Positions 1 through 64,000 of a stretch of 64,000 bases of DNA are shown piece after piece. Where the stretch lies: NCBI GenBank assembly GCA_018389105.1, contig JACATO010000604.1, forward strand, positions 434,001-498,000. Reading direction: 5' to 3'. Both the position numbers and the translations under genes were made by a program. The notes below the pieces were generated by a model, which had not been told where the DNA came from, searched no databases, and worked only from the letters and a program-made list of their open reading frames with translations. The DNA comes from Nautilus pompilius (taxonomy: Eukaryota > Mollusca > Cephalopoda > Nautilida > Nautilidae). Every line of letters starts with the position of its first letter. Position 1 is the first letter of the stretch.

Positions 1-699
1 GACTTGCTTTTTATTCTTTCTTTTGTTCCTCTTATTCTTTCTGAAATTAGAAGAGCAAAAAAAGAAACTGATGTAGTATCATCCATAGTGGTAATGTTGC
101 ATGCCATAGTAACTGATTTCTGCACAAAAAAAAAAACAATTCAAGACGACCATTAGTAATATTCTGCTAAACAAATTTTAGGTCTGTTCTGTTAGGGATG
201 GAATTGAGACAGATGTCTAAGACAAATCAATCAAAAACAGATTCATTAGAATCAGTTTAATTTCCTTAGAGAGACATCAAAAATGCTTGAAATATTCAAA
301 TTTTTACAATAATTAATTGACAAATTCTCCCCAGCCAGCCAACAAATAAAACTACCAGAGTTGTGTCCCTTTGATCATAAAATTATTATTACATTAATAA
401 TTTGTTTCTTCTTAGTGAATCCTATTGTGATGGTATTCGTCATCTTTTAGCTACTGAACTACACTAACTATAAGTTTTGTGTATTTTTTAAATTTCTTCA
501 AAATGAGTTTTTCTACCATTGGTAAGGTCTGAAATCAGTCACCCATCTACGCATGAAGCCAGAGCAGAATAGATGGCAAAACCACTGGAAGTAAACATTA
601 ACTGTGAAATGTGAAAATGTACAATGGATGTTGAAACAAAATCTGTTTCATATAGCATTGATATCTTTCTTTCTTTTCTTCGATCACTCATTTCATAAG

Positions 700-965
700 A
701 GTGGAATGCATTGCACCGTCGTTATGCGTACTCTGGCCCAATGCATCCATCTTCAGCAGTAGTTTGTTCTTCTGACTTTTCCTTGTCATAGGAGACTTTC
801 CTCTGTCTGAGTGCCTACACAGGCCACTCCACGGCAGCAACTTTAGCAGTGCCAGTAAAGTACCTTGCTCAAGGGTCACAACAATGCACCAGCAGCGGGA
901 ACTGAACCCAGGACCCTTAGGTCCTGAAGCCAATGCACTCACCACTGAGCCACATTGCCTGGCAA
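700..965 (-). repeat. tRNA-derived SINE with CORE/V-SINE-like central segment
   Basis: Read on the minus strand, the element opens with a tRNA-like head. An RNA polymerase III A box, TGGCTCAGTGG, lies at 942-952 and a B box, GGGTTCAGTTCCC, at 897-909, about 33 bp apart as in tRNA-derived SINEs. Downstream comes CCTTGAGCAAGGTACTT, which resembles the conserved central segment of V-SINE/CORE-type elements as I remember them. The 3' limit near 700 is approximate, and I found no clear tail or target-site duplication. Open frames on both strands here are by-products of the SINE. Confidence 0.7.
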
Positions 966-1376
966 TGGAAGATACTAAATGCACGGCTGTTACCTGTCGG
1001 CATTGGCTGGCTAGTGTTGATGTAAATGGCATCTGGTTGAGTTTCATTGGAACATCTCTAGAACATTTTCCACAAGTTTACTTTCAATAGACCATGATGA
1101 AAAGATTCTTTTTTCTTTTTTAAAATTCAAGCAGGAACAGCTGCTGTTCTTTGCTAAATGAGCTAAGTAGCAGTAGTTTCATTAACATGAGGATTTGGTT
1201 AGCAATGTTCACCTCTAACTACCTGTCCCCCACATTCCACTTCTTGCTGCTATATAGGCAGGTTCATAAAAGTTCCTCCTTTCAAAACCTATTTGACGAT
1301 AAACTTCAGTGGGTCCATCTGAGATCAAAAACCAAGCCACGTAGCAATGAGACACGACAATGCATCAAATTTCTTA

Positions 1377-2703
1377 TATGAGATTTGTCAAAAAAGTATC
1401 CAATCTTAGGCTGAGGAAAAAAAATTACGTACTTGGTGGGGTTCACTTGCTAATCCCCTTCAAAGTAGGCTCCTTGTGCCTCCACACACTTAGCCCAGTG
1501 ATCCTTCCACTATTCGAAGCACATCTGGAATGCTTCTTCCAGAATGGCTGTCAGCTCCACCATCGCATTCCGCATGATGTGCTCTTGGCTCTCAAAGTGG
1601 GAGCCTTTCAGTGGCATCTTCATTTCTGTGAACAACCAGAAGTCAGAAGGAGCCGTGTCTGGAGAGTAGGGAGCCTGGTGAATGAGCAAAATGCCTTTCT
1701 TTGCCAAGAAACCTTGGATCAGCTGCAACGAATGAGCCAGGGCATTGTCATGATACAGCTGCCAGTTTTGTGAGGCCCACAGATCGAGTCTCTTGCACCG
1801 AACTGCATCACAAAGACATCGGAGGACTTCCTGTTAGTACTCCTTTGTAACTGTTTGTCCTTATGGTATGTATTCATGATGCACAATGCCTAGGTAGTCA
1901 AAGAAAACAGTCAGCATCACCTTGATTTTGCTCTGGACCTGACGTGTTTTTTTGGGCCTTGCCAACGTTGGATACTTCCACTGTGATGACAGCTTTGGTT
2001 CCAGGTAGTACCCATACACCCATGTCTCATCTCCAGTTATCAGTATTCTGGAACTCAGGATCCCTGTTGGCAGTATCCAGCAGGTCCTGCGCAACCTCAA
2101 GACGAAGTTGTTGTTGTTCCTGAGAAAGCAGCTTGGGCACAAATTTCGCTGCCGCTCTGCCCAAGCCCAAATCCACTTCTAAAATTGCATGTGCAGAATC
2201 TTTACTGATCCCAACCTCGTCACCAATTTTCCGCACCGTCAAACGACAATCCTCCATTATCAAGGTCTGCACTTTCTCGACAAAAACTGCAATGCGGCTT
2301 GTTGACGGTCTCCCGGAACGTTGGTCACTCTTCACCGATATGCAGCCATCTTTGAACCTGTTGTACCATTTTTTTATTTGGGTAACACCCATGACATCAC
2401 CAAAAGTCTGTTGAATTTTGCGAATTGTTTCCCTTGGGTATCTCCGAGTTTTTGGCAAAACTTGATGCAAGATCGTTGCTCCACACGTTCTGTCATCATG
2501 GGCGAAATGAAAATGTGACGAGTAAGTAGTACAGCATCTCACACACTGGCTGCCTGACAGCAGCTGATGCATCCAGCAAGCCCGCCAAAAACCACGCATG
2601 TGCATGAAGGCACGCAGCTCCACTATGCACACTTTTGCCTCCCTAACGTCATTACTTCCCACAGGAAAAAATAAAGTCGGATACTTTTTTGACAGACCTT
2701 GTA
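1377..2703 (-). mobile_element. Degenerate full-length mariner transposon
   Basis: The element is about 1.33 kb including TA dinucleotides at both edges (1,377-1,378 and 2,702-2,703), the insertion target of Tc1/mariner elements. The ends are inverted repeats: both carry TGTCAAAAAAGTATCC a few bases inside the TA. Length, termini and a D34D transposase relic all fit mariner. A second, nearly identical 5' end starts at 63,771 in the opposite orientation. It is inactive because its transposase is frame-shifted and interrupted. Confidence 0.9.
1450..2499 (-). pseudogene. Mariner transposase pseudogene (D34D type)
   Basis: The intact enzyme would bind the terminal repeats and cut and paste the element. 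The N-terminal part shows the helix-turn-helix region with KIQQTFGD, KWYNRFKDG and the linker RSGRPSTSR. The catalytic core shows TGDETWVYGY, YHDNALAH and YSPDTAPSDFWLF. The second and third aspartates (codons at 1,747-1,749 and 1,642-1,644) are in one frame with exactly 34 residues between them, the mariner signature. Damage: the start region (ATG at 2,499 or 2,496) and the helix-turn-helix are in different frames, the core lies in two further frames, and a premature TAG follows FQMCFE at about 1,510. The expected ending (AQGAYFEGD, TAG at 1,450-1,452) is still readable after it. No function is expected. Confidence 0.9.
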
Positions 2704-2990
2704 TAATGTTGTTGATTAGTTTCTGATTAGTTTTTTTTTTTTTGCCATTACTATATGCGTTATCTCTGACTTTCCTTTCCACATTCCACCCTTTTTTACA
2801 ATGATAGAGTAAATCCAGTTTTGCTTTGTGTTTGTTTGTTTTTTAATAACTTGCTTGTATCATTAATTTCGAGTAGATTTGAGTAAATTTGAATCTTTAA
2901 TCCTTTTAAAAATATTTATGGGCTCTTCTGTCAAAAAAGAACACAAATAACTTTGTAGGAGGTCATAGTTTTCTATGGTACTTTATGACA

Positions 2991-3041
2991 TTGATTATAG
3001 CCTCATGTATATGTTTAATTAGAAATTACTGGTATTATAAC
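2991..3041 (+). repeat. Half-copy of the palindromic MITE family
   Basis: The sequence GATTATAGCCTCATG, then TTAATTAGAAATTACTGGT, matches the right arm of the palindromic element at 15,934-15,985. No matching left arm precedes it, so this is a truncated or solo-arm copy. Confidence 0.55.
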
Positions 3042-4929
3042 ACTTTGCTCCTATAACGACTGGCCCCAGTTTCCCACTGCTCACTTTAAAGGAGCTTAGA
3101 AATATGTGATGTTTTCCAAAGTACTGATGTCAGAATATTTAGCTATTAATTTCTGATTCATTTATACACAGTATTGAAAATAAATAAATAAATAAATAGA
3201 GATCCATGTTAAAAATGAATGTAGATTGGAGTTCTTTTTTGGATGGTGTAACTCAGCTTAGTTCTGAACCAGTCTGATCAGGAGGCCCTGACATTGTAGA
3301 ACACCTAGAAATTGTATAAATTATCATAAATTATCTGTCCTCTAAGTCACAATCAGTAAACCTTGTGTTAGCCAGTTTTATTTATTTTAGACTTTATTGC
3401 TTATTTGTGTTACTGATTCATAATATAATAATAATAATAATAATAGTAATAATAGTAGTAGTTTCTCTATAAACTGGTTGAGGGTCCATAATTTTTAGAG
3501 AAGTGAGTATATTTACCTGATAATGCAGCCAGCAGTGATTAACACTGTAAAGAAGATGATCGATGCAGCCACTGAGTAGATTAAGATTTTCGGAATAACT
3601 GTGAATATTAAGAATAATTATATTTAATCCGCATGTGGAGTGGCTGACACTAGACTAGACAGTGGGACTTTTATTTCACTTTAGTTACCTTCATCTTCAA
3701 GAACAAATAAGAAAAGAAAATTTCTTAGGTTTTTGTTTTGCTGAAAACATATCGAGGAATTAAAGAAACTGCTTCATATGAATTTGATTTTGCAAGTTCT
3801 TCACATAAAGTAATTTTGCCTAACAGCATTTCAGGGTGGAGATGGGATTTTGTCATTTCCTAGTTCCCAAAAAAAAAATTGAATTTTGAAAATTCACAAC
3901 TCTACCATTGAGAGAGAGAGAGATTAATTACAAAAATCTATGCTGGACATTACGTTTTTCAATGCCTTTTGTTTTCCTAAATTCGTGAAAATTCATCAAT
4001 TTTTCCTGTATCCATTTAGATTTCTTCATTCTATCTATGAAGAATAAATATTAGTTATAGTAGCAATTTTCTCGTTTCTTTGATAAAATTAAACATATTT
4101 ACTGGTCAATTTTTTATAGATTTATCCTGCTAAATACTAACCTACTTATACAAATTACAGTTGCCTTCTTTTTTTTTTAAAGTTTTAATCTTTCTTGTGA
4201 GAAAGTTGCTTATATATATATATATATATATCTGATTTATTCACCAATCCTACAGTTTAGAACTCAAAAGGTTGTCTTTTTTATTATTTGCTTCCCAGCT
4301 TGAAAAGGGAAATAACTTGTTTTGCTAATTTCTGCAGTAATCTCCCCTTAGTCTTTTTTTTTTTTCAGTTGAAAAGCAAATGTAAAACAAGCCAATCATG
4401 GGTAGATAACTTGTCAATTTTGTGACTAGGGCATTGTAGAAAGAAATAAGTTACATTTTAAATTGTTGTTAAAATTTATAATGTGGATTTTACCTTTATT
4501 CTCAGCTGTTGGTACCATCATTGTAGTGCTGAATTGAAGAGAGAGAAAATTTTTAATTTCTGTAGAAATATCAAAGTTTTTCTTTTTCCCTCTCCAATAA
4601 GGAAATTATATCTTTTTTATTCTTTGAAGCTACATAAATGTTATTTCTAAGTACAAAAAAAATAGTTTGGGAGGGTGAATTACTGCGTTTCATTACATTT
4701 TCTCTTCTTTTCAACAAAATCAAATGCAAAAATTTTAATAACTGGCTAAACAATTGCATGCATATTTTCTTCTGTTAAGATTTCTTTTATTATATGCTGG
4801 CATCCATAATTGTAGAATTACCAATAAAATTATTCTAGTATAAAGGCGGATATTTTGATGGAAACAAATTTTTTTTTGTATGATAAATGTTTGAAAATAA
4901 ATAGGAAATGTTATAGGGGAGATCAAAGT

Positions 4930-5003
4930 TAGTTAGTTGTTAAAGTGGTAAGCTGTTTCAGAACTAGTAATTCATGATTAAATGTATAGATGAGCTTTAA
5001 TCT
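4930..5003 (+). repeat. Diverged arm of the palindromic MITE family
   Basis: TTGTTA, then CTAGTAATTC, TTAAATGTATAGATGAG and TTTAATC follow the order seen in the left arm at 15,856-15,909. The copy is more diverged and lacks the opposite arm. Confidence 0.4.
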
Positions 5004-6639
5004 AAGCTTTTAACACACAACATCCTTCTTCCTGGCTATTTAAGCCAGCAGTATTTAGCTTCTTTGTCAATAGCATAGTTCACATTTTATGAAAATACCC
5101 TTTACCTTCAATTGGTTCGTGAATGTATAAAAGTATATATTTTTTAAAATTATTTTTATGCTTTAAATTGTTGCCTTATATGAAAATAAAAGATGATTCA
5201 AATATGGAAATGAATCTTCTGTCGACAAAATGTTTCTAGTAGTATCCTCTTCAAACTTGCATGTTGATATTGTTGCAAAAAGCATCCATCATTGGAAATA
5301 CCATAGTTTTGGTTTTGCACAGCTATGGCAGAAAGTCCCTTCTAAAACTTCATTTATTTTTTTAGATGTGGGAGAGGAAATCCACGCGGCTGACTAGCGA
5401 AGAGCAGGAAAGAGAAATCATACTGGGGGGAGGCACGCCAAGGTCCTTCAGTCTTAACCCTAGTCCTGCCTGCATGAATGGTACTATATAAAGTCGATAT
5501 CTGCTGACTGGCAGTGTGTAATCTGCTTTGGGGATCAATATGGTGAGCACCAGCAGGACTAAGATTACACAGTCCAATATCTCACACTGTCCCTCCGAGA
5601 AGTATAGCCAAGTTTATTTGGCTGGCAGCATATGGGTTCTTAGGCCTTGTTGCAAGTTTATCAGCTCATTTTACAGTATCCTTAAGGTCCCTAACAGTGT
5701 AACACCAGAACTTTCCATCAACCCAAGAAAGAAAAGAGGAAAGAGAAATTCAAAAACATGAAAATGTTAATAGTAACAAATGGTGGTCAAAACATGCCAA
5801 CATGATGGGAAAGAGTTAATGATGTTATACGTGGAGCAGGTTTACCCAGACTAAGCAGCTTCTATTTCAATCACTAAACACTCCTCCCTCTCTCTCTCTC
5901 TCTCATCTTCCTTTTTTAAAAAATGTAAAGTAATTTTGACCAGTTTTGAGCAGATTTTATTCTTTTTAATCTATATTAGCTGAGACAAGTCAGAAACTGT
6001 CACATTTATTTCACTAAAGATTTCAGACTTTCTCTTAATATTACCTGCCAGCTACTTTTCTGCTTGTATCCTATTTGTATCACATTAAACATTGGAAGCC
6101 AATATGCCAAAGAATGTCTGTCGTCATATTTTTGCTGGGTTTATTTGAATTTAGAAGAGAACTTGACTCAGTATTCAGCGACTTACAGTGGTATAGTTAA
6201 TTGACTCCGAGAGACATTCTCTAAAAAGAAAACGAAAACATGCACATAAGCAAACTCTAGTGGGAAAGGTAATATTCTTTTGAAACTTAGTTAATAAATA
6301 AAATAGACAAGAACATTTGCACTTATCTGTTTATTTTTGTAGTACTTTTATTTATATTTTCATGTTGGGTACTATCCTGAAATGTAGTACAATAATTAGT
6401 AATTATATTGAATAAGGTCATTGAGGAGTTTTCAATACAGAACAAAGTTCATTTGTTATCTTCATAGATCTGCAAGAACAGTGAAACATAACAGATGGTA
6501 TGGTCATCAATATAGGTACAGATGGAATAAATGAAAGAAATAATTTTTTTTTGATAATAATTCTTTCTTTGCACTTTCTTACCCTGATGGAAGAACTCTC
6601 ATTGGTTAGCGCTGCCATTTTTCTCCTCCTCCAGCCTTG

Positions 6640-6930
6640 TACTGGGGGGGGGGGGTTAAATGTGACCAGGTGGTCAGTGGTCCAGCTGTTAGATGACCAT
6701 AGTTGAGAACTTTAGTTTGCATCATAGTCAGAACCAGCTCGCACTTTGATCAGCTCTCAAGATGTGTGGGCCGTATCCAGGTAACTTGTTTGGTCATCCC
6801 CAAAGTTGATGCTGCACACCATTTCCCTCCCCCCCCACCCGCCCTCTATCAGCTCGCTGCTGAGTCATTCTCTAACCTCAATGTTAGGGTAAAGTCTACC
6901 AAGAGGAAGAGATGGGCAATGAGAAATCTT
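6640..6930 (+). repeat. Dispersed repeat copy (CCAGGTAACTTG family)
   Basis: The core at 6,773-6,820 (GTATCCAGGTAACTTGTTTG, then CAAAGTTGATGCTGCACACC) is closely matched at 29,080-29,123 and more loosely at 24,550-24,605 and 32,522-32,572. A 12-base G run (6,644-6,655) and a C-rich run lie within it. The full length of the unit is unknown. Confidence 0.5.
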
Positions 6931-9900
6931 GTTTTTTGTATGTGTGTGCTTTTTTCAATACATTTACTTATTTAGTTGTTTTTCTTTTTTAATTTCAGGG
7001 GGGAAAAATCTGTGCTTGTGAAAATTAATAGGTTAACTCATATATCCAAATGTAACTATAGTGATGATGTACATGTGTTGGAGAGAACTCTGTATAGAGC
7101 TTGTTGTCATTGACTCTAAAGATGGCGGGGCAGAGTTGATAGTAGTGAAGTAAAGATGCGTAAATTTACAGGACATTCGGAGAATCAGTGTGCAGAAGCT
7201 TGTCAGACATAGTCTACATTGCATTGGCAGGAAACATTGATTATTTTTAATGGATAACAGTGCTAGTCTTTCCCTCGCATTCAGCAGTTAGTTTTAAAAC
7301 TGAAATCAGCATCGGCAGAAAGTTCAGGAAGCAAAAGGAAAGAAAACTATTTAAGACAAGACAAGGTGTAATTGCCCATAGCATTGTAGGAGAATCAGCA
7401 AGTAAGTTAACCTTAAAGAAAGATAAAGGGGGAAAAAAAAAAAAAACAATGAAAAGCCATCTTGGGGCAGGAGAAAGAGGGCAAATACCCATCAGGAGCC
7501 TGGTTCTATCTTGTCATTTTCCTCGACATTTTGCTGTAGATATTTCCCAAGTTAAGTGTGACTTCATCAAAGATTTGAGGAGATAGTCCAGATTTTTGCC
7601 AGTGGGTTATGTGGAGTTGATGTTCTAGGAAGCAGAATTACCACCTTAAGGCCTCACAACTTGGGCCCCCTACTTGCAGATACAGACACAGGATCTCATC
7701 AACAGGTTTGATGCCCTTGGGATTAATTCTAGGTAAAAAGCAAGAGGGGTGGCCCTGTCCTTCTGCTTCATCCAGCTGTTGGCTAAATCACAAATCTCAC
7801 TACTTTGCATAAACTAGTTAACAGGGAATTAACAAGTATTCTTAACACCAGGCAACCATTTAATACTGATGAGTCTTAAAAAAATAAGAAAGGAGAGGAG
7901 CAGTCACCATACTGTACTGTCCTGGCTTTAATTCTAAGCTCGTTGCAAACTAATGCATACGGAAAATTGGTGGTGGTTGATTCTTGACATTTAAAACAGT
8001 CGGTGAAGATTACATTAAAATTGCCTCTCTGTTTTTTTAATCAATTACCAGTTCACCACCAAATAAGAAAACTTTTTTTACATTGATTCAAAGAAGAAGA
8101 AATGGTGCACAATTCTTAGATTACTTACTTTGTATAGAGCGTCATTGCGGGATCCAAAAATAAGTTTGGTATTAAACGTTTTCTAATAGGAAGTAAATTT
8201 GTAGGATAGATTGTGTGTTGCGTGTTTAGCCTCACTATGAAATCCAACAGGAATGACAGTCATCTGCATCGTGTTTCTATGCTTGGAGCTCTCTCCCCCC
8301 CCCTTTTTTTTTTTTAATATATAAAATCAGTTTGTATTGTTTATTTTAATATCTTCACACCGGAACTTTAATGAAGATATTGGTTGATTCGTGGGCGATG
8401 TGGTACTTGTTTACATTCTCCAGACAGGATTAGTTTGAAAGAGGGGAAGCTTTACCAAGAAGGATGGGATTTAGTTTCATGAAAAGATCCTGTTATTAAA
8501 GGAGTAATTGTTACAGTGGTTGGTGTTATCTTCTAGTAGCACACTGTACTACTTCAGAAAGTCCTGCAGACCCATATCTGATTTCTGACTAATGCAGCTC
8601 ATGTTAAAAGCGACACACCTTTGTTTTCTTTTTTCTTCTTTGAAATGCCACCAGAGGAGAAGCTTTTATTTTTTTTTTTACATTTCAAAGTGGAAGACAG
8701 CAAAAGGAAATTAAATGTTCATTGTTTTTGTTTTTCTTGCACCTGATTCTAATTCATTCTGAAGAAAATATAGCCAGGCGCATGTGTGATATTGAGATAG
8801 AAACCAAAACAAGAATTCTGGGTGGGCTCTTAAAAAGGTAATTGTGTCTGGGGATTACCATGTCAGCCTAGAACTAAACAGATCCTTCGTTGCTGATCTA
8901 TTTAATTACAGTTTTTAAATTAAAATTTATTATTGATAAGGCTTGAAAGCACACTTAATTATATTCTATAACATCTTTTCAGTAACTCCCTTGTCTCCCT
9001 CTTTCTCTATATAAACGTTTCAGTAAATTCATAACATTTGATACCTTTTAAAGATGTCAGGGCGTTGTCCAGAACTACAAGCAGCATGTGTCATGGATGT
9101 GGCGTAGTATTATATGGCGTTTTGTTGTGTATCGGTAAGAGATTTATTTTTTATGTGCATTTATAAATACTTTGCAATTAGTAATTTTCAGCACGGAAAT
9201 CAAATTATAAATACAGTGGTAGCCAACATTATTGCAGCACCCAAGAATAACTTTGATGTTTCCTTTAAAGCGTAATCATACCATATTGTAGGCTGTTTGT
9301 TTGTTTGATTTTGGAGGAAGAGCTTTTGCAGACATTATATTCAGCATTGTTGAAGCTGTGAGACAAAAGAATAATTTTTAAAATAAAGAGGGGGGGAAAA
9401 GGGGAGGAAAAAACTATTAAGTGCGAACTGGGTGCTTTAAAGTATGGGGACTTTGTTCTAACTTGAGTGTAGATTTTTTTTGTTTTGCTTTAAAAAGAAA
9501 AAAAAGAACCTAAAATTGTCCATCCTAATAAGAGATTCGCGGATTTCTCTGTTGTTGTTGTTGTTGTTGTTTGTTGGGTTCATGTGTGAAGAGTTGGAAC
9601 AAACAGGAGAACTTATGACTTAGAGTTAACATGTAAATCAGATGTAGATTTGAGGTAAACCACCCCCACAGACCAACTTTCTGTGTGTTTAAGGACCCTG
9701 TTTAATGTATGTCTGACCATTTCATGATTACATGGAATCATGGAATGAAATAAATGCAAGGGATCTATTTGCTACATATGCAGTCTTTTATATAAGCACG
9801 GGTGAAGATCACACACTTTGGGGAAAACAGCAATGCTATGTCAGTCGAGCATTGTAGAGGTTCTACAGTAATTCCTGGAATAAAAATAAGAGTTTCATTT

Positions 9901-10536
9901 AATCTGAATAGTTTTCTTCTTCTTCACATTCCAAGATATAACTGATTTTTTCTTTATCTTTGAATATTTCTTTCCTTATTCTATTTTTTGTGTTATCACT
10001 TTGATGAAGCTGAACCTAGAGTCAGGGTTAGCTTAGTTTTTCCATAATTTATGACGATTTATTTCTGCATAGAAGATTTTAATAGTACTATACAGCACTG
10101 ATAAAAGTTCCGGGGATGCATGCTGTGAATAATGAATTGTTTAAGCATTTGTTTTCTTTCTGATTTATCATTTATTTTGTTAAAGTTCAGATTCTTTGGG
10201 CCAAAACACATTGTAAAGTATGCGTTTATTTAAGTTTATTATTATGCACTTCAACAAGGAATTAAGGAAGTAAGGACCATTTCAGTACATGGTACCATGA
10301 ACATCTAAATAGGACTTAATTTTCCTTGTACTGATAAAATGCATTTTCATATTGTAACATATACAATGAACATTTGATGTTCTGTTTAAAAACAAGATTG
10401 ATGTACGCTAAGGCTGTGTGGACTTATTTCTTTAATGTTCTTGGGAAGAATGTTGGCTTAATGTGCAGATGGGAATTTGTAGTGGAATCTTCTAATTATT
10501 TATTGTTTTTTTGTTTGTTTGTTTGCTTTTTTTTAG

Positions 10537-10648
10537 TTACTATGAACTGAGTGGAACTGACTATGACAGCATCAATAAATACCTGTCCAGGCTTGTGGAA
10601 AGATCCTTGTTGGATCTGGAAAGTTCTCACTGTATTGCAATAGCTGAG
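10537..10648 (+). CDS. ASCC3: ASCC3 exon a (start of second Sec63 region)
   Basis: The acceptor TTTTTTTTAG is followed by one leftover base, then the codons for YYELSGTDYDSINKYLS and on to CIAIAE; the donor is GAG|GTAATG. The 112 nt end in phase 0. The peptide matches the NPSYYNL..VSHDSVNKFLS region of vertebrate ASCC3. Confidence 0.9.
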
Positions 10649-13600
10649 GTAATGATTATGAGGGATGTTCACATAAAACCAAGCTGTAGATGAGATCACA
10701 GTGATACTGTTATATATATATATAACAGCTGGTTTGACAAAGATTAACAAGGAAATTTGACTGATATGAACTGGGAAATTTTTAAAAAATGTTGTTGCAT
10801 GGTTAGAGTATGAGACTGACTTGATACCCAAATCTCGCTAAAACCTGGACACAATTAACTAATCGTTTATCTAGTGAAAATACTGACAAATGGCCTGGTA
10901 ATTCTGCTTTATTGATTTGAAATATCATGCAACCATGATTTCATTCATAACATTAATAGATTATCTTTGAAAATAGTAACTTCTTTTTGGAATATTTCTG
11001 TACCAATGTCTGGAGATTTGAGTTACAGAACTTGTTGTCACCTCTTGAGATGCTGAAGTCTATTAATCCTCATCACTAATAGATTTTGGCATCTAAATCT
11101 TTGCTCATCTTATGGAAGAGAATCTGTTACCATGATTGCATCATGGATGCTTTGGTTCCTTCTCCAAAAGCCTCTGATTCACCCAACTTAGAAACATTAA
11201 ATATTTTGTCTATGCAAGCACAGTTATTTCCTGAATAGAGAACTGGTACCTCTTTGTGGATTTATTGAATAGTATACCAATTGTTTTCTGTTATACAGGA
11301 TAACCAAGGCATCACCTCGCTGACCCTTGGTCGGATTGCATCCTACTACTACCTGAGCCACAAGACTGTGCAGATGTTTCAGGAGCAGTTAAAGTCAAAT
11401 TCCTCGATGGCCGACCTCATTGAAGTTCTCTCAGTAAGTAGGTTTGTCCCAGAAACATGCTGGTTGTTTTGCTTTTATTGCACTGCTTTTTATCAAAAGT
11501 TTCTGCCATTATTCACTCATCCAGAAATTGCTTGATGAAAATCTTCCAAAGGCGGTAACCTGGACCTAAGCTGAATTTTAAAATTACCTGCCGAAAATTT
11601 GTTGAAAGGAGAGAACTTGGATTTTCTACTTGTTTGTTGTTTTTTTTATCATTTTTTTTCATATTACCCGAAGATACTTGCCAGGGGGAGGTAATGCATC
11701 TTTTTCTACTTATTTCTCCAAAAATTACTTGCTATTAAAACAGCCAAAGGCAGACTGAATATTTTTTTCTTTCTGAAAAATCTTATCGAAAACCAATTAT
11801 ATGTATTTGGAATGTTTAAAAAATTGTTTACACGGTTAACATAAATACTTTTTGTTTTTCGTTACAAAATACTTCTATTTTTTTGTGGCTACTTTAACCT
11901 GACTAACCTTTCCATGACCAGTTATCAGAGGCCTCCTAGTTTATTAAGATCATTGCAAGACCACGGCTCCGACTTGTTTGGAGTAGTGGCTTCATTGACG
12001 AATCTCAAACCTTGAATGGCAGTTTGGCACTGTCCAGTCTTGCCCTCCCAGTCGGCATTGGTTCAGTGGCTGCCTGAGATTTGGCCAGTTCGTCGGTAAA
12101 CCAGTTATGTTCATTGTTGTACATTAGCACCACATCTCTGGCAGTGATATAAAAGGTGGGGGTATGGATTGGTTCTTGAAAAGCTTGATTAAGCTTAAGA
12201 ATTACGAACTCCTGGCTATGTGGAAATGGAAAGTGCTCTGTGAAAGCTGTTTGCAGATGCAGAATTAAGATGATGCTGACATTGCTTAGCCATCTTGGAT
12301 GTGGGAATAATGTGTCAAAGCTGCTTTTCTTATTCGTTACTCAAATCTAATACATTGGATTTTTCTAAAACAGAATTAATTTTATTTTTTGTGTGAGGAG
12401 GGGTTGTGGTTATATAAAAATAAGTTATCTCCATTGTTAGTTATTTCACTTGATAAAGGATTAATCTGCTTTTGTTGTTCTTAAATTTCATCATTTATTA
12501 AATTAATTTTAGTTTTTTTTTTTAATTAAAAGAAAGTATCTGGTGTAGTATGTAACAAGAACAAAAGACAGTTCGGAATTATTTATTACTTAAAATACTA
12601 GGGATACTCAATTGAACTTTGGCTGGATACCATTGAAACGGTTCTTAGTTGAGCTGGGTTTTATTTGATTGTCCCTAGTGTCTCAGTCACATCCCAAAAT
12701 TGCCTGTAGGTTAAATCAAACAGCCAGAGCCTTTTTAATATTTCTCTATAGCTAACGCCACGCATACTACTGACCATCCCAGTAGATTTCCTCTCAAAAT
12801 TCTCTAAGCAGATATTTGAGGAAGGATCAAGCTAAAGGACTCACCTGTGCCATTATTGTTAATTGCGAGGATATTTCAGTGAATTTGGACTTCTCATGCT
12901 TTCTCCATCCGTTTAGGTGACGTAACAGTGCACAAACAGTAGTGGTGGTGTATATCGTAAAACTCTGCAGGTTTCTCTTCTCCTCTCTTGTTGACTGTCA
13001 TCCAAAAACAAAGTGCCGTTTTTGCCAGAAGTGATGGTCAGCATTTGGGTGATAAATAAAGCCCGACAAAGCATCAGAAACCACCTTGATCCATCTTTGC
13101 CAAACCAAATTAGCTTCAACTGCAGTCTCTGTCTGTCTCTCTGTCTTTTTTTTTTTTTTAATGTTCTTGTTTTTCTTTTCCTTGGCTGACATTTTGAACT
13201 TGTGTTTCGTTTTTGTAGAGTGCTAATGAATATTCAGAGCTGCCTGTTAGACATAATGAGGACCAGGTCAACAGGTATATCTTCGTTTATTCCTTTCTTT
13301 CATTTAATTCTAACCTGCACAAGATTGTGCCAATGAAAATGTTTGACATTTTCTCCTCCTCTTTTTTTTTTCTGAATAATTTTTAAAAATATAAAAATAT
13401 AAGTGGACTCTCCTACAGTTGTTCTCCCTCTTGCTGATATAAAAAGATTTTACAGGTTTTAATCTCGCATAACAGGGGGTCTTTTAATTTGTCCAAGGAC
13501 AAAAGTTTTCCAGAATTGCAGAATCTTCGTATTTGTTTTTTTATATGCTGGCATTGCCCAAGTTTTTAAAATTTTTCCCCATCTTTAGCTAGTGACTGAC

Positions 13601-16600
13601 TGACCCAGCAGAAACTGAGGCTTAAGAGTTCGGAATGGCTGTGGCCATCAAAACTTTGCAGGTGCGGTTTTTTTGTTTCTTGCCACGGTTGAGGGCAAAG
13701 ATGCTGATGTGAGGAAGACAAATACTACTAAGTGCTCAGTGCAGACGGTTTTTCCTTACCATTCTGCCACGCAGCCCTCAGTGGAATCCCAGGTGGTACT
13801 GCATTGTGGGAGATCAGACTTTCGGCACAAGTGAAATATCTGCAAGGTAGAGGCGCTGATGATACTCACTTGATTAGCTCGTGCAGGGAAACCAGCAGTG
13901 AGTGAAGGCTGCTGATCTTGGCCAAGTGTTCACAAGGTTCTCAAAAAAATCAAGTTCCCTTGTGTTGGAGCCATACTAACTTGAACTTCTTTGGTTGAAA
14001 GTTAGCCATGAAGGATGTGAAAGTACAGAGGTGTCTCGGTTTGGAAAGTTAACAAACTTCTTAGAAAGGAAAAGTACCCTGAAATTTTGCAGATCATGCT
14101 ACATCTTCTGGACATATTGATCTGGGTCTGTCGTGCAGCAAGATAATAACTATCATTAAAAACAAATGAATGGAATCCTGTGTCTTGGATGGGCTAGAGA
14201 GAAGGGTTAAGAATGAATAGCCAGCTAATGTTCTGAAGTTGTGGAATAACTTAAGTGAGGGATGGAATTTCTCATCTTCTCAGCACTTGGAGAAATGAAT
14301 GGGTTGACCATATGCCAAAATGTGTGTGAAGTGATGTATTTTAGCTTTTTTCTTTCTTAACAGTGATCTAGCACAGCAGGTTCCATTGGAAGTCAACACA
14401 AATGCGTTTGACTCTTCGCACACGAAGACTCACCTCCTTCTGCAGGCCTACTTCTCCCGTCTGCAACTTCCATCTTCTGACTACACCACCGACACCAAGT
14501 CTGTGCTCGACCAGGCAGTCAGAATCCTCCAGGTGAGTAAAGCTGAAACATCTGGCACTCCCTCTTAACTTGAATGGGGGAGGGTAGGTTGTTGCTTTTA
14601 ACTGTTTAATTGGTTAAAGAATCCAATTCCAAAAATTAGTCTGAAAACAGAACAGCGACTGGTTGGTTGGTTGGTTGGTTGTTTTTCTTAATTTTTGAAT
14701 AATGAAGTTTATCGAAAGAACATCCCCCCCCCCCCACTCCCCCACTCCCCCACCTGCTGCACTGTGGGTTCTTTCAAAATCGTTACTTTTCAAGAAAGAC
14801 AGAAAAAGAGCATCTTTATATGTTGGAGGAAACTTATGTCCCATGGTCAGGGTTCGAGCTCTGGCCCCCAACCCAGCAGTCCGCCACAAGATCGCAGCAC
14901 CAAGACTTAAGCTGGTTCACGCCATTACCGTTGACTTCCTATGCTGCCATCTGAGTCCATCCATTTATAAGTTTGCTGCTAAATGTTTTCTAACAACTTC
15001 AAGTGCCATATGAATCTGAAAATTAATTACTTAATTATTTTAAGTTAATAAAATATAAGGCTGGTTTATGGAGGGAGGATACTTAGGGTTGTTAGTTGGG
15101 TGTTAAAGAGTTAAATAGCAGATGCTATGGAATTTTTTTGTATTAGATCACTTATAGTGAATGGTGAAACACTAAACTCCTCAATGGCTTCAGATTTTAG
15201 GAGTGTAGAGGTTGTGTGATGAAAATAGAGAACTCAAAAGAGGATTGAGGTTCCTGTTGACCACTTAGTCAAAAATCAGTTTACTTCTAAAGCACGAGGA
15301 GGAATGTGGTGTTAAATGAATTTTACCGACGTTCGCCATGTTCTTGGCTAGCTCAACATTTTCAGAATGTTCATCATAACAACCGAACAAGTCCTCCCCA
15401 CATTTTGTGTAGTAGCTTTTAATTAATTATTTAGAGCAAATAGGGCAAGAAGAGCAATTGTGCACATACAGTATCATAATTTCTCTATGGACTTAAACGT
15501 GGGCTTTAATAAATGCTCTTGCGACTCTCTTCCACTCTCTATTATCCATGTGAAAAGGAAGGTTGGTGATTTAATTTTTGCTGGCAAGAAGCAAAAATGT
15601 CTGCATGAAAGTTTGTCAGTACCAACTGCAGCAGTGGTATATTTCATTGCCATTTATACATGTAATACAGGCCTGGGGTGGAAGAGTTAACTTACAGACA
15701 TAACATAACATCAGATAGTTGAGCTCTGATGTTCATATATAGAAATGTCTTTAAAATGGCTAACATAACATCTTTATTCACCACTGGTACATTCTTTTAT
15801 TAATGCTCTATATAGAACTTTACCTTTGGCAGTTATGTGTACAGAAGAATGGGGATAGTTGTTACAGCACCAGTAATTCCTAATTAAATGTATAAGATGA
15901 GGCTATAATTGATGGCATGTGTTTTGGATGTAGATTATAGCCTCATCTGTATGTTTCATTAGGATTACTGGTGCTGTAACAATTAGCTCTGATCTACTGT
16001 ATTTTCACGTTGCCAACATCAGAATATCAAGGACATTCATTTTCCCTGGTTCCAACCTCCCCTTGGACTCCCAGGTTGATATCCTTAAATCAGTATACCT
16101 TTGTAGATATTTAAAACCTTACAGGGGTCGGATAGTCATGTTACAACGCTGGCAGAAAATTTGTTCTTGTTTGCCTAGACCTCTGATCACCTGAACCACC
16201 CAACACTTAAATAATGTCACTGAGTGTTTCCATGGCAATAGCTTTAGCAATAGATTTGTCTTTAAAACATGGCTGCCATGTTTCATACCATTAAAAATTA
16301 AAAGAAGCGTGTAGCTGCTAGCAAATATTTATTTCAGAGGGGAAGCATTTTGTTCTCTTTTAAAATGGTGCTAAAATTGGCCTCCATTTTTGTTCAGTGG
16401 TACATTTGCCATCAAAATATTCATTTTCAGGGTACCAGAATACAGATTGGTTTGCCAGTAGGTGCACTCAGAAAATTAGCCAGATTTTAGATATGTTGAA
16501 TGCAAAAAATTCTATGTAATTTTACCATTGGAAGTGAGTTTTTAAACATGGACCAAATTTTTTTGTTGTTGCAAAATTTAAATTCCAGTCGGTAGACTTG

Positions 16601-19600
16601 TGAACCGAGAAGTGATAGCCAGATTTCTGCTAGCACTCTCAAACATTGGCTGTTCCACAGCTTTTCATCTGTACATCATATTAGGGTACCATTGTCCATT
16701 CTTGTTATAAAAGACACTTTGGTGTACCACCCTGGCAATGGTTTCTTCCAGGCACTCCGAAAATGAAGAGTTACAGTAGGGATTTCTCTGCCGGTGTCAG
16801 AAGTGCCAGGTGCACAATTGGCACTGCTTTCCAAGGATAACCATAGTACTTTAAGCTTTCTCACCAGAGTTGTCCCCCCCCCTTCCCTGTAAAGAGGTAA
16901 TCTCTGTTGTCATTACAACAACCACTTATGAAATATTCTTAATCATCAGAATCAGAAACCTGTTGTTTTATTTTCATTGTTTTGTTTTTTTTTTTCTCTA
17001 TAGTAAATAATTTTAAAAAGTGTTAGTTTTATTCTCACAACAGAACTGTAGAAATCTTCTAATTGAAAGTGTAATCAGACAGATTCTGTGGTTGAACATG
17101 GCTGTGTATCATTGCTTGGATTCAGGCCGCCGCTCCTTGGTGGCACACTCAAAACAAACATTGAGATGAACAGAAACTCTACAACTACAGCTTTTTCACT
17201 AGATGTACTTTCTGATGTCACTACTGTGCAGATTATTTTTTCTTGTCTCTTTTCCATTTCACCATTACCAGCTATGCCATGACACCTGAACATCCGAGCA
17301 TAGCAAAGTTTGGTAGTATATTACTCACCAAATATATACAACCAAAAAAATATTATTTTTAACTTGTAAGAATATAGATTTTTTAAAAAATTATATTTAA
17401 AGTTGGAGCATGTGGTGATTAAGCCTTATTTGTGTCTTAAGTTTTCACAATTTAGAAAAAAAATTTTAAAAGAATTTTGTTTTGTTTTTTCAATGGCTCA
17501 CTTTATCACTGTTGTTTTCCAGGCCATGCTGGATCTGTCAGCAGACCAGGGCTGGCTAGTGACGACTCTGCGGGTCATATTGCTGATCCAGATGGTGATC
17601 CAGGGTCGATGGTGGCACGACTCTACCCTGCTCACACTACCCAATGTCATGCTCTACCACCTAACATGCTTCAGGTAAGGTGGGTGGGTAGGAGAGAGAG
17701 CCAGCAACAGCTTTCTCTGTTTGTTTGGTTTTCTTTGATGAGATGGAAACCTCTGACCTCTTCTGCTTTGTAGGTTGAAACCCAGAGGCAGTGAGAGGAG
17801 GAAGGGGTTTCCAGTTGCTCAGGGATCTGTGGAGACCCTGCCTGAGCTGGTATCCATATGTGCAGGGAATTATGAGACGCTGCTGTCCTTGTTGGACAGT
17901 GAAATGAACCAGGTGCACATTGACCAGGTAAATAAAATTAATTGACATAGTAAACATGAGAAGACAGAAAGCCATCACTTGCAGTTTGCTTATTTGAAAG
18001 GCATGCCATGGGATTTCAAGTTTTTATCAGGGGAAGTAATTGGCTATAAGCACCTGCCATATAAAAAATAACTTTTAATTTAAAAACAACTGGTTTTATA
18101 AATTACCCATGATTAAGGGCAGTTAATTATTTAGATAAATATTTTACTTAACTTTGATCTTTGTTTTCCTCCAGGTGTATCAAGTGTTGATCAAGCTTCC
18201 ACAAATGGAAGTCAGACTAAGACTTAAGGGCTGGTGGAAAGGGGGTCAGGATCATGAAGAAGCAAAACCTGTTCCCATAAATTATATGCGTGAGTATTTA
18301 ACTCCCAGTTTGGTTGTAAGCATTTGGGTCTGATTAGCTCCATTAACCCTCTCCTACATTTGGTGAAAGCATGAAGGGCTCTATAGAGATTTTGATGCCA
18401 TGTCAGACGTGTCAGGCTCTACATAGCACAGGATTGGCAATGCTTCTGTGTTTTCCCAATGGGGTTTCTTTCTCTCATAGGCCTTAGTGTATGGGGAGGT
18501 GGAGGGAAACGTGGAAACAGCAGAAAAGTAAGATGCAGACAGACAAGTAGAAAGGGAATGAACGATCTGAAACGTACGCGTTGTTAGATCCCTTGCCCCA
18601 TCATGTGATAAAACCTACATCTGTGATTGGTTCTTAGTTGGACAATAAGGAGCTAACTGCTACACAATCACATTACTTCAAAACTATAATTAACCGTGTT
18701 TGCTTTAGTAAAAGTCTATTAAATGCAGACATGGTTCCCAAAAGTGAAATACCTATGATGAACATATAGAGGTAAATCTTCTGCCTTGTGAAGAATATGT
18801 TAGTTTGTTGCAGAAAACGGCAAATAAAGACAAGCTTTAGGATGGATTCATTATGTTAATATAAGCCACCTTATGCAGCATGAAGAGTCTCTACCCTGTT
18901 TGCCATTGAATCAACAAGATTTAGTATCACCGTCTGGTTCCAGTTCACCCTGTATCCATGTGAGAGCTTCCTTTAATTCTGTCATATTAGTAAGACAAGG
19001 ATGGGCTGTTCTCAGCTGATAATCTAGATGCTCCCATAGGCACTTTATCAGATACATATTACAGCTCTGAAGGTACTCAGGAAAGAACTTTAATGCCTTG
19101 ATTTTCCCCAATTATGGTTATATGAATGGTATGGCATGTGGTGTCATCTTCCTGACAAGTATGGGCACTAACTCATAGTATTCCTTGTTGGTAGGATTGT
19201 AGGTATCTCTTTAAAATGGCAAGGTTTCCAGCAGAATTGAGACATCCTTTGACAAATACCAATTCTGTTTCTTTACCATTTTAGATATCAGTCTAAACCA
19301 TGACACACCTGCCTTCATTACATAACTATGGACCTTAAATTGCCATGATGGCCAACAGTTGGTTGAAAATACATTTTTTTGATGTGAATCATATTAGAAA
19401 CTAAAAGTTCTCTTTCCCACAGAGTCACATGTAGAGTCAAAAAAACTTCTTGAGTGCAACAGTGACATTTGGAAATGCACCATCAAGATTCTTTGATTTA
19501 ATGAACTTTAAAAGTTCAGTTGATTTTACTTTTGATTTTAAGTCCACATGTCCAATGAAATTTTTTTTAATGTTCAAATTGATGAACACAGTCAACATCA

Positions 19601-22600
19601 AAGCCTATCTCATTTTCCACTGAGTTAAGCAACATAACTTAGCTTTTCATGATCCACAGTGGCAAAAGCTTATAGAAAACCAAAATCTTCAGAGAGCTCT
19701 TTGTATGCTGTATGATGTACCACATGTGATGATTTCAGTTTGTTCAATATTTCCAAAAATGTTTCTAGTCAGAAATTTTGACTGGAAGATTCTGAGAATC
19801 TTTCCTCAGGTGTTTTGGATTCACCACATGGCGTTTCCATCACCTTACACATTCCCTGTCATACTTATATGTCTGAGAAATTGTGGACATCATTTTGTTT
19901 GCTGCATCTTTCATTTATTCGAATTGATCTCCTGGGTGATCAGCAAAGTCCTCTAGTGAATATAGCAATGTGGTTACAGTAAACAAATTAGTAATCTCAA
20001 TTTAAAGAGAAAACACCAACATGCGGCATCAACTAAGCTGTATATTTCTGAGTTCTACCACAAATGCAGTTTCCAAATGTTCAGGACCATTCATAGGAGT
20101 GTTCGTTTCTGTTCTTGTAGTTGGTGGTTGATCTCTTGCATCAGCAAGTTCCTTCAAGTTGTCATAAAAGTTACTGTAGTTCAAATACAACGCTTTTGTT
20201 GAGTCCACCCAAGACCATTGAGTTGTTGATGCCTTCAGTGTGAGAACTGGTTTGTTGCTGGACCACTTTCCAGACAACCCATCATTGCGGGGATCCTGCA
20301 GCAAATATAGAGATTCAATATAGGAGTCCAAAGAAGTTAACTGTTGCAAGACACCAGCTAACTCCAAGTCTCTACCAAATTTAGTGACATGGTAGAGGTA
20401 TTGTCGTACCATTGTCTACCAACAGTTATGAATATTAATCTCCAGTGATTCCTGCACACATTCCCGCACACTTTCTCCAGTATGGGTATAAATTTTAAGA
20501 AACATTCAACAGGTTCACTATTTTGGCTCACAGAGTAAAGTTGTAAATGTCAACTAATCTGTACATGATAAATCAACAAATGATACGCCTTTTTCTGCCA
20601 ATGAGTGAGATCATTCTGTCATGGATGATGGATGGTAGAAGACAGGTAGTTTTGATTTCCACAGCTCGTGTTCTGTAATCTAGAAAGATGTTCTGCTGGA
20701 AATCATTGTATTTTACAACAATTTCAAGTATCCCGAGATAATTACCGCTGTGTGAAGAATCCGATTATCCCATCATCTTTCAAACCCAAACTACATTCCC
20801 TGATGAATGTTATATTTTCCACGAGTCACTGAAGTACCACTTGTCGGTTCTTTCTTTCGTTTACAATGTGACGCTGAAGCTCAGTATTCTCACAGCTCTT
20901 AGCTCAGTTTCACCGGATAACGTTTGTTGCTTGGTGATTAAAGGTAAACTCTTCAATGAGAACAGAGTGAATGTAAAATGAAATACTTTTGCTTTTTGAT
21001 AGGGAATAAAACAACCACTCTTTTTCCACTGTTTCTCCATTGGAATGTGCACAAACAAATATTCCATTTTTTAGAAAACTCCATTTCTGTTTCTCTCCCC
21101 ATGTCGTGTATTCTCAGAGTCGAGGTGAAATCTAGATCATGGTTTTGTCACCAAGTATGACCAGCTTTAGACCAATAGTTGCAATGCTCTTTATTTATAA
21201 TCCACATTTCCAGATCAGTAATAATGCAGATTTTTGGAGAAATGTTTAGCACCTGAACTGAAAAGTCTAAAAGACCGATTTCTCTTCTGACAGTATTTTG
21301 TGGTCACACGTATGTTTAGAATATCGTCAAGCCATTCTAGAAGACTTGTTGTCAGAACTCTGTTTCCAGTTGTATGTTTAATGCTCACTTTGTCAGTCGG
21401 CTGTAACCATCATCTTTTTGGTTCTTTGTCTTTCAATCTAGCAGTAGTGATGTTTCACTTTCTCTTCAGCAGACCCAACAGTAGTGCTGTTAAGCTTAGG
21501 TTCAGACTTGCATGAAGTCAAGACTCTTATTTTACAGATGGCTCTCGTCCTGACAGTGACTGGATTCAACTGCATGCAGATCAGGAGTATGTTCTTCAGG
21601 TGGAACTGACTCGGATCAACAAAATAAAGGTCAGTTTCTCTTTTGAGGTGGTGCGCTAGAGGAAATGTAAGTTTTACAGAATCTCCGCTTTGTATTTTAT
21701 AGATAGCTGAACGAAATTTCACATGTTCTCCAGTTAATTGTGCTGTAAGAAAACAAATATTTCAAAAAATAAAGAATTCTTTATACAGTAACAGACATTT
21801 ATATGTATATGTCTGTATAAAAGCTTTTTCCACTTGGCAGTTTTACCACCCATAAATACAACCATGCCTGGATTCCATTGAAGTATAAATCATAAATGTT
21901 AAACAATGAAATTCCTTAGAAAGTTTGTACTGGCAGATAAATGTCATGGCTCAAGCATTGGTAAAAAGACTTCAGCAAAAGCTCGGCCCTGTTGTACAAG
22001 TCACACAACAAAAAAAAAGAGTAGAAACATCTACTGCAATTTAATGTTTTACTCTGAAACATTCCTGATGGTCTAGTGAAAGATTCTCAAAATGTAGGTT
22101 CACTATTCCAGTTACTATCATCTGGTGATGAGGAATGCTTGAACTAATGTTATGTTGTTTTGTCTAAGCAACATATGGTAATTAACTTTCTATTCTTAGA
22201 TGTCCTAGCAGTTTATTTATCTTTTGATTTAAAAGTTTTATACTGTATGGAACAAAAGTAAGTCACAGTTATTTCTCTTTAGTGGCTGTTTCTATGATCC
22301 TACAGCCACCTCACTGACACTTATCTATGCTGATTAGCCACCTTTTAAATTCTTTACTAGAACATTGTACAGAATCACAAAGTCCTCAAAATTATCCAGA
22401 CTTGCTAGGTTTTGTTTGTTTTTTTTGCCATATATTCTGGGTGAAAGTTAAAAGATCCTGAAAAATCAATTGGTGATGGCATTGCATATATTTCGAAGGT
22501 GTTTGCCATCTCCATGATCCATGATGCATCTAGATATTGGATTCAGGTGAAAAATTCATCTTCATTTCGTTCTGGTGTGGTTCAGAGATCTTTTGAGCCC

Positions 22601-23292
22601 AGGTGTCTTGCACAGGATGTGCAGAGTGACACATATTCAGGTGAGCTTCCCTCACAGGTTTCCTGGCTCTGTAACACATTGCTTCTCGCAAGAGATGGGG
22701 GTAAATATCAAGAACGGAGCTCCCCCCCCCAAAAAAAACCCTTGTGAAGTAAACTCACATTTTTCATTGTTTCTTGCAGATTCCCATCTTTACCAGATGA
22801 TTCTCTTTCCCAACCCCATTAGTTTTAGCATAGCTCTCCAGAACTTCTGAAACAAAGGAACTTAAAGTAACAAAAGCTTTTTAATTCTTCAAAAACTCAT
22901 TAAAGCAAGGAATTTATAGTGTTCAATGCTAATTGCAACCCTTCAACTTTTTTCTCCCTCTTTTTTTATTTTTATCTTTGCTCCCACAGAGACACGAATC
23001 TCGGGTCTACGCGCCTAGATTTTCAAAAACCAAGGATGAAGGCTGGTTTCTTGTCATGGGCGATGTGGAATCGCAGGAAGTCATAGCATTGAAAAGAGTT
23101 GGTTTTGTTCACAGCAGAGCAAATGTGCAATTAGCGTTTTACACGCCTGAAACAGAAGGACGGGTGATATACACATTATACATAATGAGTGACTCATATC
23201 TGGGACTTGATCAGCAGTACGATGTGTGTCTGGACATTGTACCGGCAAGCATTGAGAGCCAGGTGAACACCGAGGTGAAACAGCACAGGTGA
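10537..23292 (+). CDS. ASCC3: ASCC3 helicase, C-terminal portion (nine exons, 5' end outside window)
   Basis: Activating signal cointegrator 1 complex subunit 3 is a large Ski2/Brr2-type ATP-dependent helicase with two helicase cassettes. It works with ASCC2 and TRIP4 in splitting collided ribosomes and with ALKBH3 in alkylation repair. Nine exons (10537-10648, 11299-11433, 13219-13274, 14364-14532, 17523-17674, 17774-17927, 18175-18289, 21538-21629, 22990-23292) join through AG/GT sites with matching phases to give about 429 C-terminal residues. These cover the second Sec63 domain and its C-terminal sandwich. Diagnostic stretches are GRIASYYYLSHKTV, LPVRHNEDQVNS, HLLLQAYFSR, DTKSVLDQAVRILQAMLD, LIQMVIQGRWW, LHADQEYVLQV, KTKDEGWFLVMGDV and MSDSYLGLDQQYDV. 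Brr2 (SNRNP200) is the only close alternative, but the sequence follows ASCC3 more closely. Both helicase cassettes lie outside the window. Confidence 0.93.
11299..11433 (+). CDS. ASCC3: ASCC3 exon b
   Basis: The acceptor is TTATACAG and the donor TCA|GTAAGT. It is 45 whole codons, phase 0 to 0, and encodes DNQGITSLTLGRIASYYYLS and on to MADLIEVLS. GRIASYYYL is among the best conserved strings of Brr2/ASCC3 Sec63 domains. Confidence 0.93.
13219..13274 (+). CDS. ASCC3: ASCC3 exon c (short)
   Basis: This 56-nt exon has the acceptor TTTTTGTAG and the donor ACAG|GTATAT. It encodes SANEYSELPVRHNEDQVN plus two bases of a serine codon. LPVRHNED is a family hallmark. It is too short to show as a long open frame. 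Confidence 0.92.
14364..14532 (+). CDS. ASCC3: ASCC3 exon d
   Basis: The acceptor is TTCTTAACAG and the donor CTCCAG|GTGAGT. One base completes the split serine, then DLAQQVPLEVN, TKTHLLLQAYFSRLQLP and DTKSVLDQAVRILQ follow. This is the helical bundle of the Sec63 domain. Confidence 0.94.
15856..15986. mobile_element. Palindromic (fold-back) MITE, full copy
   Basis: Two arms of about 52 bp (15,856-15,909 and 15,934-15,985) are inverted copies of each other around a ~24-bp loop. The outer part reads TTGTTACAGCACCAGTAA in both arms and the inner part AGATGAGGCTATAAT. Only a few mismatches and indels separate the arms. It sits in the ASCC3 intron between exons d and e and has no coding capacity. 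Related copies lie at 38,739-38,878, 2,991-3,041 and 4,930-5,003. Confidence 0.8.
17523..17674 (+). CDS. ASCC3: ASCC3 exon e
   Basis: The acceptor is TTTTCCAG and the donor TTCAG|GTAAGG. It encodes AMLDLSADQGWLVTTLRV, then LIQMVIQGRWWHDSTLLTLP and HLTCF, and leaves two bases of an arginine codon. LIQMVIQGRW is nearly identical to vertebrate ASCC3. Confidence 0.95.
17774..17927 (+). CDS. ASCC3: ASCC3 exon f
   Basis: The intron before it is only 99 bp. The acceptor is GCTTTGTAG and the donor GACCAG|GTAAAT. One base completes the arginine, then the exon encodes LKPRGSERRKGFPVAQGSVE, TLPELVSIC and LLSLLDSEMNQVHIDQ. ETLPELVSIC corresponds to ESLPELIHAC in vertebrate ASCC3. Confidence 0.92.
18175..18289 (+). 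CDS. ASCC3: ASCC3 exon g
   Basis: The acceptor is TTTTCCTCCAG and the donor ATGC|GTGAGT. It encodes VYQVLIKLPQMEVRLRLKGW, then WKGGQDHEEAKPVPINYM plus one base. It spans the entry to the C-terminal immunoglobulin-like sandwich, in the position of VGISVKGWWDD of vertebrate ASCC3. The GT donor after ATGC keeps the frame into the next exon. Confidence 0.88.
18911..19111 (-). pseudogene. Tc1-like transposase C-terminal relic
   Basis: A minus-strand frame inside an ASCC3 intron reads LIKCLWEHLDYQLRT, then NMTELKEAL. This resembles the end of Tc1-type transposases (NPIENLWEHLDRQLR...NLTELKEAL). The third catalytic residue region is already degraded. No terminal repeats were located, so the limits are those of the readable frame. 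Confidence 0.5.
20029..20412 (-). pseudogene. hAT-type transposase fragment (DUF4371/ZMYM-like)
   Basis: A 127-codon open frame on the minus strand, inside the ASCC3 intron at 18,290-21,537, contains LKASTTQWSWVDSTKALYLN, then YDNLKELADARDQPPTTRTE. This aligns by eye with the conserved TRWSARADATKAL...Y.EI...L..I..D..Q...TR.EA segment of hAT transposases and ZMYM1/ZBED5-type domesticated relatives. The first half of the transposase and the dimerisation end are not readable nearby. It is oriented against the host gene and is a transposon fossil, not an ASCC3 exon. Confidence 0.65.
21538..21629 (+). CDS. ASCC3: ASCC3 exon h
   Basis: The acceptor is TTTTACAG and the donor ATAAAG|GTCAGT. Two bases complete a histidine codon, then GSRPDSDWIQLHADQEYVLQ and VELTRINKIK follow. 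WIKLHADQEYVLQV is the matching vertebrate string. The intron before it is 3.2 kb and holds the Tc1 and hAT relics. Confidence 0.93.
22990..23292 (+). CDS. ASCC3: ASCC3 terminal exon with stop codon
   Basis: The acceptor CTCCCACAG opens in phase 0: RHESRVYAPRFSKTKDEGWF, then VIALKRVGFVHSRANVQLAF, YTPETEGRVIYTLYIMSDSY and LGLDQQYDVCLDIV, to a TGA at 23,290-23,292. This matches the last ~100 residues of ASCC3. The stop codon overlaps a good splice donor (CACAG|GTGAGG), so a further small exon cannot be excluded. A poly(A) signal 89 bp past the stop favours the stop being real. Confidence 0.9.
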   Translation, partial: RHESRVYAPRFSKTKDEGWFLVMGDVESQEVIALKRVGFVHSRANVQLAFYTPETEGRVIYTLYIMSDSYLGLDQQYDVCLDIVPASIESQVNTEVKQHR

Positions 23293-23380
23293 GGAGCCAT
23301 GACCAACTTGATGGTTAAATGGAACAACTGCCCGCAAAACATCTGGGCATTTGCAGGGAATTTGTATAGGTTTGACATGG

Positions 23381-23386
23381 AATAAA
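23381..23386 (+). terminator. AATAAA polyadenylation signal, candidate for ASCC3
   Basis: A canonical AATAAA lies 89 bp past the ASCC3 stop codon in the sense strand. It is the first one after the stop and would give a very short 3' UTR. AATAAA is common in AT-rich DNA, so this is a candidate only. Confidence 0.4.
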
Positions 23387-24313
23387 ACTTGGCTAAAGAG
23401 AAGATTATAAATATGTGAAGGCATGGTAGGTAGGTACCAAGGGATGTCTTTCTAAACCTAATGTTTTAGGGAAAAACTACCAGATCCGCCTCATTTAGTT
23501 GACAGAGATCTGAGACTAGTAAATAGTCTAAATTGTTATGAATTTCAAGCGTTTGGTCTAGCAAGTTTTTCCAGCTGTCAGCCAAGTGCAAGGGAAAACA
23601 ATTGCAAATTAGCTTATCTTTGTTTGAAGCTTAGTAGTAGAAAATATATCTTTCGTAACAAAATTATTTATGAGTGGAACTCGTTTCTGGACAGTGCTAA
23701 ATAAACTCTCTCAAACAATCGCACCAACAAGTGTTTTCTTTGTGATGTGAGCGGACTTTCTCCTTTCCTAATATAAACTAAGCATGGGATAATCATGAAT
23801 CGCCATTGCAAGTATGCAAAGATCCTTTGGTATCTTGCTTGAGGGGACCAGATGTCACCATAATGAGTAAGGGTTTCTTATGTGGACATTGCAGAGCAGT
23901 ATCAAAATGCCTGAGTGAAGGGGCATCATGATGACTATAGCTTAGAAGTTTGTGCACAGAATCAGGAACGCCTGAGTTGATGGGTGGGTGGTTGGGAAGT
24001 TATTCCCCCCCTCCCACACCCCTGCTAGGCCCACTGTTCTGAAGGTCCTATGAATGATGGGTCAAATCCCCTTAAAGGATATCACACCGCTAAGGAGTCT
24101 ATTGTAAACACCTTGTGTATTTGAAAGTTGGTCCTGTTACATTTTTAGAATGTCCAACATTTTCACTTGCTTGTTTTAAAGAATATTTTCTGTAGATATT
24201 ATTTTCTATTGATAAACTGACCTGTGCTCGGTGCAGACTTGCTTTCAGTCTTTAAATCTGCAAAGTTCCAAGGAAAATAGTTTTTGAATTTTGTTTTCTT
24301 AGTTATAGGTATA

Positions 24314-24389
24314 TTTGGAGTTACGTCCCTTGTTTAAATATGGTAATTGCATTTAGAGTTATTTCCCTTGTTTAAGCATGGTAATTGTC
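24314..24389 (+). repeat. 38-bp tandem duplication
   Basis: Two head-to-tail units (24,314-24,351 and 24,352-24,389) share the pattern TTTxGAGTTA, then CCCTTGTTTAA, then ATGGTAATTG. Each contains a GAGTTAxxTCCCTTG word, the reverse complement of the AAGGGAxxTAACTC motif that recurs through the window. Confidence 0.7.
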
Positions 24390-27300
24390 TGTCTTTTTAC
24401 TTTTAAAAAAGGAAACTAAAATTGTAAATTTAAAACTGTAATCTGGTTATGGTTTCTTCACGTGAGTCTCCTCTCACATCTAGAAATGAAGAGTTTTTCA
24501 GATGTGTGGTATAAGTTCCACAAATAACTCTGAATGGCTTACAACAAGAGCTCCTGACCATACCTAGGTAGCTTTCTTGTTCACCAAGGCTGACTACCCT
24601 TAACCATTCCCCTGCTGTGAGATCTCAGAATCCAGGACAGGAATTTTCCAGAAAGATTTTTTTTTAAAAAAATATATATATATTTTACTTATCCAAACTT
24701 GTATTTTACCAACCATCTTTGGCAAGTTGTCATAATGTACACAGCGTCATCTTTATATTAGAATGCAGTAAAGTATTTTCCTTGTCTTTGAACCTGCGTG
24801 CTACTGTTGGTACAAATAGCAAGAAAGCACCCTGGCTTCATTTACCTGGAGAGTAGCTGGAATATTACAGGGATGCTGAAAGTGGAGCCAAGGATTCTGA
24901 GAACAGAACATAATTGGTTGACAATGCTGTGTTGCACAAAGGAGAAGTGAAAGTAAGTGGCGTTTTTACGAATATAAGCCTACACTTTAGGTCTTATAAA
25001 CAAACAGCATTTTGGTAAATCTGTGAAAAAAAATAATAATAATTTTCTTTGTTGTTTTGCAAAATGTGTATATGAAAACTTGGGTAGTAATAGGAAATAT
25101 ATATAGGGAGGGAGTGAAAGGGTTTCTTATGTATGGCTTGAGGAAAAGGACACAATCGGAAATTTTGAAGGGGCTGTAGATGGTACATAATGTTTATGGA
25201 GCTGTAAGATGGAGGGTTTATGTAAAACGCTGTCTGTAATTCTGCGGTGTGTTATGAGAACTTAAAACCAGGGCAAGGCAAAGAGACTAAACATTTTATT
25301 GCCAGGAAAAGATTCAAACAAATAATGTACAAGTGTTATACAACCTTCAGCGTTTCTCCTGCTCCACTGAGAGCACATTTTAAAAATTCTATCAACAAAT
25401 TAACAAAAAAAAAAAAAAAAACAAGTGCAAACTCAGGGTTAATGATGGATGCAAAAATAAAATAAGAAAAAAATATATTGGTGAATATCTTGAGTGGAGA
25501 TATCACCCAGGAATGGAAATGGGTGTTATTTTGTAATGTAAAGTGTCGTTTAGCAGAAAATTCAAACTGCATATGGACACAGATAACCACTCCTGTTGAT
25601 TAGGGAACATTTCAAAGCAGGGGATCCGAAACCAGCTTTTGTCTGTCAGTTGTTACGAAAACATTCCCACAATGCAGCATAAGTCAACCCCAATACCAGA
25701 CATGACACAGTCCTGTCTCTACGTGCTTTGGTTTTATTTCCCAAAGTGAGCAGAGGATCAGAGTCTTGAAATCCAGGGCATTTATTGGCTAATGCTGTTT
25801 AGATGAGTTAATTTTACACTATTGTTTTTTTTTTTCTTTTCTGTAGTAATGCATTGTGGGAAGGTTTTCTTTATCATTGGCAGATTATTTCATTGAAGTA
25901 GGTAAACTGACTTGCCCTCCACAGGTGTTGGCATAACCCCCCCTTTTTTTTAAACAAAATGTTTTCTACATAGCAGCTTTAATAAGACTGATAGCAAAGG
26001 TATTATTATTGTAATGTAAATATCAGTTTTCTTTTGTGTTTAAAGCGCTGATTACCACATATACATGTGTGTGTGTGTGTATATATATAAAAATGTTAGA
26101 CAGTTTAAAAAAGGAAAATGAAAGATAAGTGGTTGAAGACTTTTTAAAGAAAATGCTTGTAACCAAAAAAGATTAAATATGCAAGGTATTAATTAAAAAC
26201 TGATCAAAATAACTAGCGGGTTAACATAGGATGCTCACTCAACACGGTGGCTACAGTTCAGTAACTAGCTCTCCTGTACCAGCACATTCTTTGAAGGTGC
26301 CCCCCCACACCCCACCAAAAAGGCACTCCAACCAGGATCCCATACATATTCCTTCCTCACTCACTCATACTTATAGAAAGAGACTTATCAGTCAGTGGCG
26401 ATGATGATACGCAGTAACATGTAAAAAAATAAAATAAAAACACCCCGTGTATGTAAATACTGACACCTTTAAGATTTCCCACAAATGCATTTCAAGAACA
26501 TTAACTAGAATGCTGAAAAAACAAAAAGACAACAGAACATTTTCAGATTTCATGTCATTGTGCCTGGTAACTGGAGTAGAAAAATGGGAAGAAATTGTGG
26601 CCTCTGTAGAAAATACAACTTCAGAGGTAACTTGTATTATTGGTGGATTCATCATTCATTCACAGCCATATCACAACCTTCGAAAAGAGAAATGACACTT
26701 GACCAACTTAACCTTTTATCTCATACTGCCTGAAGGGAAATAACTCTCAAAATTTAAAGTTCGAAAACTTTTTTTAAAAGTAACATTTGTGTTAAGGCTC
26801 TATTGGTTTTTCCTTTTTTTTTTCACCTGATATCAACTAACTTAGCAGTGCATCATTATTTCACAAAACTAATGTTCTATCTTGTTCTTTTGACAAAACA
26901 CTATTAGTGGCTTATCCTTCCCAAGGATGGATCTGAAGATGTTATGGTTTTGCCTTGTGGCGTGGACTTTGAGCATCCAAACAATTTTCGTGTTTTCTAC
27001 TGTTACATCTTCCTTGGTTTTCTGATAAACCAACAAAGATATTATATCCCAAACAGCCAAGACAAAAACAAAAATCTCATATGGATCAATAAATCTGTCA
27101 ATAAAATACCCAATTTATCCTCTAACTTGAACATTTGTGTACGCATGACAGGAATTTTAATATATTTAAATTTTCAATACTTTTCAAACAGACAGAAAGC
27201 TGAGGCACCACAAACAATTGTTTCTGTCATGGCTAAGCTAGATGGTGATTGTTCTACCAGCAGGAAAATATTCCACTTTTGGAACCAAGTAATATGCTAA

Positions 27301-28128
27301 ATCTGTGTGGATTCTTGTGCTCCCTTATTACTATTATTAATTTTAAATTTAGGAAAGTTATTTTTTTGTTTGATTACACTTAAAAATGCAATAGGTAGTT
27401 TTTAATGTATACAAATAAACTGTCTCAGTTTTCTAGAATCAACAGAAGAGAAATGGGCACTAAGATTTTGCTTAGAACCTCCTCTTTGTATTTACATTTG
27501 CAGTGACTGAACAAAGTATTTTAGCATTTAAAACTGATTTTGAAATTTTTTTAAATGATGTACTCCAAATGGATCAGAGTTGTTTCCCCTTGACAAGCTA
27601 AGCTAGTTTTAAAGAGAATTCCACAGTTCTGGTTTTGAATCTTTTGTGTTGGTCTGCTACAGTACAGGTGAGCATATAGCATCATTATTATATAAATATA
27701 TACACGTGTGTGTGTAGAATCTATTATGAGGATGTTATAACTATGTAACAGATAGTATTTTGTTTGTTGTTTCATCTTGCCATTTTCAGTAGCATTGAGA
27801 AAACAGGAGTTCTCCCAAGACTACTATGACTATAACCCAGGTGTTGGCAGACATGAAAATGCAGCTGTGGAGCACCTGACAAGCATTAACAACAGGTTAC
27901 ACTGCTTTAAGGTGTTGATCATTGCTTGGAAATGGAATCCATCCAAGTAACAACACCTGTTGGAAATTTTACCTGTGTACAAACATGGTAAGTTCAAAGT
28001 TGAGGCTTTCCATGTAGTAGCCATGGTAACAAATGCTAAAGGAAATAAAGCAAAACGAAACAAAAAGTTAATTTTTAAAGTTTTCTGAAAATTTGAAAAG
28101 AAAATATTTTTTTCAGTGTTCATCCTTG

Positions 28129-28492
28129 TCATTTGTCTTTGTCTTTAATTTTTATCTTCAAAGTCGCTGGAATCTGACTCACATCCAGTTCCACATAAGC
28201 AGTCTTTTTGTTGCCATCGAATTTTTCCCGGATCTGAACAGAAGGGCAGACATCGGGATTTTTCTCATCTCTTTCTAACCCTGGATAGATGCTTGACTTT
28301 TGGCCAACAGGAGGCAGCACCTGATAAGCACTGCTGCTTTTCGTCTTGTTATCGAGCTTGGTAAACTGATTATGGCCATGTGTGATGGGCACGACAGCCA
28401 TGTCATCAGTGGTGGTGGACTTGATTACCTTGTGATTCCAGTTCCCATCATTTGTCTTAGCCAGCTCATAGTTTGTCTTCCTTGCCTTTTTT
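28129..28492 (-). CDS. Membrane-protein gene, cytoplasmic tail exon and stop
   Basis: The acceptor is AATTTCAG. The exon encodes residues 246-366 and ends at a TGA (28,129-28,131). It opens with KKARKTNYEL, a basic stop-transfer patch. SSSAYQVLPPVGQKSSIYPG holds the YxxL-x9-YxxL pair (Y302 and Y315, codons within 28,326-28,276), and KKTAYVEL holds Y345 (28,197-28,186). The tail ends in a lysine-rich KIKIKDKDK. The whole tail sits in one exon. Confidence 0.85.
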
Positions 28493-31400
28493 CTGAAATT
28501 TGGCAAACAAAAAAAATGGCAACTGCTAATACCAGGAGACAGAAAGTTTATATGGAGGCTTTTTTGTCCAAAAGTACACAATTTTCTTAAAATATTTACC
28601 TACACCTCTACCTGGATTGTTTTTTAGAAATGTAAATGAACTGAATAAATTACTAATATAGAATGTAGTTAGCAGTGATAGCATAAATTGACTAATATTT
28701 TGTTATATCTGGAGGCCTTGAAATAAGCCAAGATGGCTTCTTGTCTAAACAGAGGTACCTCTTAAACAAGGTATCCCAAAATCCAGAATGTAGGATGGCC
28801 AGGAAGACAGTAAGTTTGAGAAGTTTAGTTGTTAAATTATTAAGACTTAAAACCTTTTCTTTGATGCCACACATCCATGTGCTTGATAATGAGACTACCC
28901 AATGGAAATTAATTAAACCTGTACAGTTAATAATCAGTTTCTTCTCACTCTTCACTTGTCAGTCAGCCACATCAGTTTACTCCCACATATATAAATGAAG
29001 AGTTCTGGTAGGCTGTTCCAGGTACATGTGGTGAGGGCTGCAGGTAACATCACTAACCAGTCAAGACCCCCCCCAAACTGTACCCAGGTAACTTGCTTGG
29101 TCAGCAAAGTTGATACCCCACACCTTTCCTCTTTACTCTTAGTTCACTGCATAATTCATTTTGTAATCATTCTAATAAACCATCTGAAAGTAGGATAGTA
29201 GGAACCCTATTAATGTAAATCTATTACAATGTGGAGATGAACAGAGTGTGAAGAAGTAATTGATCAGGACCAGAAAGGGTTGTATAATTGCTAATGAATG
29301 TTTACAGTTCATTAGGAGAAAGTGCACCCACCACCTGAGACAAAAGTTGTGCACTTATTTCCATTTTTTTTCTTTAATGTACATTAATGTAATTTGTTTA
29401 ACTTAATATGATGGATTGTTAGCATGGTAGTGTGTAGTGCTTGCCATTGGTCTTCCCTATATCAGTTCTCCAGCTTCATCCCACTGCTAATCAGAAGAGT
29501 TCTAGTAAGTTTGTTAGGTTGGCTCAATGTGTCAGGCACGCACATGTGTAGGCCATCATATACAGATGTCATGCCAACCACTGCCTCATCGTTTGCCAGT
29601 GTCCTCTTCCCACCTGGTTTAAAGTTCCCTGCCCTCTCATGTAAGCAGCAAAAAACAAAAATAAAACAAACAATATGAAGACGGTTAACAAACCTGTCAA
29701 TAGTACAAATGCTTGTGGTGGAGTGCTCAGTTATATTAGTCTGACTACAAATCAACATGATTTAGTGGACGATTAAATATAAAAGGGAACAAATTTCTAA
29801 ACTCATAAACAGATAGGGAGTGTTATAAGTTCTCCTATACATGTAAAACATGTAAGCAGACTATACTTTGTCTTGAAAGCCAATCAAGCAAGACATCAAT
29901 AATGCTAATAGTTCATCAGCCTTGGTTTGCAATGCTTCATGGGATTGCTTCCTTAATTTATGGTGGGTGTGAAGGTTAACATTTCCACAGAAAGCTGAGT
30001 AATTTAAAAAACACTCACCTGCACAGGTAAATAAGTAGACCGATAATGAGGGCAATAAATGCAACACCCAGGACTGCACTGACTCCAATCACAACTAGAA
30101 ATTTTAAACAAAAGAATGCTATGGTTAGCAGCATTATTTCCTAAAGATGTAGATGAAGTGGAAATGTTAATACAGTGAAAACTTAGTTTTCAAGTGATAT
30201 TTCCAGGTTAACATAGCATTGATTGAGGATGAACTATATCATTCTCTTTATCTGTAATATGTTTGTGTGCATGCATCCATATTCTTAGTTTCTGCTATCT
30301 ACAGCATCTGAGGATAATGTGGAACTCTAGGTTTTTGTTTATTGCTCTGTCATCAAAATTAACCTTTGGTGTTAGAAATCATTTGTCTGTTTCTCAGCTA
30401 TGCCCTGGTATCTGATCACTGCACTCTTTTCTAGTTCACTCTTAGAAAATTCACAAGAAAAAATGACTCAGTTAAAACAAAAAGGAAAGTAAATCCTGAA
30501 TGGAACTTGTAATAAATCAATTGGTTAGGGGTTTACGTGATCTGAGTAAATCTTGCAACTATTTCAATAAATATTTTACAAGTAGAGAAAATGTCCACAA
30601 CTTTATACCTGGTGTGTAAGTTGAATGTTGATCAGAAACATCTGCAGCGAGGATTCCAGGCTGGGATGTAAATGCTGAAAGAAAATGATTGGAAAAAAAA
30701 CAAAGAAGAAATGTTAGCAAGCTGTAAGCCCCCATTCCATGGCAAAAATGTGCTCAGCAGTTGAAATAGCAGTGGGGTACCGACAGATACGTTTAGGTGA
30801 ATGTTTGGCAGGGAGTAGGTTAGTACAAAGATCAAGAAAGTAAACATTATCCAGGATAAGCTTGTTGCAAATATTTAGAAAAGAATTGGCAAACACTTCT
30901 GAAAGTAATCGCATGATACTGTTACTAAATGGGTCAGATAGTGTTGTTGCTAAACACTAGGCACAGGCAGATCTATTCACCACACACCAGTTAGAAATTA
31001 AAAACTAGTTAAGGGGATAGAAATTCACAAAGAATTACTTTATACTTTCACTTAACTTTCTGGAGCCTGTTTTCAAATGACAAAAAGCTAACTTTTTCTT
31101 TTTTTTTTTTTTTTGTCATTTCTTCTTTAAATGTGCAAAAGTAAAAAGTTGGTACCTGAGTCGTTGAATGACGATGATTTCACTGGCACATTGGACAAGG
31201 AGGGCATAACATTTGAACTTATTTCTGAAAAACATTGGGAACAATAAAGAAATGCTTTGGAAAGTTTAACCTCCCACTCTCATCTCATTTTAGATTTCCT
31301 AATGAAAATAAGGTATTTAAAAATTACCAACATTGTGGCATATTTACTAATAAAATAACTTTATTGTGTAGAGTTGAGTTGAAAAAACATTTAAAATTCA

Positions 31401-34400
31401 GATTTTGTGATGCTTCAGATGAAGTCAGCCAGAAATTGAACCACCACATCATCATCATTGTATCTTTCCTCTTACCTGTGATTAAACATGCACAAGATGC
31501 AGAAACATTCATTTGTACTAGGAGCTTTGTTGTTATGTCATATACCAGTCTCTACATGGGAGACAACCCTGGAAAGGTAGTGTAGTGTCACCAGCTGGTG
31601 AGCATTGCCTATCCTGCATCATGAGGGGCCCAGCAGTTACACTTTTGGCAAGTAAACCCTACTGAACTCAACATTTTCAGATGTGAAAGGAAACTGAAAT
31701 ACCCAGAAAAAACCTGCATGACTGGTAGGTGAAGAGTGAGAAGAAACTGTGCCATGCCAAATTAAGCTGATCTCAAAGCAGAAATCAAATTTGGTCCTTT
31801 AGCCTTGGCAGTGTACTGGTCTAAATAGCATTACTGTAATATCTGGCTGGCCTTTATTTGTAGGCCCCTAATATTTTTATTTCTCAAAATCAAACAAATT
31901 TGGGTCATGTGTGTGGAACTACAAGTTATTTAAGAAAGGGACTTCCACCCATTGTGCTCCCACAAGTAGTAAGTATAGCTTTCAGTGTTGGTCATTAATG
32001 GGGTACAGCAGGTAGATAAAGGTAAGTACCATTCATCCTGGTATATTTTAAACCAAAGAATCACCCACCCACCCCACTGTTCCATGATTTGTGAGCAAAC
32101 TGGTTTTAAAAAAGTGTGCCAGGTCAATAAATGATCAATATGAACTTGTATCTAACCTCACACATGGTCAGAAATAGAGAAAATGTCCTTAATCTACCAT
32201 AATATCAACAGTTTGCAATACATGGTATCATTTCAACTGCTGCTCTATGATGTCACACGAGGATCGCTTCTCAGAACACTAACTTATCTAGATACCTTTC
32301 TACCACAAGGAAAATTAATGATGGCCATGAATAGAGAGAGGCCTGTGTTCGGTTCCAAATGGTGTATCGGAGCCAGTTTGGAAACATTCTGCATCATGGT
32401 TTCTTCTCACTTCCATGCTGCCAGTCTGTTTGCGTGGGTTTCTTCTCTCAACTAAACGGAGGAACCCTAATAGGAATTTTCCAGATACTTGACTGTCTTT
32501 TATCTTGACCATTGCTTTAGAGCTCCTAACCTGTACCTGAGCAAATTGCCCATTCACCAAGGCTGTCTGATGTCCCACATAGGTGATTGTTGAAATTCTT
32601 TTTTTCATTTTACTAATTTTCTTTTGGGAATGTACAAGATTTATGATTAATGTTTTCCCAAATTGCTGATGCCACAAAAACTGCATTTACAAAGAGGGTT
32701 CAATAGTTGTTGATAAATGATTTGTTTCATTTGGTTGATTCTTAGGGGCAAAATCTCTAGTCCAAGCTAGAAAGTCTGCAAGTTGTTGCATACACCAGTC
32801 TCAACAAGGGAGATAACCTTTCTACATTTGAAACTATCCTGGAGAGAGAGGTGTAGTGCTGCAATTATCTGCTATAGAGCATTGCCTATCATGCACCCTA
32901 AGGGGCTCAGTGCTTCTGATGTTGGAAGGAAAATCCCCACTAGACAGTTTCTTGGGGGGTGGCAAATTTTAGGGGTTCAATTGAATCACAGATGCTTAAT
33001 TGCAAAATGTTGAAGAATCTATTATTTAAAAAAATTGGTTACAAATCCAATAAAATCTGACCCTGAGGCAAAAAGGTTGCTGTGTGCAGAAATGATTAGC
33101 TAGCAGCACCTGGGCCTGTGAGTTGCAACAAGTAGACAATCACCACAAATTAAAGATTCTGACAGCAGGTGGCATTTTTGGTTTTAGTGATCTCATGAGT
33201 TCTCTTGGTAAAGAATATCTACCGCTCTCAGAATTCTGGTCTGTCTCAGTGTGTGTCCTTCCTTGAGGATTTTTGGGACATGTATGAGCATTAGATTCTG
33301 TGTTAAGACACCAACAGCTCAGACTAAATAACTGATGCAGAACGGTTATGTGATGAAAACAGCTATCAGCTGCTGAACACCAAAGGCAAAAGGGTTAAGA
33401 AAGTGCTAGAACTAAGTAAACAGGCAAGGGGCTCCTTTAATAAGTTTTTGAAAGGAGAGAAACTCTATTACTAGAGACAAATGCAACTGCACAGTGGTGA
33501 CAAAAGTGAACGGGATCCCGCTGTTTGTGCTGTGGTTGAGGGAGGCTGCAGCAGAATAACTTGGCTGAGCGCCCTAACAGCGCACACCTTCCCTGCTACT
33601 AGAATTTTTCGTTTTTAGATGCTGGAGGATGGCCAGCTGGCAGGGAAAAGACTGAGCCAGGAGCTGCTTGTTAAACATGCACATACTTTGTTATGAATAC
33701 AGCTAATGGTGAGGGGGGGTCTTTTCTGCTAGCTGGGATATAACACACAGTCACCACGTTCCTGTGTGTGTGAGATGCAACAACAAATTCTGGAAGGTGT
33801 TGAATCAAAATATTTTCAGATGCTGTTTCTCTTACATTTAATATTTAGGAAATAAACCAACCCTGAAGTACAGATAACCATTTCTGGCTCTGATTTCCTT
33901 GTTTTAAAAGTAGCCTGTCAAAATATATTCTCCCCCAACCACCACCCTGTTTTGTGCAAAGCTGAAAAAAATGTTTTTTTTTTTAACTTGTCTAATTAGG
34001 GATGTGACGAGAAACCAATTACTGTGCATTGTCCAGGTCACAAGCTACAAATCTTCCCATGCTACAGCAGTGATGGCACCAGTCTCTCAAGAGCAACTTA
34101 ACCCTTCTGCATCATATAAGCTAAAAATCACAAGAGGGAAAGAAGTTACAGCTGTACAGAATGTTGTCATGCTCTTCACAATCCTGCAGAATCCAAAAAT
34201 TTTGTTACTTTGTGGCTAGACATAAACACACACACAGTCAGAAGAGGGCAAGAAGTTTCAAGAACATAAATGATTCTGCTTTGGCCAGCAAAAGTGCACA
34301 TCCAGACTACTTTTTTAACAAAATATTTAAGCTTTCTGCATTCCTGGCTGATGATGCAGCATGGTTATTACCAACAATATTTTATCAAGAACATCTTACA

Positions 34401-37400
34401 CTTCTGGCAGTTAAGCCACTGAGGAGTCAACTTCGATGCTTGGAAGGAACATCTCTCTCACTTCTTCAACAGCCAGCCACACAGCTTCTGTACACTATGA
34501 TTCCCTTACACATCTAAATATGAAGAATTCTCAGAGATTTTCAGTAGGTCTGTTCCTAGGAAAAACTACAGGGTCACCACATGAGAACCTTTTCTCCCTA
34601 GTCTATCATGAATGGTCATCCAGCACTGTAGACCACTGGGATAGCACATACTGATGATGATAGTGATATGTCATTGGAAACGGTCAATCGTTATTCATTC
34701 TTTCCCAGAGATTTTAAAGTTTGTTATTGTGTCAGGCAAATGAAGCCTCTTTAGTCTGTCTATATATTTTATTATTATTATTATTTTCTTATTGTGTGAA
34801 TTTATCAGAATTTACCATGTGGTTTTTCACTTGAGTACAACTAATGATGTGCCGTTTATGCTATTCTGATGAACCACATCAAGCCAAAAGAGATCTGCTG
34901 CAGTTTCTTTTAAAGTGGCTACAAACTTCTTGTTTTATAACCTTCTGCTATCAGTTTCAATGCATTGTAGTGCAGTGTTCCATTTTCTCTTCATTTGGAT
35001 GAGTTTCCTAATTAAAAAACAAGGTGAACTTGTGATAATAGAAGTGTTGCTGCAGATGTGGATTTGGGTGGTGGATACAGTAAGATGACTTGCAAGTGTA
35101 GTGCAGCATCAATTTCCTGTCTAATCTGTGTCACATCCTGCTCTCAGGCTGACCTATATTCTGCTGACAGCCTTGAGTACTGCCTGCTGTGTTCATTTAG
35201 TACAAGAATGGGGTAAAATATCTTAGTATATTTAATAGATATCATAATCATTTTTTTGTTCTAAATTCAGAATAATAACTTGTTCTTGAGGATTTTTTTT
35301 TATTTTAAAAATTTTTATAAAGCAATTTCATACTGTTGGAGTTGTCTTTCCTTGAATAGAGTGGGTGGTGAACTGTTTTTAGAAAGATTTGTTTTATGTA
35401 AGAAAGTGATGTATGTTTCAAAGATTATGGTTGTAGAAAATGTGGGACATTTGGAAAAAGTTTTTTAATTTCACTCAAATAAATAAAATTTTTAAAAAGA
35501 GGGGAGAAAAGTGGAGAAAGCAGATAGAGGGAACTTCCTGTTCATGCTGGAAATTGCAGTGCACAAGAGATACCAGCAAAACACAAAGACATGGCCACAC
35601 CCATGTTGCCACATTATCTATTTTGTTTTCTTCAAAGGTAGTATCGCATGTCACTTACCTTTGTTATGGTGAACTGTTGAGGTGGATTTTGTATAGGGTA
35701 GAGAGCCATTTCCACAAATCAGCTTGAAGCTTTGCTCCTTATCTGGAAAAAAAACAAGAAAAAAATTTATATGTTTTGAATAATAATTTGCATGCTAAGA
35801 TGTCGATGATGTCATTTTGTACGTACAGAACCCAACCAAAAAGGAAGGTGTCGCAGCATCCCAAAGCAGCAACAGCTAAGCCGGCCCGGTGGGGCAGGTG
35901 GTAGCAGGGTTAGCTCCGTAAGGGGACCGTTGCTCCTGTACCGGGTTCGATCCCAGGCTGGGGACGGAGGAGAGTTGTCGCTGATGATCGCCATAGCGTG
36001 AAACAGCTGTACGACATCTCCTTGGTGTCCGACGTGAGAGAGACCTCCCGGGTCCTTGGGGCCCACGGTGTCGGGGGACCGGGCCGTTTGTCGGCTCGAA
36101 CTTCTCTCAGTAACGAGGAGGACTCGACAGAGAACGGGCCACTTGTCTTTACGGGATGCTATGCCATTGGCAGAGCCTCGTTCGGAAGTCCAATTCGCTC
36201 AACAACAACAACAACAACAGCAGCAACAGCTTAGTTGGCAGTTGATTTCCATTGTGTTGCACTATGGGAACACGTTTTCTTACTCATGGCCAGATCACCC
36301 TACCTGTCATAAAAGACACTTACCTTTTGTTTTGCGACTGTACTCAACACAGAACTCAGAATTTTTTTTCTCCAGGTCAAACTCAAAGTCCATGAAAAGG
36401 GTATTCCCTCTGTTGAACTGAATACTTTTTGTCACAGTGGGACACGGTGTAGCTGCAGTGTGTGGAATGTTGCGGTACAGCCTCATCTTCATGTTGCAAT
36501 CTTTTTGCTTTTCTGGCAGTTGCAGGTTGAAGAGGGTTAAGTTTACAGTCTCAAGAACACTTGTGGCATTTGTTGAAAAATGACAGATGCATGAGCTCTT
36601 CTGGGAATGTCCAGTCACAAGCAAAGATCCTTGAGGTTTTGCCATTGTTATATCATCACAGACGTGTGCAGCTATATATAAATTTAAAAAAAAAGAAAGT
36701 ATTATTATTCTAGAAACTATACCACATGTCATATCTGTGTCTAGTGTATCTTGCACTGATGGGTGGGAGGTGGGATAAAGAAAAATGTGTCTGGATTATC
36801 TTCCCTGTTTCAGATGCAATAAAAAAGGAATGTAGAGCCTAATATATCTGTTCTGATTTTCTGCTTTCCTTCCAAGGTTTGTAGAAAACCTGGTTAATGG
36901 CTCTGGAAATTTTAAAAGCTAGCTTGTCTTAGAAATCTTAATATTTCTGAAATGAAAAAAAAAATAAGTTTTTTGTTACCCTCTGCCCATATTCCTAAAG
37001 TAAAAAAATTGTAAGCAAAATGATATTTACTATTACCACTTTATTTATATCTGATGCAAGATGTATAAAGAATTGCTATCCTATGGATAGATTTTATTAC
37101 AACAGCAAAAAAAGAAAATGTATGTTTTAACCAGTCCCCCACCTACCTGCATTTACAAATTCTATGATCCATTCCAAATAATATCAGCTAATGTTTCCAT
37201 GTGCAGACATTTAGTTCATAAACTCCACTTTAATAGAATCATAGTGAAGCAAGTTTGCTGGCTGAAGAAAGGTAGTGGTAATCTCATTTTCTGTTCTGTT
37301 TGCTTAATTAAGTTTACCTTGATGTAACACCTGTGTGGAGAAAGCCTAAACAAGTGTTATCAGATATGGCTAATGAGGTCTACTGTACACCTGTACTGGG

Positions 37401-40400
37401 ACTGGGTTAAAATACCTATAAGGGATTTTCTAGTCATTGTGACCTTATCCAGTGTACTTCAATGTTAATGATTGGGATAAAGAACCAGATGGCTGACCAT
37501 ATCTCTATGTGACACTTGCATTACATATATAAATGATGATAGATCACCATGTAACTCTGGTCTCTTTTGGTTCCTTATGTCAGTTATTTAAGATAAAGTA
37601 AAAGAGGATATTGTCTGGAGGGGCAATGGAAGTGCTGTCAGAGTAACCACTGCTTAGTCTAACAAATATGCTGACTTCTTATCTGGGTCTGGGAAAAGTT
37701 GAAACAGGAAGTCTCTGCATTATAGGAAATTTAATGTTTAGGCTGTGCCACTGCAGGGTACACTAATGATGATTGAATTTGAAGATCTACCAGTCTGAAA
37801 ATACTTCTTTAATTTATTAATATACTCATGCTGGTAGAATTCCTAATAGTCATGTCAATAAAAGTAGTAGAAAAAATTAATTCAATCTTAGCTATGACCT
37901 TCATGCAGTCATGTGAAAATCTTTCAATTTCATAATTTTAGTATGGGAGATCATATACCTAATACATTAATTATCTCCCTTGAAATATTCAGAACAGTTT
38001 ATTTTTCCTGTATCTATTGCTCTTAAATTATATATTGCTAGGGATCTGAATACGAAAATCTGGAAGCAACTCTAAACAAGAGGCCAGTGGACAAAGCAAG
38101 GGTGTAGGTAATCCTTTCATGCACCAGCTGTGATTGGAAATACAGACACACACTCAAACTCTGTTTAATCTACACTGATACTCTTCAATGATAATCTGTC
38201 AAAAGCAGGTGTTTCTCAGATAAGACTAAGAAATTCCTTAGCAGATCCCATGCACCATCCATTCCCTTCACAACCACACTGTATTGCCTTAGACAGGGGA
38301 AAGGGCTGGTTGGCTGCCTTCAGTGACTGTAGCAAAATAGAACTGCACAGTATCTAAAGATGCTGTGGCTATTACAGATGATTTTGCTGCAGTAATTTAT
38401 TTGTAATGAGAAAAGGGACGAATTGTTAAACAAGCTTCCAGTTGCCAATCATTAAGAAAGCTTTCCTACAATGCCACACTATAAAAGAGGGCACACTGCA
38501 CCTGGCTTTTAGTCAGAACTTGGCTGAAAGTTGATACCAAGAGCAAAAAAAACAAAAAAGTCCTGCTTCTGCGTGCCGCCTAACTTAGGGTCCAATGCAA
38601 AGGTTAAGTTTCTTTAAAAAAAAACTTAGCTTTTAAAATATTATAACTAATCTGCTGAATAGATATTCAGAGGTTCCCTATTTACATTTGTGCTTGGGAA
38701 TCTTTTGAAGTTGAAAGCTGTGTAGCAATCATTAGGGACAGTTGTTATGGAGGTAAGTCGGCACCAGTAATTCTCTAATAAAACAAAGACGCTAAATCTA
38801 TGTCTTTTTATTTTATGATGTCTATTATAGCCTCATCTGTGTGTTCAATTAAAAATTACTGGTGCTGTTAAAAATTAACCCCGGAAACAGCTATCCCCAA
38901 TCTGCCTCAGCTAGTTAATAAAAATATATTTTTAAAACAATAATTACAATTCCCAGTTTCAAATTCAAACACGAATTTTAGTCTATTAACCATGGACTAG
39001 ATTCTACCAGAACAAAAGGTTTGCATACAATAACTGGATTGGAGGGATAATTGAAGAACAAATAAAGTAAGATTTATTAAAACATTCTCATTATTTTCAA
39101 AATAAAGAGCAGTGTTTTGTATGTAGCTGTAAGTTTTTGTTTAGCATCTATAATCCCTGATGACTTTACTACTAATAACAGTGGTTTATGTTATAATATG
39201 CAAGGAAAACAATTTTTAAAATCCTAAATAAATGAAAATAGAGATTTTAATATTTCTATTCTGTAAATAACTTGGTAAGATTAGACATTTTTCTTTTGTC
39301 ATGTCTTTGCTAATAGTGTGAATAACTGGCAGTAGTTTTATGCTTGCAATCTATATGCACCATAGTATAGGGGAGATAAGTGAACTTAAGTTGTAATTGT
39401 TATTTGTTGAATTAATAGCAATAAGAACTTTGTTATTTGATGTTCATGACAATATAAGTAGAATCTGAATAACTCAATGTCAGATAACTCGAATATACTG
39501 CTTAACTCTAAGTGACGTGCAGGTCTTGGCAAAACATCCCTCTGTCTCATCATAAAAACAATGAAAACTATGGATAACTCAAACTTGCTTTAAGTTAGAT
39601 AAGTTAAGGCATTTTTTCCAGTCTCTTGAACTGAAATTACAGGTTAATTTCTCTTTATAACTCTAAGTTTGTCAGTTGACATTGGATGATTGATTTTGAT
39701 TGCAATTTTCCATGGGTTTGTTAAGAAAAGAAATTCACAGTTTCTTAAATCACTGATCATCAATGACACTAATTACTTTACTAATTTATTGTCACGTAAT
39801 GAAAGGGCTTTGTTGTGATACTTTGTGAGTTGTGAACGTTTGATGTATGGTCAAAAGAAATTTTAAAAATCTGTTTATTTTCCCATCTATATAAAGGATG
39901 CACAACTCCCTCCTCGTATTACTTGTCCTCTGGCTGCCACTGCAGCAACAACTTGCCTGTAACAATTCATACTTTAACGTGTCATCATAAAAACAGCAAC
40001 TGCAGTCTCAATAAATTGAGACAACATATCAGGCAATTGTTGAAGTTGTAAAGCAACTAAAAAGTAAAACAAAGATAACAGAGAGTTTCACATTCCTCCA
40101 AATACTCTGTCCAGATGGCTTAAAGATGTTGATAAGACCAACAATGTTTACCTGAACAATAGAAATGCAAGGAATAGAAACCAGTGACTTAGATAAAGAA
40201 TTCAGCCTCTGATAAGATGAACTTTGAATAACTTGAGTGGTCCCTGCTACGCTGTATCAGTCAGAATGAAATTTAGATGACTGAAAATAAAAATAATTTG
40301 AACAAAGGGCATTCTGAGCATTTTTTTAAAAAAGAAACACCTGCATATAACCTTTAACTTTTGCAGATTGTGCTCATTTAGTATATGAATATTAGGAACA

Positions 40401-42626
40401 TGTGGGAAGAGAGTCAGCATAGTATTGCATTGTGGGAGCATTGGGTTAATAGTGAAGAAAAATTGGTCTCAGATTTTCTGTAACCACTGGTATAGTGTTG
40501 TTGTATCCTACACCAGTTTCAATAATGGGTGTAACCTCTCCACATGAGAGGTAACTGGTGAGGGAACATGGTGCTGGGGGTATCCACTAGATACCGTTGC
40601 CTATACTACACCACGAGAGGCCTGGAAGGACCTATAAGAAATCTTCATTTGTTGGATAAAACTGACGGAACAGCATCAGGATGGTGCGCCAAATGAAGCA
40701 GGTCCTCAGCTTTAGCAAAGATGATTGAGACATTAGCTAACTATGGTGTTACAGTAACAAGTATTTAATAATAACATAACCAAAACTTAAGGCAGGTACA
40801 TACAGATAACTTGAAGACAAAGTAGGAAACTGTACTCTATAAATGTTGAAGGGAGACAAGCATGAGAGAGAATCCTGAACAGTGTTGGGGAAATGATCCC
40901 CTAGACAAAACCAAATGAGTAATTGCACCACTGTTTCAGTCATCATCTAAATTAAGATTGAAATATGAGATTCAGATGATGTTATCCATCCCTCCTCCAT
41001 CAATAATTACAAGTTACACCCACTGATGAAATTCCTAAATAGTAAGGCTGTGAAAAGTTAGGTATTTGTCAATCCAATTTATTACAGCAGCCTGGTCTAT
41101 AGAAATCGCATCACTTATTGCCTCCTGCCCACAACAACAGCAGAAAAGCAACTCAGAGTTGCTGTTTGAACAGAATAACATACCTCTCATAGTATTAACA
41201 ACAACATTTACTTAACTTACAAATAGGAAAATCAATTCTAATATATAGTGGTGTATTGCTATCACTGCCCACCCTCAGTCCTAGTATTAAAAGTAACTAG
41301 TAATAACTAGGCTACAAAATCTGCACCTAGGCAGAGTTTAATTCTAAAACAAACAAATGAAACCTTTGTTTTACAGCAGGAAGTGGCCACTGACTCACAC
41401 AGTCCTGGCATAATGCTAATTTCACCACTAACTCCAGACTGAATTTTCCCAGAACCATTTTAGGTCATTGAAACAATTATTCAACATTTGATAGTCACTA
41501 AGGCACAGATTTCACATTTACATTTGCCCATAAACTAAAAACAAATTTTCTCTTAGTGCATGATCTATTTTGAAATTCCCAACTCCCAGAAACCAGAAAT
41601 AACCAGTGCTTGTTTTCCTTTCTTTCTTCATGCTGATATCATAGTGTAAAACATGGAATTTACATCAATTTAAATATGAAGTGAAATCAGTTGAACAGAA
41701 AGGATTAGTCCACTGTTGAGTGCATGATAGGATTTTTAATGAAATTATTAAATGTGAATGTGTAGCATAAAGGTTGACTATTAACTGAATTTTAAACATA
41801 GTTTTAATAAACTTTTTAAGGGTTGTTTATGGAAATGAGACAGTAGAATACAGCACAGTGATGTGTTAAGAGGACAAGAGAAACTGTCCCCTCTCCTTCT
41901 CCTTAAACCCATCTACTGTACTATGCTGTTTGTTTGTTTATTTGGTATTTAACTTTGACAGGCAAGTTTAACTGAGTTTTTGCATAAGCATTTCAAAACT
42001 ATGAACTATGCTTCACATCCACGCCACTTTTCCCTCTGCTGGTTTTTGAAGATAGGAACACCTAAGGATAGCTTTCCTTTCAGTCATTTCGAGGAAAGAA
42101 GAGAGTCAACCAGAGCTATAGGTGGGCCTAGAATACTAAATTGCCACCATCTAACCAACATTGGGTGGAGAAACTTTGCCCTTCTCCTGTAATTAATTCT
42201 CCCTCTTTATAATTGCACTAAATGAATGTCTTCCTTTGAGCCTCTACTGTGCTCCTCAGAATTAAAAATAATGGATGACAATTAAAGGAATTGTTCAGTC
42301 TAAATTATTGGTGCTCCCATCATTAATGGTTTTTCGTCCCCTGGGAATTTATTTAACCTGGCCACCCACGGTTGTGAAAAACTCAACACACAACAGACAC
42401 CTTCCTCAATTTGCCCAGTTGCCAGATGCATGAATCCCCTCACTCCCCTTCTGAGATTAATTCAGATTAAACTTTTTTACTTCAGAAAACAAAATGAAAC
42501 AAGAAAAGAATGAGCATCTCCAACTGACTTACCTTTCCCGCCGCCTCCAAAGTGACCACACTGCATCGCCATGACACCTGTAACAAGAAGAAATAATAAC
42601 AGCGCTGATGAGGCTAGCAGCAGCAT
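28129..42626 (-). CDS. Type I membrane protein with ITAM/ITIM-like tail, seven exons (family not recognised)
   Basis: Seven exons (42626-42533, 36671-36324, 35742-35659, 31224-31156, 30674-30609, 30094-30019, 28492-28129) join through GT-AG sites with matching phases to a 366-residue protein. Residues 1-20 are a signal peptide (MLLLASSALLLFLLV..GVMA). The ectodomain (21-175) has eight cysteines (22, 36, 59, 61, 90, 108, 139, 157) and N-glycosylation sequons at N66, N75, N121 and N159. A Ser/Thr-rich stalk covers 176-220. One membrane helix (about 221-244, VVIGVSAVLGVAFIALIIG...) is followed by a basic stop-transfer CRKKARK. The tail has Y254, Y302, Y315 and Y345; the last three fit YxxL. The likely role is a cell-surface receptor that signals through phosphotyrosine, or one using YxxL for endocytosis. 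The cysteine spacing is vaguely CUB-like, but I cannot assign a domain. Exons with no open-frame evidence could be missing. Confidence 0.8.
28995..29200 (+). repeat. Dispersed repeat copy (CCAGGTAACTTG family)
   Basis: The core TACCCAGGTAACTTGCTTGG, then GCAAAGTTGATACC and CACACC (29,080-29,123) repeats the 6,773-6,820 sequence. It lies in the last intron of the membrane-protein gene. The limits are approximate. Confidence 0.5.
30019..30094 (-). CDS. Membrane-protein gene, transmembrane exon
   Basis: The acceptor is TTTCTAG and the donor TGCAG|GTGAGT, phase 1 in and phase 2 out, 76 nt. It encodes VVIGVSAVLGVAFIALIIGL and LIYLCR (residues 221-246), one uninterrupted membrane helix. The exon is essentially the membrane span alone. 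Confidence 0.85.
30609..30674 (-). CDS. Membrane-protein gene, stalk exon 2
   Basis: The acceptor is GCTTTCAG-like (TTTCAG) and the donor ACACCAG|GTATAA, phase 1 to 1, 66 nt. It encodes AFTSQPGILAADVSDQHSTY and TP (residues 199-220). It is also symmetric and skippable. Confidence 0.65.
31156..31224 (-). CDS. Membrane-protein gene, stalk exon 1
   Basis: The acceptor is TTTCAG and the donor GACTCAG|GTACC, phase 1 to 1, 69 nt. It encodes EISSNVMPSLSNVPVKSSSF and NDS (residues 176-198), with no cysteine and much serine, as in an O-glycosylated stalk. Being symmetric, it could be skipped without shifting the frame. Confidence 0.65.
31541..31832 (-). repeat. SINE-like dispersed repeat, longest copy of three
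   Basis: Read on the minus strand, it starts with a decayed tRNA-like head (GTACACTGCCAAGGCTAAAG, then a GGACCAAATTTGATTTC B-box-like segment). It continues through TTTCTTCTCACTCTTCAC and ends near CCAGCTGGTGACACTACACT and GACTGGTAT. The end portion, on the plus strand ACCAGTCTCTACATGGGAGA then GAGCATTGCCTATCCTGCA, recurs at 32,790-32,960 and 40,505-40,640. No target-site duplication was found. Confidence 0.55.
32785..32965 (-). repeat. SINE-like dispersed repeat, second copy
   Basis: On the plus strand this reads ACACCAGTCTCAACAAGGGA, then AGAGCATTGCCTATCATGCA, then GGGGCTCAG, matching the 31,541 copy in order and spacing. The tRNA-like end is missing or unrecognisable. Confidence 0.55.
35659..35742 (-). 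CDS. Membrane-protein gene, second ectodomain exon
   Basis: The acceptor is TTTTTTCCAG and the donor AACAAAG|GTAAGT, phase 1 to 1, residues 148-175. It carries the last ectodomain cysteine (LICGNGS, C157) and a sequon at N159, then Ser/Thr-rich sequence. Confidence 0.75.
35879..36218 (+). mobile_element. tRNA-derived SINE with 13-bp target-site duplication
   Basis: The 340-bp element has an A box TGGGGCAGGTGG at 35,890-35,901 and a perfect B box GGTTCGATCCC at 35,944-35,954, then a GC-rich body and a (CAA)n tail. It is flanked by the 13-bp direct repeat AGCAGCAACAGCT (35,866-35,878 and 36,219-36,231). The GC-rich body contrasts with the AT-rich host sequence, so it is probably fairly young. 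It lies between two exons of the membrane-protein gene, in the opposite orientation. The two open frames across it are not genes. Confidence 0.88.
36324..36671 (-). CDS. Membrane-protein gene, main ectodomain exon
   Basis: The acceptor is TATATAG and the donor AAAAG|GTAAGT, phase 1 to 1, residues 32-147. It carries six of the eight ectodomain cysteines, including a CxC pair (59/61), and three sequons (N66, N75, N121). Alternating hydrophobic stretches such as LFMDFEFDL suggest a beta-sandwich. No family is recognised. Confidence 0.8.
38739..38878. mobile_element. Palindromic MITE, second full-length copy (diverged)
   Basis: The right arm (38,823-38,878: ATTATAGCCTCATCTGT, then ATTACTGGTGCTGTTA) matches the 15,934-15,985 arm closely. 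The left arm (38,739-38,800: GTTGTTA, then GCACCAGTAATTCTCTAAT) is diverged and carries a small insertion. It lies in the large intron of the membrane-protein gene. Confidence 0.65.
40500..40645 (-). repeat. SINE-like dispersed repeat, third copy
   Basis: On the plus strand, TACACCAGTTTCAATAATGG, GTAACCTCTCCACATGAGAG, CCGTTGCCTATACTACACCA and GAGAGGCC follow the order of the 31,541 and 32,785 copies. It is the most diverged of the three. Confidence 0.5.
42533..42626 (-). CDS. Membrane-protein gene, signal-peptide exon
   Basis: Starting from the ATG at 42,626, the exon encodes MLLLASSALLLF, LLVTGVMA and then MQCGHFGGGGK, and ends at the donor GGGAAAG|GTAAGT in phase 1. The first 20 residues are a textbook signal peptide with cleavage after VMA. 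The codons for LLFLLVTG are also a polypyrimidine tract ending in an AG acceptor at 42,578-42,579, which can accept the alternative exon at 47,168 in the same frame. I chose this start because of the signal peptide and the promoter-like sequence just upstream. Confidence 0.75.
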
Positions 42627-42679
42627 TCACTTTGTTATAGCAGGATGAAACGCAGCAGCAGGTTCTGTGCTGTCTGTCC

Positions 42680-42697
42680 CCAATGGCTAGCCCGCCC
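42680..42697 (-). promoter_or_regulatory. CCAAT and GC-box elements upstream of signal-peptide exon
   Basis: A GGGCGGG GC box (minus strand, 42,691-42,697) and a CCAAT box on the plus strand (42,680-42,684, so an inverted CCAAT for the gene) lie 54-71 bp before the ATG at 42,626. There is no good TATA box at the right distance. The spacing fits a TATA-less promoter for this first exon, in a short GC-richer patch of otherwise AT-rich DNA. Confidence 0.4.
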
Positions 42698-45420
42698 ACG
42701 GACTGGTGGAGCTTTTACAGTTAAAACTAGGCTTAAAAAAAAAGAAGGATGAGGGAGTTTTTCAGAGTTATTTTTCTAAGGGAACATCTCAGAAACTCTC
42801 AAAGTTAATAATTCTAGTACCAGCTATTTAATAATCTCTCCTACTCCAAACAGTATTTTTAAACCCACCCTCTATGTTGCAGAATGTTTTATTTTAGTGT
42901 CTCCCAAGTACCCTACAAGTGAGACCCAGAACACCTGTCAAGCAAGGGGGAAGGAATAGCAGCATCAGCTATGTTCTAATGTCATTAAATTAATATTTCC
43001 TCTTGATGATTTTAGGTAAATCACCAATATTTATTTACTTAATTATATACTGAAATAATCATAGTGTTAGTTGTCCAACATAGGGTATAAGAACTTACAC
43101 TATTTTAAGATGTTAATTTACAAGGTTCCTTTAAGCTATCATTACTCACCTGTAATAATTATTAAAAATTCCAAATAAAAGTTGTAGAGGGAAGAGCTTT
43201 GACAAACTTTAATTCTTCTGATTATGGGTACTTTGATTATCCCTGACTGGTGTCTGTTTTATTTCAGGTGTTACTTTGTATGTGTAACTTTTTTATTATT
43301 TGCTTCCCCCTTTTATCTGTCATTTGAACTGATTTTTTCAAACATAGTTGGTAACAAGTGATGCTAACTGGTCCTATTTTCGGTAGGTGGGGTGGTCTTA
43401 AAGTCATGAATTACCCCAAGGATTTAAAACTACCAGCCCCAGCTTTACATACAGATAAGGGGGGGGGGGCAGACTTTAAGGTCAAGGTAAGGAAAGCTGT
43501 TCTGTCTGTAGTTGTTTTGAGAGGCAGTCATCCCCTTACCCCATTCCCACACAACCTACATCCGGGTGTCTGTCCCTAAAACATCAGCATGAACTATTCT
43601 TAGTAAAACAAAAGTGTTTGTTTGTTTTCAGCTGTCAGCTGTTACTCTGACAGTTGACCTGATGATATGACTCTGGACTTCAGAAAAAATCCTTGCTGGT
43701 TTGCTATAAATACTAACATTTGAGAAATTAATGAAAAATGATAACTATGTGATCTGTCCTTCCCATCTAAATAGAATTTTAAAACTTTGGAGATAAGCAT
43801 CAGTTTAAAAGAATTATCTTCCTTTGGTTTTATTTAATAAGCAATCTGGCTTAGGAAGGTTTGAAGGAACACTACTGCATCTTCCGAATGAGGACTAACC
43901 ACAACTTTAGAGAGTAGAATCATAATTTCTTTAGATAATTCTGCACTCCAAAAATGTGTCAACATTCTTAAAGGGAAGCTGATGTATAACCGTAACCAGA
44001 GTTTACTTACTACATGACTATCTTTTTAAAAAGTTTGCTTTTTCTAACAATTTTTTATATATATTTATAATTAATCTCAAGAGAATACCAACAAATTTAA
44101 ACTTTGAATGCTTTTCAAACACGTAATGGGCAAAGCTGCTGAGTCATATGTTGCCATCAGTGGGGACATTCCCTATTTATGATCTCTAATTCATCTTTGT
44201 TTATATTCTTTATGTCAGAGTTCTTACTCGTTTCCTCATCTAGTCCCCCCCCCCCACTTTTGTTTCCCTCTACACCCTAAAAATTATCTGTAATCTAAAT
44301 ATTCCTTTGATAAAGGCTGTGCTACACAAAGAGTAAAACTTTAACAATTTCATTTTGGGAATAATTTTCCCTCTCCTTTTTTTTTTTTTTTGGATAAATG
44401 TCTTCCATACTTGTGAAGCTTAGAATATATAGAATAACATGATTCATTTGATATTTTATTTGAAGACTAACAGAGCAGCGAGAATCTTAGTCAAAATGAG
44501 ACATGATATATTTGGGGTGGATAGATAACTAAAACTAACAGAACAGTGGGTTTTAATTAGATTTTTTGATGCGCCCCCTTAGTTATGAGTCAACCCAGTC
44601 ACCTGACATAAAATTGGAACAGATTCAGACCAAACTCCTGGTTGTTTGTTCAAAGAAAATTACATCCTTTCCTTGGTAGACCCTCCTGGCAACACAAATG
44701 TTTGTTCACATGAACAAGGGAGCTTCTTTGCCTGTATCACCCACCTGGCTTAGATGAAAGGATAAAGAATTGGAGATTTGTCTTGTTAAACCTGTTTCAA
44801 GGTGAAGCATCAGGCAGTCAACAAGATTGAGCAGATCTGCCTTCCAGCAGCCTTTTTTTGGCTTTTAGCCATTAGGTTTCCCATAAGATGCAACTCCTGT
44901 CATCTTGGTTCAATGAATTAAACTTCAAGATTAAATGTTTCTTTGGAAGGCTAATCTATAATGTAATTCCAGTTGTTCAAAATCTAACTCAATGACATGG
45001 CAGTTAAATGTTTTTCTCTCTCTCTACAAAATGACTTTAGATGAAGAAAAAAAAGATGAAATTTAAAAAAAAAAAAACTTTATTTTGTCAGTATTCATCT
45101 ATATGTATGAAATTGAAAGTACATATTTTTTATACTAGCATGGCTAGAAATCTTCTAAACTAATTTGGCTCTGTATTTTAACTGTTGGCATGGCTATCAG
45201 TTGTTTGAACAACTGAAAACTAAGTTGGTAAGTAGATGATGGAATGAAAGGCATAGCTGGCAATCTTCTCCTATATGACTTACACCTAGATATCTGGTAT
45301 ATAAAGAAGATAGAACCAGCAGAACATCTTTATTTCAGCTAGCCATTAATCAGACTTATAATCACTAAAGATGACTCCTGGAAATACTGAAATGACAAGA
45401 TGAAATTAAAAGAATGCTTC

Positions 45421-45511
45421 TAACACCATCTTTCTCTCTCTCTCTCTCTCTTTCTCTCTCTAACATCATCTTTCTCTCTCTCTTTCTCTCTCTAACATCA
45501 TCTCTCTCTCT
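45421..45511 (+). repeat. Composite TC microsatellite / minisatellite
   Basis: Three units of decreasing length each start TAACAxCATC and continue as (TC)n, often interrupted by TTTC (45,421-45,460; 45,461-45,492; 45,493-45,511). It is a microsatellite captured in a higher-order tandem duplication. An Arg/Glu-rich open frame on the opposite strand is a by-product. Confidence 0.8.
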
Positions 45512-46159
45512 GTCCACTGGACTAAGATGATTTCCATATGACAAGACGACTTTTTTTTTTTTTACTTTATATTTTGGCAAAATTGCAAAGCTATTGGCAT
45601 GTTGAACTAATAACAGCTAATACAGAGACTCTACTTTTGTACTGACTGATTTCTTATCACTTCAATATGGGAAAAAAACAAAACGGTTACTTGACTTTTA
45701 CTCAGTCTAACATGCAACTTCTGACCAAACCAAGATTTTAGCACTGAGTTATTCACCTCTGATGTGCACAACTTTTCAGATTTCCCATAATTCAATGCTT
45801 CAAAATTCAGTTGTAGCCAAATGAATTTCTAGGGAACTTCATTTGTTGTATCATATGCATTTCACAAGTGGATGATAGGGTCTAACAGTACAATGAAAAA
45901 TTGTCTCAAACTCCTGTATAATTTGATGCTTTTGTTCAGAAAACCACCTGACCATTTATGCGGGAAATAAGAGAGCTGGAATATAACCTGAACATACAAT
46001 ACAGTACTTGGAAAATTAACTTTTTAAAATATAAAACAAAGCAGATACTTGTTATCTGTTGATACATAAACTCTCCGTGTAAATCAATTTTAGTTAATTT
46101 TTCTTCTTACTGAAAATTATGAGAGTTTTTTTCTTTTTCAGGTATCGTACTTTTCGATA

Positions 46160-46427
46160 CAGCGGTGTCCAAAATCAATGCAACACTCGGAATAATAATA
46201 ATTACCATAACTTGCGTGTTTTGTTCTGGTTTATCATTTATATACATTCTGTCCGCCAAAACAAAATTACACCGTTGTGCATTTACTGATTTACTCTGTT
46301 TGGTAGAGAGAGAGAGAGGGGGGGGGGGCCGCCGCCATCAGGGTAGCACTGGCACGTGCACTGAACTCTCTCTCTCCGGTGTTCTGTTCCAAAATATCAG
46401 GTGGTACAATACTTTTGGCCACCACTG
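46160..46427. mobile_element. Tc1/mariner-type MITE, 268 bp
   Basis: The ends are inverted: the left reads CAGCGGTGTCCAAAA and the right, in reverse complement, CAGTGGTGGCCAAAA. Each is bordered by TA (46,158-46,159 and 46,428-46,429). This is the CAGTGGTGGCCAAAAxT end typical of Tc1-like elements. The inside has no transposase and contains a GA/G-rich stretch. It lies at the edge of the GC-rich island. Confidence 0.8.
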
Positions 46428-46449
46428 TAACTAACTCTTATTTATCCTT

Positions 46450-49400
46450 CTTTTTTTGTTATCGGGCCACCACCACCCTTACACCACCCACCCACCCACC
46501 TACTGGTCTTCCAGCTTCACTGGCGTCCCATCTCAATTTGTTGCTATGGGCGACGACGCTCTCCCCGCCCAGACCCGAAAATCTTTCGGGGATCGGGAGA
46601 CATTTGGGTTTCTGTGGTTTTTTAGGGTTAATTTTCCTTCCTTCCTTTCGTATGTCACCCCGTGAACTGATATTTTTTTCCGGAAAAGGGCGGACGAGGG
46701 GGTCGACCGGGGACGAACAGGGACGTTACTCACCAGACGGCGCGTCGAACGGCCCTTTTTTTTTTTTTTTTCAGCTTCTGAGAGCAGATTTTTTCCGAAA
46801 TCCCTTTTCTTTCACCCTAAACTTCTAACAGCTACTAGGTAGTTAATAGCGACGAGGATCGGGGGGGGGGAGGAGGAGGGGACCTGGGTAAATCTTTGGT
46901 TTGGTTTGGTTTCTTTTGAGGGCTTTCGATCCTGTTGTTATTAACTGCAGGTTAAAACTTGGAGAAAGTGAGAAAGTAGGGCCCCACCCCCACCCCCCAA
47001 CTTTCCCCGTCTGTAATCGAAGTCCTGCGGTGGGTTAGGGATCTTAGGGATCTAGGGAGCTTAAGAGAGATAGGAGGGCTTGCTGCTACGGCTTTAACTA
47101 ACTACCCTGGCCCGGGGGACGCACGACGCGCGGGGAGGAGGAGGAGGAGAAGCAGACCAGCGCTTACCTTGCATCAGGTACAGCAGGCCACAGCCGCAGG
47201 CTCTCGCTGCTGGATGGCGCCCGGCGAGTCGGCGGCAAACAGCGGAAAGAATTAGCCAAATTGGCCTGGCATCTACCGGTGACATTATTCTCTCCCTCTG
47301 GGGGGGGGGCGGTCCCGGCCGGCCGGCTGTTCAGCGGCGACCGTGATTCATCGAGGCTCCCTCCTCCGGCGGCGAGAGAGCAGTCTGTCTGAAGGTATCC
47401 GACCGCTGATGGCCGAGTGAGGGGGCCCCCCCCCCCTCCTCCACCTTTTTCCTTTTTTAAATATAAATTGACTGTTAAACGACCGGTCCGGGGGGGGGCG
47501 GATATCTTCGTGACTGTTCGATGGACGATTAAATCGGTCGGAATATTCCCGTGGGAAACCAGGACTCGGCCTTAGTTTACTTTCTCCCCCTCTTATTCCC
47601 AGGATAAGCAGTTTACAGGTAGGGAGGAGGCCAGAACCGTTTCGGGGGTCGGGTTGGGGAGGTAATAATGGCGAGAATTATATTGTGCACTCGCCAACGA
47701 AGCAGCTTTGGCAGATAGATGATTGTATGCTGCGCGTCCGTCCACTTGTGACCCCCCCCCTCCTCCCTCTTCCTCCGGTGTAGTCCATGGGCGGCTAAAC
47801 GGTGAGCGGTTTAAATTATCGTCGTCTGAAGGGAGAAGAGGGGTAAGTAAATATTTTCGGCCGTCTTACGGTCGCAGGCGCCCACGGGGCGGCTGAAGTG
47901 CTTGGCGGCGGTTACCTGATTAATAGCTGGTAGACGGATGGCCGGCCACCTCTCTCTCTCCCCCCGCCCTCAGGTCACAGACAGAAGCTAGAACGCTGGT
48001 TGCACCTTAGAAGAATTTCTAATGGGCGCCAACTACTGTAAATTCAGATCCTAAAGGGACATTTGTGAATGCCTGCCCAACCTAGATAGCAGACGACAGT
48101 TTGTCCGCTTCCCGCCATTTTTTTTTTTTTTTTAACATGCGCAAAAGGCGGCCGAGAAACAGAGAGAGGGGGGGGAGAGTCGTCGGTAAACCCGTCAGCC
48201 AATAAGATCGAGTGTTACGTAATTTGCGCTTATTTGGCAGTTAACCTATGGCGATCGATGTCTGATAGTTCGTAGGAGGAGGATCCGTCCGGACCTCTAC
48301 AGGTAGAACGAAGGCTTCCGGGGATTTCGAAAGGTGTGCCGAGCTCCTTTTACTGCCATTTGTGTTCGCGTGTTGAAAAAAAGGGGGAGGCAGTAATGTC
48401 GATTTTTTGGGGGGGGGGATGTCGCGCGGTAGAGCGTTAATATTTCTTGCCTTGTTCGCTCGGTCTCGTTGTTGGAACCCCTCCCCCCCCGACACCTGTC
48501 ACAGGTGTATCGTATTGCAGCATCTTGCGTGGGTCGGGCTAATCTAACCGTGTAATATCCATTTCCACGATGACCATTACAAATGAAAAATCTTCTACCC
48601 TTTTCGTGGTTAATTCCGCTGCCTTTTTGATGCCCGTTCAGCAACGAGGGTTCATTTACAAAAGCCCCCTGCCAAAAAATCGAGATTAAACTCTAGAAAA
48701 CTCCCCCCGTCCCCTATTTTTTTCCAACGCCTTATGCCGTGTTCTTATATCTGATTAATCCGGCGTAGATAGCTAATTACACGGGTGGAAAATGTCCACA
48801 CGGGCCCTTCTTTTTCTCCTTCGTACGGTTCAAGAATGCGTGGAACATCCCGACATTTGCGCAGAATTTAAACATGTCTACGACTACGATTTGCCTCATT
48901 AATCCGTTGGTGCTCCGAGATGTTGAACGCTATTTGTTTTTTTGTTTATTTTTTTCGGCGGGGAGAGAGAGAGAGAGAGAGAGGTTGATGACCCTGAACC
49001 ACTTAGCAGGTGCTTGGTTATTTCGGACACACCCATGAGCCGCTCGGAAAGTAGCTACCACTGGTCATTGTCGAGGCGTAGAGCCCACTTCCTGCCTCCT
49101 GTCGACACCTCGCGGTTGTTTGTTATGCAAACCGGATGAGCGACTAGACTGGCGCGAGTGGTCGGATGACGTGGGCCTCGGCGGGAGGGAGGGGCAAACG
49201 ATGAATAGCAAACAAAAATTTAAAGATGTATTTAATGGTATTCGCGATTTTGCTTAATCATAATGGTTTTCTTATATTGGTCACAGAATTTTTCAAAAGT
49301 TAATAATAGCAAGTTTAAAGATTTCTACGTGTTTATACAAGTTCTTTTAAAAAATTTCTACCCTCTCCGGTGGAATGTGTAGTAGCTTATCCATCTGCGA

Positions 49401-52260
49401 CTTGCCGAGCTAATTGGACTGTGTTCTGAATATGTGGACAGTAAATGTTTGCTTGTTTTCCTAAGGCTGCTAAATCTAGATATCAAACCAGTACAGGTTT
49501 TTCTCAAAAAAAAAAAAAAATTAACAGAAGAAAAAAGGAACGTGGAAAGTTTCTTTAGAGTTATCTGCCCCCCCCTTTTTTTTTTACAGTGACTTATGAT
49601 CGCACCTGTTGGTAGCCCGGTAAATCGACTGTTTTTAGTCGTTTAGTGTATTCGGAATACTTGGAACTAGGGGGGGGGACATTTCTCGTGAATCTGTGTT
49701 GAGTCCTTTCCGGTATATTTTCCGAAGCGTGGACTACTCACTATCACACCGTACCAAGGGCGAGAACGAGCTTGTCGCTTAGTTATTCCTGGCAGGACTT
49801 GTTATCAGTTGTTAGTGACAGGTCTTCGCATTTAACGGTAGTGACCATCTAGAAAATCTACATTATTTTTACTTTCTTTCTTTTTTTTTAAGTTCGCTTG
49901 TGTAGGGGTAGCATCTAATATTTATATATCACGAGGTCTTAGCTGATGGAGGGTTAGCGGTGTAATCTGCAACCCAGATGGAAAACCGAGTGACTCATAG
50001 AACAAATAGTGTATTTAAAACGGGAGAAAAGGAATACTGTACTGACGAATTGTTCCAGGTCATCGTGAGATCGCAATCAGGGGTCATACCTAATTTATTA
50101 GACACGCATCTACGTGATCTGCTCATCGGTAATCAGCCCGGGGAATTAAGTCCCTTTCCTCCACTTAGGGAGCTTCCTTTTCTCTTTTTTTAAAATTTGA
50201 AAACAGTGAGAGTCTCTGTTCTAAAGGTTTGTTTTGTTCCACATAAAACAACGAATAATAATTAAGTACAAAACATTCTGTCATTGCTTTTGCATGCGCT
50301 CGACTTAATGAGGGAATGTTCTCTGCTGCGCATGCGTAATTGGTTTGTCATCTTCGAAATGTCGACCAAGATCTTTTATTACTCTTTACCTTATACAAGT
50401 TTCACTGTTGATTTGCACAGCGTTTGTCTCGCATTAAAAAGAAACTAGTTACTGGTCTACCTACGTCGAACAGCGACTGTCTACGTACTCGAAAACACTC
50501 ACTGCAGCTCTGCTGTCTAGACGACTGCTGTAGTATGACATCGACGTGAAGTGGTGCGGGGAACTTTCATTTACTCTTTGTTTTTGTTTTTTAAATTAAT
50601 CTAAAGAGAACCCAGCAGTAAAAGTGAGGTTCGCTGAGAGACTTCATGTTTGGAGCCGCTCTAACGATTCCTTATGCAGGAAATAATATTCTCAGAAATC
50701 CAAGACGGCAAAACCTTAGCGAACGTTTTGTCTCCGCTCTGCGTTTCTCCTCTCAGCCTCTTCCGTTATCCCCGCCCGCCACGTTCTCTAGACAGGGTAA
50801 AACATTTCCACAAACTCTGAACTTACTCCTTTTGCTCACCTACATACGAAGTTTCAAGATCTTTAGTTTAGTTTAGTTATTACGAGTCCACGTGGTGGGG
50901 GGGGGAAGAGAGAGAGAGAGAGAGAATGGCTTACCAATATAGCTTTAAAACTTATTTGTACTATTACGGGCGAGAATTTAGAACCTCTACTTTCAGTTTC
51001 TGTCACGCCATGCCGAGATTTTACTCACTTTATAATTATGACCTCTATTGTTGGTGACTGTAGATCGAAAGAATTTGCTTCCATGCTCTCCAAAGTCGGA
51101 AAACCCTTTGAAGTTTTCCCTTCAACAATCGAAAACCTCGTAAATCTTTTATTTTTAAGTTTCCATACAGATCAGCACCGTGGGCGCTGGAATACGGGGT
51201 GGGAGTTGCCGGAGAAGGGTTTAGAAAATTTAAAACAATTTGTTAATTTTCTCTGACTTCGTTGTTTGTTATCATGATTATTAGACAGGTGCGTGCCCGG
51301 ATTGGGTGGGGAGTGAAGGACTTGACAAGACAACACAGAACTAGCATTCACCATAACTAGTAGTGTTTCTCACGTTTTGGTTCCCCGGCCCCCACCCCTC
51401 CTGTAAGTGTGTAGAAAGCACGGGAGACTCGGGAATTTGCAAATGGCCGCGCCGTCCCCAGTTATTTCCGGAGTAGTTTTCGGCCAGTCCGCCGCCATCC
51501 AGTTCCAAAAGCCGGTGTGACTCTTCTTTTGGCCCCCAACGTTGTTCTTGTCATTATGTCGCAGTTTAATTCAAAAGTTTGAAGAAATAAATTAGTATTA
51601 TTATTCATTTAAAAAATTATACCGTTTTTTTCTATTATACTCTCACAGAGAATTGTTATAATGGAACAGAACTCCCGTGCATGAGGCTATGTCGTCGTCC
51701 CGCGCTCCAAGGATCCAGCCGAGCTCATAAACGTAAACGAGAAAATAGGAAATAGAGAAATTTATACCCCCCCCCACCGGCCCCTCACAAAAAAAAAAGG
51801 TTCGATTCCAAAGTTCGCGAAAGAAGGGGCTAGAGATCCCGATTTATTAATGGTCTCGCCGAAAAGAACCACGCAGGTCGCTGACAAAATGCGACTTTTC
51901 TACCGACATGAAATACGAAAAAAAAAAACACTTCCCGTTAAACGGGTGAAAGGCTCCTGCAGGGACCGGCCCCTTTCTCTGTTTAGAAGATTTCTACACA
52001 CCCCCTCTCCGACCACGAATCTTCGGTTGATTAACGAAGAGGTTCTAGAAATGTCGGTCAGAATAACGTGGTTATATTTGCTCCAAACTGAAAGTAGTTA
52101 AATTCGCTGAAGGGAACTGGTGGCGATGATGGCAGCAAATGTGTTAGGAAGGATGCATTACGGACTATGAAGAAGAAACCCCCCCCCCCCCGGCCGGGTG
52201 GACTAACACCTTCCTGCTAACCAAACTAGTACTGTGCAGCTGAGACTGAGGGGGGGACCC
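46450..52260. other. CpG- and G/C-homopolymer-rich island (probable promoter region)
   Basis: CpG dinucleotides and GC-rich blocks are clearly denser here than in the flanks, for example around 46,540-46,750, 47,280-47,520 and 47,860-48,000. Many pure G or C runs of 9-13 bases occur, such as 46,861-46,870, 47,426-47,436 and 52,179-52,191. GA repeats lie at 48,964-48,982 and near 50,908. No long coding region was found. It contains the candidate alternative first exon (47,168-47,285) and an isolated plus-strand donor-like GTAAGT at 47,843. It is probably a promoter island, perhaps bidirectional. Confidence 0.5.
47168..47285 (-). CDS. Candidate alternative first exon of membrane-protein gene
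   Basis: From an ATG at 47,285, the frame reads MSPVDARPIWLILSAVCRRL, then CGCGLLYLMQ, and ends at a good donor, ATGCAAG|GTAAGC, in phase 1. It can splice to the acceptor at 42,578-42,579 and continue in frame as GVMAMQCGHF. The resulting N-terminus has an Arg-rich segment and then a modest hydrophobic run, which is a weaker signal peptide than the 42,626 start. It may instead be a 5' UTR exon. Its place in the CpG-rich island supports promoter use. Confidence 0.4.
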
Positions 52261-55200
52261 CCCAAAAGAGATCTCCCTATCTTGACGTTCTGCTGGTATG
52301 GCTTCCTGTCCTGACTTGTGCTTTAAAAAATTTAAATGGGAGTTCAGCTTCTGAATCCGAGTGTGCCGTAACATATTCAAGATGAAATGAGTGATGAAGA
52401 TGGATAAAACTGGTGTGTTTGGCTGCTTGAGCATTGAGCAATGGGCATTCTGTAAGTGTGCTGGCTGGGTAGTTGGAAATAGCTACATTAGTTAGTGTAG
52501 TTTGTCTAACTAAAGCATTGGCTTCTCGATGGCAAACTCTGGACATGGAATGTTTTCATTGTCAAAGGAAGTTTTAAACTGTTCGCTCGAAAATTAGAAA
52601 TACCTATTAGCTATTTTATGCCACTGGACACACGAGACAGACAACCTTCAAGTTGAGAAATAAAGTACTCCACTGACTGAACCCTGGTTACAGAAAATAC
52701 TTCTAGAAGGTAATGGAATTTGTTTTTGATCTTTTGTAGGTGCTATGCCAAATTTTCGAGGATAATAATGCAGAAATACAACTTGACCTAATGAGCCCGG
52801 GTGTTACCGTGTTCTGTAATAATCAAATTAAATTCTTGCCTAAATCAAAATTGTCGTTGAAAAAAGCAGGATAAAATCTACTTACCTGGATTCAACACAG
52901 TGCACTAATAATTTTTTTCAAATCTCTCTCTCTCTGTGATCACAAACATTTTTAAAAACTATTTCAAAAACTCCATTTATCTGGAAAATTGTCCCACAAA
53001 CTTGTTCAGTGATACACTAACAGCTCATTAATGTTCATGTGCCTGGAAAATATTGTAGTCAGTGATGTGATGTGAGAGTGATACAAAAGATTTGATGCGT
53101 CGTTTTGGCTAACTACTGTAGTTGATCCAGCCTCATCTTATACTCCAAATCTATAAGGGAAAGAAAAACAGGAAAATTAGCCAATTTTAAGATTAACTCC
53201 AGGTCTGCATTGCATATTGAAAATTTTGATGAACCAGACACACACATTACTGGACTTATATATATATATATATATATATAATTTTTTTTTTTTAAAACTG
53301 TTGGTTTTAATTAATTATTTCTAGCGTTCTGTTCTACACATTTACAGTTTTTTTATTATTAATATTCTTTAACATTTCTAACTTCATTTTTCCATTTGAC
53401 TGATCAATCCAATGCTTCCATCAGATCTGAAACTTTAGTCCATTGTCCTGTTTGCAAACTACTTTATATTTATGCATACCAAGCTTCCAGTATCATTTTA
53501 TAAAATAATATCAAGGGTTACACTTAGAATTTTAAATAACCTATTTATTTTCATTGGTACCTCTTCCATAGTAGATTTATATGAGGAAGTTTTAATTATT
53601 CTGGTGAAAGCCAGCTCTTAGTGTTTGCCTTTTATGTCATGACATATATGCAACCATATCAAAGTCACAGTGAGAAAGTAGTGGCTGTTTTTGAATACAA
53701 TGCAGCAGCCAACATACAGTCCTGCTAGGAAGTAAATACTGTGTGTGACACAACCTTTCCCTAATACCCTATTTTGACGACTTGTTATTATGCTCTCTAT
53801 CTCCAAATACCCTGTTAAGCTGCCCACTTGTCAGTGTGAGATGAGTTTCCTTCAAGAATCTCCAATGTAGCATAAGCTGCAATGATACTTTCTTTGCATC
53901 AGTTCGTTTCCTTTGTAATTTGACACTTATTATATCTATGCATCTTCTTGGTCCACTCCTTAACCTCTTAGTTTCCATTTATAGACCGCTTTTGTGGTTG
54001 TTGTTGTTGTTTTTTTTGATTACTGAAGGCAGACTAGCACAGACTGGGAGGGGGACGGCACTGGCTGTTTGAAATCTCTCCCTCCATTTATTTTCTTTTT
54101 TTTTTTTGTAGTCATGCAAAAGCTTTAAATGTGTGTAACATCTATCAGAACATGAGCAAGAACGTCTTCATAAAAGAACTCCCAAAAAAATAGGATGGAT
54201 AGAGTAAATGTCAAGCATTTCTTCGGATTGGCTCCAAATACAAGTTAATATGGCCAGACGGACTGATGTCTTTCTTCACACACACGAGACTTGTGTGAAT
54301 CTTGTAGTAATAGACCCTTTTTTGTTAAAAAAAAAGAACAAAATGTCCTCAAAATCTACTTTGTAGTGCCACTTTCAAAGGAGAAATTCCCATGTAGGCT
54401 TCCTGCCTTCTGGCATGAACTAAAATTTTATTGCGTTTTGGACAGCCAACAGGTGCCCATTGTAATACAGAATCACCGGTGCCAGCTGATGCAAAACTTA
54501 CAAACACAAAAATCTGAATAAATTTTATTTAAAAAAAAACAAAAAAAAAAAAAACCCAAACAATTTTTTACAGCTGTGTCTAGGGTTGGTTCAACAGCCC
54601 ATGAAATGTCTTGTGGTATAGGTACACGTTTGTCGACTGTTCACACAAACTAAGCGGAACCACAGACTAATGTGTTACACAGAAAACCTTTACTTGAGTC
54701 GTGCTTCCAGAGAACTTGGAAATAAATAAGAATTAGACAAAACACGAGGCAAGCAAGTCTGATTTCACATATATAGACTTTCTGAAAGTTCCACATCAGA
54801 TGTAAACCTACCCTCTCCTCTCTAGCCTTGGGCAATGTTGAGGCAATTGATATGTACTTCCCATCTCCACAGTAATAACTGCAGATTCTGTGAATTGCCT
54901 CCTATATGGGAAGAAAAAGAGAAAATACTAAATTTACCAGGCATTAAGTAAAAAAAAAAAGGTAGTTTATTAGCGGTAGCCACAAAACTGTTCTTGGCTA
55001 TAATAAACAAATTTCATTAATCCCCAGGTCATTATGGGGCCTGATGGATTAGTTAAATTGATATTTTAAGCCAAATGTGATGGTGTTTTTTTGTTAAAAA
55101 AAGCAACAGAGTTTTATTTGCCTCAGCCAATCAGTTTATGGAGCTACCAACAAAACATGCCCCCTTCCCTCAGCTTTGCCCAAAATTATCTGAAGAGGAG

Positions 55201-55614
55201 AAAAGGGGTGCTGAAGACTAACAGTACAGGATGCAGATTGTCAGTGGCAGCTTAGTCAAACACACTCAATTAACAATGCCCCAGGGAAGAAGCGGTTTGT
55301 AACACACAGTTGTGTCTACAAATTCCATGTCTCTTACTTTCTTCTGGTTGTCTCTAATAATTTAAACATACATAAATACATGATTTTAAAAAAATAATAA
55401 TTTAAAAATGAAAATACTAAAGGAAAACAAAGTAACTTTTTTTTTTCCGCAACAAACTCAAATGTCAAGAGAGAAGTAGAGAAAGTTCACAGACTGGCAG
55501 TTTCAGTTATCTAGCAGAAATAAGCTCGGCCAGAAAAGTTCCAAATACCTTGTTGAAAGTAAGAGAGGGAAGACTACCCAACTTTTTTTTATCTTCTGAA
55601 AGCAAACTGTAGTA

Positions 55615-56214
55615 CAGTCGACCCCTGCATAATCGCGGTTCGGCATTCGCGGCCCCAGTTATTCACGGAATTTTCCTTAGAACCTAACTAATAATTGTTC
55701 ATGGAAACCCCTGCATATTCACAGAATCGCAAATATCTTCTGCGATTTTTTTATGGCTTTTTCCGTGGAAATATATATTTTTTCACACTTTTTAACGCTA
55801 AATTATTAATAACAATATAATTTACTAATTTTGTAACATAAGTACTAACGTAAATTCAGCAAAATATCAATATAAAATAAACGCTATTGGCTGGAGGTTT
55901 GAAAGTAGCCAATCCGAGAGCGTTATTCATTTCTCCTCGCTGCTGATTGGCTGCTGCCCACGAGGTGGTGTCTCAGGCAGATGCAGCCCAGCATCATCCC
56001 AGTTTACCACGTGTAGCTATCTCGAGTGTTTCTCTGAGTGTTGTATTGTTTATTAAATTATTATTATATATTTACTTATATTTTTTTAATTATATGTTAC
56101 GTTATATTTTGATGTTTATAGGCATTTTTATGGACCACGTCCAATATTCGCGGTTTTTCACTCTTCGCAGGTGCTCTAGGAAAGTAACCCCCCACAAATA
56201 CCAGGGGACAACTG
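55615..56214. mobile_element. pogo/Tigger-like MITE, 600 bp
   Basis: The inverted ends read CAGTCGACCCCTGCATAATC on the left and CAGTTGTCCCCTGGTATTTG on the right in reverse complement. Each is bordered by TA (55,613-55,614 and 56,215-56,216). The CAGT(T/C)G(T/A)CCC(C/T)xG start is that of pogo/Tigger elements. Internal subrepeats with ATTCGCGG or ATTCACGG lie near both ends. There is no transposase, so it is a non-autonomous deletion derivative. A 99-codon frame inside it is not a gene. Confidence 0.85.
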
Positions 56215-57664
56215 TATATACAATAAATTTTGTCTCAGAACTGTAACATTTAGAATGGTGTTACAAATTCTAAATGAACCATAATTACCTTTAAAAAGTT
56301 TACATCCCTGCCAGGGCAAATCATCTATTTGTTGCCCCTATACATTAAATGTAACAGTTTATTTGTGATAATTTATTTTCAAAGACAGTTTATGGATTAT
56401 ATCCCCTTAAAGAGTTAATTGTTTTAAAAATTATTGCTTTGGAAAAAATTGTATACAAATATACATAGCTAAGGAGGCTATACATGTAAATTATCGGTAT
56501 CTTGTATACACAACAGAGTACAGCATAGTCTGCAACTATACAGATGGTTCAGAAAAAGGTATACAGTCATATCACTTTCATGATAGTCAATCCGAACAAC
56601 AATGGAATGCAACACATAATAATTCTTTACCTTATAGATGCTGATGGTTTATGCAGTCATAGTATTAACTAAAATTAGTATGGCTAAATAATATTAATAA
56701 CAAAGACAGTAATAATACTAGAAGGGGGCATTCAAATGCAACATGGCCAGATACCATTACAGCAATGCTACTTTAGCTTGGTTCCGTTTGAATGTCCACA
56801 GCATAAAGGCGTAACCACCTTTATATACAAATTATACCCCAGAACATTGTCAGTGGGAGGGAGGAGGAAAAAATCCAGGTACTTAAAAGACTGGTGGGGA
56901 GGGGGAGACATACCGTGCACATTCTTACACAAGTCAGAGGAAAAGAAATGTACACATTTTTAAAATTGTAGATTTGCGTTTATTCAAAATGGGCAGTCAA
57001 ATATGTGATGAATAAAGATTTTTTGTAAACTAATCGAGATGCAGTCAGTATCCTCCTCGTATCATCCAAAAGCAAAATGACTTAACAAGGCCTAACTCTG
57101 CAGATTCAAGAATCTTTACGAAATATGAGATCCATTTTGAATGAATACAATTCCACACATTTTAAAATTTTTTTTTACTTAAATATTGAATTTTTTGTCT
57201 TGTCATCAGCTTGTAGGAACAGGTGCACACTTTTTAAAAATTTATTGTATGTTCTTTGTTAGTACCTGCCTTCTCTAAAAAGAAAAGAAAAAAAAATGGG
57301 CAATGAATTAAGCTAGAATATAAACAATCTGAATATTTGAAATAAAGCCTATGTTAGTTACCCAGAGCTTTTTAGTTTTGTTGTAATAAAAAATCTGTTT
57401 TATACCAAGGACCTTCAAATAAAACCCCAAGAGTAGGGGCCAGATACCATTAGATCATCCTTAGTGTTAAGCCATAATTCTAAGTCTTAAAACCTGTATT
57501 CTATTCTATTTGTGGATTTTTAGCTTCTGCCCCAGTGACTGAATATAACGGTGAATCAAATATTACATCCATCCAGCTCATTGTAAAATCCCATGTTTGT
57601 TCAGCAATTTATCAAGTTACTAACCCCTACTAGTTTCTGATATTAAACTAAAAGCTGATTCGAT

Positions 57665-57710
57665 CAGACCACCACTGCGATCTCTGACTCAACTTGACAG
57701 TGGTGGTCTG
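57665..57710. other. Perfect 13-bp inverted repeat (hairpin)
   Basis: CAGACCACCACTG (57,665-57,677) and CAGTGGTGGTCTG (57,698-57,710) are exact reverse complements around a 20-nt loop. A GAT/ATC pair just outside could extend the stem with a bulge. The stem is GC-rich against an AT-rich background. It is too short for a standard microRNA precursor. Confidence 0.6.
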
Positions 57711-58359
57711 GGATCCTGGTCCTTCGCTGTAAGTTTCCCTTCATGTTACTTCTATGGTGATTAACAAGTGCAATAAATTTTACAACACTTCTTTTGGTAG
57801 AAAAGGATAGTGTCTTTTTTTTTACTTTAAAGACTGGCTGACAAATATTTTAGAACACATTCAGGTACCCAACATTCCATATGAACTGCACTTTCATTCT
57901 AAAATAAACTGTTATATTTTGAGAACAGAGAGATAAGCCTGTCATTTGTCCTTTTTTTTTTTGGAGACAAACTCCCTTTTCAACAAAGACCCTTTAAAAG
58001 GCAAATGATTCACTTTTTACACCAAAAAAAATATTTTTCTGGCTAACCTACAATCTCATGAGCTGAAGAGTGACCAGCTGTTTAATTAATTTAAAAAAAA
58101 AAAACAGCATGCATTTAAATACTAACGATTGCATCAGTACAATTATCATGCAGTGGCCATAGCGAAATAAATAGGGAGCTGCAGAGTATTTAAAACAGAT
58201 CCTAACTGCCAATTTGGGGGTGAATCAGCTCCGAATGTTTAGTGCCCAGCCGTTCACTCCACAAACATCAAAGGGTTGTAAACTTTCTGTCTACCTGACT
58301 TACCTTTAGGAGAACGATAAAGATAATTTTTTAACACTCATTAAAAACTTCCAATCCAA

Positions 58360-58390
<31 letters not shown>

Positions 58391-59014
58391 CAATAGATCT
58401 CTCTCTCTAGAAAAAAGGACCGGTCTCCATTTGCCGCAAGCAAAGCGAAGAAGATGTAACCCACGTTTTACATTTAGTTATTATGGCAGCCAAATAGCTT
58501 GTTTAAAAAAAAAAGAAGGATCAATTAAGTCCTTTTTACATCTCCCTTACTTCCTAAAAAAAAAAATGGCTGCTGCTTTTTCTTTTCCAATGTCAAAGTG
58601 CATTAGCACAAATCACCTGTACTCCAGGACAGGAATTTCAACATCTCTCTGATTACATCTGGCAGGTATGAAAGGTGTCATCGATTTGAACACCTGCTCT
58701 TCTATTCCAACCACACATACACAAGCACACGCAGTAAAATTGAGACAAAAACGTTCCACTGCAAAATAAAGACTTTAAAATAAAACACGCAAAACAACAA
58801 TCAGTAATTTTGTTTGTGATAAATTTCTACAAAAAAACAAAACAAACAAAAACAACAATGAAAAAAAAACAAAAAAAACAGCTCCATCTGTAGGCAGGAG
58901 AAAAAAAAAACATTAATAAGTGTCCAAGTACGTTAAAAAAATTAATAAATAATCACAACTATCTCTTATTCCAAGGTAAGCGGACAAACGTTTTTTTTAA
59001 TATTTACTACTGGG

Positions 59015-59200
59015 CTGACTGGTGGTCCAGTGGTTACACTACCAGACAGTCTGGATTTCCTCCCACATCTAAAAATGGATATGTTCTAGTAGAGATTTCT
59101 CTGCTAAAGTCAGATGGATCGTCATGACGTGGAACAGACCACTCTCTTTAGTGGATAAGTGAGGTGCTATGCTCAGGGTTTCAGAGACTGGTTTAAGATG
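59015..59200 (+). repeat. Probable decayed tRNA-derived SINE
   Basis: GACTGGTGGTCCAGTGGTTA contains a good A box (TGGTCCAGTGG at 59,023-59,033). The B box is not recognisable. The following TTTCCTCCCACATCT resembles the body of the SINE-like family at 31,541 (read on its minus strand). The limits are approximate. Confidence 0.4.
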
Positions 59201-62200
59201 ATGCTTATTCTTTTGAATCATGGCTCCTTCAGAAATGAAGAGAGAAATTGTACAGATAAATTACTATCCAACATACTTAGTAATGTGCATACAGTTTGCT
59301 GGTTTGTCAGAGTTTTTTAAATAATCCAATCAGTAAAGAGAGTTATTCTGGAAAAAAATGGTTGTGTGACTTTAGTTTGCTTCTGTATTCCTGTTGGCTG
59401 TAATCCCAGCCCACCCGTTATCTACCAAACTGGTATGTAAGAACCTGTTTAGCAGATGTCCAAGTTTCCCTGATTCACCTAATATTTGGACTGTTCCTTG
59501 GTAAATTCTTTCTTAAAGCTGTCAGTTTAATCGACTACAGAATCTAAGATGTGCAGTGTACTTAGCATGCCTGTTACTGTACATATGATATGATGGAAAG
59601 TTTTCTCAAAACACTAGCATTAAACTTTGCCTACCTGTGGATATCACTGTAGTAACCCCAGAATTATAGGTGGTGTCAGTGGATTTGTACCCTAAAAAAA
59701 CTTTAGGAATAGGAAAATGGGAGATTCACTATCTGCAAGCTTAGAAAAATATTTTTTCAGAGTACTCTTAAATTCTTGGAGCTCATCTTTGCTGCATAAT
59801 ATCAAAAAAATCTTTCACGCAGAAATAAGTCAGTGGGGGTATTACTTTTGCTTCTTTTTCATTCATGTCCCTACAATAGAGACTGCCCTGACCAAAAAAA
59901 ACTGCACAGTGCTGCAGTCAGTTGAGTTTTATCTTGGGCAGAGCTGGTGCTGCAAACTTCAGCAAGGAAATTTTTATTGGAACTTATTTTTTAGAAGTGG
60001 GAGGAACTCTGTTCTATTCCCTTGTTAAAAATTACATGGCACCCTCTTAGCTGGTGAGAGACGAGCTCTTTAAAAAAAAAGAGACTTTTCCCGTGACAGT
60101 ATCAGATATCATAAAACTATTCTACAAAGTAGTACCTACTAAGACCCCTTTATGTTATGACTCCATTTTATTTTTTTTTTAGTTTTTAATCTAATTAACT
60201 TAGCTAAAATCCATTGACTTTTTAAAATTAAGCCAGACATTGTGTACCTGTACTTGGACTAGAAAGGTATGTGTTCCTTAACACAGGTGATCTTCTGACA
60301 GCAATGGTTTCCAGAATGTCAGTTTGTTTGAAGGCTAAAAACAATGCAATCTTATCATAATAGGGTTTATATGCTGACCCCTTTAAACCTAGAAGGGAGA
60401 AAAGAGCTTGATGAAATGTGGTCATTAAGATCATTTTATTGTTTATTATAAAGTGCAGACTGCTTGTTTTAGGGGTTGATTTCAGGAAGTTTATCAAATG
60501 TGAAAAAAACAATGGCTCAGTTAGTTGGGAAGGATCTCAAGTTCATTGCTCATTTACTTAATATAAGCAGTTTGACAGTGCATTGTTATCTAAAACCAAA
60601 CAAACATTTCCTTCTTTATCTTTATTTTAGAAATATCAACTTAATTGGTGCCATGTACCTAGATTAAATAATTTATACAAAAGAAAAGGCCATGTGTTAC
60701 TCATAAATAATAACCTTCATTATTTACATTTTTTAAAGCAGCCCAAGAAATGATAATAAAAAGAATGCTATATCTAATATATGTTTTCAATGTTTACATC
60801 AAATGAAAGACAATATGCAGAAGTTTGACTCTTACTAGAAGGGAAAGTTTTAAATAACTGATAGCATTCCACTCTTAAATTGAAAGATAGGCTCAGTTTG
60901 TCGCCTCTTCTCCCACAATCCATTTTACACTAAGCTTTGTCAGACCTGAGGTAAACACCAATTCAACTCACCATTAACCAATTTAACAGAATAATTAGCA
61001 CTAGTCATGTGCGGCTCTTGTGCAGGTGCTCTTCAGGAAAACCTTTTTTTTTTTTTGTCTAGTTAGGCATCTTGTTTTTCAACTTCCCCTATGGAAAATG
61101 GAAGGGGTTGGTTACTAGAAGGCTGCCGTTTAGTTTAGTCGGATGTACTAGAAGTCTGCCATTCTAAATCCTAGCTGTACTTTGCTACTAGCCACACTCA
61201 AGGGTACTGAGCAAACATGAGTGAGAAGAGTGTTTTGGTAAACATTTTATCAAAAGGGAGGACAGAGTCAAATTCAGTATTTCTACACATTGCACAAAAA
61301 CTCAAGTGTTGATGTGACTTCTCAATTAGCCCAATTTTAGTACTAGCGCTTGGGAGCTTGCAATAAGCAGCCCGTGCATGCTTAATTATTTCTAAACCCG
61401 TTTTGGAAGGTTTTCTATTACTCTCCTACAGCATCTTAGCTTGTGTTCGGTTCTGGCTGTCCCACTCCTCCCAAAGCCATCAGCACAGTCCGGCTGAACA
61501 AAGTCAAAGTCCAGTAACACCATACAGTCGCCCACCTGGTGCAGTTGAAAACCCCGCTTCTGTCAGATCCAGCAGCTTTGGCGGGTTCTTCGTCAGACGG
61601 TCTGTGTTCTCTGATAGTTCGTTTTTGTCTCTGGGCTAATTCTCAATAAGTTAACCCTTTGGAACTGGTAGTATCAAGGGAGAAATAACTTATGCAATTT
61701 GCAGTCAGTTTTTATTTGATGTTCTAAATAAGGTTGACATATTTCTCTTAAAAGAACATTTCTAGACTTTGAAACACGACAAACCCCTCCCCCAGTCCCC
61801 ATCCAACAAAAGGGATCTAAGGAATTAGTATACAGACAAAGAAACAGAACTAAAAGTGAGTGTTAAAAAGTAATATATGAGAGTAAATTAGACAGGGAAA
61901 GGGTATGAAACAAAAACATCATGACGCTAGAGGGAAGATTGAGAGAAAAAATGGCTAAGGATCTCGAGAGGAAGGAGTGTAGTAGCAGACACAAATAATC
62001 CTTATCTCTATACCCTCCACTCTACCTACAGGTGGTGAATAAACTAATCCTTTTTGATTTACTCTCATAAACAGATTCTGGAGAAATCCTACAATAAATT
62101 AAAAATTTCATTGTTGTTCTCCACAACTTTCTCCTTTCATATCAGGATACCACTGAAGCAACAGTCATTAATTGGTGACATTTGATCTGGGTCAAGCTGC

Positions 62201-63230
62201 TCGGCCTCTGGTAATTTTGTTCAAGAGTTACTACCCCTTCCAGCATAAAACAGTCTTGGTTGTCCCATCAAATCCAAGTATGGAAAGTTGTACATGAGTG
62301 TAGCTGACAAAATATTCAACAATAGGTGGGATAAGTCGTGGTGAGAGATATCTCGTAAAGCTTAGCAAAATAATTTAACATTTGACAAGTAGGAAAGGGG
62401 GGGAGTGTCAAAAAAATACAGCCTCTGGTGTTTTGAATTATTGAAGTTGCATAATCATGTAGAAGATTAAGAGATTATTTAAAACGGCATGGGAATATTT
62501 AGCATCTTTCACATCAAAGGTTATTTCCGAAAGGCGCATCATGGCAAAATCTTCTAACCTAAATAATAATTACACGGTGAGAGTTCCTGTTTAAGAAAAA
62601 TTAAAACCCTTCAAAATAACTCCCTTGGTTTGCTCAAATAAAAACAGCTGGGCTTCAAAAGTTAGATGTACCAAAACATGTCTAAGAAGGGAAAAAAATG
62701 ATTTAGATAAAAAAGTATAGATGCATTCTGGACTGTGCCCATGTACAACAGGCAGTAATTTAAGAATAGAGGCACTAGATCTCTTGGGGAACTTAACTGG
62801 TGTTCTTGAACTCTCAAGTCCTGTATTCCGAAATCCTTTTAGAGTATTTTCTTCTTTAAGCATAGGACAGTTAAAGAAAGAAACCTAGTTTTAAATAAAT
62901 ACACACATGCATGCGCGCACACACACACACTCTCTCGCACACACAAAGAGAGGATTGACAATAATTTAAATATTAAGGAACTTGGAAATACAATTAATTA
63001 AAATACGTGTTTTTGTTTACCTCTTATGTACAAGTAATCAAGTAAAAACTAAAATTAGCATCTGATTTTAGGTAGGCAAGCTACAAGTTCACTTTGTCCA
63101 ACCTCAGCTATCTTCAAGTATACACACATACACACAGAACATCAGAACAGGACTGATGGTTATTTATTCCCAAAGTCCTGTCCAGAGTTCTGCGGCACTG
63201 GAGACATCCCATCATGCCAGTGGTCAGCTT

Positions 63231-63289
63231 TCAGTCACTGTCGCTCTCACTGTCCCGTTCCACTTGGTCGTCTCTGCTTGAGGCACGAC
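63231..63289 (-). CDS. Candidate last exon of an unidentified gene (acidic Ser/Asp C-terminus)
   Basis: On the minus strand, an acceptor (GCATTTTAG) is followed by two bases of a split codon, then RASSRDDQVERDSESDSD and a TGA at 63,231-63,233. An SDSD-type acidic ending is common in nuclear proteins; PAF1-type tails are one example, but 18 residues are too few to name the gene. The rest of the gene would lie to the right of the window, since no donor-acceptor partner was found before the window edge. The call rests on a good acceptor and a biased peptide only. Confidence 0.4.
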
Positions 63290-63770
63290 CTAAAATGCAA
63301 ATAAACCTAGGAGTATTAAAACATTTTACAGCTTAGTGTGTGCAAGATAATAATTAATTAGCTAATAAGTACAATAACCACAGTTACATCATCTTCCATT
63401 AGAATTTCAGTATGTAAACCCCCACATTTAATGAGCAAGAATGAGTTTGAGCAGTAATGATTGACTATCCCAAAGTTCTCTGGTATCCTAAAAGATGCAG
63501 CAGCAGAACAGCCAAATTGAGTAACATTTCATTGTTTTAAAAGAACTTGAACAACAGGGTTACAGTGTTTGGTAAATAATTCAACATGGAGGATGGATAT
63601 CTATCAAAGATTGAGGCTATAGTGAGCAGAAAATATTGGATGCTGAACTGGATAAGGGATCTTAGCTTACTAGTTCAGGACAATGGTATGCTTTCCTAGG
63701 TATTAAAACATCTGATGATAAGGAGCTCTGTTGCAAGATAAACTGTGTGAAAACACCTGATAAGTGTATA

Positions 63771-64000
63771 GGTGGTCTGTTGAAAAACTATCCGACTATT
63801 TTCTCCTGTGGGAAGTAATGACGTTAGGGAGGCAAAAGTGTGCATAGTGGAGCAGCATGCCTTCATGCGCATGCGTGGTTTTTGGTGGGCTTGCTGGATG
63901 CATCATTCACTGTCAGGCAGCCATTGTGTGAGATGCTGTACTACTTACTCGTTGCATTTTCATTTCGCCTGTGATGACGGAACATGTGGAGCAACAATCC
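63771..64000 (+). mobile_element. Second mariner copy, 5' end (cut by window edge)
   Basis: After a TA (63,769-63,770), the sequence matches the 5' end and leader of the mariner at 1,377-2,703 for the full 230 bp left in the window, with scattered substitutions. Examples are CTATCCGACTATTTTCTCCT and GGGAAGTAATGACGTTAGGG. The transposase start (ATG at 63,974, MTEHVEQQS) is just reached. Whether this copy is intact cannot be seen. Confidence 0.9.

Follow-up and report, generated by a model that had tools for sequence, protein, structure and literature searches.

On the minus strand of positions 28129-42626, within a window of 64,000 nucleotides (the whole stretch of Nautilus pompilius DNA that was analysed), lies a predicted gene whose seven exons join in frame into a 366-aa product. 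The preliminary description of this DNA had joined seven exons in the same way, and its chain is upheld here. All six introns have GT-AG borders, with phase 1 in the first five and phase 2 in the last. Four of the six donors match the MAG/GTRAGT consensus at 9 of 9 positions, and the other two match it at 6 of 9. The exons, their contents, and the evidence for each are given in Table 1.

Table 1. Exons of the predicted receptor gene, in order of translation
Feature	Positions	Strand	Content	Evidence
Exon 1	42533-42626	-	Start codon, signal peptide, C23	In-frame chain; donor AAG/GTAAGT; in-frame TGA directly upstream of ATG
Exon 2	36324-36671	-	Main part of the ectodomain (aa 32-147), with six cysteines and a weak CUB resemblance	162-aa open frame; GT-AG, phase 1/1; CUB profile
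Exon 3	35659-35742	-	C157, start of stalk	In-frame chain
Exon 4	31156-31224	-	Ser-rich stalk	In-frame chain
Exon 5	30609-30674	-	Stalk	In-frame chain
Exon 6	30019-30094	-	Transmembrane helix; ends at C245	Hydropathy peak; in-frame chain
Exon 7	28129-28492	-	Cytoplasmic tail, YQVL (302), YPGL (315), YVEL (345), stop codon	156-aa open frame; chain; motif shuffles

Gene model and protein architecture

Exon 2 and exon 7 derive from the longest stop-free stretches (162 and 156 aa) of a 17.5-kb segment. In first-order Markov simulations of a 17.5-kb stretch, a single ORF of at least 156 aa arose in 19 of 300 runs, and a pair of ORFs, each 150 aa or longer, arose together in just 2 of 300. Codon usage was scored against a training set of only 203 ASCC3 codons. 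With stops excluded, the true frame scored −0.276 versus −0.281 for frame +1, and the scores of the exons fell within the range of 42 control ORFs. A scan for extra phase 1-1 exons yielded 0 candidates, but it is insensitive, as two or more of the gene's own exons would have escaped it because of their weak donors.

These results bear on the possibility that there is no gene here at all, and that the open stretches line up by chance, belong to a pseudogene, or have been mis-joined with exons missing. The undistinctive codon statistics and the two weak donors are compatible with that reading, as is the lack of relatives in the protein searches described below. Nevertheless, six GT-AG introns with in-frame joins, an exon 1 that supplies a signal peptide, an exon 6 that supplies one membrane helix, and the rarity of two such long ORFs in the simulations all argue against it, and we consider it very improbable. 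The gene model looks sound, and the locus is probably a real, unplaced gene for a single-pass receptor.

The product opens with a signal peptide, which is followed by an ectodomain with eight cysteines, a stalk rich in Ser and Thr, a single membrane helix, and finally a tail of 121 residues. The cleavage site of the signal peptide, after A20, was set by eye, and the ectodomain cysteines span C23-C157. The 12 most hydrophobic 19-residue windows of the protein all start either at residues 1-2, in the signal peptide, or at residues 219-228, in the exon 6 helix, and thus there is one membrane helix in addition to the signal peptide. The chain and the hydropathy together agree with the single-pass layout that had been described for this locus, from signal peptide and eight cysteines through stalk and helix to tail.

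Relatives and the fold of the ectodomain

Protein searches with the whole protein, exon 2, and exon 7 found no relative, in a library that may contain few animal proteins and in which word matches to the two exons were limited to 1 and 4 candidates. Viral contigs scanned with exon 2 and exon 7, and genome contigs scanned with exon 7 only, likewise contained no relative, and a search of the PDB by sequence gave no match. Using tblastn with the protein, we found no paralogue in the window (E 0.5 for the best match beyond its own exons) or in 40 kb of flanking sequence, comprising 10 kb to the left and 30 kb to the right (best E 4.2). Pfam returned no family at its cut-off. The label “unrecognised,” which had been attached to this receptor from the start, therefore holds for these tools. 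Because no relatives were found, the signalling role discussed below is a reasoned guess.

By eye, the strands and cysteines of exon 2 seemed to follow one another in a CUB-like order. Following this impression, one family was tested, using a profile derived from nine CUB domains. The profile scored 9.3 bits on aa 32-158, with a domain E-value of 0.26. For comparison, the maxima were 8.3 bits in 1,000 shuffles that kept the cysteine positions and 6.4 bits in 1,000 full shuffles, and the reversed sequence of the same region scored −0.6 bits. In a ranking of 244 sequences (the query together with the window ORFs of at least 60 aa; 206 got a reported score), the query came first and its own exon-2 ORF second, and the next sequence scored 4.6 bits.

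Other methods were less encouraging. Pfam did not report CUB (PF00431) at whole-protein or domain E-values up to 10, although HMMER filters drop most matches above 0.1. An hhalign comparison of the ectodomain with CUB gave a probability of 4.8% and a pairwise E of 0.008. An AlphaFold prediction of exon 2 alone, made without relatives, had a pLDDT of 43.7 and was unusable. Taken as a whole, the profile scores hint weakly at a CUB-like fold of divergent type; given the E-value of 0.26, the low hhalign probability, the missing Pfam match, and the failed prediction, we treat this as no more than a lead.

Tyrosine motifs in the tail

Three of the four tail tyrosines, Y302, Y315, and Y345, have leucine at +3. 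Nine residues lie between L305 and Y315, so that Y302 and Y315 are 13 apart, and Y315 and Y345 are 30 apart. The first two motifs had been described as a YxxL pair with ITAM spacing. This stands for the relaxed form, YxxL/I-x6-12-YxxL/I, which is present as YQVL-x9-YPGL, but not for the canonical YxxL/I-x6-8-YxxL/I, since nine residues intervene. The same description placed Y302 and Y315 in SxYxxL, the ITIM form, and a third motif, YVEL, 30 residues further on, and both points are correct. In the broader ITIM form, (S/I/V/L)xYxx(I/V/L), Y302 and Y315 again fit and Y345 does not, having T at −2 as part of a preceding TA. Acidic residues are usual before ITAM tyrosines; here there are none within five positions before Y302, Y315, or Y345. 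The tail sequence also lacks NPxY.

We compared the tail with 200,000 shuffles of itself, computed after the motif had already been noticed. The relaxed ITAM appeared in 1,363 of these (0.7%), and the canonical form, which the real tail does not contain, in 599. At least two YxxL/I sites were found in 11,030 shuffles (5.5%) and at least three in 727 (0.4%). At least three ITIM-like sites occurred in 111, using the pattern [SILVT]xYxx[LIV], which was widened to admit T. The excess of motifs over shuffles is a moderate departure from chance, unlikely but not wildly so.

The motifs could be coincidental, in which case the gene would encode a membrane protein for adhesion or anchoring that resembles syndecan at the membrane, with tyrosines that share no function. 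The shuffle frequency of two or more sites is consistent with this, the motif was picked after a scan of the whole window, and the tail is rich in Lys (19 of 121 residues) and Asp (10 of 121). Moreover, the best Pfam match of the protein was a weak one to Syndecan (PF01034) at residues 224-260, over the membrane helix, and the protein resembles that family in its membrane helix and basic juxtamembrane stretch. However, the match scored 15.1 bits against a gathering cut-off of 25.2, and the C-terminal EFYA, a feature of the syndecan family, is absent here. Leucine at +3 of three tail tyrosines and the scarcity of shuffles with three sites also speak against coincidence, which we judge to be improbable.

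The main rival to a signalling role is a different one. YxxL doubles as an AP-2 sorting signal, and the tail sites may be AP-2/AP-1 sorting signals of an endocytic or scavenger-type receptor, which would act in uptake while unphosphorylated and without kinase signalling. Each of YQVL, YPGL, and YVEL conforms to YxxPhi, having leucine at +3, and a CUB-like ectodomain would be in keeping with ligand uptake, for which cubilin provides a precedent. On the other hand, three copies, with one pair near ITAM spacing, exceed the needs of an uptake signal, and the genome has tandem-SH2 readers, as described below. We regard sorting as rather unlikely, though it deserves more weight than coincidence.

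Candidate partners, known receptors, and a proposed mechanism

The animal's own genome (727.6 Mb, 2,558 contigs) was searched for SH2 domains, giving 47 matches. Thirty of these were inspected, and five were compared with the PDB. For the N-SH2 of one gene, on contig C502, SYK and ZAP-70 made up the top 11 of 48 PDB matches, and tblastn with human SYK located parts of the C-SH2 and the kinase in collinear order between 37.4 and 60.2 kb. Against this query, taken as the human SYK sequence, the HRDLAARN exon has 69.5% identity and the APE exon 74.5%. Both kinase exons match the Pfam tyrosine-kinase domain, and from these matches we identify the gene on C502 as that of a Syk-family kinase. In a second gene, on contig C2045, the C-SH2 had PTPN11 as its best match (3.2e-35) and is adjoined by an N-SH2 and two phosphatase exons. 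Pfam confirmed two of the three exons that had been taken by eye as SHP2 phosphatase, and we assign this gene to SHP2 on the strength of its sequence matches.

A third locus, on contig C2096, was considered as a tandem-SH2 Syk and rejected. Its SH2 at 640024 was best matched by CSK (2.4e-28), and its SH2 at 635805 matched Ras GTPase-activating protein 1 (4.4e-15) about as well as CSK (8.4e-15). The kinase exons lie on the same strand, and an SH3 match fell below the cut-off (22.4 vs 22.9 bits); we read this locus as CSK. The SH2 match on contig C131 was PLC-gamma.

With a Syk-family gene and an SHP2 gene in the genome, both proposed partners exist in the animal. Their presence is necessary for the hypothesis and is no demonstration that either one meets the receptor.

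Tails of this general kind have been described elsewhere. Human CDCP1 is the closest functional analogue that we found. It is a cell-surface glycoprotein that spans the membrane, carries CUB domain(s), and has a tail with two YxxI/L motifs, YAVI and YGHL, which its authors call ITAM-like; Src-family kinases phosphorylate it, and the phosphorylated form binds SHP2 (PMC4395315). CDCP1 is much longer (836 aa vs 366 here), and its motifs are closer together (Y734, Y743). The comparison is an analogy of function, and the CUB assignment here is weak.

Among molluscs, CgIgIT2 of the oyster Crassostrea gigas is a surface receptor with a membrane helix, a cytoplasmic ITAM, and expression in haemolymph (PMC11999971). 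It shares the helix and the cytoplasmic motif with our protein, and differs in having five Ig domains, whereas Pfam gave no Ig match here. The preliminary description had cited Drosophila Draper as a user of an ITAM, and the literature agrees: the Draper ITAM works with Shark, the Draper-II splice form has an ITIM that works with Corkscrew, and Draper, like MEGF10, recruits kinases of the Syk family (PMC8092387). Draper, MEGF10, and CED-1 are likewise single-pass engulfment receptors with YxxL/ITAM tails (PMC8092387). They differ from the present protein in their EMI and EGF-like ectodomain and NPxY tail, neither of which was found by the Pfam search or in the tail sequence here. No invertebrate receptor combining CUB with an ITAM was described among the matches listed from the open-licence literature. 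ITAM/ITIM tails in invertebrates are already known in kind, from oyster CgIgIT2 and fly Draper, and the proposed receptor, even if borne out, would consequently leave the general picture unchanged.

Building on the established steps (the structure of the gene, the architecture of its product, the tail motifs, and a genome with genes for Syk and SHP2), we tentatively propose, as the likeliest reading and at a little under an even chance, that the locus encodes a type I single-pass receptor whose clustering leads to tail phosphorylation and the docking of tandem-SH2 proteins. The disulphide-rich ectodomain, which may fold as a CUB-like beta-sandwich of divergent form, would bind a ligand atop the Ser/Thr-rich stalk. 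Upon clustering of the receptor, Src-family kinases would phosphorylate the tyrosines at 302, 315, and 345. With both of its tyrosines phosphorylated, the Y302/Y315 pair would then dock a Syk-type tandem-SH2 kinase, and the more widely spaced Y315/Y345 pair would dock SHP2. The two pairs are assigned to Syk and SHP2, respectively, by the spacing preferences of these partners. In this way the tail would serve as a platform on which tandem-SH2 proteins can be switched, comparable to the tail of CDCP1 or Draper.

In this scheme, we infer the fold, the phosphorylation, and the partner binding, along with the cell type and ligand of the receptor. Signalling through the tyrosine motifs is plausible from the sequence, and a phagocytic or immune-type function is a guess. 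The earlier reading of the locus as an immune-type signalling receptor keeps its footing in the single-pass layout, the tail motifs, and the Syk and SHP2 genes, but it is weakened by an ITAM spacing that is relaxed only and by the absence of preceding acidic residues. A more specific version would make this a lineage-specific family, in which overlapping Syk (Y302/Y315) and SHP2 (Y315/Y345) sites form a switch between activation and inhibition, set by which tyrosines are phosphorylated, beneath a divergent CUB-like ectodomain; we find this doubtful, more so even than coincidental motifs. If the proposed mechanism is true, the locus would add a receptor in which a CUB-like ectodomain is joined to a tail of the ITAM/ITIM type, in an animal whose genome contains both Syk and SHP2. 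Outside the vertebrates, few receptors with such tails were found described (oyster CgIgIT2 and fly Draper), and the gene would offer a concrete starting point for studying tyrosine-motif signalling there.

SH2-bearing kinase genes elsewhere in the genome

Two kinase genes of the same genome were noted. The Syk-family gene on contig C502 is collinear with human SYK. The CSK-like gene on C2096 seems to contain a tandem pair of SH2 exons separated by about 4 kb. RASA1 and CSK match the first of them roughly equally well, and the second clearly resembles CSK. The two are possibly alternative exons.

Features on contigs C2096 and C502 and in the window
Feature	Location	Strand
CSK-like kinase gene with SH2 exons (L032-L034)	C2096:635805-640242	
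Syk-family kinase gene (L039-L042)	C502:37364-60226	
ASCC3 C-terminal exons (Sec63/Brl domain)	window, 14335-23292	+
Mariner/Mos1-like transposase remnant	window, 1510-2842 (-) and 63774-63999	

Neighbourhood of the receptor gene

The receptor gene (-) and ASCC3 are convergent. GC content is 0.425-0.435 at 44001-52000 versus 0.341-0.393 across the remaining window (4-kb blocks), and this GC-rich stretch is perhaps the promoter side of a further gene.

Repeats

Within the mariner remnant, HTH_48 was found in the ORF at 2027-2842, and 228 bases (2471-2698) recur as an inverted copy at the window's right edge with 90% identity. By eye, further ORFs at 1510-2178 look mariner-like. Also by eye, the receptor intron between exons 2 and 3 holds a candidate SINE (35880-36230), a GC-rich repeat that shows a tRNA-like box B and has a tail of CAA repeats.
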